Origin: an uncultured Nitrospira sp.
Lineage (GTDB): Bacteria; Nitrospirota; Nitrospiria; Nitrospirales; Nitrospiraceae
Length of the DNA: 41,996 nt
Direction of reading: 5' to 3'
NCBI GenBank assembly: GCA_902500715.1
Contig: CABVRO010000013.1
Span: 1 to 41,996 of the forward strand
Part shown: in pieces, positions 1 to 41,996 of the stretch
How positions within the stretch are numbered: position 1 is the first letter of the stretch
Layout: the number at the start of each line of letters is the position of its first letter
The notes under the pieces: generated by a model
What the model was told of the DNA's origin: nothing
The model's input: only the letters and a program-made list of their open reading frames with translations
The model's database searches: none
Made by a program: the position numbers and the translations under genes

Positions 1-1
1 G

Positions 2-2311
2 GTGTCGTTCGTTCCCGGCGACGCCAAATCGATGGCGGCATCCGGAGCAGCCGGCACTCAGCCCAAAAACATGATCGGGTCGGTGGGGGCGCTGTCGGCG
101 GCCGCTTGTTTTTTCATGGTCGGCGGCGCCGCCTACCTCTTCCCCATTCTTCTCGGATTGCTCGGCGCGCGGTGCTTCACGCCGATCCCGCTCACCATGC
201 GACTGAGAAACGCCGGCAGCGGTCTGGCAGCCATGGTGTTCTTGAGTGCCCTGCTGCATTTGGAAGTGACGGCGGTTCCCACGATTTCCAGCGGATGGGT
301 CAATCGAGGTCTGGCCGGCGGGATCATCGGTCGGATATTGGCCGACGGGGTCCGAAGTTACTTTGCCACGACCGGCGCGCATATCGTGATCCTCACCGGC
401 TTGACGGTGGCGCTCCTGTTTACAGTGCCGCTGTCGCTGACGGCGCTGCTACAGCGAGTCCCCGACTGGTGGGCGGCCGCGCGCGAGCGAATGCTGGGGC
501 TGGTACCGGAGTGGCCGATAAAGCAGACGGAGGCGCAGCCCAAGCCCGTCCGTGAGAAGAAGGCGCGTGCGCCGCGCGAGATTGAGGAGCAGGACTTCGA
601 TCGCGAAGTGCAAGTGGTGGCCGAAGCGGTGGAGCAGATTCCCGTTCCTGTGATTCCTCCCAAGATTCAGCCCCCGATGAAAGTAGAAAAACGTGCGGTC
701 TCGACGGACGAATCGGCGGCGGCCGTGGCGACGAGTCCCTCCGTATCCGACGGGTATGTGCTGCCTGATCCGCAGGAGTTGTTGAGCGACCCCTCCGGCC
801 CGCTTGCCCGTCTGAGCGACGATGAGCTGAAACTGCAATCCGAAATCCTGACCAAGGCGCTGAAAAGTTTTGCGATCGAAGGGCGGGTGACGGAAGTGCG
901 ACCGGGGCCGGTCGTGACGATGTACGAGTTCGAGCCCGCGCCGGGGACAAAGGTCGCACGGATTGTGAATCTTGCCGATGACCTGGCCCTGGCGCTCAAA
1001 GCCATCAGCTTGCGTATCGTGGCGCCGTTGCCCGGGAAGTCGGTCGTCGGGATTGAAGTGCCGAATCCTCATCGCGAAATGGTGTCCATGAAGGAAGTCG
1101 TCACCAGCGACGCTTTCTCGCGCTCGCGCTCCAAATTGGGGCTCGCGCTTGGGAAAGACATTTTCGGCGGCGCGGTCTGCGCAGACTTGAAGACGATGCC
1201 TCACTTGCTGGTTGCCGGTGCGACCGGAGCCGGCAAGAGCGTGGGATTGAACACGATGTTGTTGAGCATTCTATTCAACGCCCGTCCGGATGAAGTGAAA
1301 CTGCTGCTCATCGACCCGAAAATGCTGGAGTTTCAAAGTTACGACGGCATTCCGCATTTGCTCCGTCCTGTCATTACCGACCCCAAATCGGCGGCGCGCG
1401 GGTTGGGATGGGTGGTCCAGGAGATGGAGCGGCGCTACAAGCTGCTGGCCGATGCGGGGGTGCGCAGTATCGATGCCTACAACCGGCGTATCTCAGAAAT
1501 GCAAGGGGCCGTATCTGATGTCTGGCAATCCGGCAAGCCCGAGCAGGTCGAACTGACATTTCTGTCCGAAGAGGAGCGTCTCTCCAAGGGAGAGGATGCG
1601 GAGCCCGCCGGCGACAATGGGCCGACTGATTCGGTCAACCCGAGCCCGCCGGAGCCTCTGCCCTACATCATGGTGATGATCGACGAGCTGGCGGATTTGA
1701 TGATGGTGGCCCCGAAAGATGTGGAAGATAAGATTGCGCGTTTGGCTCAGATGGCGCGGGCTTCCGGGATTCACCTCGTGTTGGCGACCCAAAGGCCGTC
1801 GGTCGATGTGTTGACCGGCCTCATCAAGGCCAACTTTCCGGCGCGTATCGCGTTTCAAGTCTCGTCCAAGACCGACTCGCGCACGATTCTGGATGCCAAC
1901 GGCGCCGAGGCGCTGCTTGGTCGCGGCGATATGTTGTATCTCGCCTCGGGGACCGGGAAGCTGATGCGGATTCACGGGTCCTATGTGTCGGACGATGATG
2001 TGCGGCGGGTGGTCGAATTCGTCAAGAAGCAGGCGTTGCCCTCCTACTGCCGGGAACTCCAATCGCTCAAGATCGAAGAGGCGGAAGAGGAGCAAGCCAA
2101 GGACGAAGTCTACGAACAGGCCAAGGATCTGGTATTGTCCACGGGCCAGGCTTCTGCCTCCTTGATTCAACGGCGTCTCCGCGTCGGGTATCCTCGGGCG
2201 GCCCGTATGATCGAACAAATGGAAGCGGAAGGTGTGGTCGGGGCTGCAGGCCGGGACGGGCGTCGAGAGGTGCTGGGACGTCGTGGGCCGGTCGGCGGAG
2301 ATGAGGCATGA
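2..2311 (+). CDS. ftsK: DNA translocase FtsK/SpoIIIE, 5' end cut by window edge
   Basis: This is a hexameric ATP-driven DNA pump that moves chromosome termini through the division septum and activates dimer resolution. The visible 769 residues hold three hydrophobic segments (about 28-58, 72-92 and 125-150), a charged Pro/Ala-rich linker (about 155-260) and the motor. Walker A is GATGAGKS at 406-413 and Walker B ends in D561-E562 after a hydrophobic strand. A winged-helix gamma domain lies near 700-760, the part that reads KOPS-type polar DNA sequences in this family. The first visible codon is a GTG, but FtsK proteins usually have a membrane helix before this point, so the true start probably lies left of the window. 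The last 4 bases overlap lolA, which implies coupled translation. The family call is secure; only the start is uncertain. Confidence 0.96.
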   Translation: MSFVPGDAKSMAASGAAGTQPKNMIGSVGALSAAACFFMVGGAAYLFPILLGLLGARCFTPIPLTMRLRNAGSGLAAMVFLSALLHLEVTAVPTISSGWVNRGLAGGIIGRILADGVRSYFATTGAHIVILTGLTVALLFTVPLSLTALLQRVPDWWAAARERMLGLVPEWPIKQTEAQPKPVREKKARAPREIEEQDFDREVQVVAEAVEQIPVPVIPPKIQPPMKVEKRAVSTDESAAAVATSPSVSDGYVLPDPQELLSDPSGPLARLSDDELKLQSEILTKALKSFAIEGRVTEVRPGPVVTMYEFEPAPGTKVARIVNLADDLALALKAISLRIVAPLPGKSVVGIEVPNPHREMVSMKEVVTSDAFSRSRSKLGLALGKDIFGGAVCADLKTMPHLLVAGATGAGKSVGLNTMLLSILFNARPDEVKLLLIDPKMLEFQSYDGIPHLLRPVITDPKSAARGLGWVVQEMERRYKLLADAGVRSIDAYNRRISEMQGAVSDVWQSGKPEQVELTFLSEEERLSKGEDAEPAGDNGPTDSVNPSPPEPLPYIMVMIDELADLMMVAPKDVEDKIARLAQMARASGIHLVLATQRPSVDVLTGLIKANFPARIAFQVSSKTDSRTILDANGAEALLGRGDMLYLASGTGKLMRIHGSYVSDDDVRRVVEFVKKQALPSYCRELQSLKIEEAEEEQAKDEVYEQAKDLVLSTGQASASLIQRRLRVGYPRAARMIEQMEAEGVVGAAGRDGRREVLGRRGPVGGDEA

Positions 2312-3030
2312 TGCGGATATTTTTAATCGTTGCGGTGCTGCTCATGAGTGGAATGCCGGCCGTGGCTCAACCGGTGAAGCCCGATGAGCCGGCGGTGGAC
2401 CTCCCGTCTTTACAGGAGGTCCAAGAAGTCGTGAAGAAGATCCAAACCCGCTATGAGAAGACCAAGGACTTGCAGGCGTCATTCACGCAAAAGACCAGGA
2501 TCGAAGGATTTTCGACGCCTGTGATTTCGACCGGACATTTCTATATCAAGAAGCCCGGGCGTCTGCGATGGGATTATATCGAACCGGCCACGGAAGAAAT
2601 TTACGTCAACAAAGACGACGTCAAAATGTACGTCCCGGAGCACAAGCAGGTGCTGGTGGGCAAGCTCACGTATATGGCCGCCTCCCAGGCTCCGCTGCAA
2701 TTGCTGCAAGGGGTGGCCAAGCTGGATGAAGAGTTCGACATTGAGCCCACGGCGAACAAGGACCGTGGCGCAGGGGGTATTCTGCTGGTCTCTTTGACTC
2801 CGAAGCCGGGGCGGGCCGAACCGGAGCGCGCGATTCAGAAGATTGTGATCGAAGTCCAGCCGAAGACATACTTCCTCAAGACGATCGCTCTGCATGAGGT
2901 CAGCGGAAATATCGCGACCTTTGAGTTTTCAGAGTTGAAGCCGAACAGCGGGCTGAAGGACGACCTATTTGATTTCAAGGCTCCGGCCGATGTAGAAATC
3001 GTGCGGGCGCCGGTGTTGAGCAGACCCTAG
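2308..3030 (+). CDS. lolA: Outer-membrane lipoprotein carrier protein LolA
   Basis: This is a periplasmic chaperone that takes mature lipoproteins from the LolCDE complex and hands them to the outer membrane. The 240-residue product begins with a signal peptide (cleavage near AVA-Q, about residue 21). The LolA fold follows: an amphipathic 'YEKTKDLQASFTQKT' helix, a 'G-FYIKKPGRLRWDY' strand and a 'IYVNKDDVKMYVPEHKQ' strand. This is slightly longer than enterobacterial LolA. The ATG sits in an ATGATG that overlaps the ftsK stop by 4 bases, and the second ATG (2311) is an equally possible start. ftsK next to lolA is a common bacterial arrangement, so this looks like an ordinary two-gene transcript. 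The family call is strong. Confidence 0.93.
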   Translation: MMRIFLIVAVLLMSGMPAVAQPVKPDEPAVDLPSLQEVQEVVKKIQTRYEKTKDLQASFTQKTRIEGFSTPVISTGHFYIKKPGRLRWDYIEPATEEIYVNKDDVKMYVPEHKQVLVGKLTYMAASQAPLQLLQGVAKLDEEFDIEPTANKDRGAGGILLVSLTPKPGRAEPERAIQKIVIEVQPKTYFLKTIALHEVSGNIATFEFSELKPNSGLKDDLFDFKAPADVEIVRAPVLSRP

Positions 3031-3153
3031 CAGGATGGTGAAAAAGTCCGCCGGCTTTGTTCTCCATCGCAGAAAACCTCAACGTACCACAAGGGTACGC
3101 CTCGATTTTCTGCTCGCTGCGGCCTCGCTGGACGACCTTTTCGATCATCCTGC
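3030..3153. repeat. 124-bp nested inverted-repeat element after lolA
   Basis: The element begins GCAGGATG at the last base of the lolA stop and ends CATCCTGC. Its outer arms pair imperfectly over about 20 bases. An inner pair, GCAGAAAA (from 3068) and TTTTCTGC (to 3117), encloses a CGTACC-ACAAG-GGTACG hairpin. The whole unit can fold into one long cruciform. It has no coding potential. It resembles a REP/MITE-like dispersed element, and a copy of one end recurs at 23291-23310. It could also act as a transcript-end hairpin for ftsK-lolA. Confidence 0.7.
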
Positions 3154-3241
3154 GAGCGAATGGTTCTTTAGCCGCCCATAAGAAACAAGCAAGACGCAAC
3201 GATGACCGGTGAATCGTGAGTCCGGATTTGGCGAGGAAGGT

Positions 3242-4003
3242 ATGAGCCCAACCTGTACACGCAGCATCACCGAAGCGGTGGAGCGGGCGATTTCGGCCTT
3301 GGATCTCGACCGGCTTGAGCGGGATTATTGGGATCAGAACGAATTTCTGTATATCCCGGAGTTTTTACCGCGCGATTTTGTGGAAGCGACCCTGGCTCAG
3401 CAAGCCCAAATGCTCAAGTCAGGATTGAACCGCAATTATATTCCCGGGCATAAGAAGGGCGGCAGTGTCAGCTATTTTGCCGTGATGGAGAAAGCGCCGC
3501 AGTTCATCGACCTGTATCGCTCGGATGCCTTCCGGGCGATGCTCAATCGGTTGACCAGGGTGAATTTGCTGCTCTGTCCCGACAACGACCCCCATTCCTG
3601 TGCGCTCTATTACTATACGGAAACCGGCGATCACATCGGGTATCACTACGATACGTCCTATTACAAAGGCGCCCGGTACACGATTCTGATGGGATTGCTC
3701 GATCGGTCCACGCAGTGCCGCTTGGTCTGCGATCTTTTCAAAGATGTGCCGGGGAAACAACCGGTGCACCGTGAAGTGGCGACTGCGCCGGGCGATCTGG
3801 TGATCTTCAATGGCGACAAGCTCTGGCATGCCGTCACGCCGCTCGGAGAGCAGGAAGAGCGGATCGTGCTGACCATGGAGTATGTGACGAATCCCGACAT
3901 GGGCGCGTTCAAGCGTCTGTATTCCAATCTGAAAGATTCATTCGCCTATTTCGGATTGCGCTCGGTGTTTAAGCGGGCGTACGCACCTCGCTCACAGTCC
4001 TGA
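3242..4003 (+). CDS. 2-oxoglutarate/Fe(II)-dependent oxygenase, HalD/BesD-like
   Basis: This is a 253-residue cytoplasmic protein with the double-stranded beta-helix iron site of 2OG oxygenases. The ligands are H135-x-D137 in 'GYHYDTSYY', H196 in 'DKLWHAVTP', and R207 as the probable 2-oxoglutarate anchor. The overall pattern recalls the HalD/BesD group that acts on free amino acids. Those halogenases replace the Asp ligand with Gly or Ala to make room for chloride. Here the Asp is kept, so hydroxylation is more likely than halogenation. The substrate is unknown. A GTG at 3209 would extend the frame by 11 codons, but the ATG at 3242 follows a GAGGAAGG ribosome-binding site. Its left neighbours give no functional hint, and it converges on the kinase gene ending at 4080. 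Confidence 0.8.
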   Translation: MSPTCTRSITEAVERAISALDLDRLERDYWDQNEFLYIPEFLPRDFVEATLAQQAQMLKSGLNRNYIPGHKKGGSVSYFAVMEKAPQFIDLYRSDAFRAMLNRLTRVNLLLCPDNDPHSCALYYYTETGDHIGYHYDTSYYKGARYTILMGLLDRSTQCRLVCDLFKDVPGKQPVHREVATAPGDLVIFNGDKLWHAVTPLGEQEERIVLTMEYVTNPDMGAFKRLYSNLKDSFAYFGLRSVFKRAYAPRSQS

Positions 4004-4079
4004 CATCCTTCGCTGCTGGAGTCGTTCCGACCGACGCCTCGCGTGTGTCTTCTCGTAAGGTCGTAATGAAATCACGCCG

Positions 4080-6830
4080 TCATCGTTGCGCCTCCTCTTG
4101 CTGCGCGAGTGCCGGAAACCGCAACCGGAAGGTGGTGCCTCCGCCTTCGGTGCTGTCCACCGTGATGGTTCCGGCATATTTGGTCACGATCTTGTGCACG
4201 ATGCTGAGTCCGAGTCCCGTCCCTTTGCCGGCCGATTTGGTGGTGAAGAACGGATCGAAAATCCTCGGCCGGATGGAAGCCGGGATGCCCGGGCCGGTAT
4301 CGGCAATGGTCACCTGAATCCATCTGCCGTCCTGGCCGGTCGCTAACGTCAAGCAGCCGATTCCCTCCATGGCCTGGGTGGCGTTGCTGATCAAGTTGAC
4401 AAACACCTGATCGATTTCTCCCTTTCGCGCGCGAAGAAACACAGGGGCTTCAAACTGCGTGGCGACCTCCACTTGGCCGAAATGAGGCCCTCGCCGGACC
4501 ATCTTGACCGCTTCGAGCAAACGTTCTGTCACATCGATTTCCGTCTCTCCGTCCCTGCCGGCCGCGCGGGCATAGCCGGCGAAGTCCCGCACGACGGTGG
4601 AGACGTGACGGGCGTAGCCCACAATATCGGCGGCAAACTGTTTCACCGTGTCCGGATCGTTTTCATCCTGGATCAGCTCGGCCATGCTGAGAATAGCCTG
4701 GGCCGGGTTGTTGATTTCGTGGGCCATACCGGAGACCATGGTGCCCAGGCCGGAGAGTTTTTCGGCCTGGATCAGTTCATCCTGGAGTTGTTTGTCGTCG
4801 GTGATATCCCACAACAGGATGCCCACTTGATACTGCGGGGATTCCGGGGTCGCGACCGGAAAAAACCGATAGCGATACAGCCGTGCGGCGACTTCGCATT
4901 CGCGTTCAGAGAGCCGATGAGGCGAGTCTGCCGGTTGCGTGCTCCATTCCACCACCAGCTGTTGAAGGGCGGACTCGCTCAGGGAAAGGCATTCGCACAG
5001 CGGATGGCCGATCAGCGATTCTCCGGGAGGCGCAAAGTACTGATGGGCCAGCGCATTCGCATACTCAACGTGCAAGTCGCTTCCGCACAGGAGAATGGCG
5101 CCGGGCAGACTGGCCAGCAGGCTCTGAGTCGTGCGATGCGCCGTACGTAATGCCTGCGCGGCTCCTGTGCGATCGACGAACTGTCCGATTTTCATGCCCG
5201 TGTCGGCGAGGATTTGAATCAGGTGGCTGTCGGAGGCCCGCCGGTGTTCGGTATACAATTCGAGCACTCCGTGGATGATGCTGCCGGTCCGGATGGGGAC
5301 GATGCAGGCCCCATGAATACCCAGGCGAGAGGCGGTCGGTGTGCGGGTGAATCGGGAATCCGTCAGGACGTCCGGTATCCAGAGCGGGAGTTTGGAGGCC
5401 CAGGCGATGCCAGGGAAATCCATCCCCGGCGGGAACTCACTGTTGCGACAGACCGAGAGAAACTCATCCCATCGATGTGAGGGGCGGATCCAGCTTCCCT
5501 GACACGTCAACCTGTCTCCCATCGGCCCGCATTGCCACAAGAGGGCCATATCCCACGGACCCATTGTGCCTGCGACCTGGAGAAGTTGCGGGATAGCTTC
5601 GTCGACGGTGCTGGCTTGCGCGAGGATATGACTGATGGAGAGTTGTGCCTGCTGCAAGCTGTCCCGTTGTTTGCGAGCGCTGATGTCCTGAAAGACCACG
5701 ACAGCGCCGACCGGCCGGTCTCGTTCACGGATGGGACTGGTGACGTAGTGGACGGGAAACAGCGAGCCGTCCTTTCTGGCGAAGGTCTCGTTCTGGATGC
5801 GATGAATGGCCCCGTCATGAAGTGCCGCGCAGAGACAGAACGGGTCCGAGGAGTGCAGCGCATTCCCGTTGCCGATCCGATAGAGGAGCGGTGCCAGCGG
5901 TTTGCCGATCAACTCGGCTGCGCTCCACCCGAGCATCCGTGCCGCGGTAGCGTTGGCGAAGGTGGCGCATCCTTGTGGGTCTAGTCCGAAGATGCCTTCT
6001 CCGGCGCTGTCGAGAATCAGCGCGTTCTGATGGGACAATCTGACGACAGATTCTTCAGTACGTTTCCGCCGCGAAATATTGCGAATGATGCCGCTGAAGA
6101 ACAACCCTTCACTCGCACGCCAGGATGCCAGCGAGAGCTCAATCGGGAATTCATCACCGGTTTTGGTCAGGCCGACCATTTCGATGGTATGCCCGATGAT
6201 CGAGGCTGTTTCACCCTGGGCCAGGCGCGCGATGCCGGCCGCGTGCGAGGCGCGAAACCGTTCCGGCATCATGATGGTCAGCGCGCGCCCGAGGGCGTCT
6301 TCTTTAGTGTGACCGAACATTCGCTCGGCGGCACCGTTCCACCAGATGATGAGGCCGCTCTGGTCGGCGAGCACAATGGCGTCGGTCGCCGACTCCACTA
6401 ACGCCCGGAAGCGTTCTTCGCTGGCCTGCAGCGCCTCCTCCACATGCTCGGCCCGGACGGTCAACCCTTTCACCGAAACGGCGCGGCGAAGGATGGCCTT
6501 GAGCTCTTGGGAATTATACGGCTTGGTCAGATATGCGAAGGCTCCTTTGACCAGAGAGCCGATCGTGTTTTCTGGCGTGGCGTTTCCGGTCAGGATGATG
6601 ACGGGGAGACTCGCATCCAATTCCATAAGCACTTTCAGGATCGAGAGACCGTTGAGGTCTGGCAATTGGATGTCGAGGAGCGCCGCGTCATAGCGGGTCT
6701 GTTTGGCTCGTTGAAGGGCGTCGGCTCCGGAGGCGGCGCTGTGTACCAGGTATCCCTCGTGATCCAACATGTCCGTGAGAGATTCCCGGATATCCGGATC
6801 GTCATCGACAATAAGAACGGGAGGGCGCAT
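4080..6830 (-). CDS. Receiver-PAS-PAS-GAF-PAS histidine kinase
   Basis: This is a 916-residue cytoplasmic signalling kinase with no membrane segment. In order it has a receiver domain (about 1-120; acidic pocket D9-D11, phosphoacceptor D53, K103), a PAS domain (about 140-260), a second PAS (about 265-390), a GAF domain (about 400-550) and a third PAS (about 565-680). A HisKA helix follows with H704 in 'MAHEINNP', then an HATPase ending near 910 (N-box 'NLISNATQAME', G-boxes 'DTGPGIP' and 'GTGLGLSI'). The receiver comes first, so the kinase probably takes phosphate from, or is gated by, an upstream kinase. The receiver closely resembles that of the gene ending at 10414, which suggests duplication. 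The gap to the upstream kinase gene is 242 bp, so it may have its own promoter. The ribosome-binding site is weak. Confidence 0.92.
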   Translation of the reverse strand: MRPPVLIVDDDPDIRESLTDMLDHEGYLVHSAASGADALQRAKQTRYDAALLDIQLPDLNGLSILKVLMELDASLPVIILTGNATPENTIGSLVKGAFAYLTKPYNSQELKAILRRAVSVKGLTVRAEHVEEALQASEERFRALVESATDAIVLADQSGLIIWWNGAAERMFGHTKEDALGRALTIMMPERFRASHAAGIARLAQGETASIIGHTIEMVGLTKTGDEFPIELSLASWRASEGLFFSGIIRNISRRKRTEESVVRLSHQNALILDSAGEGIFGLDPQGCATFANATAARMLGWSAAELIGKPLAPLLYRIGNGNALHSSDPFCLCAALHDGAIHRIQNETFARKDGSLFPVHYVTSPIRERDRPVGAVVVFQDISARKQRDSLQQAQLSISHILAQASTVDEAIPQLLQVAGTMGPWDMALLWQCGPMGDRLTCQGSWIRPSHRWDEFLSVCRNSEFPPGMDFPGIAWASKLPLWIPDVLTDSRFTRTPTASRLGIHGACIVPIRTGSIIHGVLELYTEHRRASDSHLIQILADTGMKIGQFVDRTGAAQALRTAHRTTQSLLASLPGAILLCGSDLHVEYANALAHQYFAPPGESLIGHPLCECLSLSESALQQLVVEWSTQPADSPHRLSERECEVAARLYRYRFFPVATPESPQYQVGILLWDITDDKQLQDELIQAEKLSGLGTMVSGMAHEINNPAQAILSMAELIQDENDPDTVKQFAADIVGYARHVSTVVRDFAGYARAAGRDGETEIDVTERLLEAVKMVRRGPHFGQVEVATQFEAPVFLRARKGEIDQVFVNLISNATQAMEGIGCLTLATGQDGRWIQVTIADTGPGIPASIRPRIFDPFFTTKSAGKGTGLGLSIVHKIVTKYAGTITVDSTEGGGTTFRLRFPALAQQEEAQR

Positions 6831-7072
6831 GGTGCGACTGTTCCGTATTGTGAGAAGCCTTCACGGGTTGGTGTGAGCGCAATACCTATGCCGCCGGTGA
6901 GTCGACGGCGCGTGAGACAACAGATCGGGAACCCGTTGATTCTGTGAGGAAGAGTGGGGGAGGAAAGGAGTGTTCGCTGTGTGGCGCTGCCTGCGATTGT
7001 TCAAATAAATGCAGGGTTTATCGGATCGGATACAGCTGAGGGGGCGCTGTCGCACTGTTGGATGGCCGTTGT

Positions 7073-9388
7073 CTACGGCGTCGATGCGGGTGCGTTGTCG
7101 AGCGGCAAGGTGAAGTAGAACTGAGTTCCGACACCGAGCCGGCTTTCCACACACATCTGTCCGCCGTGCAGAGCCACAAGACTCTTCGTGATGAAGAGTC
7201 CGAGTTGCGCCCCTTGCGAGGAAGGCATGGCGGACTCGACCTTGGAGAACTCGTTAAAGACATGGGGCAACTCGTCGGGGGCAATTCCACAGCCGGTGTC
7301 TGACACCGTAATCTGGGCGTACCTCTCGTTGCAGATGCTGTAGCCGACTGAGACATGTCCGGAAGAGGGAGTGAATTTGATGGCGTTGCCGACAAGATTC
7401 CAAAGAATTTGCTCTAGCTTGTCGCGGTCGGCACGCACGGTGATCGGCTGTTCGCAAGACAGGACGTCGAGGACGATGGATTTTTCGGCGGCGAGCGTCT
7501 GAAAGCTTTCCACCACATCCCGGACGAACCCATCGATGTGCAGCGATTCGGGCTTGATCTCGATCCGGCCGACATCCAGGCGAGACCAGTCCAGTAGTTG
7601 ATTGATGATTCGTGTGAGCCGATCCACGTTGTGTTTGACCCGCTGGAGGTAGTGCTCTTGCCGCTCTGAAAGTTGACCGGTGAGACCGTCCAGCATGTTC
7701 TCGACGAACCCTTTGATGGAGGTCATCGGGGTGCGTAATTCATGCGATGCGACCGACACAAATTTCGAGCGCCGTCGGTCGTGTTCCTGCAGGCGCTCAT
7801 TCACCGTTTGCAGTTCGTGCGTTCGTTCCTGCACGCGTCGTTCGAGGTGGTCCGTCAATGTGGCCAGTTCGGTATAGGCGCGCGCATTGTCCACGGCGAC
7901 TGCCACGTGACTGGCAATGGTGACCAGAAGGTCGAGATCTTCCTGGCTGCAGGGATGGGTGCCCCGGTCGGCGCCCAGGCAGCCGAGAATCCGCTGTTGA
8001 CTTCGAAGCGGCGCGGCGACGAAGGAGGAGATTCCCACCTGACGAAGCCACGGAAGCACTGCGGGGGAGATGCGATCGGCGACCGGCTCAATGCTCGGAA
8101 CGAACAGGGGCTTACCATGGATCAGCAGTTCTGCGGCAAATCCGCCGTCTTCGCACACGGGCATCTCAAGCCGTCGAGCGGCTTCCTCCGCTTCCGGGGG
8201 CATGCCCAGCATTTGTCCCACCGTCGCAACGCCCCGCTCGTTATCCCATAAAAACAACACCATCCGGACGAATCCCAAATTTTCACTGAGGAGCTGCAAG
8301 ACAATCGAGAGCAGCCGGTCAAGGTCGAGCGTGGAGGTGATGGCCGTGCTGGACTGATTCAAGGTGGTCAGTTGCGTGACATGACGCCGGATGGTTTCAA
8401 GGTTGGAGGAGATGGCCTGGTTGCGCTCTTGAAGGGATTTGGTCATCAGATTGAACAGCGCCGTCAGCTGGCCGACTTCATCCTGAGTGGTCGGAACGAC
8501 AAAGGTGGAAAGATCGCCCTCGCTGACTTTGCGCGCGCCTGCGGCGAGATGGCGCAAGGGAGTGATGATCCGGCGGGCCAGCAGATTGGTGCAGAGAATG
8601 CCGGCGGTGATGATGCCGAGGGTAAGGAGGAGAAAGTTTCGCAAAACCTTCGCCAGTTCTCGTTGCATCGGCACCTCGGTCAAGCCGATTTGGACGACGC
8701 CGAAGGCCTGAGGGGTAGCCGGTGCGTTCGTGGCTTTGCGCGTTTCTTCCTCCTGGAGCGCCAGCGCTTCCAGGCGGGATTCCGATCGCTTCATCACCGG
8801 GATAGCAAAATCGTAGAACGTCTCTTCGTGAAGGCCCGATGTCGAAATCGGAAGAGCCGAGTCCTTCTCCCGCAGAGGGATTGTGTCCGCGCCGCTGAGC
8901 CTGAGGCGCGTGACGGTCGGTTCCGCACCCGAACGCTTGATCGCCGCGTCCGCGATGTCGAGACGCGGATAAAAGGGTCGATCCGCCGACCGGACGGTCC
9001 CGAGCGGGCTGTTGAGTTTTCCTTTGCTCTTTGCGGCGAGAGTCTGGCCGTCTGCGCCGGTGATCAGCGCATAGACCACCTCGTCAACCCCCATGACACC
9101 GTCGATGAACTGCTCCAGGATGACACGATCCTCGATGATGATGCCGTATCGCACGTTGTGGGCGAGGTTCTTGACCAGAATGGTTCCGAGATCTTGGACT
9201 CGTTCGGTCATGGCGATACGCTTGCTGTGAATGAAGTACCAACTCATTCCCGAGCAGGTCAGAATAATGATCAAACTGAAAAATACAACAAACTTGGTCC
9301 GGAGACTGACAAATCGTCCCGGGCCGCTCGGGTACAACGAGGGTGACGTGAGGTAGTGGGCGGGGCCTTTCACGGTGAGTCCTTTCAT
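7073..9388 (-). CDS. Membrane sensor histidine kinase (periplasmic sensor-HAMP-GAF-HisKA-HATPase)
   Basis: The 771-residue product has two membrane helices (about 28-55 and 245-268) flanking a periplasmic sensor region of about 190 residues. A HAMP linker (about 268-325), a GAF domain (about 350-500), a coiled coil, HisKA with H549 in 'SHELRTP' and an HATPase domain to the end follow. It is a classic transmembrane kinase without its own receiver, so it must phosphorylate a separate protein; the receiver-only partner ending at 10414 is the closest candidate. A TTG one codon earlier is possible, but the ATG at 9386-9388 fits a TGATG junction in which the start shares one base with the stop of the upstream binding-protein gene. 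That means coupled translation, and suggests the binding protein presents a ligand to this kinase. Confidence 0.92.
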   Translation of the reverse strand: MKGLTVKGPAHYLTSPSLYPSGPGRFVSLRTKFVVFFSLIIILTCSGMSWYFIHSKRIAMTERVQDLGTILVKNLAHNVRYGIIIEDRVILEQFIDGVMGVDEVVYALITGADGQTLAAKSKGKLNSPLGTVRSADRPFYPRLDIADAAIKRSGAEPTVTRLRLSGADTIPLREKDSALPISTSGLHEETFYDFAIPVMKRSESRLEALALQEEETRKATNAPATPQAFGVVQIGLTEVPMQRELAKVLRNFLLLTLGIITAGILCTNLLARRIITPLRHLAAGARKVSEGDLSTFVVPTTQDEVGQLTALFNLMTKSLQERNQAISSNLETIRRHVTQLTTLNQSSTAITSTLDLDRLLSIVLQLLSENLGFVRMVLFLWDNERGVATVGQMLGMPPEAEEAARRLEMPVCEDGGFAAELLIHGKPLFVPSIEPVADRISPAVLPWLRQVGISSFVAAPLRSQQRILGCLGADRGTHPCSQEDLDLLVTIASHVAVAVDNARAYTELATLTDHLERRVQERTHELQTVNERLQEHDRRRSKFVSVASHELRTPMTSIKGFVENMLDGLTGQLSERQEHYLQRVKHNVDRLTRIINQLLDWSRLDVGRIEIKPESLHIDGFVRDVVESFQTLAAEKSIVLDVLSCEQPITVRADRDKLEQILWNLVGNAIKFTPSSGHVSVGYSICNERYAQITVSDTGCGIAPDELPHVFNEFSKVESAMPSSQGAQLGLFITKSLVALHGGQMCVESRLGVGTQFYFTLPLDNAPASTP

Positions 9389-10365
9389 CAAAAGAGCTCG
9401 TCGGCCTTTTCCTCGAGATCTCTGGGGATCTCGATGTCGAGGAACTTGGCGGTTTTACGATTCAGACTCATTTCGATACGATCCGGTGGTAACGGTTTTG
9501 CGGGGAGTGAGACGTGCCCGTCGAGGATCTTGCGGGTGAGTTGTCCGGCTTGCCGTCCGATATCGCCGTAGTTGACCGACAGGCAGAGCAGGGCCCCGCT
9601 TCGCGCGAACTCCCGCGAAAATCCGACTACCGGCACGCGTTCCTCCAATGCGGTATTCAAGATAAACCGAAGCGATTCGTCGGTGAGCACGGTGGAGTCG
9701 GGGACGAGCCACAATGCATCGATCGACGGCAGCAAGGTGCGCAGCGCGCCAGGCACATCCCGCTCGCTGTTGAGTTGGATCGGGACAAGGTCTGTCCCGT
9801 TGGACTTGAGCAGTCTCCGCGCGTCTTCGATCAGCGTCGCGGTCTTGGACGGATCGTACAAGGTGCCGACGTGTTTGAGCCGAGGCAGCAGGGATTTAAT
9901 CAAGATGAGCTGCCGCTCCATTGGAATTTCCATGAGCACGCCCGTCATGTTGGGGGCGTTGAGCCCATACTTAGACGGGTCCAGCACCATGGCATAGACC
10001 ACCGGAATGTCCACGATCTCGAGTTGTGCCGCCTTCGCCGCCTTCAACCCGACAGCGAACACCAATGCCGGGTCGGCTGCACGGACCTTGCGTGCCAGTT
10101 TCCGTCCCTTCTCCAAATCACCTTGTAAGTCATATTCGGCGAGCACGACATCGTTCGGAAGGGCGGCTTTGAAGCCGCTGATAGCTTGGTTATAGGCGGC
10201 GATGTCCGACGACTTGAGAATGACGACGTCCGCGGCCGCGGCCAGCCCGGTACTGAAGAGGAAGCAGACGAGGGCGGCGACGGTCCAACTCAGGCTCTGC
10301 CGAAACCGATCGACAGGCCCTATGGTGAACGGTGATTGTATGAATGGGAACGTCACAGTCTGCAT
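9388..10365 (-). CDS. ABC-type periplasmic substrate-binding protein (ABC_sub_bind family)
   Basis: The 325-residue protein has a long n-region and a signal peptide (hydrophobic core about 27-42, cleavage near AAA-A/D around residue 46). A two-lobed periplasmic binding fold of the PF04392 type follows, with the family-like 'PVVYAMVLDPSKYGL' and 'SVNYGDIGRQAGQLTRKIL' segments. Relatives bind amino acids or other small organic ligands; the ligand here cannot be read from sequence. No permease or ATPase gene is nearby. The gene ends inside a TGATG shared with the sensor kinase, so it may serve as a sensory ligand presenter rather than a transport component. The ATG at 10365 directly abuts its GAGG, so an in-frame GTG at 10356 is an alternative start. 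Confidence 0.85.
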   Translation of the reverse strand: MQTVTFPFIQSPFTIGPVDRFRQSLSWTVAALVCFLFSTGLAAAADVVILKSSDIAAYNQAISGFKAALPNDVVLAEYDLQGDLEKGRKLARKVRAADPALVFAVGLKAAKAAQLEIVDIPVVYAMVLDPSKYGLNAPNMTGVLMEIPMERQLILIKSLLPRLKHVGTLYDPSKTATLIEDARRLLKSNGTDLVPIQLNSERDVPGALRTLLPSIDALWLVPDSTVLTDESLRFILNTALEERVPVVGFSREFARSGALLCLSVNYGDIGRQAGQLTRKILDGHVSLPAKPLPPDRIEMSLNRKTAKFLDIEIPRDLEEKADELF

Positions 10366-10413
10366 CCTCGTCGATCCAGCCGGCCCCGTGAGCGATTGCC
10401 GAATGCCTCCTGT

Positions 10414-13400
10414 CTAGGTGTCCGCGTGCCCCTTTGTTGCGTGAACGATACCGAGAACGCGTGTAGCGACCCCATCGAGGTTGCGGTGAATACGGCCGGT
10501 CCAGGTCAGCCAATGGATGGAGTGATCGGCCCATACGACGCGATGCCGGATGTTGAGCGTGGACTGGTCGCGCACACTGTGTTGAGTCTGCATCAGGACC
10601 GACCCACGATCGAGCGCATAAATCAGGCCGATATATGCGGCATAGGTGCCGGGGAAAGACCCGGAACTCAGACCGAACAGCGCCTCGACGTCGGGTGACC
10701 AGTAGAGACGATCGGACTGCAGGTCCCAATCCCAGATGCCGACTTCCGATTCTGTCAGCGCCCTGCGCAATCGTTCTTCGCTGAGGCGCAGCTGCTCCTC
10801 AGTCTGTTTGCGTTCCGTAATGTCGGTGGAGATGCCGCACATGGCGGAGACGCGGCCTGCCGGATCAAGAATCGGAACCTTGACCGAGAGGTACGTGTGT
10901 AACCCGTCGGTATGGGGCGCATACTCTTCGATTTCCAATGGGAGGCCGTTCGCGAGGACCGAGCGGTCGTTCTTCCGAAACGCATCGGCGATGTCTTGCG
11001 GGAAGATATCGTGATCGGTTTTTCCGCAGATCTGATCCTGCGTGAGATGAAACAATTGCTCGAATCGCTGGTTGGCGATCAGGTAGCGCCCGTCGGCCTG
11101 CTTCGCATAGATGACGGCGGTGGTGTTGTTGATGACCGACTGGAGCAGTTCTTCGCTGCGATGGAGAGCCTCTTCGGCGCGTTTGCGGTCGTGGATGCAT
11201 CGGAGAGAACCGGCCATACGGACGGCAAGGCCATCGGCGTTCCGCTCCACCACCTCAGCGCGGGCATGGAACCATCGATACTCGCCCTGCTTGGTCAGTA
11301 ACCGGTAGTCGACGTCGTAGTGAGAGTTGCCTTGTTGGAGGCAGGCCGTCAGGCGATCGAATACGATCTCGCGATCATCTGGGTGCAGCCGGGAGGCCCA
11401 GCTGTCGAGGATATCGGGGAATTCCTGCTCGTTGTATCCCAGCATCTCCCGCACGCGCGGCGACCACCAGACCGGAGTCATTGGCGAGTGCCAGGGCTGG
11501 TCGGGAAGCACATGGCCGTCCCAGAATCCGTCGTTCGATCCCCGGATGACCGATTCGAGGCGCTCCTCGCTTGCCCGAAGCGAATCCTGGACCTGTCTGT
11601 AGTCGGTGATATCGCGAGAGATCGCCAAGAGGCGTCGTGAATAACCCTGCGTATCGAGCATGGGAGTGACCTGCACGTCCCACCACTTCGGGACTCCGTC
11701 GGTGGTGGGGCAGAGGCCGACAAATTTACCGATCTCGCCGGCCTTGGCGGCTTCGAGAGCTGCCAGGGCGGCATCCCGATCGTCTCCTTCCCACAGCTCC
11801 GTCCAGGGTTTGTTCAGGTAGCCGGTGAGGTCGTCGATGCGTAACAGTGTTTTCCCCGCGTCGTTCATGTATTGCAGCCGACCGTCCAGATCCAACACTT
11901 TGATGCAGTCTGCACTGCTGCGCAGGATTTGGTTCTTGAACTCTTCGCTGTCGTGGAGGGCGACCTCGGTCTCTTTCATGGCGGTAATGTCTTCGCAGAC
12001 GATCAGCACCACCGGGACCTGTTGATCGTTACGCACGGCCTGCGCGGTCGCTCGTACCCAGACGACACTGCCATCCTTGCGAAACTTGCGAGCCTCCCAA
12101 CGCTTGGGCTGTCCCATCTCGGACAGGCAGGAGGCGAGAGTGCGGCGCACCGTCTCCCGATCCTCGGGGTGAAACCGTTCCAGGATGGGAGACCCGAGGA
12201 GGTCGGCCACTTCAAAGTCGAGGTGGTCGGCGCCGAAGCGGTTGACCGAGAGGACGGTGCCTTCGGCATCGACCATGAAATACATGGACGGATTGTCGTC
12301 GAACAGGACCCGATACCGGCGTTCGCTGTCGAGCAGCGCCGCTTCAACGCGTTTGCGCTCCGTCACGTCCTCCGCGAAGCCCACGATGCGGTAGACCGTT
12401 CCCGACGCGTCACGGATCGGGAATGCGCGATCCCAGATCCATCGCATCGATCCATCGGGGCGGAGGATGCGATACTCCTCACTGTACGATCCGGAAATTT
12501 GCCGGTACATGGCCGCGTCCCGAACCCGCGACCGGTCGTCGGGATGGATGGCGTCCATCCAAGAGCCCGGCATCGCGTAGAGGCTTTCGCAGGAGTGCCC
12601 CCAGACTTCTTCGTACCCGGGGCTGATATAGAGCACCCGGCTCTTGGCCGGATCGGTGATCCAGAACACTTCCCGGATGTGTTCCGCCAGCTGACGGAAT
12701 TGCTCCTGACTCTCTTCGACGGCTCGTTCGGCTTCCAGGCGTTCGGTGATATCGCGGAAGACGACCACAACCCCCGCCACCGTTCCCTTCTCGATGATCG
12801 GGGTGCTTACATATTCCACCGGTAGAACGGTGCCGTCTTTCCTCCAGAAGACATCTCGCGACACACGATGGACCACGCCGTCGCGAAGCGCCGCATAGAT
12901 GGGGCAATCATCGGCGGGGTAGAAGCTGCCGTCGGGCCGTGAGTGGTGGAGCCGTGTATGCATCGGTTGCTCGACGAGCTCGGATGGGTCATACCCGAGT
13001 AATTGAGCGGCGGTCGGATTCACGAAGGTGGCCAGTCCGTCACGATCCAGTCCGTAGATGCCTTCCCCTGCTTGCGTGAGGATGACTTCGTGCAGATGGC
13101 GGAGGCAGTCGAGAATCTCTTCTGCCTTGCGTCGTTGAGTAATGTCGCGAATGATGCCGCTGAAAAAGAGTGCAACATCGGTCCTCCACATGGCCAACGA
13201 CAGCTCGATCGGGAACTCGCTGCCGTCTTTGCGTAGTCCTTCCAGTTCGACCAGGCGACCGATGAGACGGGACTGACCGGTTTCCTTCACGCGGGCGAGC
13301 CCTCGCTCGTGAGCGGCGCGATACCGTGGCGGCATCAACATGGTCAGGGGGCGCCCGCGGACTTCCTCATCGGTATATCCGAACAGGCGTGAAGCGGCTT

Positions 13401-13911
13401 GATTCCAGGAGAGGATACGGCCGTCGTGGTCCACCAGCACGATGGAGTCGGTCGCGGCCTCGACCAGGGATCGAAATCGTGCTTCGCTTTCGCTCAGCGC
13501 GTGCTCGGCATATTCGGCTTTGGCGGCGAGGGCCTGGATACCGATGGCCCGACGCAGCACGGCCCGCAATTCGTCCCGGTTATAGGGTTTTGTGAGATAG
13601 GCGAATGCGCCCTGTGTCAGTGAACCGACGGTACGGTCGGTGCCCGTGTAGGCCGTGAGGATGATGACCGGAAGCTGCGGCTGTTGTTCTTGCAATGTTC
13701 GCAGGACCGAGGAGCCGTCTCCGTCCGGCAGGCCCAGGTCCAACAGGACGGCATTGTAGTGATGGTCGTGTGTCTGCGTGAGCGCTTCCGCGCAGGTGCC
13801 GGCGATGCTCACGTCGTAGCCGTCGTGGTCGAGTAAGTCTTGTAGCCCGAGAGCGATATCTGGATCGTCGTCCACGACGAGGATCGAATGACCGGGCGTA
13901 ATGGCTGTCAT
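10414..13911 (-). CDS. Response regulator receiver with eight PAS domains and no kinase domain
   Basis: The 1165-residue protein has one receiver domain (about 1-125; D14-D16, phosphoacceptor D58, 'AYLTKPYN') followed by eight consecutive PAS/PAC units of about 125-130 residues each. They are joined by the usual 'DITERK' type helices. The last PAC strand ends in 'GIVHATKGHADT' and then a stop. There is no HisKA, HATPase, GGDEF, EAL or DNA-binding domain. The next gene starts 48 bp downstream, so a frameshifted kinase tail is not hidden there. It may be an input scaffold for the two nearby kinases, or a hybrid kinase that lost its 3' end. A CGAGG site 5 bases before the ATG supports the start. 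Domain calls are firm; the role is inferred. Confidence 0.9.
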   Translation of the reverse strand: MTAITPGHSILVVDDDPDIALGLQDLLDHDGYDVSIAGTCAEALTQTHDHHYNAVLLDLGLPDGDGSSVLRTLQEQQPQLPVIILTAYTGTDRTVGSLTQGAFAYLTKPYNRDELRAVLRRAIGIQALAAKAEYAEHALSESEARFRSLVEAATDSIVLVDHDGRILSWNQAASRLFGYTDEEVRGRPLTMLMPPRYRAAHERGLARVKETGQSRLIGRLVELEGLRKDGSEFPIELSLAMWRTDVALFFSGIIRDITQRRKAEEILDCLRHLHEVILTQAGEGIYGLDRDGLATFVNPTAAQLLGYDPSELVEQPMHTRLHHSRPDGSFYPADDCPIYAALRDGVVHRVSRDVFWRKDGTVLPVEYVSTPIIEKGTVAGVVVVFRDITERLEAERAVEESQEQFRQLAEHIREVFWITDPAKSRVLYISPGYEEVWGHSCESLYAMPGSWMDAIHPDDRSRVRDAAMYRQISGSYSEEYRILRPDGSMRWIWDRAFPIRDASGTVYRIVGFAEDVTERKRVEAALLDSERRYRVLFDDNPSMYFMVDAEGTVLSVNRFGADHLDFEVADLLGSPILERFHPEDRETVRRTLASCLSEMGQPKRWEARKFRKDGSVVWVRATAQAVRNDQQVPVVLIVCEDITAMKETEVALHDSEEFKNQILRSSADCIKVLDLDGRLQYMNDAGKTLLRIDDLTGYLNKPWTELWEGDDRDAALAALEAAKAGEIGKFVGLCPTTDGVPKWWDVQVTPMLDTQGYSRRLLAISRDITDYRQVQDSLRASEERLESVIRGSNDGFWDGHVLPDQPWHSPMTPVWWSPRVREMLGYNEQEFPDILDSWASRLHPDDREIVFDRLTACLQQGNSHYDVDYRLLTKQGEYRWFHARAEVVERNADGLAVRMAGSLRCIHDRKRAEEALHRSEELLQSVINNTTAVIYAKQADGRYLIANQRFEQLFHLTQDQICGKTDHDIFPQDIADAFRKNDRSVLANGLPLEIEEYAPHTDGLHTYLSVKVPILDPAGRVSAMCGISTDITERKQTEEQLRLSEERLRRALTESEVGIWDWDLQSDRLYWSPDVEALFGLSSGSFPGTYAAYIGLIYALDRGSVLMQTQHSVRDQSTLNIRHRVVWADHSIHWLTWTGRIHRNLDGVATRVLGIVHATKGHADT

Positions 13912-13979
13912 AGCGGCCTCGCTGTCACTCCGGAGTTCTCATGACCTGAAACCTTGCCGTGAGCAGTCCGATGATTCCG

Positions 13980-16028
13980 TCAAAATCTCACGGTGACCCA
14001 ACCCATCACCCGCCGGCTGATGAGGTCGCCCAGCGGGTGTTCCTGGTGTTCATCGTTAAGCGCGTTGAAAACCGAGACCGCCACTTCTGCCTCACGCATG
14101 TAGCCGGCGGCGGCCTTTTGTTGCCAGAATCGATAGCCCGCACGGAGATTGAGCAGGTTGTAACTGCCGACGACAGTCGTCGGTGGCAGAAAGCCTCCGA
14201 TAGGGGCCAGCGAAGAGAAGGCGTTTCCGATCGGGTAGGAAGCGGATCCCACATGATGAAATGTAATTTCTGCGTTGAGCCCATTTTCCCATTCCATCCG
14301 GACACCGAGGTTGAATTTCGAGCGGGGTGCGACCCGCGTGGTGGTTCCCGAAAAGGTTTGGCCGATGTGTTCGTACGCATAGTTGGCGAAGGCCGACAAC
14401 CATCGATTAGCCAAATACTCGATCCCCACCTCTCCGCCGTAAATGTCGGCCACTCCTCCGTTGGCGGCTCGGACCGGATCTGAAGGGGACGGACCGGCGG
14501 AGAGGAAATTGATCAGATTCGAGATGTGGTTGAAGAACAGGTCAGCTCTGGCTCTGAGTCTATGTCGAAAAAACCAACCTTGGTAGCTGATATCGTACGA
14601 CACGATCTGTTCTGGATTCAGAGTGGTGGACCCCAGCGACGGCGAGGTGACGGTTGCAGGTCCCAGTGGCGGTGGAATGGAGATGGCGTTGACCAAGTCG
14701 AGGTAGGTTTCGAGGAGCGTTGGAGGCCGATAGGCAATGGACAGGCCGGCACGGACGGAATGATCGGGAGCCGGTCGGTAGACAATGGCAAAGCGCGGGC
14801 TCAGTTGCGCATGGATGAAGCTGTCGAGGTCAAGACGAGTTCCGGCCGTGATGGTGAGGGTGTCTGTCAAACGCCAATCATTATTGAGGTACAGCCCCAG
14901 CCTATTTTGCGTCTGTCCGCTGGCGATAAAATCGCTTGACACGGTGTTGTGGCGGTAATTGATGCCGTACGTGAGATAATTCCCTTCGGTGAGTTGGAGG
15001 GTGTGTTGTGCTTCCAAGTTGTAGGTATTTGTCGTCGCGTTGAACAGCGATGAGTTGTTCCGATTCGTGATACGAAGCAAGTTCGTGAGCTGCGGGTCCA
15101 GAAGAATAAGGCTATCGGTATTGTTCCCCTGCCACCATGCGCGGACAAAACCATTGGGGCGTTCGTAAGCAAGATTTACATAACCTTGCGTGGGGCGGGT
15201 GGAACTGATTCCCACATCGCCCAAATCACCGTCATAGCGGTTGCTGTCGACAAGGCCTCCTGAGAACAGGAGTTTGGCGTCCCCTCCTAGCGCATACTCG
15301 GTGTGGGCGTTCATCTTATTATTGCGGAAAGCGAGGCTGTCCCGATTCCGCCATTGCTGGTTCTGATCGTGCCCTACAGAGAGCCGGTACCCTACTTTGC
15401 CCGATGATCCAGCGTGAACCGCGACACTGGAGATCGTGCCCACCTCGCCTCCCCCAAACTGGAGGGTCGTACCCTTCATCTCGTCCGGTGATTTGGTGAT
15501 GATGTTGATGACGCCGTCGAATGCGTTGAATCCATAAATCGCGGAGGCCGGCCCTTTCAGGACCTCGATCCGTTTGATTTCAGGGAGGGTAACCGGGAGA
15601 TTCTTCCAAAACACATTGCCCTGTGCGTCGAGATAAATCGACCGCCCGTCTACCATCACCAACAGTTTATTGGCCCTGAATTGATTGTCGCCACGGACGC
15701 TCACATTGAAATCAGCTCCAGTGGTTTGCATGACCTCGAGTCCCGGGACGCGCCGCAAGATGGTTGGGATGTCGGTGGCACCGGAATGCCGAATGTCCTC
15801 ATCCGTGATGACATAGACATTCGATGGCGCCTGCGAGATCGGCTGTTCGTAACGTGATGCGATACTCACGGTTTCTTCTTCCTTCAACAACTCCAGTTCT
15901 TGGCTTATGGCGGCCGGTTCAGGCTCGGTGCGCTCGGTTGACGGTTCGGCCTGTGCCATGGCTGTCAGGTTCATGGCCAATAAAGCCGCCAGTAGGGGAT
16001 GCCACGATGTGCTCAGTTCAGGTTTCAT
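13980..16028 (-). CDS. TonB-dependent outer-membrane receptor, copy 2
   Basis: This 682-residue protein is a 22-strand-type outer-membrane transporter energised by TonB. It has a signal peptide (cleavage near AQA-E, about 27), a TonB-box-like stretch 'EETVSIAS', and a plug domain with 'APSNVYVITDEDIRHSG', 'IPTILRRVPGLEVM' and 'RIEVLKGPASAIYGFNAFDG'. The barrel ends in 'GWVTVRF', with the terminal Phe used for outer-membrane assembly. It is about 10 bp downstream of a close paralogue, so the two are co-transcribed. The first in-frame codon is a GTG (16031), directly followed by an ATG that I take as the start. The substrate cannot be told from sequence; a siderophore, cobalamin-like or other scarce ligand is possible. 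Confidence 0.92.
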   Translation of the reverse strand: MKPELSTSWHPLLAALLAMNLTAMAQAEPSTERTEPEPAAISQELELLKEEETVSIASRYEQPISQAPSNVYVITDEDIRHSGATDIPTILRRVPGLEVMQTTGADFNVSVRGDNQFRANKLLVMVDGRSIYLDAQGNVFWKNLPVTLPEIKRIEVLKGPASAIYGFNAFDGVINIITKSPDEMKGTTLQFGGGEVGTISSVAVHAGSSGKVGYRLSVGHDQNQQWRNRDSLAFRNNKMNAHTEYALGGDAKLLFSGGLVDSNRYDGDLGDVGISSTRPTQGYVNLAYERPNGFVRAWWQGNNTDSLILLDPQLTNLLRITNRNNSSLFNATTNTYNLEAQHTLQLTEGNYLTYGINYRHNTVSSDFIASGQTQNRLGLYLNNDWRLTDTLTITAGTRLDLDSFIHAQLSPRFAIVYRPAPDHSVRAGLSIAYRPPTLLETYLDLVNAISIPPPLGPATVTSPSLGSTTLNPEQIVSYDISYQGWFFRHRLRARADLFFNHISNLINFLSAGPSPSDPVRAANGGVADIYGGEVGIEYLANRWLSAFANYAYEHIGQTFSGTTTRVAPRSKFNLGVRMEWENGLNAEITFHHVGSASYPIGNAFSSLAPIGGFLPPTTVVGSYNLLNLRAGYRFWQQKAAAGYMREAEVAVSVFNALNDEHQEHPLGDLISRRVMGWVTVRF

Positions 16029-16038
16029 CACGCAGCGT

Positions 16039-18105
16039 TCAAAACCTGAGAGTGACCCATCCCATCACCCGACTGCCGAGTGTGTCGCCCAAAGGATGTT
16101 CCTTGTGGCGATCGTTCAGGGCGTTAAAGATCGCAATCGCCACCTCGGCCTTGTCGTGCCAGAATCGGTACCCGCCCCGCAGGTTCAGCAACGTGTAACT
16201 ATCGACCGTCGGAGTGGTCGATACGGGCAGCACCGGAGCAAGTGCGCTGAAGAATTCGATCAACGGATAGGCGGCGCCTGCGACGTAATGCACCGCGATT
16301 TCTGAATTGAAGCCGTTGTCCCAATCACCGCGGAGGCCCACATTCGCTTTCCAGTCCGGGCCGCCGCGTCGAGAGACGCCGGTGAAGGTTTGTCCGATTT
16401 TCTGATAGGACATATTCGCAAAGCCGCTGAGCCATCTGGTGGCAAGGAACTCCAGTCCTGCTTCGGTGCCATAGATGTCGGCCTCACCGCCGTTGACGAG
16501 CGTGCGCGCGGTGCCGACGGTTTGGAAGTTGATCAGGTCGGAGAGGTGATTGAAGAAGAGGTCGAGCCTGGTCCGGAGGCGGTGTTTCATCCACCAGCCC
16601 TGGTACCCGGCTTCGTAGGAAATGATTTGCTCCGGATTGAGTTTCTGTGAGCCGAACAGCGGGATGGGCGCGAACAGCGGTGGAACGGTCGGCAAAATTC
16701 GAAGGTCAAGATTCGACTCGAATAGGGTCGGGGGGCGGTAGGCGAGGGATCCGCTGACGCGAAACGTATGCTCCGGCGTCAGGTTGTAGACGAGGGCGAC
16801 TCGCGGACTCCAGGTGCCGTTGATTCTCGTGTGCAGGTCGTAGCGGACCCCGGCCACGAGGGTGAGAGAGGGACGTATCTTCCACTCATCCTGGAGATGG
16901 ACCCCAAGACGATCTTCTCGCCCTAATTCCGAGACGGCACTGCCGTCGACGGTGTTGTAACGATAATTGACGCCATAACTCAGCCGGTTGGCCGAGCCGA
17001 ATTCGAGGCTGTGTTGTGCCTCTATGTTATAGGTGTTCGTGGTGAAAGACACATTGGATCCGCCTGTCGCGTTCGTCTGGCGGACAAATCGCGAGAGGAG
17101 CGGATGTGTGGCGGAGTCGACGGGGATGTCGTTGCCCTGCCACCAGCCCCGCACGGAGAAGTTACGGTACTGGTAATGCACGTCCGTATAGCCTTGATTG
17201 AATTGGGAGCGCGGAATCTGGACGTTTGAAACGGGGCCGTCGAAGCGGTTGGTATCGATGAACCCCCCGGCGACGCGCAAGGTAGCGTCGCCGGAGAAGT
17301 TGTACTGCGTCTGCACGTTGAACTTGTTCGACCGGAAGGCAAGGGCGTCATGGTTGCGCCATTGTTGATTCTGGTCATGACCGACGGAGAGGCGGTAGTC
17401 AAGTTTGCCCGCTGATCCGGCCTGGACGGCGGAACTGGAGATGGTGCCGAGTTCCCCGCCGCCGAACTGCAACGTCGTACCCCTCATGTCCCGAGCGGAC
17501 TTCGTGATGATGTTGATCACCCCGTCGAAGGCATTGAAACCGTAGACGACAGAGGCGGGCCCTTTCAGTACCTCGATGCGTTTAATCTCCGGGAGGGTGA
17601 CCGGAAGCGATTTCCAGAACACGAGGCCTTGGCCGTCGATGTAGATCGAGCGACCGTCCACCATCACGAGAATTTTGTTGGCGAAGAGTTGATTGTCGCC
17701 TCGTGCGCTGACATTGAAGTCCGCCCCGGTGACCTGCATGACATCCAGCCCGGGTACGCGGCGGAGAATAGTGGGAATGTCGGTCGCGCCCGAGTGCCGA
17801 ATGTCCTCGTCGGTGATGACGTAGACGTTGGAGGGTGCTTGCGAGATGGGTTGCTCATGGCGAGTGGCGATGCTGACGGTTTCTTCCTCTTTGAGCAGTT
17901 CGAGTTCTCCGTTGACCGGTGCTGCTGCTGGAGTCGCCAAGGAAACCAATGCGTCCTGAGCATGAGCGCCGATGGCCCCGCAGCAGAGCAAGAGTCCTCC
18001 ACAGAGGGGAAGGGCAGAGTCTCGCAATCGATGGCTGATCGGTCGTGTCGCCACAGGGCGTCGCTTAGCTGGCGGAGAGAGGGAGACGGTGCCGTGGGTT
18101 TCCAT
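16039..18105 (-). CDS. TonB-dependent outer-membrane receptor, copy 1
   Basis: This is a second TonB-dependent transporter of about 688 residues, strongly similar to its downstream neighbour throughout the TonB-box, plug and barrel. The shared block 'ELELLKEEETVSIA' and the plug motif 'RIEVLKGPASVVYGFNAF' are almost the same in both. A signal peptide with core 'ALPLCGGLLLCCGAIGAHA' precedes it, and the barrel ends in 'GWVTLRF'. The start is uncertain: the frame is open to a GTG at 18204, with ATGs at 18117 and 18105, and none has a good ribosome-binding site. I use 18105 because it gives a plausible signal peptide. The 230-bp gap upstream probably carries the promoter for the receptor pair and lies next to a ribbon-helix-helix regulator gene. 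Confidence 0.9.
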   Translation of the reverse strand: METHGTVSLSPPAKRRPVATRPISHRLRDSALPLCGGLLLCCGAIGAHAQDALVSLATPAAAPVNGELELLKEEETVSIATRHEQPISQAPSNVYVITDEDIRHSGATDIPTILRRVPGLDVMQVTGADFNVSARGDNQLFANKILVMVDGRSIYIDGQGLVFWKSLPVTLPEIKRIEVLKGPASVVYGFNAFDGVINIITKSARDMRGTTLQFGGGELGTISSSAVQAGSAGKLDYRLSVGHDQNQQWRNHDALAFRSNKFNVQTQYNFSGDATLRVAGGFIDTNRFDGPVSNVQIPRSQFNQGYTDVHYQYRNFSVRGWWQGNDIPVDSATHPLLSRFVRQTNATGGSNVSFTTNTYNIEAQHSLEFGSANRLSYGVNYRYNTVDGSAVSELGREDRLGVHLQDEWKIRPSLTLVAGVRYDLHTRINGTWSPRVALVYNLTPEHTFRVSGSLAYRPPTLFESNLDLRILPTVPPLFAPIPLFGSQKLNPEQIISYEAGYQGWWMKHRLRTRLDLFFNHLSDLINFQTVGTARTLVNGGEADIYGTEAGLEFLATRWLSGFANMSYQKIGQTFTGVSRRGGPDWKANVGLRGDWDNGFNSEIAVHYVAGAAYPLIEFFSALAPVLPVSTTPTVDSYTLLNLRGGYRFWHDKAEVAIAIFNALNDRHKEHPLGDTLGSRVMGWVTLRF

Positions 18106-18331
18106 CGAAGGGCACATAGCATACCGTGGGTCCCGTCCCGGCGGTGTCGGGCATGGTCGGGTGGAAGAAAAGAACAAGGACCATATGGTTAGAGATATGC
18201 TCACGCAAAAGGCATGCTTGTGGGATTTTCGGCACGCAGATAGGCGATACGCGAATTCTGCGAGGATCTGTGCGATTCGGTCGCTCTTCGCAATGGACGA
18301 AGTTGAGAGAGAGGCGCTAGATTCGAGTCGC

Positions 18332-18347
18332 GTATCTAACTAGATAC
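18332..18347. promoter_or_regulatory. 16-bp inverted repeat GTATCT-N4-AGATAC, site 1
   Basis: This is a perfect palindrome with 6-base arms and an AACT spacer (7-base arms if counted as GTATCTA/TAGATAC). It overlaps the last codons of the ribbon-helix-helix gene and lies about 225 bp upstream of the TonB receptor start. A further AGATAC follows at 18364. Dimeric ribbon-helix-helix proteins often bind such short inverted repeats, so autoregulation or control of the receptors is possible. The same arms recur at 41305-41320. Confidence 0.4.
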
Positions 18348-18617
18348 AGACTGTATGCCTTCAGATACAGGCGTCTGAACGGTTTTGTTTGCGCGAGGCC
18401 GACCTGGCTTCAAGTCTTGAAGCCGTGGTGAGAAAGGGCGACCGTTCTGCGATTCCAGATTTTGGAGCAGATCTTCGATCGCGGATGAAATGAGGCCGGC
18501 CATGGTGGTGCCGGATGTCCAGTAGGCGGCATCGCGCATGCGTTCCAAGAGGTCGGTCGGAAGGCTGACCGTCATCCGTTGGCGTTTCTGGGATCGCAGA
18601 TAGATAAATCGATTCAT
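18336..18617 (-). CDS. Ribbon-helix-helix (CopG/Arc-like) DNA-binding protein
   Basis: This is a 93-residue predicted transcription regulator. An N-terminal ribbon 'RMTVSLPTDLLERMRDAA' is followed by a helix-turn-helix-like pair 'TMAGLISSAIEDLLQNLE', the standard RHH fold in which two subunits form one DNA-reading sheet. A basic tail ('LKPGRPRANK') may add DNA contacts. The ATG at 18615-18617 follows AAGGAG with 7-base spacing, which is clearly better than the longer frame start at 18635. No toxin gene sits beside it, so an antitoxin role is less likely than a stand-alone repressor. Its position directly upstream of the receptor pair, plus a palindrome at its own 3' end, suggests local regulation. 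This is inference. Confidence 0.75.
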   Translation of the reverse strand: MNRFIYLRSQKRQRMTVSLPTDLLERMRDAAYWTSGTTMAGLISSAIEDLLQNLESQNGRPFSPRLQDLKPGRPRANKTVQTPVSEGIQSVSS

Positions 18618-18722
18618 GGTGCCACTCCTTTGCACGAGAGATCTGGGTGTTGAGAGCGTTCAGCCGCTCCTCCGAGTCACCACGATGCACGGGTTCGCTG
18701 CGCAGGGATGTGGGCGGCTGAA

Positions 18723-18848
18723 TTATGCTCCCCGCTGAGGCGGATGCGTGTCAGGCCGGTGCGAGACGGTTTCTTTCCAGATGGCGACAATCAAAAGGGC
18801 CAGCATGCCGCTGACTCCGATCAGGAGGCCACCCATGACGAGTTCCAT
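18723..18848 (-). CDS. Small single-span membrane protein (41 aa)
   Basis: This is a 41-residue protein with a short N-terminus, one hydrophobic helix (about residues 3-24, ending before 'WKETVSHRPD') and a polar, Pro-rich cytoplasmic-type tail. The longer open frame has no good start, but the ATG at 18846-18848 follows AAAGGAG with 7-base spacing, which is convincing for such a small gene. The family is not recognised. It stands alone between the DUF928 genes and the RHH regulator. A similarly built 61-residue protein lies at 34218-34403. Small membrane subunits or regulators often look like this, but I cannot assign one. Confidence 0.55.
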   Translation of the reverse strand: MELVMGGLLIGVSGMLALLIVAIWKETVSHRPDTHPPQRGA

Positions 18849-19124
18849 GTCAGGCTCCTTTCTGTTGCGAAGAGGTTGTTCCGGCATCCAACCGGATCGT
18901 AAAGATTCGTATACCCTGGGAAATAGCAACAGCCGTGCCGCACGCGCCTGAGAAAGAGTCTCCGCCGATTTCTCCCAACCTTTTGAGAATCTCTGCATTG
19001 CAGAGCGGTCTGGCAAGAACTGTTGTCGTTATCCATGGGCGCCTTGCGCAGCACGCCTGTATCGGATTTCATTCACCGCGTATCAGATTGGATAACGAGG
19101 CCATAGCCATGGAGAAGGAAGACC
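18849..19124. other. Non-coding gap downstream of the DUF928 genes
   Basis: This stretch separates the last DUF928 gene from the small membrane protein. It contains a perfect 15-base palindrome CTCTGCATTGCAGAG at 18991-19005, about 140 bp upstream of the small gene, that could be an operator. I found no hairpin followed by a T-run, so the transcript end of the export locus is not identified here. Confidence 0.4.
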
Positions 19125-19856
19125 TCATGTCGGCAGGTACACTCCGGACTGTTTCAAGAGGTGATGAAGCATTCGCTCCAACGACGGTTTATCCTCCTCA
19201 TGTGTTATGAGCTCGAGCAGGCAGGCAATGGCGTCGTACCAAAGGCCGGATTCGGAATAGCGATAAATCGCGTCACGATCGCAAGAGGTCCAGGTGCATG
19301 GCATGCCCAGTGAGCAGGCTTCACTGTAGGGGAGCCGTTCGATGGTTCCGCCTGCGACGATGTCCCGAGAAGGTTCATCCGGGTCTACGACCAACGTGAC
19401 GAACCATCGGTAGGATTCCTGCTCCTTAAGTTCAATTCCATATTCCCGAGGCCTGGTACAGTGGATGCCTGTATGAAGAGGTGAGGGGAGCGTGCGTTCA
19501 AGAATAGGGCGAATTCCGCGGGAATCCACCACTGTCACGGTCATGGCGTGAGTGGTGGGCAGAGACAGGTACCAACAGAGTGACGGATCGCCTTTGATGG
19601 TAAAGGCGACATGATCCGGGACCAAGGCGATCAACAGGGGAACTCCCGACTCGGCACCCCTGCTCTGCCCGCCGATGCGCGCCCGCGGCGCATGAGCCTT
19701 TCGCGGTTTATATAGGGGCATAGGCGAGTCAGGAGCATTGACGAAGTCGGCGGCGCGAGCGTCCTGAAGTGTTGACGAAAACCAGACGGCGCTGCGCCAG
19801 GAAATCGGCCACGTCATAGCGACAACAACAAACAGGGTGAGTTTAAGGTAGTACAT
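19125..19856 (-). CDS. DUF928 family exported protein, copy 2
   Basis: The 243-residue protein has an N-terminal hydrophobic signal or anchor (about 5-25). It matches the DUF928 pattern I know from cyanobacteria: 'PRARIGGQSRGAES', then 'ALVPDHVAFTIKGDPSLCWYL', a central 'YRWFVTLVVDPDEPSRDIVAGGTIER', and a C-terminal 'GLWYDAIACLLELI'. The biochemical function of DUF928 is not known. It is the last gene of the export locus, 39 bp behind its paralogue. Compared with that copy it shares the same blocks but has diverged clearly elsewhere. The ribosome-binding site at the ATG is weak, so coupling to the upstream gene is likely. Several Cys residues (for example 'CSLGMPCTW') may form disulfides in the periplasm. 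Confidence 0.75.
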   Translation of the reverse strand: MYYLKLTLFVVVAMTWPISWRSAVWFSSTLQDARAADFVNAPDSPMPLYKPRKAHAPRARIGGQSRGAESGVPLLIALVPDHVAFTIKGDPSLCWYLSLPTTHAMTVTVVDSRGIRPILERTLPSPLHTGIHCTRPREYGIELKEQESYRWFVTLVVDPDEPSRDIVAGGTIERLPYSEACSLGMPCTWTSCDRDAIYRYSESGLWYDAIACLLELITHEEDKPSLERMLHHLLKQSGVYLPT

Positions 19857-19895
19857 CCTGTGCCGATCGGTAGGTAGATGGACTCAGGAATCTCG

Positions 19896-20627
19896 TCAGC
19901 GCAGGCCGGCATGGGCCTGCGCAAGGTCCCATTCGGCCACGTCATATAAGCCGACTTGCTTGAGTAAAGCCGCCCGCTGTTTACGCAGACCCGTATCGCC
20001 CGGATCGGATGCAATGAGATCGCACAGGCAGGCCATGGCATCGTACCAGAAACCCGTGGCGGCACTCGTCCTCACCGCTTCCTGGGTGCAGGTGGTTGTG
20101 GCGCCCAATACCATACACTCACTGAACTCACAGCGCTCGATCATTCCTCCGGTCACGATATCGCGTGAGGGAGAATCCTCGTCTTTGATCACGGAGATAT
20201 ACCACCGGTATTGGATGTGTGCTTGAAGCGTGAAGCCGAGATCCTCAAGGTTGACGGCGTGAACACCGGCGTGGTTCGGAGGCGTGATGAACCGCTCGAC
20301 GAGCGCACGAATCGATCGCTCATCGATCAGGGTGAATTTAATCGGCAACGATGTGTGCTTGGAAAGGAACCAATTGAGAACCGGATGTTGCCTGACGGTG
20401 ATGCCGACGTGGTCTGGAACGAGTGCGGCGACGGCGGGGTCTTCACCCTCGCTGCCTCTCAAGGTTCCGCCGATGCGGGCCCTGGGTGTCATCTGCTGAG
20501 GAGCCCGGTACGTCGGTATCCCCGGCTCTCCCTCCGCCGGCGCCATGCCGGTCCCTGCGAGCAGTAGGGCGAGGAGGCACGCGGCGCCGAATGCCTGAGC
20601 CCTTCTGCGATGGGTCCATGTTGCCAC
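19896..20627 (-). CDS. DUF928 family exported protein, copy 1
   Basis: The 243-residue protein uses a GTG start (20625-20627), preceded by GAGGAAAGG with 7-base spacing. The frame opens upstream but lacks a ribosome-binding site there. A signal peptide with core 'FGAACLLALLLAGTGMA' leads into DUF928 blocks: 'PRARIGGTLRGSEG', 'ALVPDHVGITVRQHPVLNWFL', 'YRWYISVIKDEDSPSRDIVTGG' and 'GFWYDAMACLCDLIA'. In families known to me, DUF928 genes cluster with CHAT and haemagglutinin-like exoprotein genes, as here. It lies 94 bp behind the CHAT gene. It is probably periplasmic or outer-membrane associated. Molecular role unknown. Confidence 0.78.
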   Translation of the reverse strand: MATWTHRRRAQAFGAACLLALLLAGTGMAPAEGEPGIPTYRAPQQMTPRARIGGTLRGSEGEDPAVAALVPDHVGITVRQHPVLNWFLSKHTSLPIKFTLIDERSIRALVERFITPPNHAGVHAVNLEDLGFTLQAHIQYRWYISVIKDEDSPSRDIVTGGMIERCEFSECMVLGATTTCTQEAVRTSAATGFWYDAMACLCDLIASDPGDTGLRKQRAALLKQVGLYDVAEWDLAQAHAGLR

Positions 20628-20721
20628 GATGACACCTTTCCTCAGTGGCGTGAGCAGGCTTATCTCAGCAGGATACTCAAAAAAGCCGTTCAGCAAGGCC
20701 GCAGCGAGGTCCCCCCGCGAG

Positions 20722-23034
20722 TTACAGCCAATTGTTCAATAACAGAAATGCCGACCAATAGGCCGGATGTTCATAGAGCCGGTCCGATAGCAACTTCAGT
20801 TGTGCACTTTGCAAAGCACGTGCCTTCGAGATCGATGAGTCATGCAATTGACGATAGAATTCCGAGACCAATTCTGACGACGCGTCATCGTTGATGAACC
20901 AAAGCGTGGCGAGTGCACTCCTGGCTCCTGCCTTCACTGCAATGCCGGCAAGTCCAAGTGCGGCCCGGTCGTCGCCGATGCCAGTCTGACAGGCGCTCAG
21001 GGTCAGGAGCTCCAATGGGTCCTGGCGAAATCGAAACAGCCCCACCAGTCGCTCTAACTGTGTCATGGTCAGTTTATCGTCGAACGTCAACAGAAATGAT
21101 TGATTCACGTCCGTTGCAAATTGCCCGTGCGTGGCGATGTGGAGGATGCTGTACCGGCCGTCTTTCAATTCCCCTTCCAGGCGTGGCGCGATGAAATTGT
21201 TGTCAAGGAGCTGTTCGCCCTTGAAGAGCGAATGAATGGACTCCATCTCCTCGGCGACATGCGGGAGGGCAGGGAACCCTTGCACCGCCTTGGTCAACCC
21301 GCTGGAGAGTAGTTGCGCTCTCGTTCGATTGATGGGGCGCGGATCGGTCAAATCGAGGCCCGGCGTCATGGCGACGGCGTATTGCGCGATTACGAATCGA
21401 TCTCCGTCATGAAGCGCCGACATGGGGATGGTGCGAAGCGGTCCGTCTGGGACGAAGACCAGCGTGTCAACCTTGAGTCGGCGCAGGTCCTGGACCAGCG
21501 GGCGGAGCAACCACTCAAACAATTGCTGCGCATGGGGAAGGTACTCGCGGGTCGTCCGCTTTTCGAGCATGCGCCGGAAACTGCGTATCTCATCCGTCAG
21601 GATCGACGCCGTCACCGGAACGGAGTGTCGTCTGAGGCCGTCCGGGTAACTCACGAGCAGCTCCGTGCGATCGGCGAAGATGATCGGGTAAATGATGGCC
21701 GTCGCAGGGGACACCGCATCCAGCTTGGTCAGCCGGGCCTGCATCTGATCGACGCAGTCATCCCGGAAATAGTCCCGGAGTTCGGCCGCTTTATAGGCCT
21801 CGATCGCGTCGCGCGCCGCTCGTAAATAGGGGGCGGCCTCAACGTCATCGTTCATCAGGGCCGCCCGTTGCAGCAGCAGATCGGCCAATTCGAAATAGAG
21901 TGAACGGATCGATCGGTGGTCGGGTTCCAGCGAGGTTTGCGACGCGAAGGCCACTTCGGCGCGGATCGGTTGCAGGGTGGCCGCCGCTTCTTGATAGGCC
22001 GATAATGCGTCGTCGAGCTTGCCCAGGCTTGTGAGGAGGCGGCCGCTTTGCCACTGCCACCGGTACAAGGATTCCGGCGCACCGACGGACTGCGCCGCGA
22101 AGACGGCGCGACGGGTGAGTCGGAGGGCTTCATCCAGCCGGTGCTCGCCCTCATAGAGATGTCCGAGATGCCCGTAGGCATAGGAGGCTAGGCGCGTATT
22201 GCCGGACTCCTCCGCCATCGCGGCCGCCTCGTGCAGCAGCGTCGCCGTCTGTTGCAGCGCGCGCGCCTGCACCTCCGGATGATCGGCCGACAGGTCACGA
22301 TACCCCAACGCCAAATTGATGAGCCCATCGGCCTTGTCGTGTGAAGCCGGCATTGCGGCCAGGCGCTTGTCGGCCTCACTCAAGGCCGTTGCCGCCTCAT
22401 CGAATCGGGTCAACCGCATCGCGACCCGCGCGGCATTGACGCGGGCGCGCACGAAGAGCATGCCGAGGGTTTCTTCCGTTGCCCCTGCCGCACTCTCTTG
22501 AAACGCGGCCAGCGCCTCCGGAAACCGGCCCTGTAACGCCAGGACCATGCCGAGGTCGTTCCGGAGTGCCGCCGAAAAAGTTTTCAGATTGTGTGTCTGC
22601 GAGAGGGCGGCGGCCTGCGTCAGATAGTCAGAGGCGGTGTCGTATTGCCGGGTGATCACATAGGTCTTGCCGAGCTCCCACAGGGTCACGGTGAGCCAGG
22701 TGGAATCGTCGAGCCTGCGCGCGAGTTGCAGGGCCAATTCCTGCTGCAGGAAGGCCTGATTCAAGTGCCCGAGGCTGCGGGCCGCAGAAGCGGCATGGGA
22801 GAGCGCTTGTACATGGCCCTTGGTCTGGCCGGCTTGGTCGTAGAGCTGCGCGGCCTCTTTCCAGGCGACGAGCGCCTGCTCCAACTCGCCTCGCTGCGCC
22901 GCCGCACGGCCGCGCTGCATGAGCTCATCGGCCGAAGCCCCGGTGCCGGCGGCCGACGAGACCGGGCAGAGGAGCAGGAGCATGATCCCGAATCTGAGCA
23001 CCGCCTGAAGTGAAGCGCGAAGCCGTGATACCAT
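20722..23034 (-). CDS. Exported TPR-CHAT domain protease
   Basis: This 770-residue protein has a signal peptide (core 'FGIMLLLLCPVSSAAG', cleavage near 30). Roughly residues 35-400 form a helical tetratricopeptide-repeat solenoid, and the C-terminal 300 form a CHAT (caspase-HetF-associated with TPRs) domain. The caspase-like dyad is intact: H636 in 'HIATHGQF' and C682 in 'LSACQTGIGDD', followed by 'GLAGIAVKAGARSALATLW' and a terminal 'YWSAFLLLNNWL'. CHAT proteins are clan CD cysteine proteases, often activated through the TPR part. The ATG at 23034 follows GAGAGG with 6-base spacing, better than an ATG at 23082. Its position between the TpsB pore and the DUF928 genes suggests it acts on exported proteins of this locus. 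Substrate unknown. Confidence 0.9.
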   Translation of the reverse strand: MVSRLRASLQAVLRFGIMLLLLCPVSSAAGTGASADELMQRGRAAAQRGELEQALVAWKEAAQLYDQAGQTKGHVQALSHAASAARSLGHLNQAFLQQELALQLARRLDDSTWLTVTLWELGKTYVITRQYDTASDYLTQAAALSQTHNLKTFSAALRNDLGMVLALQGRFPEALAAFQESAAGATEETLGMLFVRARVNAARVAMRLTRFDEAATALSEADKRLAAMPASHDKADGLINLALGYRDLSADHPEVQARALQQTATLLHEAAAMAEESGNTRLASYAYGHLGHLYEGEHRLDEALRLTRRAVFAAQSVGAPESLYRWQWQSGRLLTSLGKLDDALSAYQEAAATLQPIRAEVAFASQTSLEPDHRSIRSLYFELADLLLQRAALMNDDVEAAPYLRAARDAIEAYKAAELRDYFRDDCVDQMQARLTKLDAVSPATAIIYPIIFADRTELLVSYPDGLRRHSVPVTASILTDEIRSFRRMLEKRTTREYLPHAQQLFEWLLRPLVQDLRRLKVDTLVFVPDGPLRTIPMSALHDGDRFVIAQYAVAMTPGLDLTDPRPINRTRAQLLSSGLTKAVQGFPALPHVAEEMESIHSLFKGEQLLDNNFIAPRLEGELKDGRYSILHIATHGQFATDVNQSFLLTFDDKLTMTQLERLVGLFRFRQDPLELLTLSACQTGIGDDRAALGLAGIAVKAGARSALATLWFINDDASSELVSEFYRQLHDSSISKARALQSAQLKLLSDRLYEHPAYWSAFLLLNNWL

Positions 23035-23153
23035 TCCAGACCTCTCTGCTGCGGTCGTCTCGTTCAGCAGATTGCGGAACAATTATTTCCCACCTCCGAA
23101 AAGAGAGTGCGGAGTCGAAGGCGCCATCGAGAACGCTTCCCCCAAAGAGCCAA

Positions 23154-23280
23154 TGGCGTATGGTTCATAGGGTATGGCCAGAACTCGAGAGTGGGCGTCT
23201 TTGCTATCAGCTATACGCCATCAGCCATACGCTCTTAAGTCCCCGGGCGGCACGTTTCACGCTTCACGGTCCACGGCTGT
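23154..23280. repeat. Mosaic of short degenerate repeats between the CHAT and TpsB genes
   Basis: This non-coding stretch has a 14-base tandem pair ATCAGCTATACGCC / ATCAGCCATACGCT at 23206-23233, a reverse-oriented GCGTATGG at 23156, and TTCACG-type units at 23254-23276. Such mosaics resemble dispersed intergenic repeats. They make this 284-bp gap the longest inside the export locus, so a separate promoter for the CHAT and DUF928 genes is possible. Confidence 0.5.
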
Positions 23281-23290
23281 TGAGCGAGAA

Positions 23291-23310
23291 GCCGGCGGAC
23301 TTTTTCAGCC
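23291..23310. repeat. Partial second copy of the 3030-3153 repeat end
   Basis: The 20 bases here, read on the minus strand, match the lolA-side element end around 3036-3055 at nearly every position (core GAAAAAGTCCGCCGGC). The copy starts just 8 bases past the TpsB stop codon. The rest of the 124-bp element is missing, so this is a truncated or end-only copy. Confidence 0.6.
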
Positions 23311-23318
23311 TCCTATTA

Positions 23319-25079
23319 TTAGAGCACCTGTACGACGAGTTGCAGATGGATACCGTGGTCCTGCAGGTTGCCTTCTCCACCCCGGACATGATTGAGCTGT
23401 TGCCCCCAATAGATTTCGAAGCGCGCACGTTCTTGGGGCAGGATCATCCAACGCAACCCGACTCCCACGCTTGCCAGGGTTTGAGGATCGGGCGTCTCGC
23501 CTTTGGCGTTCCAAGCATGGCCGAAATCGACGAATTGCGCAAACTGCAGCCGGTCTTCGCCGGATGCGAACCGCAGCAGTGGAAAGCGCGATTCAAATGA
23601 GGCCAGCACGGCATCGTCCCGCACGAGCGTATTCTCACGATATCCGCGCACGCTGAAACGTCCGCCGACGGGCATTTGTTCCAGAGGAAAGAGGCGGTCG
23701 TTGGCCACCTGCGCTGCCACGCGCCCCAACAACTGCACGCCCCACCAGTCCTCCAGCCGCTTCACCGCCTGCGCCTGGCCCAACCAGGAGAAAAATTGGC
23801 CGTCAGGCAGAGGACCGCTGTTGGTCGTCGCTCCCAGGACATCCAGCCCGACACTGAACCGGGACAGGGCGGCGAAGACGAATGAGGGCGAGCGATGGGT
23901 ATATTCCTGCAGGAACCGCAGGGCACTGACCGTGGCCACCCCCGTGGTGGATGAGCCTGGAATAAACAGAGAGGGAAGGCCGGGCGCGTCGAAGGCGGAG
24001 GTCGTTTTCAGATAGAGATGTTCCCCGACGAGGGAGAGCGCCAACTCGTCGGTGACGGTGCGGTAGACCGGTTGCCGGAGTGCCAGGCCGATGATTTGAG
24101 TATCGACATTCAGATCCAGGGTGCGAAAGGGATCTTCCACCACTAAGAACGCATTCTTCCGGTAATAGGCCGTCAGCGTCGTGTCGTACGCATTGAGCGG
24201 CAGGCTATACGAGGTATCGATGATCGGATTCACCCCGTTGGAGCGGCCATAGGTAAAGATGAACTGATCGCCATGACCCGTGAGATTTTGGTGGGCCACC
24301 GTGGCGAGTCCCCGTTCCGCGCCGACCACCGGGGTTTGATAGTTGTTGAAGTCCAGCCAGGCCCTGAATGGGTTGGCATCTTTGACCCGCAGGTTCAGTA
24401 CGCTTTCGCCCCGCACGTCGCCCGGTTTCAACTCCGCGTTGACCCGTTCGATGCGCGCATCCTGCTGCAGCAGTTGAATCCGTTCCTGAAGCGGCTGGAT
24501 GCTCACGGGAGTGCCAATGCCGCGGGCCACGCGATCCCGCAGATAGGAACTGCGGAACCACTGGTTGCCCTCGATGTCGATTCGAGAGAGCCGGCCCTCG
24601 ACGATCTGAATGACGATGGTGCCGAAGGTGACGTCCTGGTCGGGGATGATGGCTCCGGAAGTGAGATAGCCTCTATTCACATAGAGGAGGGTAAGAGCCA
24701 GGCGAACCCGCTCCAGATCCTCCGTCGTCAATTCACGATTGCGATAGGGGGCGACGACGTCGGCCAGCTCCGCGTCGGAAAACACGGTACTGCCGGTGAC
24801 GTGGATGTCATGGACGAAGACTCGCACCGATCCCAATCGGTTCTGTGGTGGTGTCAACGATTCGGGGGGCACCTCAGGAAGAATGGGGCTGGGCGGCGGG
24901 GTGTCGGGCGCTTTGAACTCTTCCTTCAACGGCGCGGGAGGTTTCCCCGATCGGCCGGTCGGGTCGAAAATCGGAGGGAGCGGCGGCGCAACCTGGGCCG
25001 TGGCCGGAATGTCGGAGAGGCACATGCCCATCAGGAGGCCTGCGCACAATGGTCGGGTGTGGGAAATCCACAGTCGCAC
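23319..25079 (-). CDS. TpsB outer-membrane secretion pore (ShlB/FhaC/HecB family)
   Basis: This 586-residue protein is the outer-membrane partner that recognises and threads TpsA exoproteins to the cell surface in two-partner (type Vb) secretion. It has a signal peptide (cleavage near ATA-Q, about 28), a Pro-rich linker, and POTRA domains (about 85-255) with 'VHDIHVTGSTVFSDAEL', 'LYVNRGYLTSGAI' and 'IVEGRLSRIDIEGN'. A 16-strand barrel with the conserved VRGY loop motif at 477-480 follows. The final residues 'LQLVVQVL' end hydrophobically rather than with Phe. The start codon is a GTG with AGGG 7 bases upstream. It follows the second TpsA gene by 38 bp, so both exoproteins probably share this pore. 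Confidence 0.9.
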   Translation of the reverse strand: MRLWISHTRPLCAGLLMGMCLSDIPATAQVAPPLPPIFDPTGRSGKPPAPLKEEFKAPDTPPPSPILPEVPPESLTPPQNRLGSVRVFVHDIHVTGSTVFSDAELADVVAPYRNRELTTEDLERVRLALTLLYVNRGYLTSGAIIPDQDVTFGTIVIQIVEGRLSRIDIEGNQWFRSSYLRDRVARGIGTPVSIQPLQERIQLLQQDARIERVNAELKPGDVRGESVLNLRVKDANPFRAWLDFNNYQTPVVGAERGLATVAHQNLTGHGDQFIFTYGRSNGVNPIIDTSYSLPLNAYDTTLTAYYRKNAFLVVEDPFRTLDLNVDTQIIGLALRQPVYRTVTDELALSLVGEHLYLKTTSAFDAPGLPSLFIPGSSTTGVATVSALRFLQEYTHRSPSFVFAALSRFSVGLDVLGATTNSGPLPDGQFFSWLGQAQAVKRLEDWWGVQLLGRVAAQVANDRLFPLEQMPVGGRFSVRGYRENTLVRDDAVLASFESRFPLLRFASGEDRLQFAQFVDFGHAWNAKGETPDPQTLASVGVGLRWMILPQERARFEIYWGQQLNHVRGGEGNLQDHGIHLQLVVQVL

Positions 25080-25117
25080 GTACGATCCCTATTCGCCTGG
25101 TCCTCAGGCTGGACTTG

Positions 25118-28100
25118 TCACGATCGACAGCCTGGTACCAGGTCCTGTACGCCATGTGGCGGCAATGGATTAATCCGGTCCGCCACCTGTTCAACGATTG
25201 CCCCTTCCCGATAGGCAGTTTCAGCGTGTAACCGTGTCGAGGCGTCTGCCGACTGGATGGAATCGGCGTCCGCCGACAAGAAGGGACTCATCAGCCAGCC
25301 GCCCGGTTCCGACGGCAGCGTGTCTCGCCCTTCCACGACGAAGCTGCTCAATTGACCATAGGCTTGCGCCGCGCAGCGTTGTTGCGCGAGCGGCTGTGCT
25401 TGCAACGGCCGTTGCGGCAGCGTGGCCAAGGTGTTGCTCAAGCTCGACACCGGCGATTGAATGGACACGGCCCCGCTCAGGCCGAATTGGGATGAGGCGC
25501 TGACTACACTGCTCGGATCGGCGAGGAAGGTCCCGGCGATGATGCTGATGTTGCCGCCTTGCCCTTCCACGGCTTGGGCGAGCACCTGGCTGTTTTGCAT
25601 CGTCACGACGGCGGGATCGAGAAGAATGTTGCCGCCGGACGTGTTGGGCCCGCCCTTGACCGACGTACTGAGCTGGCTGTTCACGAGTCGGATCGACTCG
25701 ATGGCTTGGATGGTGATGTTGCCGCCGCTCGCCTGAGTCGCATCGGTGGTGATGGACCCGTTCTGGCTTGAGAACTGCTCTCCGGCGTTGATCGTGATAT
25801 GGCCTGCATTGCCGGAGCCGCTGCTGCTGGCGGTGATTCTCGCGCCGTCATGCACCGTCACCATCTCTCGAGCGTTCAAGACGATATTGCCGCCCGTCTG
25901 AGTGCCGGTCGAAAGGGCCGAAATCTCTCCTTCGTGCAGCGATAGGGTTCCCGCCGACAATATGATATTGCCGCCAGGATCTTGAACGGCCGCGGATCGC
26001 GCTCGAACGTCATGCACGTTGGAGGAGATCGTCGCGTTGCGCAGTTCGATGGGCCCCCCCGAGTTCAGTTCGATCTTGCCGCCCAGGGCATCAATCCTGG
26101 TATCAGTCAGCAAATCGGTGGCGTTCAAGCGTATCGATTTTGCCGGGGTCAGGGGTGCGCTGCCCAGAGCAGGTTGTCTCCGGCCACTGATCGTGATCGT
26201 CCCTGCGCCTCCGGCTCCCGTGCTGCTGCTGGAAATGACCACCCTCGTCGGATCGTTCGGATTCAGTATGCGTGGAGCGTCCAGGGTTCCGCCTGGTCCG
26301 GTACCCGGCCGAGTGGTCAGATTATCGACCTGCAAATCCATTCGGCTGGCGACGCGGGTTCCCTGCGTGGGCGCGATAATGCCCCCGCCGATGATGTCGA
26401 GGCTTTCCGCCACCAGCAGGAGGCTGCCTTGCACGCTGCGCCCATCCGACACCACGACACTTCGTTCCCCGGCGCCCACTACGTCGATCAATTCTCCGGC
26501 GAGCGTCTTCACGTTCGAGACATCGTTGGCTTTGGAATTGACGATCGAATGATCCAGGATGGTCCGGTCGGCACGGATTCTCAGGTAGCCGGGAAGGCCG
26601 CTATGTTGAGCCTCGACGGTGACCTCCGAATTGGTGAGCGCCACCAGACCGGTGGCTCTGTCCGGGTATAACGTGTCCCAGAGAGCGCCTTCTGAAAAAT
26701 GATGATCACCGACGATTTTTGTGATCCCGGCTTGCGCTCTCCCCCGGCTGGTATTGGTGATGGAGGAATTGGTGGCGATCAACGAATTTTCCGGCCGCAA
26801 CCAAATTTCCCCCGCGCTCGGCCCTCCCTGGCACAGCGGGCAGGCACCGATGTCCGACACGAGCGCATCCGCCCTGATCGTGCTGTCTTGCAGGACGATA
26901 TCCTTCGCCATGATGTCGATATTGCTGAATCCTTGATAACGTGCGGGCTGACCGTTTGGTTTATTGGCTTCGATCGTGTAGTCCTGGGTCGCAACCGAAA
27001 TATGGGAGTCATCGAACGAAGCCCGACCATCCGTCCGCATGATCACTTTGCCGCCTGGGGCGTGGCCGATCGCGTCGGAATGAATGTCCGTGCCCCGGAT
27101 ATCGAAGTCTCGCGCGAAATGATAGGTGATGCTTCTATCCGGCTCCGAGTTTGGTGTGGTGATGTGTTTGTACGTACGCGTGCTGGAGGAGGTGATGCCC
27201 GGCAGGCCTTGAATGGTAATATCACCGGCCTGCCCGCCGAAGCAGCCGTCACAGTTGCTGCTGCTGGAAAAGAACACGCGTCCGTCAGGCCCCGCGCGGG
27301 TGCTCAACGTGGCCACGTTCAACGTGATCGCCCCGGCATCCGCTCCTCCCGTCGTGTCGGCCCGTATGGCGGTGCCGTTGCTCAACTCCATCTGCTGCGC
27401 TGTGATGGCAATGTTGCCCGGGGCCATTGTCGGGTCGGCCGCATTGGTGACGTCCGTCACGATCTGAGTGTTGCTCAGCAGCAGAGCATCGGCGGGTCTC
27501 CCTGCCTGGCCCGTGACGGCCATGGACCCGGCTCCACCCCGCCCTGTGCTGGTGCTGGCGATGGTCACCGGAGCGGCATCGGCGAGCGGAAGACCATCGG
27601 TTCCGACATTGCTGCGCAAGGTGCCTACTTCGAACCTGATATCTTCCGGTGTTCCATCGACTGCGGAGGTCAAGACGTTCGAGCCATGCGAGAGGGTCAT
27701 GTTCTCAGCCTGGACGGAGATGCCGCCGACAGGCGAGGAAGAGGACGAGGCGTGGCCGGTCGCCGTCGCATGGGCCTCGAGCGTCGCTCCCTCCAGATTG
27801 AATTGCCCGCTTCGAATCACAATGCGGCCAGCGGAAGGCGCGCTCGTCGTCAGGACGGTACCGGACCCGAGGGAAATGGTTCCCAAGGCTGAAAACCCGC
27901 TCAATGTGGAATCGATGAACGGTGTCGCTGCCCCATGACCAGCTATTTCTCCGGGCGAGCCGACCGCCGCCAGAGTGATCTGCCCGCCGGGGGCCGAGAG
28001 GCGGGTGGGCTGTGAAGCGCCGTTGCCGAGCGTGCCGGAGACAACCTCGATGTTCCCGCCGACGAGCGATATGCCCTGGCCTTCGGTCACCGCGAGCCGT

Positions 28101-28696
28101 CCGCCTTGCACGGTAATTGCCCCTGGATTCGAGCCTAAAAATCCAAAGGCCGCGACCGGAGCGTTTGTGATCGAGGTGTCGAGTGAGGCCGGTAAGGCTT
28201 GAAACGTGGCTCCGTCGGCGAGGCGCAGATAATCGGCCGTCGTGAAGCTCACCGAGCCGCCGACATTCAAAGAGGCAGTTGGACCGAAGACGATTCCCGC
28301 CGGGTTCATCAAGAACAGATTGGCTGCGCCGAAACCGGTGGTCTGAAGGGTGCCGAAGATGTTGGACGGTTGGCCGCCGGTCACGCGGCTGAGAATGTTC
28401 GTGGTTGGAAGCGCCGTCTCGTTGACGAAATTGGCGATCGTACTGGTCGGCACGCCAAACTCACCGAAGCTGTGAAAGAGATTCGGCCCGCTGCCGGGGC
28501 GCGTGCCGCCGGTGATGTCATAGACGGGTCCGCTCTTGGTCACAGTGGTATTCAGCCCCGACGCCGTGATGGGCGGCGTGACTTGGGCATGGCCCCACTC
28601 CGGAAGGCTGGGCAGAAGCAGCCCGGATGTGAGCAGCCCTATCCACAGCAAGGGGCCGCTGATGTGACGGCTGGCGATGAGGAATCTCCTACGCAT
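25118..28696 (-). CDS. TpsA exoprotein, FHA N-terminal domain, copy 2 (1192 aa)
   Basis: This is a large surface or secreted beta-helical protein of the filamentous haemagglutinin type. The signal peptide (about 1-38, ending 'EWGHAQ') leads into the TPS secretion domain with 'NLFHSFGEFGVPTS', 'NIFGTLQTTGFGAANLF' and 'LFLMNPAGIVFGP'. Gly/Ser/Thr/Asn-rich beta-helix repeats follow, many ending 'GNI-I-A' or 'GAITL'. It holds two CxxC motifs (C482-DG-C485 and C619-PL-C622), unusual for this fold. The C-terminal block 'CAAQAYGQLSSFVVEGRDTLP' is shared with copy 1. The longest frame starts at 28843 inside the neighbouring gene; I use the ATG at 28696 because it directly precedes the signal peptide. 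The gap to copy 1 is 40 bp. Likely an adhesin or matrix protein; the ligand is unknown. Confidence 0.88.
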   Translation of the reverse strand: MRRRFLIASRHISGPLLWIGLLTSGLLLPSLPEWGHAQVTPPITASGLNTTVTKSGPVYDITGGTRPGSGPNLFHSFGEFGVPTSTIANFVNETALPTTNILSRVTGGQPSNIFGTLQTTGFGAANLFLMNPAGIVFGPTASLNVGGSVSFTTADYLRLADGATFQALPASLDTSITNAPVAAFGFLGSNPGAITVQGGRLAVTEGQGISLVGGNIEVVSGTLGNGASQPTRLSAPGGQITLAAVGSPGEIAGHGAATPFIDSTLSGFSALGTISLGSGTVLTTSAPSAGRIVIRSGQFNLEGATLEAHATATGHASSSSSPVGGISVQAENMTLSHGSNVLTSAVDGTPEDIRFEVGTLRSNVGTDGLPLADAAPVTIASTSTGRGGAGSMAVTGQAGRPADALLLSNTQIVTDVTNAADPTMAPGNIAITAQQMELSNGTAIRADTTGGADAGAITLNVATLSTRAGPDGRVFFSSSSNCDGCFGGQAGDITIQGLPGITSSSTRTYKHITTPNSEPDRSITYHFARDFDIRGTDIHSDAIGHAPGGKVIMRTDGRASFDDSHISVATQDYTIEANKPNGQPARYQGFSNIDIMAKDIVLQDSTIRADALVSDIGACPLCQGGPSAGEIWLRPENSLIATNSSITNTSRGRAQAGITKIVGDHHFSEGALWDTLYPDRATGLVALTNSEVTVEAQHSGLPGYLRIRADRTILDHSIVNSKANDVSNVKTLAGELIDVVGAGERSVVVSDGRSVQGSLLLVAESLDIIGGGIIAPTQGTRVASRMDLQVDNLTTRPGTGPGGTLDAPRILNPNDPTRVVISSSSTGAGGAGTITISGRRQPALGSAPLTPAKSIRLNATDLLTDTRIDALGGKIELNSGGPIELRNATISSNVHDVRARSAAVQDPGGNIILSAGTLSLHEGEISALSTGTQTGGNIVLNAREMVTVHDGARITASSSGSGNAGHITINAGEQFSSQNGSITTDATQASGGNITIQAIESIRLVNSQLSTSVKGGPNTSGGNILLDPAVVTMQNSQVLAQAVEGQGGNISIIAGTFLADPSSVVSASSQFGLSGAVSIQSPVSSLSNTLATLPQRPLQAQPLAQQRCAAQAYGQLSSFVVEGRDTLPSEPGGWLMSPFLSADADSIQSADASTRLHAETAYREGAIVEQVADRINPLPPHGVQDLVPGCRS

Positions 28697-28736
28697 ACGG
28701 CCTATTTCAATCGACCGGTCCCTTACATGGTCATGG

Positions 28737-31700
28737 TCAGGACCCGCACCCGGTCCCTCCCTCGAGAAGATTTCGCAGCGACGAGGAGGTCCGCTCATCG
28801 GACGGCGTTCCCGCCTGCTCGGCGCTTGGCGATGAGGATCCAAATGAATGTCTGGAGGCGAGATGCGCTTGTGGCGGAGGCACGTCTTCGGCCATCCATG
28901 CCAGGGGACTCATGAGCCACCCACCGGGTTCGAAAGGCAGCGTATCTCGTCCCGACACGACGAGGCTGCTCAGGTGACCGGACACCTGCGCGGCGCAGCG
29001 TTGACTGAGTAGCTGTTGGGCTTGCAGCGGGCGTTGCGATAGCGTGGCCAGGCTGCCACTTAAACTGGAGACCGGTGATTGAATAGTCACGGTGCCGCTC
29101 AACCCGAACTGAGACGACGCACTCACGAGGCTGGTTTGATCGGCAAGAAACGTCCCGGCTGCGATGCTGATGTTGCCGCCAGCTCCCTGCACGGCTTGCG
29201 CGAGGATCTGACTGTTCTGGAGCGTCATAATGGCTGGATCGATCGTGATATTGCCGCCGGAAGTGGTCGGTCCGCCCTGAACAGACGTATCGATCTGGCT
29301 GTTCACGAGCCGGATTGCATCGGTGGCCTGCACGGTAATATTCCCACCACTGGCCTGGCTGGCTTCCGTGGTCACAGATGCATTCTGACTGAGGAACTGA
29401 GCGCCGGCATTAATGGCAATGTTGCCGGCATTGGCCGGGCCGGTGCTGCTCGCGGAAATTGATGCGCCGTTGTTCAGTGCGACGGATTGACCGGCGGCGA
29501 GAGAGATGTTGCCACCTTCTCCGGAATCAGGACCCGTTCCAATGGCGCGGCTGAAGAGGCCGGATGGAGTTCCATCGACCATCGTGCCGGCTGCGGAGAT
29601 TTGATCGGTAGCGATGATCGTGATGGTCCCGCCTCGCCCCGAATTCACTGTGCCGCTATTAATAGTTCCTCCGCTGCCGAAACTCATCGCCCCGGTGTTG
29701 ATCGTGACGTTTCCGGCATCGCCGCAAGGGCCAGTGCAGAGGTCGGTGCCTACCGTCCTGGTGAAAATGCCGCTACCACGGCGGCTCCCCAGGTTAAACG
29801 AGGGTTCGTTGGGGTCTGTGGGCCGTTCTCCGGAGAGAGAGGCTTGTTTGGTGGTAAGGGTCACGTCGCCGCCACGGCCGCTGGTTTGCGTACTACTGTC
29901 GATTCGAGCCCCACCCTCGATGTTCATCTGCGGTGTCGCAATGACAATCGCGCCGGCATCCCCTCCTGTACCGATCATCGGATCTCCAAATGAGTTCGTG
30001 AAGAGACCCGTGGGTCGTATTCCGCCTCCCGGACTGGAAGGATCGTCTGAGAGTGTGAGATGCTCGGTTGCGGTTATCTCAATCGCGCCAGCAGTCCCGT
30101 CTCCACGGGTTTGACTGGTGATCGTGCTACCGTTCCGGAGTTCAATCGTATTGCCTGCAATCGTGATCCCTCCGCCCGGGTTGAGCCACGTCGTCACATC
30201 TATCTGCGAGGAGTCAGCGATGATGCTCTGTCCATCGACTCGGATATTCCCTGCGCGCTCAAATCCACTGGCGCCGAGACCCGAAAAATTCGTCAGCTGA
30301 ATGTCTCGGGCTGAAAAGGTGATGTCGCCGCCGCCACCACCCAAATCGGCGATGGTCAAGATTTGCGAAGATGTGAGATGAATGGTGTCCGCCGTCATTG
30401 TCACATTCCCGGCAGTGCCGGAGGCTTCCTGTCCCGCAAGAAGAGCGGGAAAGACTCCTGTATTGATGAGTCCGTTCTCCAATCGGATATCCGTTGCGGT
30501 GATGTTTACATCGCCGCCTTGTCCACCCGCCGCTCCGACTGTGCCGCTGTCGATGAACGTTTCCAAGCCCGTCAGGGTTGCTTGAAGTTCTCCGGTTGTG
30601 AAGCTGATGGCTCCGGCTCGGCCCGAGCCGGATGTATGAGTATCTATGAGGGTCAAGGAGTCTTCCGCTTGGGCGATCACCTCGATAGTGGCTGACTCAA
30701 TTCGAATGGCGCCTGCATTCCCGGAATCCGAAGTCCGTGCGGTGAGCGCAGGATCCGTGTGGGCAGTGATCGACAGGTCACCGGTGACGAGAATGTTGAT
30801 CGCGGTGGCAGTTCCTGCGGTACTGCCGGTATCGGCGGAGATGGTTGCATTGGCCATCACTAACCTGCCGCCTCGTATTTGTACCGTGCCGGCCGCATCA
30901 GCCGACGTATCCAACGTTGAGCCGCCTGAGAGCGAAATGTTGCCCATGTTCGTAAATGATTGCCCATTGATGTTCGGTTCGGATTGCTGGTTTGACGAAA
31001 GAATTTCTCCAGGTGAGGCCACACTTGCCAGGGTGATTTGTCCTCCTGGAGCAGCGAGGTTGTAAGCAGGCTGTAGGGTGTCGGATGGTCCTTCAATTGT
31101 GACGTCTCCGCCTACAAGCGAGATGGTTTGCCCCTCTGAAACCGCGAGCTGACTACCCAGCAGGGTGATCGCCGCTGGGTTCGATCCCAAAAATCCAAAC
31201 GCCGCCACCGGCGCGCTGGAGACGGACGCGTCTGCCGGTCCGGGAAGCGCATTGAAATGAGTGCCATCCGTTAAGCGCAAATAATCGGCCGTTGTGAAAC
31301 TCACCGACCCCCCGACATTCAAAGCCGCATTCGGGCCGAAGACGATCCCGGCCGGATTCATCAAAAACAAATTGGCATTTCCGAATCCGGTGGTTTGGAT
31401 CATGCCGGAAATGTTCGACGGATTGCCCCCGGTGACGCGTCCAAGAATGTTGGCTGTAGGTGTGGTCGTGTCATTCAAGAAATTGGCGATGTGGTTGGTG
31501 GGAACGCCGAACTCACCGAAGCTATGAAATAAATTCGAACCATTCCCAGGCCTGACCCCTCCGGTGATATCGAGCCGAGTGGTGTCGGCGGGGCCTGCGA
31601 TCGGCGCACTGATGTGGGTATTCAGGCCGGAGGATGTGATCGGGGAAGTTTGCGCTGCGAGGGGCTCACTCAGAAACAGCATGATCAGCAACTGGCTGCC

Positions 31701-31775
31701 AAAGAATCGAGGGCTGAACCATCGGGACGGCTGCCTTCGAAGGAGAGCACGAGGGTATCGGGAGCGACGCGTCAT
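28737..31775 (-). CDS. TpsA exoprotein, FHA N-terminal domain, copy 1 (1012 aa)
   Basis: This is the first of two filamentous haemagglutinin-like exoproteins. It has a long signal peptide (about 1-42, 'FLSEPLAAQ'), a TPS secretion domain with 'NLFHSFGEFGVPTN', 'GGNPSNISGMIQ' and 'ANLFLMNPAGIVFGP', and a beta-helix of Gly/Ser/Thr-rich turns. The last 130 or so residues are nearly those of copy 2, ending in the 'RDTLPFEPGGWLMSP' block plus a divergent tail. One Cys pair, C680 and C684, sits in the helix. The ATG at 31775 follows AGGGGG with 5-base spacing; the frame itself opens at 31913. No protease or lipase domain is visible, so structural or adhesive roles are most likely. It lies 76 bp behind the Cys-rich lipoprotein gene. 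Confidence 0.88.
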   Translation of the reverse strand: MTRRSRYPRALLRRQPSRWFSPRFFGSQLLIMLFLSEPLAAQTSPITSSGLNTHISAPIAGPADTTRLDITGGVRPGNGSNLFHSFGEFGVPTNHIANFLNDTTTPTANILGRVTGGNPSNISGMIQTTGFGNANLFLMNPAGIVFGPNAALNVGGSVSFTTADYLRLTDGTHFNALPGPADASVSSAPVAAFGFLGSNPAAITLLGSQLAVSEGQTISLVGGDVTIEGPSDTLQPAYNLAAPGGQITLASVASPGEILSSNQQSEPNINGQSFTNMGNISLSGGSTLDTSADAAGTVQIRGGRLVMANATISADTGSTAGTATAINILVTGDLSITAHTDPALTARTSDSGNAGAIRIESATIEVIAQAEDSLTLIDTHTSGSGRAGAISFTTGELQATLTGLETFIDSGTVGAAGGQGGDVNITATDIRLENGLINTGVFPALLAGQEASGTAGNVTMTADTIHLTSSQILTIADLGGGGGDITFSARDIQLTNFSGLGASGFERAGNIRVDGQSIIADSSQIDVTTWLNPGGGITIAGNTIELRNGSTITSQTRGDGTAGAIEITATEHLTLSDDPSSPGGGIRPTGLFTNSFGDPMIGTGGDAGAIVIATPQMNIEGGARIDSSTQTSGRGGDVTLTTKQASLSGERPTDPNEPSFNLGSRRGSGIFTRTVGTDLCTGPCGDAGNVTINTGAMSFGSGGTINSGTVNSGRGGTITIIATDQISAAGTMVDGTPSGLFSRAIGTGPDSGEGGNISLAAGQSVALNNGASISASSTGPANAGNIAINAGAQFLSQNASVTTEASQASGGNITVQATDAIRLVNSQIDTSVQGGPTTSGGNITIDPAIMTLQNSQILAQAVQGAGGNISIAAGTFLADQTSLVSASSQFGLSGTVTIQSPVSSLSGSLATLSQRPLQAQQLLSQRCAAQVSGHLSSLVVSGRDTLPFEPGGWLMSPLAWMAEDVPPPQAHLASRHSFGSSSPSAEQAGTPSDERTSSSLRNLLEGGTGCGS

Positions 31776-31851
31776 TCGCACCCCCTGCAGCGTTCGCCCT
31801 TGAGTCGGACGAGCATCACCGCCAAGCAGGACACGATTGATTCTTTTGTGA

Positions 31852-32169
31852 TCATGGCGTGCACTGGCATGAACAGTACCCTGATCCTGACACGTAGGTT
31901 TTGCAAGTTCCACCTCCGCCTACACATCGGCTCCCTTCGCTTCTGCATTTCTTTCCTGATTGACACGTTCCATTCACCGCTTGATCTCCGGGGTTAGCGT
32001 TCGGGTGTGGGCCGGGACACCAGCCATGTGGTCGTTCAGCGCCCCCAGCACCCCCTTCCGGTCCGCCACAATCGAGGGTAACCGTTGTACAGGCCTGCAA
32101 GGCCGCCATAAGCATGCCGGACAACAACATGCCCCGGCAGATTCTGAAGATGGGTCGTAAGGTCAGCAT
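31852..32169 (-). CDS. Cys-rich small lipoprotein, unrecognised family
   Basis: The 105-residue product has a type II signal peptide with lipobox 'LQAC' (lipidated C27), so it should be anchored in the inner or outer membrane facing the periplasm. The mature part is Gly/Pro-rich and has nine further Cys residues, dense near the end ('YCSCQC'), suggesting several disulfides or a metal site. The ATG follows GGAGAG with 5-base spacing. I know no matching family. It sits between the unknown secreted protein and the TpsA genes with gaps of 46 and 76 bp, so it is probably part of the same transcript. It may assist exoprotein folding or anchoring, but that is a guess. Confidence 0.65.
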   Translation of the reverse strand: MLTLRPIFRICRGMLLSGMLMAALQACTTVTLDCGGPEGGAGGAERPHGWCPGPHPNANPGDQAVNGTCQSGKKCRSEGSRCVGGGGTCKTYVSGSGYCSCQCTP

Positions 32170-32215
32170 AATGACTCTCCATTTAGGTGTGGCGCGATTC
32201 TCGCTCCCGGGTTAT

Positions 32216-32989
32216 TCATCGTGGATCATCGCCCGCTGTCCGTGCTTCGATAGCCAGTGCCTTGAAGACTTCCTCGATGGGTTGTTCCCCGGTCTCCTCG
32301 CTTGTCGGCACACCTGAGACCGGAATGAGCATGACTATTCCCGGCGCGTTGAAGTAGCCCAGGTACAATCGATTGAACGCTGGGATTTCAATCAGGAACG
32401 GAGCGAGATCTATTTTAAGTTCACTCCGTCGGCTAGAGAGTTGCCTGATGAGGTTTCTTGAACCCCACTGGACGATTTTGCCGCTCTTTGTTTCGGCGCC
32501 GAGTCGCACGGTGATGGCGGAGAGGGCCGTTTCCGCTTGTTCCCGTTTATCAACTGCGATGGGGACGATAAACTGAACCGGTCTCTTTCGCGCGAGCAGT
32601 TTTGCCGCGTCACCGTCATAGCTCTGTAGCTGTGTGAGGCCGATTCGAAAGACCGGGAATGGAGGGAGCGCCACAAGGTTTCCGTCCGTCACTTGGGACA
32701 GCGAATCGTAGCCTAATCTCTTCGCGTACGATTCATCCTTTTGTACCAACCGCCGCAAGATCTCTACCCCGGTGGTCTCAGCTAAGACCTTCGCCTCTGA
32801 AAGACGTTTTTCTGAAGCGATCAGGGGTGTGAGGGATTGAATAGTTTGCTCGCTCTTCTGCTTGGGCGCTCCGGTTTCTGCTATTGCTGTTGCGCCCATG
32901 TGGTCAACCATGAGCAGAAAGGCGAGCAGCAGAGCGTGGACGGTTCCTCGGCACCTCCCACTCTGGTCACCGGCGCTGGATCTCGACAT
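32216..32989 (-). CDS. Secreted protein of unknown family (257 aa)
   Basis: This 257-residue protein begins with a signal peptide (core 'VHALLLAFLLMVDHMGATA'). The rest is a mixed alpha/beta sequence with no family I recognise. A helical, Lys/Glu-rich region (about 45-90) precedes a strand-rich half with 'RPVQFIVPIAVDKREQ' and 'LYLGYFNAPGIVMLIPV'. The ATG at 32989 follows AGGAG with 7-base spacing. The start overlaps the upstream papain-like protease gene by 23 bases, a sign of tight co-expression and possibly of a protease-inhibitor, chaperone or propeptide relationship. That functional idea comes from gene order only. No Cys occurs in the mature part, unlike the next gene. Confidence 0.7.
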   Translation of the reverse strand: MSRSSAGDQSGRCRGTVHALLLAFLLMVDHMGATAIAETGAPKQKSEQTIQSLTPLIASEKRLSEAKVLAETTGVEILRRLVQKDESYAKRLGYDSLSQVTDGNLVALPPFPVFRIGLTQLQSYDGDAAKLLARKRPVQFIVPIAVDKREQAETALSAITVRLGAETKSGKIVQWGSRNLIRQLSSRRSELKIDLAPFLIEIPAFNRLYLGYFNAPGIVMLIPVSGVPTSEETGEQPIEEVFKALAIEARTAGDDPR

Positions 32990-33797
32990 AAAACATCTCC
33001 TGTGCATGGCCAAATTCCCCGTAAGGATCAGATCCATTGCTCCCTATGAATTCTTCGAACGGCTGAGTGTTAAAGTCTGCATCTCGGTGATCGTTCACCT
33101 CCACGACTCGGAGTACATCATCGATGGCGCGGACGACTTGACTGTGTTTTCCCCCCTCCGCCCACCGGATCACGCTGATGAACGGACCGTTTTGACAGAG
33201 TTGTGTTTTCAGGGCATCGAAGTAGGCTGCCCACTCGGTTGGATCGGAGATCCTGGGCGCCATGAGGCGCTCATAGTCGAATTCAGAGCTGGCGAAGACC
33301 CAGTGCGGCCAACCACCTTGATCGCAAGCCGAAGGGGTATCGGTGAACCAACGATTCAGAGGGGCGAGGAATTCCCGAACTCCGCAGCAGTCGGCCCTGG
33401 ACAGGGATCCATTGACCCAATCGCATTGTCCGTTGGTCACCTTATGGAACTCCAGGACAACCTGCGCACTCGTCGCCCAACACCAGCCTGCGGCTTCCTG
33501 ATTATACGGACGCACCTCGTCTCTAAGCTTGCCGGGAGAGTCGCACAGAGACCGGGAGGTAGGGGTCTGTACTTGCCCCGACGTGTCACTCTGTCGGTCT
33601 CTGTCTCTTTGTTGTCCCCGCTCTTTCTGGCGCGCGATGAGTTCTGCAAGCGTGATCGGCTCTTTCGGCGGCAGATGAGCCGGTTCACCGGTTCCAATGG
33701 GAGCGCGAGGCGACAGTCTCACGTGAACCTCGGTACATGCCCACAGGAGCAACACCGAGAGCCCTATCGCCATCGCTCCGAACTTGTTCATCTTCAT
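32967..33797 (-). CDS. Papain-like cysteine protease lipoprotein (C70/AvrRpt2-like)
   Basis: This 276-residue protein has a lipoprotein signal 'VLLLWAC' (C21) and a polar, Arg/Gln-rich linker. A papain-like domain from about residue 95 has catalytic C106 in 'GWCWATSAQ', H218 in 'GGKHSQVV' and N235/D236 in 'VEVNDH'. The 'WCWATSAQ...QC...CC' pattern matches the bacterial papain-like peptidase group that includes AvrRpt2 (C70). It would be tethered in the envelope. The ATG at 33797 follows GAGG by 9 bases and overlaps, as ATGA, the stop of a possible leader frame. It is the first confident gene of the export locus. It could process the TpsA proteins or foreign proteins. All catalytic residues are present. 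Confidence 0.8.
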   Translation of the reverse strand: MKMNKFGAMAIGLSVLLLWACTEVHVRLSPRAPIGTGEPAHLPPKEPITLAELIARQKERGQQRDRDRQSDTSGQVQTPTSRSLCDSPGKLRDEVRPYNQEAAGWCWATSAQVVLEFHKVTNGQCDWVNGSLSRADCCGVREFLAPLNRWFTDTPSACDQGGWPHWVFASSEFDYERLMAPRISDPTEWAAYFDALKTQLCQNGPFISVIRWAEGGKHSQVVRAIDDVLRVVEVNDHRDADFNTQPFEEFIGSNGSDPYGEFGHAQEMFYVEIQRR

Positions 33798-34042
33798 CGG
33801 GGCCGTCCTCGCGCAAACACAAAATCGGAACAATCACGGTCTACTGGTCGGTCGCTCATTGATTTTAGGTTGATGGCCGAAGTCTGCCCGTCCCGTTGTC
33901 CATGTAGAGATGGGTCGCCACGAAGAAACAGCCATGCCTGTATTTGATGAGAGAGATAGAATTGGTCGCTTGAAGAAGCGAAGGTCGAAAATAAGAAGAG
34001 GGAGGGCGCTGAGACAAAGGACTGCGGAATCTGAGTCACCAT
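33794..34042 (-). CDS. Possible small leader gene ahead of the protease (82 aa)
   Basis: This is an 82-codon frame whose TGA overlaps the protease ATG as ATGA, a typical coupling junction. Its ATG (34042) lies 10 bases after AAGGAG. A second, overlapping frame (ATG 34046, 70 codons, stop 33834) uses the same site with a better 6-base spacing. Both products are low-complexity with an early hydrophobic patch and match nothing I know, so only one, or neither, is real. The rest of the 420-bp gap up to 34217 holds no other gene candidate and is the likely promoter region for the export locus; no clear -35/-10 pair was found. Confidence 0.3.
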   Translation of the reverse strand: MVTQIPQSFVSAPSLFLFSTFASSSDQFYLSHQIQAWLFLRGDPSLHGQRDGQTSAINLKSMSDRPVDRDCSDFVFARGRPR

Positions 34043-34217
34043 TCATGGTTCACTCCTTCCGGCCTTCTCGCAGCCTTGCCGGAGAGTCCGGGACATTCGC
34101 TGTGACGGCTGTTTACGATAGACCCGCTGCGAGACTCATGCACGTTCCGGTTTTCCGACAGACTGAGGAACTCCGTTAATCGCGATTCCGTTGCTGGACC
34201 GTGACAATTTTTATCGT

Positions 34218-34403
34218 TTACTCAGCCGGTTGCTTATCGTCGGCATGATCGAGCGCAGGCGGCTGTGATGCGACCGTGCCCGCACCTCCGGCATCGGCTT
34301 TTTGGTTCTCCATCGTTTGATCCCGCCATATTCTGGTGAGGATGGCGAGCAACAAGAATACCCCGAGCAGTGCGGCTGTGATGAGGGAGATATCCCAGAC
34401 CAT
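34218..34403 (-). CDS. Small single-span membrane protein (61 aa)
   Basis: The 61-residue protein has one membrane helix (about 6-26, 'LITAALLGVFLLLAIL'), then 'TRIWRDQT' and a polar Ala/Asp/Gln-rich tail. The ATG at 34403 follows AGGAAG with 6-base spacing; the longer frame to 34466 is His/Arg-rich and has no ribosome-binding site. The family is not recognised. It resembles the 41-residue protein at 18723-18848 only in general plan. It lies between the FadL gene and the export locus with wide gaps on both sides, so it is probably transcribed alone. Confidence 0.5.
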   Translation of the reverse strand: MVWDISLITAALLGVFLLLAILTRIWRDQTMENQKADAGGAGTVASQPPALDHADDKQPAE

Positions 34404-34602
34404 TGCGTTCTTCCTAAAGTCATCGTGATGACGACGGTGATGTGAAGTGCTGGTTCGCCTCTTCAATGCGCAAACGCTGTGCCATAGGAATTTGCCGGCA
34501 GTGCCGAAAGCTTCCAGAGGAGACTTGTAGAGATTTGAATGACATCGGGTACTCCGATGATTCGTTCAATCGGAGCAACGGAAGGTATGGCCGGCGCGGT
34601 GT

Positions 34603-34640
34603 ATCCGATCGGATTCTATGCCGTATCCGATGCGATACGG
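34603..34640. promoter_or_regulatory. Palindrome pair, possible operator
   Basis: A perfect 12-base palindrome ATCCGATCGGAT (34603-34614) is followed by CCGTATC-N6-GATACGG (34621-34640). Both share the GTATCCGAT core, as if a direct repeat of one binding site. They lie about 200 bp upstream of the small membrane protein gene. The regulator is unknown. Confidence 0.4.
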
Positions 34641-34716
34641 GAGACAGGAATGAGGAAGGAGCGCTCGCGACCGCAGTCGCCACCGAACTCACGGAATGTC
34701 TGCAATGTGAAGGGGG

Positions 34717-34749
34717 GCCGCGTCTTCGTTTGGGGAGCGAAGACGCGGC
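34717..34749. other. Strong 12-bp stem-loop
   Basis: A perfect inverted repeat, GCCGCGTCTTCG and CGAAGACGCGGC, is separated by a 9-base loop. It is very stable, but neither strand shows a T-run after it, so it does not look like a standard intrinsic terminator. It may end the FadL transcript (stop at 35021, about 270 bp away) by another route, or protect RNA ends. Confidence 0.55.
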
Positions 34750-34810
34750 AGATGGCGTGGAGAAGGCGGTCTGATCAGCGCTGGATGGGCACGATCCAGG
34801 AGGCCGTGTC

Positions 34811-35047
34811 ATGCGGTTGCTCTTGGTCGACAACCGGCGACAGGAAACCGGCTCTCTGCCACGCCGAAAGGGCACGAGCACAATTCGATCAACCCGGTTC
34901 TCTCGACTGCATCGCTCCATGGCGATGGAGGAAGCAACCGTCATGCCGCCGATGGTTGAAGATGAAGCCATCGCGGTACATCAGAAAATAACGATCGGGG
35001 CCGGCAGGAACAAGCGGGACTCAGTAATTGAACCGCAACGACAGTGA
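34811..35047 (+). CDS. Doubtful 78-codon frame with a strong ribosome-binding site
   Basis: A perfect AGGAGG stands 7 bases before the ATG, and the product begins 'MRLLLVDNRRQE', reminiscent of a response-regulator start, but nothing receiver-like follows. The frame overlaps the FadL gene tail on the opposite strand by 27 bases. It may be a remnant of a receiver gene or a chance site. Confidence 0.18.
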   Translation: MRLLLVDNRRQETGSLPRRKGTSTIRSTRFSRLHRSMAMEEATVMPPMVEDEAIAVHQKITIGAGRNKRDSVIEPQRQ

Positions 35048-36409
35048 GCCGACATGAACCATGCTGTCGTATCGGCCATTGACGGTTGGGTTCTGGTTGC
35101 CTGCGATCGTGCGTACTTCATACAGACCGGCTTGATACGCGAGATCGATGGCGAATAATTTCGGCTTCAGCGGGCCGATTCCCAGTTTGCCGCAACGCAC
35201 CAGCCCGAGGAACGAACCGTTTTCATGGCAGGCCAACCCGATTCCGACGGAGGGGATGTGGGTATTGGCTGAGGGGACTCCCGGATTAAAGGTGCGATCG
35301 GGTATTTGTGCCTGCTGGTTCATGTAGCCGGCCCGAAGGGCAATGTCCCAATCCGGCATCGAGGCCAGGCGCAGCCATCGGTATTCGGTGCCGATCATGA
35401 CGGTATAGGTGCTCTGCCAATTTTGCGGAAAGGGTAACAGGGCGCCGTTCGTCAAATGGACATCGAGGTTCCGGTTGGATTTCCATCCCGTGTAGTCCAC
35501 ATCGAATTCCAGTTTCCATTCGCGCTCGGACGTACGAACCGGCCAGATGCCGATGCCGCCGGAGAAGACTTGCGGCAGGACGAAGGTGGCTGTGGCGCCG
35601 GCGACTGAGGCGCCGTTGGCGAGAAAGTTGCCCGTGAGATGAAAGGTGGCTTGACTGCGATAGACCATGCCGATGTTCACGAGTGGTTTTCCGTCGCTGT
35701 TGCGGAAGGGTGTGTACAGGAGGCTGACGTTAAACCCTGCCGTGGTGTCACTACCGTTGATCTCCATCAGGGAACCGGCCGGGATGCCCAGCCCGCCGGG
35801 CCAGATGGACTTCTGTTCGAGATGGCCTTCTCCGAAGAGCCCGGAGAAGGTGTAAATATCCGCGCCTACCCCGAAGGAGAGCTGATCGTTCAGTTTGTAG
35901 GCGATGGTGGGTTTGATGTCGAGCAACGGCAAGGTGGTAAAGGTGATGGCTGTGCGAAACGGCCCATCGTTGGGGTATCTGGTCAATGAACCGAACGGAT
36001 TGTTCATCCCGATACCGGCGGTGAAGTTCCCGAGCGCCGACAGTCCGAGGTCCTTGAGATTCGCGACCAGATACACGTGGCCGGGAGGGGGCCAGGCCAC
36101 GCTTCCGTTGCGATCGCCTGTCGTTTGTGCGCCGGTCGGGCTCGAGAACTGGGTGGTGCCTCCGATGAGCGTGGTTCCGAACAGGGTTTGGAACCCATGC
36201 AGTTGGGTCATGCCGGCGGGGTTGTAATGAAGCGCGGAAGGGTCATCGGCCTGGGCGACGAAGGCGTTTCCCATGGCGGCGGCGGCGGCGGACTGGCCCT
36301 GGAGCCGTGGCGTTTGTGCGTTGGCGGAAGCGGCAGCGAGGACGAATCCGGCGGCCGAACACAACAGGCAGAGAAGCAGGGCGCGGCGGAATCGCTGAGC
36401 GAGAGGCAT
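35021..36409 (-). CDS. FadL/TodX (OmpP1) family outer-membrane porin
   Basis: This 462-residue outer-membrane barrel belongs to the family that moves long-chain fatty acids, toluene and other hydrophobic molecules across the outer membrane. It has a signal peptide (about 1-31, 'ASANAQ') and the N-terminal hatch signature 'AMGNAFVAQADDPSALHYNPAGM'-like region (residues about 45-67), where NPAG is the family hallmark. Amphipathic strands follow, ending 'SLSLRFNY', with an aromatic last residue. Only 4 bases separate it from the upstream hybrid kinase gene, so the two are co-transcribed. That pairing suggests the kinase senses, and this porin imports, the same kind of compound. The ATG follows AGGA at a rather long 10-base distance. 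Confidence 0.9.
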   Translation of the reverse strand: MPLAQRFRRALLLCLLCSAAGFVLAAASANAQTPRLQGQSAAAAAMGNAFVAQADDPSALHYNPAGMTQLHGFQTLFGTTLIGGTTQFSSPTGAQTTGDRNGSVAWPPPGHVYLVANLKDLGLSALGNFTAGIGMNNPFGSLTRYPNDGPFRTAITFTTLPLLDIKPTIAYKLNDQLSFGVGADIYTFSGLFGEGHLEQKSIWPGGLGIPAGSLMEINGSDTTAGFNVSLLYTPFRNSDGKPLVNIGMVYRSQATFHLTGNFLANGASVAGATATFVLPQVFSGGIGIWPVRTSEREWKLEFDVDYTGWKSNRNLDVHLTNGALLPFPQNWQSTYTVMIGTEYRWLRLASMPDWDIALRAGYMNQQAQIPDRTFNPGVPSANTHIPSVGIGLACHENGSFLGLVRCGKLGIGPLKPKLFAIDLAYQAGLYEVRTIAGNQNPTVNGRYDSMVHVGSLSLRFNY

Positions 36410-36413
36410 GGGG

Positions 36414-39131
36414 TTACCGTCCTATCGGAGACTCGGATTGACCGGAGCCGATGACGAACCAACGATCGACGATTTGCCGCAGCCTGGTTCCATCGAAGGG
36501 CTTCAGGAGGTAATCTTGAGCGCCGGATTCCACTGCCGCCATGGCGCGATCCAGCGCCTCCACGGCCGTCATCATGACCACCGGCAACGTGGGGTGGGTG
36601 GGACGCAACTGTCGCAGGACTTCAAACCCGTCCAATTCCGGCAAGGCGATATCAAGCAACACTCCATCGACCGTCGTCTCCGCCAGCATGCGTAATGCGG
36701 CGCGACCGTCCGCCGCGGTGCAGACGTGAACGCCTTCCGCCTCCAAACGATCCCTCAACAGGTCGCAAATGTCAGGATCGTCGTCGACGACCAACACCGT
36801 ACGGCGAACAGCGGGCAATTGGCCGGCGGGAGATGGTTCGCGCGAATGCAGGGGGAGGGTGAAGGTAAACTCCGTTCCCTGATCCACTTCGCTACGAACC
36901 GTGATGCTGCCTCCGTGCAGATCCACCAAATCTTTGACGATCGCCAACCCGAGTCCCAATCCCTTGGTTTGGCTTCGCTCTTCTTGCTGCACTCGGAAGA
37001 ATGGATCAAAGAGTTTGGGCAATGCATCCGAAGGGATACCCTGGCCGTTATCACGGATGACGATACGAGCCATGTCGTGCGTATCGACCGAAAGCTCCAC
37101 CGAGACCTGTCCCCCGTCAGGAGTGTACTTGATAGCATTATCCAATAAATTCGTCAAAATCTGGCTGAGCCGGTCCTGATCCGCCCACACCAGCAGTTCG
37201 GGATCCGGACTGTGAAGTTCGATATTGAGGTGCTTGGTGATGGCGAGCGGCAGGAGTTGTTCGATGACGTCGCTCACGATCGTCGGAAGGCACACCTGTT
37301 CGAAAGAGAGCACGAGTTTACCGGCCTCGACACGCGAGAGGTCCAGGAGGTCGGTGATCATGCGGGCAAGTCTGGTGCCGTTGGCTTTGATGCGGGTGAG
37401 GTACTGCTCCTGCTTCATATTGAGGGAACCGACGAGTCCCTCGAGCATATTGTCCGCGAAGCCGACGATGCTGGTGAGCGGCGTTCGAAGCTCGTGGGAC
37501 ACATGGGCAAGAAATTTCGATTTGAGCCGATCCATCTGCTTGAGTTGCGCGTTGGCGGCTTCCAACTCCGCCGTACGCTCGCGTACGCGGGCCTCCAGGC
37601 CGGCATTCAACGATTCGATTTCCCGATACGCCTGGGCATTGTCCAGCGCGATGGCGACCTGGCTGGCGAGGGTGACCAGGACATCGAGATCGTCTTGGGT
37701 CAAGGCTTGATTGTGTGTGCGGTCGACCGAGAGGGAGCCGATGACGGCATCTTGAGTTTTGAGGGGAACGGTAATGAAGGATTTTACATTGACCATCGCG
37801 ATCAATTGTTGATCGAACGGGTGCAGCCGGTCCCAGATTTCGTGAACGTTGTTCGTCAGCACGGGTTCGCCGCGCAGGAAGACGGTCCCTTCGACACTGT
37901 CGGGGTCGGTAACGGGCACTTCCTGCGTCCGCAGAAAATCGGCGACCTCTTGCGGCATGCCACGCACTCGAAAGTCGTGCGACACGTTCCTCGTGCGATC
38001 GAACTGCGTGATCATGGCGCGATCGTAGTGCAATTCACGGACGATCGTCTCTAAAACATTGGTCAGCAACTCTTCCCGATCGAAGGTCGAACTGAACAAC
38101 AGTCCTGCGCGGTGAAGTGTCGTCAGGTCATTGATTTTTCGTCGTAAGGTGACGGCGGTACTCTGTTGTTCGAGGTAGGCCTCGCGCAATTCCTCATGCC
38201 GCGCATCGACGACCTGCTCCTGATCCTTGATCAACCGTTGCAGCGGTTTGGCGGCTTGTCGCATGTGATTGGTGATCATCCACCACAACAGCGATGCTGG
38301 AACAGCCGCCAGCCCCAGCGCCTCCACCGTCGGCACGTCAGGCCGGCGAAGATGCAGGTAGGTGAAGGTGCCTCCCGCGACGAGCATCCACATGGCGAGC
38401 GGCACGGAACTGCGGACTTGCGGTGTCCATGTGAATTCCCATTCGCAATAGGGATCGCCGTTGGCGGTGCAGGAGAGGTCCCTGACCGTGGCGGCCGGTG
38501 TGCCGTGCATTTGCGTCTGCACCCGCGCGATACTGCTCTTGCAGGAGAGGCAGATTACATCCACGCACCGCTTCCGGTAGGGACCGAATTGCACAAGGGC
38601 CCGATCGGTGAATGTCATGCGGAGAATCGCCGAACGTCTGGTCACCCGGCCGACCTCGAACTCCAACACGCCCCGGACATACTTACTGCCGAAATAGGGC
38701 CACATTTTGTAGAGCTGTGGGGTCGAAAACGGGCGACAGAGAATTTGGATCAGGGGGGGGACTTTCCTGTCCGTTCCCACGTTGACATGAAATTGGGGAT
38801 CTCCGGACAGATGCTCGCAGAACTCCCTGAGGTAACAGACGAATTCGTAGGAGTAACTATTCCAGATATTGCGAAGCGAGTCGGGGGTGACGTGGTAAGT
38901 GCGGTCCGGAAGGCGGGCGTTGAGAAGGCGGCACAGTTCATCCAGCGCTTGTTCGGCAGCCTCCGTCCCGGCGGTGCGACTGAGATAGTCGAACATGTAG
39001 TCTACGTTGGACTGAACGACGACTCCGCTGATGTCGCTGATCTTTTCGCCCTGGTCGTTGAGCCCGAATGGGCGAAACTCCATGAACGGCCGTTCGAGAA
39101 TGGAATGTTCTTTGGAGAGAAGGTCGGTCAT
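36414..39131 (-). CDS. Hybrid histidine kinase with V4R-like sensor, GAF and C-terminal receiver
   Basis: The 905-residue protein starts with a sensor region of about 240 residues whose Cys-rich end ('SCTANGDPYCEWEF') resembles the V4R fold that binds small hydrophobic ligands in XylR/DmpR-type proteins. Two membrane helices follow (about 245-262 and 270-290), then a coiled coil and a GAF domain (about 335-505). HisKA with H546 in 'SHELRTP', an HATPase (G-boxes 'DNGQGIP' and 'GLGLGLAI') and a receiver (about 785-900, phosphoacceptor D827) complete it. The receiver means phosphate can be relayed internally before reaching an outside partner. No ribosome-binding site stands out at the ATG (39131). 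The kinase parts are certain; the V4R label is tentative. Confidence 0.9.
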   Translation of the reverse strand: MTDLLSKEHSILERPFMEFRPFGLNDQGEKISDISGVVVQSNVDYMFDYLSRTAGTEAAEQALDELCRLLNARLPDRTYHVTPDSLRNIWNSYSYEFVCYLREFCEHLSGDPQFHVNVGTDRKVPPLIQILCRPFSTPQLYKMWPYFGSKYVRGVLEFEVGRVTRRSAILRMTFTDRALVQFGPYRKRCVDVICLSCKSSIARVQTQMHGTPAATVRDLSCTANGDPYCEWEFTWTPQVRSSVPLAMWMLVAGGTFTYLHLRRPDVPTVEALGLAAVPASLLWWMITNHMRQAAKPLQRLIKDQEQVVDARHEELREAYLEQQSTAVTLRRKINDLTTLHRAGLLFSSTFDREELLTNVLETIVRELHYDRAMITQFDRTRNVSHDFRVRGMPQEVADFLRTQEVPVTDPDSVEGTVFLRGEPVLTNNVHEIWDRLHPFDQQLIAMVNVKSFITVPLKTQDAVIGSLSVDRTHNQALTQDDLDVLVTLASQVAIALDNAQAYREIESLNAGLEARVRERTAELEAANAQLKQMDRLKSKFLAHVSHELRTPLTSIVGFADNMLEGLVGSLNMKQEQYLTRIKANGTRLARMITDLLDLSRVEAGKLVLSFEQVCLPTIVSDVIEQLLPLAITKHLNIELHSPDPELLVWADQDRLSQILTNLLDNAIKYTPDGGQVSVELSVDTHDMARIVIRDNGQGIPSDALPKLFDPFFRVQQEERSQTKGLGLGLAIVKDLVDLHGGSITVRSEVDQGTEFTFTLPLHSREPSPAGQLPAVRRTVLVVDDDPDICDLLRDRLEAEGVHVCTAADGRAALRMLAETTVDGVLLDIALPELDGFEVLRQLRPTHPTLPVVMMTAVEALDRAMAAVESGAQDYLLKPFDGTRLRQIVDRWFVIGSGQSESPIGR

Positions 39132-39275
39132 ACGGAAGCCGCCCGATTCGGTCTATGCCGCGTGACGGAGGAGTGCCCCGGCGGCCAGATCATAACGTAC
39201 CCGTCCTCGGGAGGCGAGGCCCTCCGTGCAGCGTTGTGTCTGCCGGCGCGCGCCCGGTTCCCTGGTTGTGATCCG

Positions 39276-41009
39276 TTATTCAAGATCCCGGCAGGCCGGG
39301 GCATCATGTATGACCAAACGGTCGAGATCACAGGTCTTCAAGTATTCGATGATGGCCCAGCGATCAGCGATCGGTATCTCACATCCTAGTACACCGGGTT
39401 CCGTCACCCCGGACCCACAGTCAGTCCCTTTGAATTCATGCCCTTCCATGCCGTTGCCCGGCAGCTGAGTTTTAAACTCAAATCCTGTCAATGGATCGCG
39501 GAAGGTCTGAGAATCGTTGCATTTCGAGACGACGAACCCGACCTTTACTGGATCGAATTCCATGTTCGGACTGAGATAGAAGCACGCCGGCCGTTCCTTA
39601 ACCGGAGAGAGCAATGCGTAGAGGTTGGGAACGGACCCATTGTGTAGGAATGGAGCGGTTGCCCAGACGGCGAGATGCGGGCGCGCGATGTATTGCGCCT
39701 TGTCACGCCATGTGTTGGTGAGATGCTGGTACTCAGGGTCGCTCCCCGCGCCGTTGAGGGTCATCAATTCCGTGGTCACCCACTGGGACGCATCTTTGGC
39801 CGAGAGTCGGCCCAACCCAAGACGTTCGAGATCGACGGTACGTCGGGAAAAATTCTCCAGATACAGGCTGTCGGTGCCGACCTCTTTTTGAGGGATCATC
39901 GTGACGTGCAGGCTCGGGCCGTTTGGATTCGGCGAATCGAGCTTCGTGGCGACATGGCAATGGGCGCAGAGATTCGGCAAGCCCTTGAGCTTGTTGCCGT
40001 GATACAGATCCTTCCCCCTTGCAGCCAACTCTCGATTGATCGGAGGGAAGCTCTTCGACCACCTTGGTGGGTGCAGCCGTTTCGCAAGGTCCTCCAATGT
40101 TTTCAGTGAGGCCACATCGACCGACGACCGAAAGATCTCCTGTTTTTCTGGAGGAGTGTGCGGAGAGGTTCTTGTCCAGGAGAAGAGTGCTGCGTTTACC
40201 CCGATGACTTGGGCGATATTTCTGGCGAGAGGATGTTGAATCGACCCGGCCCACTGCACCCAGTCATATTCCCATACACCCCAGAGAGGCGGAATACTCA
40301 CCGGCGCGTTGGCAGGCCTGAGGTTGTCCGGATTGAGCGGCGAGAAGACTGTATTGCCGCCACGCCCGAGCGCATCGAACCGTCCAGGCCCCCACAGTGC
40401 CGGTGAGGCATCTCTCCCGCCTCTCGCGACCAGATCCTTCATGACTCGGGAAAATTGTGTGGATAAGGTAGCGATATTCTCTTGAGTCAGCGGCTGTCCA
40501 CGCCGGTGTAAGACGCGAACTGCGAAGGCCTGGAATTTATCGGGCGCTTTCAACTCTCCCAGACTCTCCAGCAGTATCTGCAGAAAGCGCTGGTTGTATT
40601 GGAGGGACGGACCCCCTTCGATACGAATCGAGTTGCCTCGGTAGGTGAACTGAGTCGTGTGGCAGAATGCACAGGTCAGCCCAATGGTCGGCTCCGGGAC
40701 GTTCGGCCCTTCGGCCTTTGCAAATCCGATCGGAAGTTTGTCGGGATGGGTCGGGTCGGGGATAATACCGGTTCGGGCGAAATTGTTCTTCAGCGGCTCG
40801 TCTTCCAGGACGACAAACCAATCATAAGGGAGGAGTTGGGTCCCAGCGGACGTATGGTACCACTGTTGCCGGTCTTGCTCCGTCCATCCTTGAGTGTCGG
40901 CGGAACTGCCCGTGTGGGGAGGGGGCAGGTCAATCGCTTGGCAATGTACGGTCGACAATGCGAATAGGACTGCAGCAAGCGCCACGACACGTCGGGGGCA
41001 GAAATGCAT
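39276..41009 (-). CDS. Di-haem c-type cytochrome, RoxA/di-haem peroxidase-like
   Basis: The 577-residue periplasmic protein has a signal peptide (about 1-25) and two haem c sites, C113-AF-C116-H117 and C348-AH-C351-H352. The C-terminal 'APFLHNGSVPNLYALLSP' followed by 'ERP' is the pattern I associate with rubber oxygenase RoxA-like and MauG/cytochrome c peroxidase-like di-haem enzymes. Those proteins either cleave polyisoprene-type double bonds or reduce peroxides. Which reaction applies cannot be decided from sequence. Residues near 'GRGGNTVFSPLNPDN' lie between the haem domains. The ATG follows GAGGAG with 7-base spacing. The gap to the next kinase gene is 144 bp. Confidence 0.82.
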   Translation of the reverse strand: MHFCPRRVVALAAVLFALSTVHCQAIDLPPPHTGSSADTQGWTEQDRQQWYHTSAGTQLLPYDWFVVLEDEPLKNNFARTGIIPDPTHPDKLPIGFAKAEGPNVPEPTIGLTCAFCHTTQFTYRGNSIRIEGGPSLQYNQRFLQILLESLGELKAPDKFQAFAVRVLHRRGQPLTQENIATLSTQFSRVMKDLVARGGRDASPALWGPGRFDALGRGGNTVFSPLNPDNLRPANAPVSIPPLWGVWEYDWVQWAGSIQHPLARNIAQVIGVNAALFSWTRTSPHTPPEKQEIFRSSVDVASLKTLEDLAKRLHPPRWSKSFPPINRELAARGKDLYHGNKLKGLPNLCAHCHVATKLDSPNPNGPSLHVTMIPQKEVGTDSLYLENFSRRTVDLERLGLGRLSAKDASQWVTTELMTLNGAGSDPEYQHLTNTWRDKAQYIARPHLAVWATAPFLHNGSVPNLYALLSPVKERPACFYLSPNMEFDPVKVGFVVSKCNDSQTFRDPLTGFEFKTQLPGNGMEGHEFKGTDCGSGVTEPGVLGCEIPIADRWAIIEYLKTCDLDRLVIHDAPACRDLE

Positions 41010-41359
41010 GGTTCATCTCCTCATGGTGGGCGAGATTATCTGAACGGGTAATGCATATTCGATCCAGCGGTTGGTCAACTTGACGCGCCTTCAGTAGTCG
41101 TTCGCCCATTTATGACGGCAACGATAGAGGCAAGCGCCGCACTCACCCAAGTGCTGAGAAGCAACTCATATGCCACAAGCGCGGGAAGGGTACCTGGATC
41201 GGTACACGAAAGCCATTTATTTTTTGAGAGCGATGCGTGTCGGTGGCAGGTTTGAAACCCGCCTAGTCTGGTGTGGAAAGGGAAGGGCGGCTCAAGCGTA
41301 CGGGGTATCTGAAGAGATACTAGCGCAGTCGGGGAACGCAAGCTTGGGACGATGTGATG
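41010..41359. other. 350-bp gap with one palindrome and no confident gene
   Basis: This stretch lies between the CopD-like gene and the di-haem cytochrome and probably contains the cytochrome promoter. I see the GTATCT-N4-AGATAC palindrome at 41305-41320 and a near-palindrome around 41250-41270. Short frames on both strands lack ribosome-binding sites and look like chance. Confidence 0.45.
41305..41320. promoter_or_regulatory. 16-bp inverted repeat GTATCT-N4-AGATAC, site 2
   Basis: The arms equal those of site 1 at 18332-18347; only the spacer differs (GAAG instead of AACT). It lies about 300 bp upstream of the di-haem cytochrome start. Two exact copies of both arms with the same spacing in one window hint at a shared regulator, possibly the ribbon-helix-helix protein. 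Confidence 0.4.
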
Positions 41360-41875
41360 CTACTGGTGGAGATGTTTCATGGCAGCGGCGCAGAGGATGA
41401 TGAAAAAGCCCATCCAGAGCGCTGCGCGTTGAAACGGGATCGATTCGTAGTTTTCGCCTTCCTCTTCCTCGTCCTGATCTGATTTGAAAATGACGGTATA
41501 GAGGAACAGCGTGAGGAGGCACAGAACCAGGATCAGCTTAACGCAGAAAATCCAGAGGTACTTGGGATGGTTCTGCATGCCCTGGCCCGTCTGCGAGACG
41601 AAGATCTGATTGACGTAGTGGAGGTTGATGCCGCCGGTGAACAGCAGGACGACCAGCAGGATCCCCGCCACCCGCTTATAATGCTTGTAAAACGCGTCGG
41701 TAATCGGGCGAACATATTCCTTGGGCAAGGCGGCTTCACGGAGCCCCGGCTTAACGGCCATCACGATGAACGCGAGCCCGCCGATCCAGATCACGGCTGA
41801 GAGGAGATGGAACCAGTGATTGACGATCGGAATCAGCTGATTCAGATCGAGGAAGATGCTTTGTACGGAATCCAT
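41360..41875 (-). CDS. CopD-like four-helix integral membrane protein
   Basis: The 171-residue protein has four membrane helices at about 20-44, 66-88, 107-131 and 150-168. The first carries H20 and H23 in 'NHWFHLLSAVIWIGGL', as in CopD-like proteins, where helix histidines may bind copper or haem. An acidic loop 'QDEEEEGENYE' separates helices 3 and 4. The product ends 'KHLHQ', adding more possible metal ligands. The metal role is only inferred. The start ATG has a weak ribosome-binding site. The upstream neighbour is a gene tail ending at 41944, 68 bp away, so co-transcription is possible. Confidence 0.7.
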   Translation of the reverse strand: MDSVQSIFLDLNQLIPIVNHWFHLLSAVIWIGGLAFIVMAVKPGLREAALPKEYVRPITDAFYKHYKRVAGILLVVLLFTGGINLHYVNQIFVSQTGQGMQNHPKYLWIFCVKLILVLCLLTLFLYTVIFKSDQDEEEEGENYESIPFQRAALWMGFFIILCAAAMKHLHQ

Positions 41876-41943
41876 TATTGATCGGTCAGGGCGACCAGCG
41901 AAAGTAGCTGGGGCTACGGAAGATTCTGTATGGCGCCCGGCTC

Positions 41944-41996
41944 CTAGTCCTTCCCTCGCATATCGAAATTGAAGACCGGCGCGTCGTTTCCAAAGC
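41944..41996 (-). CDS. C-terminal tail of an unidentified gene, cut by window edge
   Basis: A minus-strand frame runs from the window edge to a TAG and gives about 17 residues ending 'FNFDMRGKD'. Codon use looks like real coding sequence and the frame points the same way as its neighbours. It is too short to name. Confidence 0.4.
   Translation of the reverse strand, partial: FGNDAPVFNFDMRGKD

Follow-up and report, generated by a model that had tools for sequence, protein, structure and literature searches.

Response regulators that combine a receiver with PAS domains and have no obvious output domain have been described in archaea (Galperin et al. 2018, PMC5847659). The authors expect such regulators to dimerize and to act through protein contacts, and they state that no REC-PAS regulator without an output domain has been studied experimentally. 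The examples given there have an N-terminal receiver followed by one or two PAS domains. Such proteins form a named class and appear in censuses.

The protein encoded at 10414-13911 of the window, the 41,996-nucleotide stretch of DNA analyzed here, is a member of this REC-(PAS)n kind. It shares the N-terminal receiver followed by PAS domains only. The family of the window protein differs from the archaeal examples in being bacterial, in having a variable string of 3 to 8 PAS domains, and in belonging to a fixed operon that also encodes a kinase and a periplasmic binding protein.

Receiver-PAS-kinase hybrids, such as the one encoded at 4080-6830 of the window, have a receiver and a first and second PAS domain that are homologous to those of the REC-PAS protein. 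They continue with GAF, PAS, HisKA, and HATPase domains. NtrC-type regulators are found beside the same kinase in other genera (e.g., loci L098 and L104). They place a receiver in the same operon and, like the REC-PASn proteins, have a small residue at one presumed specificity position, but they possess Sigma54_activat and HTH_8 output domains that the REC-PASn proteins lack. No account of this operon was found among the titles and abstract openings of papers listed from one open-licence library.

The source organism is an uncultured Nitrospira sp. whose nearest named relatives include Candidatus Nitrospira defluvii FP929003. Members of Nitrospira are nitrite oxidizers.

Architecture of the REC-(PAS)8 protein and its locus

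The REC-PAS gene lies on the minus strand and begins with ATG. Transcription runs from right to left through two TonB-dependent receptors, the REC-PAS gene, the PF04392 binding protein, the membrane kinase, and the receiver-PAS-kinase (Table 1). The gap between the REC-PAS gene and the binding-protein gene (10366-10413) is 48 bp, and the last 4 bp of the binding-protein gene are shared with the kinase gene. Neither a permease gene nor an ATPase gene lies beside the binding-protein gene.

Pfam assigns Response_reg to residues 10-119 of the REC-PAS protein, followed by PAS-family matches only; the scan returned no HisKA, HATPase, GGDEF, EAL, or HTH domain. Module matching counts eight PAS domains. 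The AlphaFold2 model of the protein is weak (mean pLDDT 66.5, pTM 0.31), and thus only its secondary structure is used. The secondary-structure string contains eight repeats of a linker helix plus PAS strands, with a helix of ~20 residues at the head of each module. These helices connect all of the PAS modules and none exits M8, where the final predicted strand spans 1149-1158 and the stop is reached at 1165. The preliminary description had read the protein as a receiver and eight PAS domains without an output domain, ending directly after the eighth PAC strand, with the next gene 48 bp on and a receiver-less kinase nearby. All of this is borne out, the lack of a receiver in the kinase by Pfam.

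Table 1. Genes of the REC-PAS locus and modules of the REC-(PAS)8 protein (window coordinates).
Feature	Position	Strand	Basis
REC-PAS-PAS-GAF-PAS-HisKA-HATPase paralogue	4080..6830	-	Pfam
Membrane histidine kinase, HAMP-GAF-HisKA-HATPase, no receiver	7073..9391	-	Pfam
Periplasmic ABC_sub_bind (PF04392) protein, distant relative of TrpX-type binding proteins	9388..10365	-	Pfam
REC-(PAS)8 protein, 1165 aa, no output domain	10414..13911	-	ORF and Pfam
Terminal PAS module M8, aa 1031-1165; final PAS in all 53 orthologues; no exit helix	10417..10821	-	Module matching and AlphaFold2
PAS module M7, aa 906-1030, 375 nt; missing from nearest relatives	10822..11196	-	Alignment and nt identity
PAS module M6, aa 773-905	11197..11595	-	Module matching
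PAS module M5, aa 646-772	11596..11976	-	Module matching
PAS module M4, aa 519-645; diverges from sister genomes, probably exchanged	11977..12357	-	Nt identity
PAS module M3, aa 394-518	12358..12732	-	Module matching
PAS module M2, aa 267-393	12733..13113	-	Module matching
PAS module M1, aa 143-266, FixL-like; His201 and Arg207 align with FixL heme-ligand His and Arg206	13114..13485	-	Structure match and alignment
Receiver domain, aa 9-125; acidic pocket D14/D15, acceptor D58, T86, K108	13537..13887	-	Pfam and alignment
TonB-dependent receptor, upstream of REC-PAS gene	13980..16031	-	Pfam
Second TonB-dependent receptor	16039..18204	-	Pfam

The kinase-less state across the Nitrospira family

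The REC-PAS gene is present in 28 of the 29 genomes of the genus Nitrospira. In the 29th (G009), the locus is present, but the contig stops at the expected position of the gene (L081). Orthologues also occur in other genera of the same family. The orthologue set is made up of the window protein and 52 others; L076, L078, and L095, cut by contig ends, are excluded, and L080, cut at its 5' end, is retained.

All 53 orthologues contain a receiver and PAS domains, and none contains HisKA, HATPase, GGDEF, HTH, or another output family (Pfam, E 0.001). The 12 families matched across the set are receiver, PAS, or PAS-like, plus a weak FleQ match in 4 proteins. Every orthologue ends with its last PAS domain and a tail of a few tens of residues at most. 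Receiver residues D15, D58, T86, and K108 are invariant in all 53. When the window is compared with L054, L058, and L074, dN/dS is 0.06-0.32 for each module; the maximum is found in M4 against L054 and in M8 against both L058 and L074. These ratios indicate that the gene is under purifying selection, M8 included.

The preliminary description offered either a natural sensor scaffold that receives phosphate from the neighboring receiver-less kinase or a hybrid kinase that had lost its 3' end through a deletion. The second possibility, as a recent event, would have removed the kinase part and thereby joined the gene to that of the binding protein. The first 400 residues are indeed 49% identical to the receiver-PAS-kinase 5 kb away, and receiver-PAS-kinase proteins are common in the phylum. 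However, a longer homologue with a kinase domain, proposed as a check, is absent from the 53 orthologues, the junction with the binding-protein gene is the same in 55 of 55 loci, and purifying selection reaches the end of the gene. Recent truncation is thus rejected. By this comparison, the kinase-less state is one that has been kept across the Nitrospira family.

An ancient loss is compatible with the best explanation of the protein's role given below. The family would have arisen once from a receiver-PAS-kinase ancestor and been kinase-less since, and this origin seems quite possible. The receiver and first PAS group near receiver-PAS-kinase proteins, but in an unrooted tree, which the reverse course, a gain of the kinase by the sister group, fits equally. 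Moreover, kinase-less REC-PAS forms are also found in another family (f3). The entries without a kinase inside the clade of the 4080-6830 protein (L059, L063, and L082) are pieces of split genes and not kinase-less forms. In these three genomes (G026, G016, and G020), the gene of the 4080-6830 type is present as two ORFs; G016 is a one-contig assembly.

Linkage to the binding protein and kinase

Gene order was examined in 58 loci, found by similarity to the REC-PAS protein and not via its neighbors; L082, L083, L084, and the second REC-PAS3 of L123 are excluded. The binding-protein gene directly follows the REC-PAS gene in all 55 loci with that side visible, and the receiver-less kinase comes next in all 53 visible loci. 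Chance linkage is rejected on these counts. Co-occurrence with this kinase had been proposed as a check on a partnership between the two proteins, and the partnership gains support both from the 53 loci and from the acceptor pocket, invariant in the 53 orthologues. The scaffold reading of the preliminary description is therefore plausible and can be tied to a definite partner, with phosphotransfer and scaffolding themselves as predictions. The TonB receptor gene is found just upstream in 38 of 53 visible loci, and thus its link is not strict.

The gene after the kinase varies. An NtrC-type regulator occupies this place in 23 of 51 loci and a kinase-bearing gene in 27, 26 of them of the 4080-6830 kind and the remaining one (L124) encoding GAF-HisKA-HATPase-REC; L123 has neither. 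The NtrC-type regulators of L098, L104, and L092 are composed of a receiver, Sigma54_activat, and HTH_8 (Pfam). The 4080-6830 gene of the window stands in the place held by an NtrC-type regulator in other genera. When an NtrC-type regulator was sought elsewhere in the genus Nitrospira, the best matches were ~53% identical to that of L098 and there were many paralogues, so a moved copy would be indistinguishable from a paralogue.

Twelve loci of genus g2, chosen for the absence of a REC-PAS gene, encode the binding protein, the kinase, and the NtrC-type regulator. They form one clade in a tree of the binding protein and kinase, and a single change thus explains the absence. Since the partners of the REC-PAS gene are constant, yet the pair occurs in g2 without it, the REC-PAS protein appears to need the pair, and the pair does not need the REC-PAS protein.

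Related receiver-PAS proteins occur in other settings. In family f3, a binding-protein/kinase pair of the same kind precedes a different one-PAS receiver protein, which also lacks an output domain, in two loci where the kinase is visible. These proteins are 296-315 aa long (L116, 14003-14950; L151, 10639-11529). The genome of the window encodes a second kinase-less REC-PAS3 protein of 530 aa (L083, G000:C20:18000-23500, 1828-3420), and other members of the genus have proteins resembling it (L129, L130). The 5.5 kb region of L083 contains neither a binding-protein homologue nor a kinase homologue of this type, and REC-PAS proteins thus do not always need such a partner.

Proposed role of the REC-PAS protein

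The favored reading, with nearly even odds, is that the protein is a natural kinase-less receiver-(PAS)n regulator that acts as an accessory to the binding protein and kinase encoded next to it. The membrane kinase would receive information from the periplasmic binding protein and through its own GAF domain, and it would phosphorylate the receiver of the REC-PAS protein. The PAS string would contribute cytoplasmic signals, in the case of M1 possibly via heme. Phosphorylation and ligand occupancy would jointly set the shape of a dimeric rod in which the PAS domains are joined by helices. As no helix exits M8, a contact between M8 or the rod and another protein would serve as the output. The contact is most likely with the kinase itself, as feedback on its kinase or phosphatase activity; this is the first choice because no other cytoplasmic partner is invariant. 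Where an NtrC-type regulator is the next gene after the kinase, it would give the transcriptional output. Judged from gene order, the REC-PAS protein is probably an accessory to the kinase beside a normal transcriptional output in these 23 of 51 loci. In Nitrospira proper, the receiver-PAS-kinase would replace the NtrC-type regulator. Against the favored reading, the receiver-PAS-kinase could equally donate or take phosphate.

The receivers were compared at helix-1 positions that are taken here to determine kinase specificity. REC-PASn proteins most often read D-I-G-D-L at these positions, and the adjacent NtrC-type receivers most often read D-I-G-N-R. The Gly at position three occurs in 44 of 56 REC-PASn, in 22 of 35 of these NtrC-type receivers, and in 6 of 71 receivers of other kinds; it may reflect common descent of the first two groups. 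The fourth and fifth positions differ (DL versus NR). In this alignment, three of the five positions fit a shared kinase and the other two do not, which is suggestive at most.

Two other roles compete with the accessory partner. The receiver could be a phosphate sink, drawing phosphate off the kinase so that the NtrC-type response becomes sharper or later, with the PAS string tuning this drain. An NtrC-type regulator is co-present in 23 of 51 loci, and both receivers share residues at some of the presumed specificity positions. However, a pure sink requires neither a constant last PAS nor up to eight PAS modules, and the genus Nitrospira has no adjacent NtrC-type regulator to protect. A sink is therefore unlikely.

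Alternatively, the protein could supply input in trans to the paralogous kinase at 4080-6830, with which it would pair via the homologous receiver-M1-M2 halves. The genes are adjacent in the genus Nitrospira. The window pair is 49% identical over the first ~400 residues, and in most genus members the kinases in this place are 49-53% identical to the window REC-PAS protein over ~390 residues. Against this, 23 of 51 loci keep the REC-PAS gene with an NtrC-type regulator in that place, and in the three genomes with a split kinase gene, the REC-PAS gene is intact (L059; L063; L082 with L057). This role is doubtful.

The variable PAS string

Aligned to the window protein, the REC-PAS orthologues differ by whole PAS modules, cut at the linkers. 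Ten module sets of 3 to 8 PAS domains are found among the 53 orthologues, and the receiver and last PAS are constant. All eight PAS domains are present in three (window, L051, and L093), M7 is missing from 21, and M5 is missing from two. The remaining sets are M1+2+6+7+8 (7/53), M1+7+8 (7/53), M6+7+8 (5/53), M1+6+7+8 (3/53), M1+3+6+7+8 (3/53), and two singletons. Alignment-free matching to the window modules agrees with these sets except in L111 and L112, which have unclear modules. The last PAS best matches M8 in all 53, narrowly in L101 (48 versus 44 bits). Mapped onto the binding-protein/kinase tree, the distribution of every module from M1 to M7 requires 3 to 5 changes. In L111 (5517-8399, G084), the order seems to be M1, unclear, M4, M3, M6, M8, with M4 before M3; nothing else hints that modules have been shuffled and not simply gained or lost.

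The closest relatives of the window protein carry seven PAS domains, not eight. The five nearest (L052-L056, 87-90% DNA identity to the window) lack exactly the 375 nt of M7, with the best-fitting junction at the identical base in all five, and the window falls inside this group in the partner tree. M7 of the window is 94% identical in DNA to that of L074 (G021), a more distant Nitrospira than the five sisters, and 90% to that of L075. The remaining modules are 75-81% and 74-81% identical to these two, respectively. Synonymous divergence from L074 is 0.20 in M7 and 0.62-1.18 elsewhere, and sliding identity places the high-identity stretch at residues ~880 to 1040. The absence of M7 from the sisters, together with 94% identity to L074 versus 75-81% elsewhere, points to the import of a single module.

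M4 diverges in the opposite sense, with 78-82% nt identity to the five sisters versus 82-95% for the other modules. A comparison of every pair among 29 genus members flagged 15 module outliers. Those involving the window are two for M7 and four for M4, and one M4 outlier does not involve the window. Eight are better-kept receivers in pairs with L085 and thus are no exchange signal. The simplest reading of these comparisons is that single modules are acquired by recombination, and M4 was probably exchanged. The assembly that contains the window consists of 241 contigs, so M7 or M4 may instead be the product of chimeric assembly.

The protein may accordingly be described as a kinase-less integrator with a fixed receiver and last PAS, in which recombination within Nitrospira adds, removes, or swaps single PAS modules; this description is plausible but tentative. 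If it is true, strains re-tune the inputs of one kinase pathway while the kinase itself is untouched. The genetic partner of the REC-PAS protein is fixed and its end is constant, and its natural variants, some of them from close relatives that have or lack M7, differ in entire sensor modules. Together these features provide a direct route to the role of a response regulator without an output domain, and to whether single PAS modules exchange as independent inputs.

M1 and heme

Among solved structures, M1 is closest to FixL and DosP and aligns with their heme PAS domains (PDB 1d06, 1dp6, 9bgv) over ~110-120 residues. In contrast to these proteins, M1 of the REC-PASn proteins has no kinase attached. 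The aligned residues are presumed to be the FixL proximal heme ligand, Arg206 (heme-propionate), and Arg220 (oxygen-switch). All 52 aligned REC-PASn proteins that contain M1 retain the proximal His and Arg206. The Arg220 position is not Arg in any of these (V in 37, I in 9, L in 6). The FixL-type His is also kept in 42 of 43 kinase-bearing relatives, a few of which are poorly aligned there; it is thus a property of this PAS type and only a lead towards heme. By these residues, M1 is possibly a heme sensor.

Other genes of the window

Additional gene groups lie on the minus strand of the window. Between 19125 and 31913, two DUF928 genes, a CHAT-TPR protein, a ShlB-type transporter, and two TPS-domain exoproteins are encoded in a row, an arrangement that resembles a two-partner secretion cluster accompanied by a CHAT protein. 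At 35021-41009, a FadL/TodX-type porin, a GAF-HisKA-HATPase-REC kinase, and a protein with a RoxA-like cytochrome c match are adjacent. On the plus strand, 3209-4003 encodes a protein that weakly matches HalD and other 2-oxoglutarate-dependent halogenases.

What the first reader, a model, noticed from the sequence alone, without database searches (positions are those of the whole stretch)
19125..33797. Two-partner secretion locus with two unrelated cysteine proteases and DUF928 proteins
Nine co-directional genes form one block: a papain-like lipoprotein protease, an unknown secreted protein, a Cys-rich lipoprotein, two TpsA exoproteins, TpsB, an exported TPR-CHAT protease and two DUF928 proteins. 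Most gaps are under 100 bp and every product has an export signal. TpsA/TpsB alone is a known secretion route, and TPS with CHAT and DUF928 is a combination I recall from cyanobacteria. Adding a papain-like lipoprotein and Cys-rich partners looks new. The inference is a surface system in which envelope proteases process or release the exoproteins, or respond to contact.
Basis: partly seen in the sequence, partly recalled or inferred. Interest (0 to 1): 0.82.

Follow-up and report, generated by a model that had tools for sequence, protein, structure and literature searches.

The report
Exchangeable protease cassette in surface-secretion operon
In nitrite-oxidising Nitrospira bacteria, a conserved machine for putting large proteins on the cell surface carries its own caspase-like protease, and is often joined by an exchangeable three-gene unit (a papain-like protease, its probable inhibitor and a cysteine-rich lipoprotein) that is inherited together with one type of surface protein; built-in proteases are described as absent from known operons of this kind.

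Summary
The nine-gene block is real and conserved, and consists of two units. A fixed chassis (TpsA tail, TpsB, TPR-CHAT, DUF928) recurs in order across Nitrospirota; cyanobacterial plasmids carry the same gene set. An accessory cassette (papain-like C70/C39_2 protease, unknown protein U273, Cys-rich lipoprotein) precedes TpsA in 19 loci and is absent from 20 further chassis loci. Cassette and TpsA passenger are exchanged together: in two sets of loci with similar flanks, the cassette plus about 75% of TpsA is replaced at matching break points. Sixteen of 19 cassette-linked TpsA form one clade (100/99) with a CxGxCG loop found in no other TpsA. Catalytic residues are invariant in both proteases (C70 20/20, CHAT 59/59). 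All 77 intact TpsA carry two C-terminal cysteines, like the disulphide anchor of HMW1/HxuA. U273 models as a cystatin-like fold resembling the prostaphopain B propeptide (Z 5.7, moderate); its divergence tracks C70 (r 0.83-0.91). Best reading: an anchored exoprotein, CHAT acting on the constant tail, C70 restrained by U273 acting on its own passenger. Cleavage is inferred, not shown. No description of the combination was found.

The parts
32967..33833 (-). C70: papain-like (C39_2/C70) cysteine protease, lipobox LLWAC; catalytic Gln112 (33498-33500), Cys118 (33480-33482), His230 (33144-33146), Asp248 (33090-33092)
   Evidence: PDB profile match to AvrRpt2 6hqz (E 6e-4) and streptopain (0.2)
32216..33037 (-). 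U273: exported protein of unknown family, modelled cystatin-like fold; proposed inhibitor/chaperone of C70
   Evidence: no Pfam family; AF2 pLDDT 79.6; VIA: designed cystatin folds Z 7.6 and 6.6, prostaphopain B propeptide Z 5.7 over 128 residues, multicystatin Z 5.3; a C70 gene adjoins every U273 gene found
31852..32169 (-). CysR: Cys-rich lipoprotein (lipobox LQAC)
   Evidence: equivalent small Cys-rich ORF between U273 and TpsA in all 18 cassette loci scanned; no Pfam match
28737..31913 (-). TpsA1: cassette-type exoprotein with TPS domain
   Evidence: clade of 16 cassette TpsA, support 100/99
29724..29738 (-). CxGxCG loop of TpsA1 (CTGPCG; codons of Cys726 and Cys730)
   Evidence: 16 of 19 cassette TpsA, 0 of 65 other TpsA rows, Fisher p 1.5e-14 uncorrected for relatedness
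28746..28997 (-). C-terminal two-cysteine anchor of TpsA1 (Cys973 in RCAA...SSLVVSGRD..P.EPGGWL, Cys1056)
   Evidence: 77 of 77 intact TpsA have the pair
25118..28843 (-). TpsA2: second exoprotein, with two other Cys pairs (531/534, 668/671) and the same C-terminal anchor
25127..25375 (-). C-terminal two-cysteine anchor of TpsA2 (Cys1157, Cys1239)
23319..25079 (-). TpsB: POTRA_2 plus ShlB/FhaC barrel transporter
20722..23082 (-). Exported TPR-CHAT caspase-like protease; His652 (21127-21129), Cys698 (20989-20991)
   Evidence: both residues invariant in 59 of 59 relatives
19896..20696 (-). DUF928a
   Evidence: AF2 pLDDT 85.2; fold of MtxA C-terminal domain 4z29, Z 10.1 over 160 residues
19125..19856 (-). 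DUF928b
   Evidence: a fragment of this gene is all that is left of the locus in G018

Best explanation
A surface-exoprotein locus with a constant chassis and an exchangeable module. TpsB exports TpsA; the two-cysteine tail of TpsA is held in or below the TpsB pore, as in HMW1/HxuA/CdrA, so the exoprotein stays anchored. The exported TPR-CHAT protease, which is inherited with the constant TpsA tail, TpsB and DUF928, cleaves or tests that periplasmic tail and so controls release, the job LapG does for CdrA; the DUF928 proteins (an Ig/Fn3-like plus TPR-like fold) act as periplasmic adaptors. The optional cassette supplies a second, passenger-specific protease: C70, usually a lipoprotein, is kept inactive or folded by U273 (propeptide/cystatin-like), and acts together with the Cys-rich lipoprotein on its own TpsA type, probably at or near the CxGxCG loop. 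Recombination swaps cassette and passenger as one unit while the chassis stays. Shown: gene content, conservation, exchange boundaries, invariant catalytic residues, co-divergence, cysteine pattern. Inferred: anchoring, both cleavages, inhibition by U273, the role of CysR.
For: Chassis order conserved in genus and family, and absent as a unit from an otherwise intact site in eight genomes examined. Cassette present in 19 loci, absent from 20 further chassis loci. Exchange unit: G003/G020 (96-97% identical flanks; 3.65 kb against 5.0 kb = cassette plus N-terminal 3/4 of TpsA1) and L124/L127/L128/L131, with breaks at about 74-77% of TpsA. Catalytic residues invariant in C70 and CHAT. C70-U273 distance correlation 0.83-0.91, and 0.82-0.90 after removing TpsB (p 0.0005); C70-TpsA 0.29-0.43 after removing TpsB (p 0.001-0.013). 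CxGxCG loop. Two-cysteine tail 77/77 with 0.0013 Cys per residue in the body of the protein; HMW1/HxuA disulphide anchor and CdrA/LapG release precedents (PMC5422565; PMC4694147). LapG (PF06035) absent from all 29 genus genomes. U273 fold; protease-inhibitor neighbours SpeB-Spi, a propeptide analogue, and staphopain-staphostatin (PMC2873492).
Against: No substrate, cleavage or localisation data. U273 matches lie at Z under 8, which can be a common arrangement only, and no sequence search links it to known inhibitors. C70-U273 pairs occur without TPS genes in three distant genomes, so TpsA need not be the substrate. Five divergent C70 have a plain signal peptide rather than a clear lipobox. Three cassette TpsA lack the CxGxCG loop. 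The Arg/Lys in the tail motif is not kept in cyanobacterial TpsA, so no CHAT site can be named. Cassette TpsA with the loop are one clade, so the loop-cassette link is partly shared descent.
Confidence: 0.5

Rival explanations
1. Protease toxin with immunity: C70 is a secreted or surface-displayed antibacterial protease and U273 its immunity protein; the TPS exoprotein is a delivery or contact device and the cassette varies because of competition between strains.
For: C70 and U273 are always adjacent and co-diverge; near-identical chassis carry cassettes of only about 20% identity; the pair also exists without TPS genes.
Against: Every C70 carries its own Sec or lipoprotein signal and is not fused to TpsA; no orphan U273 immunity copies were found in 396 genomes; no known toxin or defence model matches; the link to one TpsA type and its CxGxCG loop is not explained.
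Confidence: 0.2
2. Ordinary adhesin diversification: TpsA passengers are swapped under phage, grazer or niche selection, and the cassette is a passive hitch-hiker with a general envelope role.
For: Passengers vary with and without the cassette; the chassis occurs without it in most genomes.
Against: Hitch-hiking does not predict invariant catalytic residues over 20-34% identity, a clade of 16 TpsA all with the cassette, or the matching CxGxCG loop and full-length CysR.
Confidence: 0.2
3. HxuA-like nutrient capture: the anchored exoproteins bind an iron or haem carrier and pass it to the TonB-dependent receptors encoded directly downstream (13980-18204); the proteases degrade the carrier.
For: Two TonB receptors adjoin the block; HxuABC is a TPS operon with a TonB receptor and a disulphide-anchored TpsA (PMC5422565).
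Against: The TonB receptors stay in all eight genomes examined that lack the TPS locus, so they are independent; the site is simply where the locus lies in this genus.
Confidence: 0.08

Closest known systems
HMW1/HMW1B and HxuA/HxuB two-partner secretion (type Vb)
   Same: TPS domain, POTRA/Omp85 transporter, TpsA kept on the cell by a C-terminal region with two cysteines
   Different: Cysteines about 65-95 residues apart; two proteases, DUF928 and a swapping cassette in the operon; no HMW1C-type glycosyltransferase seen
CdrA/CdrB with periplasmic protease LapG (Pseudomonas)
   Same: Works like: TPS adhesin whose periplasmic C-terminal tail is the control point for a periplasmic cysteine protease (inferred here)
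   Different: LapG (C93) absent from all 29 genus genomes; a TPR-CHAT protease is encoded in the operon instead; a second, papain-like protease is added
FhaB/FhaC with SphB1 (Bordetella)
   Same: A surface-anchored protease matures a TPS exoprotein
   Different: SphB1 is a subtilisin encoded elsewhere; here the proteases are cysteine proteases inside the locus
SpeB-Spi and staphopain-staphostatin protease-inhibitor pairs; Bacteroides C10 protease-Bfi pairs
   Same: Papain-like exported protease with a co-encoded partner; U273 model resembles the prostaphopain B propeptide
   Different: C70/C39_2-like rather than C10 or C47; tied to a TPS exoprotein; no sequence similarity to these inhibitors found
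Cyanobacterial TPS-CHAT-DUF928(-CHASE2) gene clusters
   Same: TpsA, TpsB, CHAT and DUF928 side by side; TpsA with two C-terminal cysteines in the three checked
   Different: No cassette seen; a CHASE2 protein is often present; annotated only, no functional description found
CDI / polymorphic toxin loci
   Same: Constant secretion part and exchangeable part with a co-varying neighbour pair
   Different: No C-terminal toxin on TpsA; the variable part is the middle of TpsA plus upstream genes; the TpsA tail is constant

Membership tests
Two-partner secretion (type Vb) | TpsA with N-terminal TPS secretion domain | tested here: met
   PF05860 4.8e-39 and 9e-43
Two-partner secretion (type Vb) | TpsB with POTRA and Omp85-type barrel, encoded beside TpsA | tested here: met
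   POTRA_2 5.2e-22, ShlB 9.1e-27; adjacent in nearly all loci
Two-partner secretion (type Vb) | Secretion of TpsA through TpsB | not testable with these tools
   needs cells
HMW1/HxuA-type anchored TpsA | Two cysteines in the C-terminal anchor region | tested here: met
   77 of 77 intact TpsA
HMW1/HxuA-type anchored TpsA | Disulphide formed and C-terminus kept in the periplasm | not testable with these tools
   inferred from PMC5422565
LapG-controlled adhesin | LapG (Peptidase_C93) encoded in the genome | tested here: not met
   0 of 29 genus genomes, one control genome positive
CHAT (caspase HetF-associated with TPR) protease | CHAT domain with His-Cys dyad | tested here: met
   PF12770 8.9e-56; His652 and Cys698 in 59 of 59
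Papain-like C70/C39_2 peptidase | Score over the curated family cut-off | tested here: not met
   window protein 19.7 of 24 and 17.1 of 19 bits, although 19 and 17 of 20 relatives match at E <= 0.1
Papain-like C70/C39_2 peptidase | Gln-Cys-His(-Asp/Asn) catalytic residues | tested here: met
   Gln112, Cys118, His230 invariant in 20 of 20
Spi/cystatin-type inhibitor of a papain-like protease | Gene next to the protease gene | tested here: met
   19 of 19 U273 genomes
Spi/cystatin-type inhibitor of a papain-like protease | Cystatin- or propeptide-like fold | tested here: inconclusive
   prostaphopain B propeptide Z 5.7, multicystatin Z 5.3, designed cystatin fold Z 7.6, all under 8
Spi/cystatin-type inhibitor of a papain-like protease | Inhibits the protease | not testable with these tools
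   needs purified proteins
CDI / polymorphic toxin | Toxin domain at the C-terminus of TpsA with an immunity gene downstream | tested here: not met
   only the TPS domain is found in TpsA; tails are the conserved part
DUF928 | PF06051 over cut-off | tested here: met
   86.8 and 113.1 bits against 26

The most novel reading that the evidence does not exclude
A new class of two-partner secretion in which a constant secretion/release chassis with its own caspase-like protease is served by swappable modules, each consisting of an exoprotein passenger and a dedicated protease-inhibitor pair plus a Cys-rich lipoprotein that matures or attaches only that passenger through its CxGxCG loop: a modular, self-matched surface-display system that may serve recognition between Nitrospira lineages in biofilms.
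Probability: 0.4. Interest if true: 0.82.

Novelty: new variant of a known kind. Interest (0 to 1): 0.72.

Why it matters
[quoted passage not shown] Here two unrelated cysteine proteases are, one of them with a probable inhibitor, and that one travels with the exoprotein it probably serves. This gives a natural series of matched and swapped pairs with which to test protease-exoprotein specificity, a candidate function for exported TPR-CHAT proteases and for DUF928 (one passing mention in the paper library), and a candidate surface recognition system in bacteria that carry out nitrite oxidation.

Tried and rejected
Sequence links of U273 to Pfam or PDB: none. Hits of the C70 profile to designed SAKe proteins in the PDB cover 30 positions and were ignored. 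An Arg-specific CHAT site in the tail motif was considered and dropped, because the residue varies in cyanobacteria. Anti-phage defence: no PADLOC match beyond TPR. Promoter and terminator scans gave nothing above chance, which says little for this phylum. C-terminal toxin on TpsA: none found. A Pfam scan of more CysR members failed on wrong coordinates and was not repeated. Literature searches for TPS with CHAT or DUF928 found no description.
Full report
Observation. The block at 19125-33833 holds nine minus-strand ORFs as described. Pfam names two DUF928, a TPR-CHAT protein, a TpsB with POTRA_2 and ShlB domains, and two TpsA with TPS domains. The first gene product matches Peptidase_C39_2 and Peptidase_C70 just under their cut-offs, but 19 and 17 of 20 relatives match them, and Gln112, Cys118 and His230 are invariant among 20 sequences, most of them only 20-34% identical to the window's. 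A profile of these relatives finds AvrRpt2 (E 6e-4) and streptopain among solved structures. U273 and CysR have no Pfam family. Gaps are -107 to +46 bp except 236 bp between TpsB and CHAT. The window lies in a Nitrospira genome: its nearest named relatives are Nitrospira sp. UBC2, RBC073 and RBC_NOB1.

Chassis. In the genus, 18 of 29 genomes match DUF928, two of them only as remnants. In 14 the order TpsA(1-3 copies)-TpsB-CHAT-DUF928 is seen in full between the same flanks, a FadL-like porin and a TonB receptor. Eight genomes without the full locus have the porin and the receptor about 1,000 to 2,500 bases apart; one of them, G018, keeps the last 120 codons of DUF928b, so there the locus was lost. 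In 396 genomes of the phylum 89 have DUF928. Twenty such loci without a C70 match were fetched: 18 have TpsA, TpsB, CHAT and DUF928 together, two lack TpsA, or TpsA and TpsB, within reach. In cyanobacteria, Nostoc UHCC 0302 and Pseudanabaena ABRG5-3 plasmids carry TpsA, TpsB, CHAT and DUF928 together with a CHASE2 protein, others carry TpsA-TpsB-CHAT; all 11 plasmid records with DUF928 are cyanobacterial.

Cassette. C70 lies upstream of TpsA in G000, G008, G020 and G024 (62-68% identity) and, as a divergent version with all three genes, in G026 (24-32%). Profile searches of the phylum found C70 in 27 and U273 in 19 genomes. Sixteen of the 17 C70 matches with E <= 1e-8 lie on the same contig as DUF928 within 18 kb. 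Every U273 gene has a C70 gene next to it (19 of 19). In 12 genomes of a second genus the full order C70-U273-CysR-TpsA-TpsB-CHAT-DUF928 is present; the Cys-rich gene is there in all, although too divergent for the profile in most. Two more loci (G261, and Nitrospirales bacterium OFTM76) have C70-U273-TpsA with TpsB not adjacent. Three distant genomes have the C70-U273 pair without TPS genes. None of the 20 extra chassis loci has C70 or U273. The cassette is therefore accessory but old.

Exchange. Two close relatives, G003 and G020, are 96-97% identical over the flanks and the chassis; between them 3.65 kb in G003 is replaced by 5.0 kb in G020, which is the cassette plus the N-terminal three quarters of TpsA1. 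The last 236 residues of TpsA1 stay. In the second genus, L124, L127, L128 and L131 have chassis DNA 90-95% identical, yet C70 and U273 of most pairs are only about 20% identical (56% and 50% for L128/L131); similarity ends just upstream of C70 and resumes at nucleotide 2236-2314 of the roughly 3,000-base TpsA gene, about 74%. L128 and L131 share more of TpsA. Two independent cases with the same boundaries indicate that cassette and passenger move as a unit while the TpsA tail belongs to the chassis.

Passenger link. In a tree of 71 TpsA, 16 of 19 cassette neighbours form one clade (100/99) with no member lacking a cassette; the other three lie in a different clade. The 16 share a CxGxCG loop about 260-340 residues from the end, inside the exchanged part; none of 65 other TpsA rows has it. 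The three exceptions, L119-L121, have a shortened CysR that lacks the usual C-terminal cysteine-rich stretch, so loop and full CysR go together. Distances of C70 and U273 correlate at 0.83-0.91, and at 0.82-0.90 after removing TpsB; C70 and TpsA correlate at 0.29-0.43 after removing TpsB. The Fisher p of 1.5e-14 for the loop ignores shared descent and should be read as one strong association, not many.

Anchor. All 77 intact TpsA, including three cyanobacterial ones, have exactly two cysteines in the last 130 residues, one within 20 of the end and one 50-130 from it; five exceptions are truncated or frame-shifted ORFs; the middle of the proteins has 0.0013 cysteines per residue. The short TpsA of the second TPS-CHAT locus of this genome has the pair as well. 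HMW1 and HxuA keep their C-terminus in the periplasm by a disulphide loop that locks it in the TpsB pore, and CdrA is released when the periplasmic protease LapG cuts its C-terminal tail (PMC5422565; PMC4694147). LapG is absent from all 29 genus genomes. The exported TPR-CHAT protease, with His652 and Cys698 in 59 of 59 relatives, is inherited with this tail and is the natural candidate for that role. This step is inference.

U273 and DUF928 folds. The U273 model (pLDDT 79.6, core over 90) has no Foldseek match under E 0.001. The second look gives designed cystatin folds (Z 7.6, 6.6), the prostaphopain B propeptide (Z 5.7, 128 residues over model 72-258) and multicystatin (Z 5.3). These are under Z 8 and may mean only a common arrangement, but two of the top six are natural propeptides or inhibitors of papain-like proteases, which fits the gene's position. 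That the aligned part of 1x9y (residues 47-193) is the propeptide rests on my own knowledge of that entry. SpeB-Spi (Spi is a propeptide analogue), staphopain-staphostatin and Bacteroides C10-Bfi pairs are precedents (PMC2873492). The DUF928a model (pLDDT 85.2) matches the C-terminal domain of MtxA (4z29) at Z 10.1 over 160 residues, well above the next row at 6.5: an immunoglobulin/Fn3-like domain followed by TPR-like helices, described by its authors as a possible periplasmic interaction or sensing protein (PMC4439547).

Judgement. Shown: gene content, deep conservation of two units, joint exchange with matching boundaries, conserved catalytic residues, matched divergence, cysteine tail and loop. 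Inferred: anchoring, release by CHAT, passenger-specific action of C70, inhibition by U273, role of CysR. It is a member of two-partner secretion; it works like CdrA/LapG but is not that system. No description of TPS with CHAT or DUF928 was found in the open library; papers outside it may exist.

Noticed in passing
G000:C41 (L144 6174-11931): The same genome has a second TPS-CHAT locus: TpsB, a short TpsA of 425 residues with the same two-cysteine tail, and CHAT, without DUF928. A TpsB about 50% identical to the window's occurs in all 29 genus genomes.
   Followed up: partly
L056 5698-9153; L059 6454-12924: TpsA2 is broken into fragments in G020, and in G024 TpsA2 copies are duplicated and broken, with nearly identical tails, which points to decay and gene conversion among TpsA copies.
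   Followed up: partly
L126 9107-10376 and L132 7461-8616: The stand-alone C70-U273 pair is nearly identical in two genomes assigned to different families (G158, G103): recent transfer or contamination. The G103 C70 has an internal deletion.
   Followed up: no
L126 2673-3365; L134 11434-12309: A papain-type (C1A-like, by eye) protease gene lies near both stand-alone C70-U273 pairs.
   Followed up: no
L042 5269-6783 (G027): A C70-like domain is fused to the C-terminus of a beta-propeller-like repeat protein elsewhere in a related genome.
   Followed up: no
window 34218-34466: A small one-helix membrane protein upstream of the cassette has a look-alike at the same place in G026 (L060 4094-4300).
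   Followed up: no
L170, L171, L172, L173: Cyanobacterial DUF928 genes often sit next to CHASE2-domain proteins, a hint that DUF928 is tied to extracellular sensing.
   Followed up: partly
window 4080-18204: Downstream lie two tandem TonB-dependent receptors, two PAS/response-regulator proteins, a histidine kinase and an ABC-type substrate-binding protein; the receptors stay when the TPS locus is absent.
   Followed up: partly
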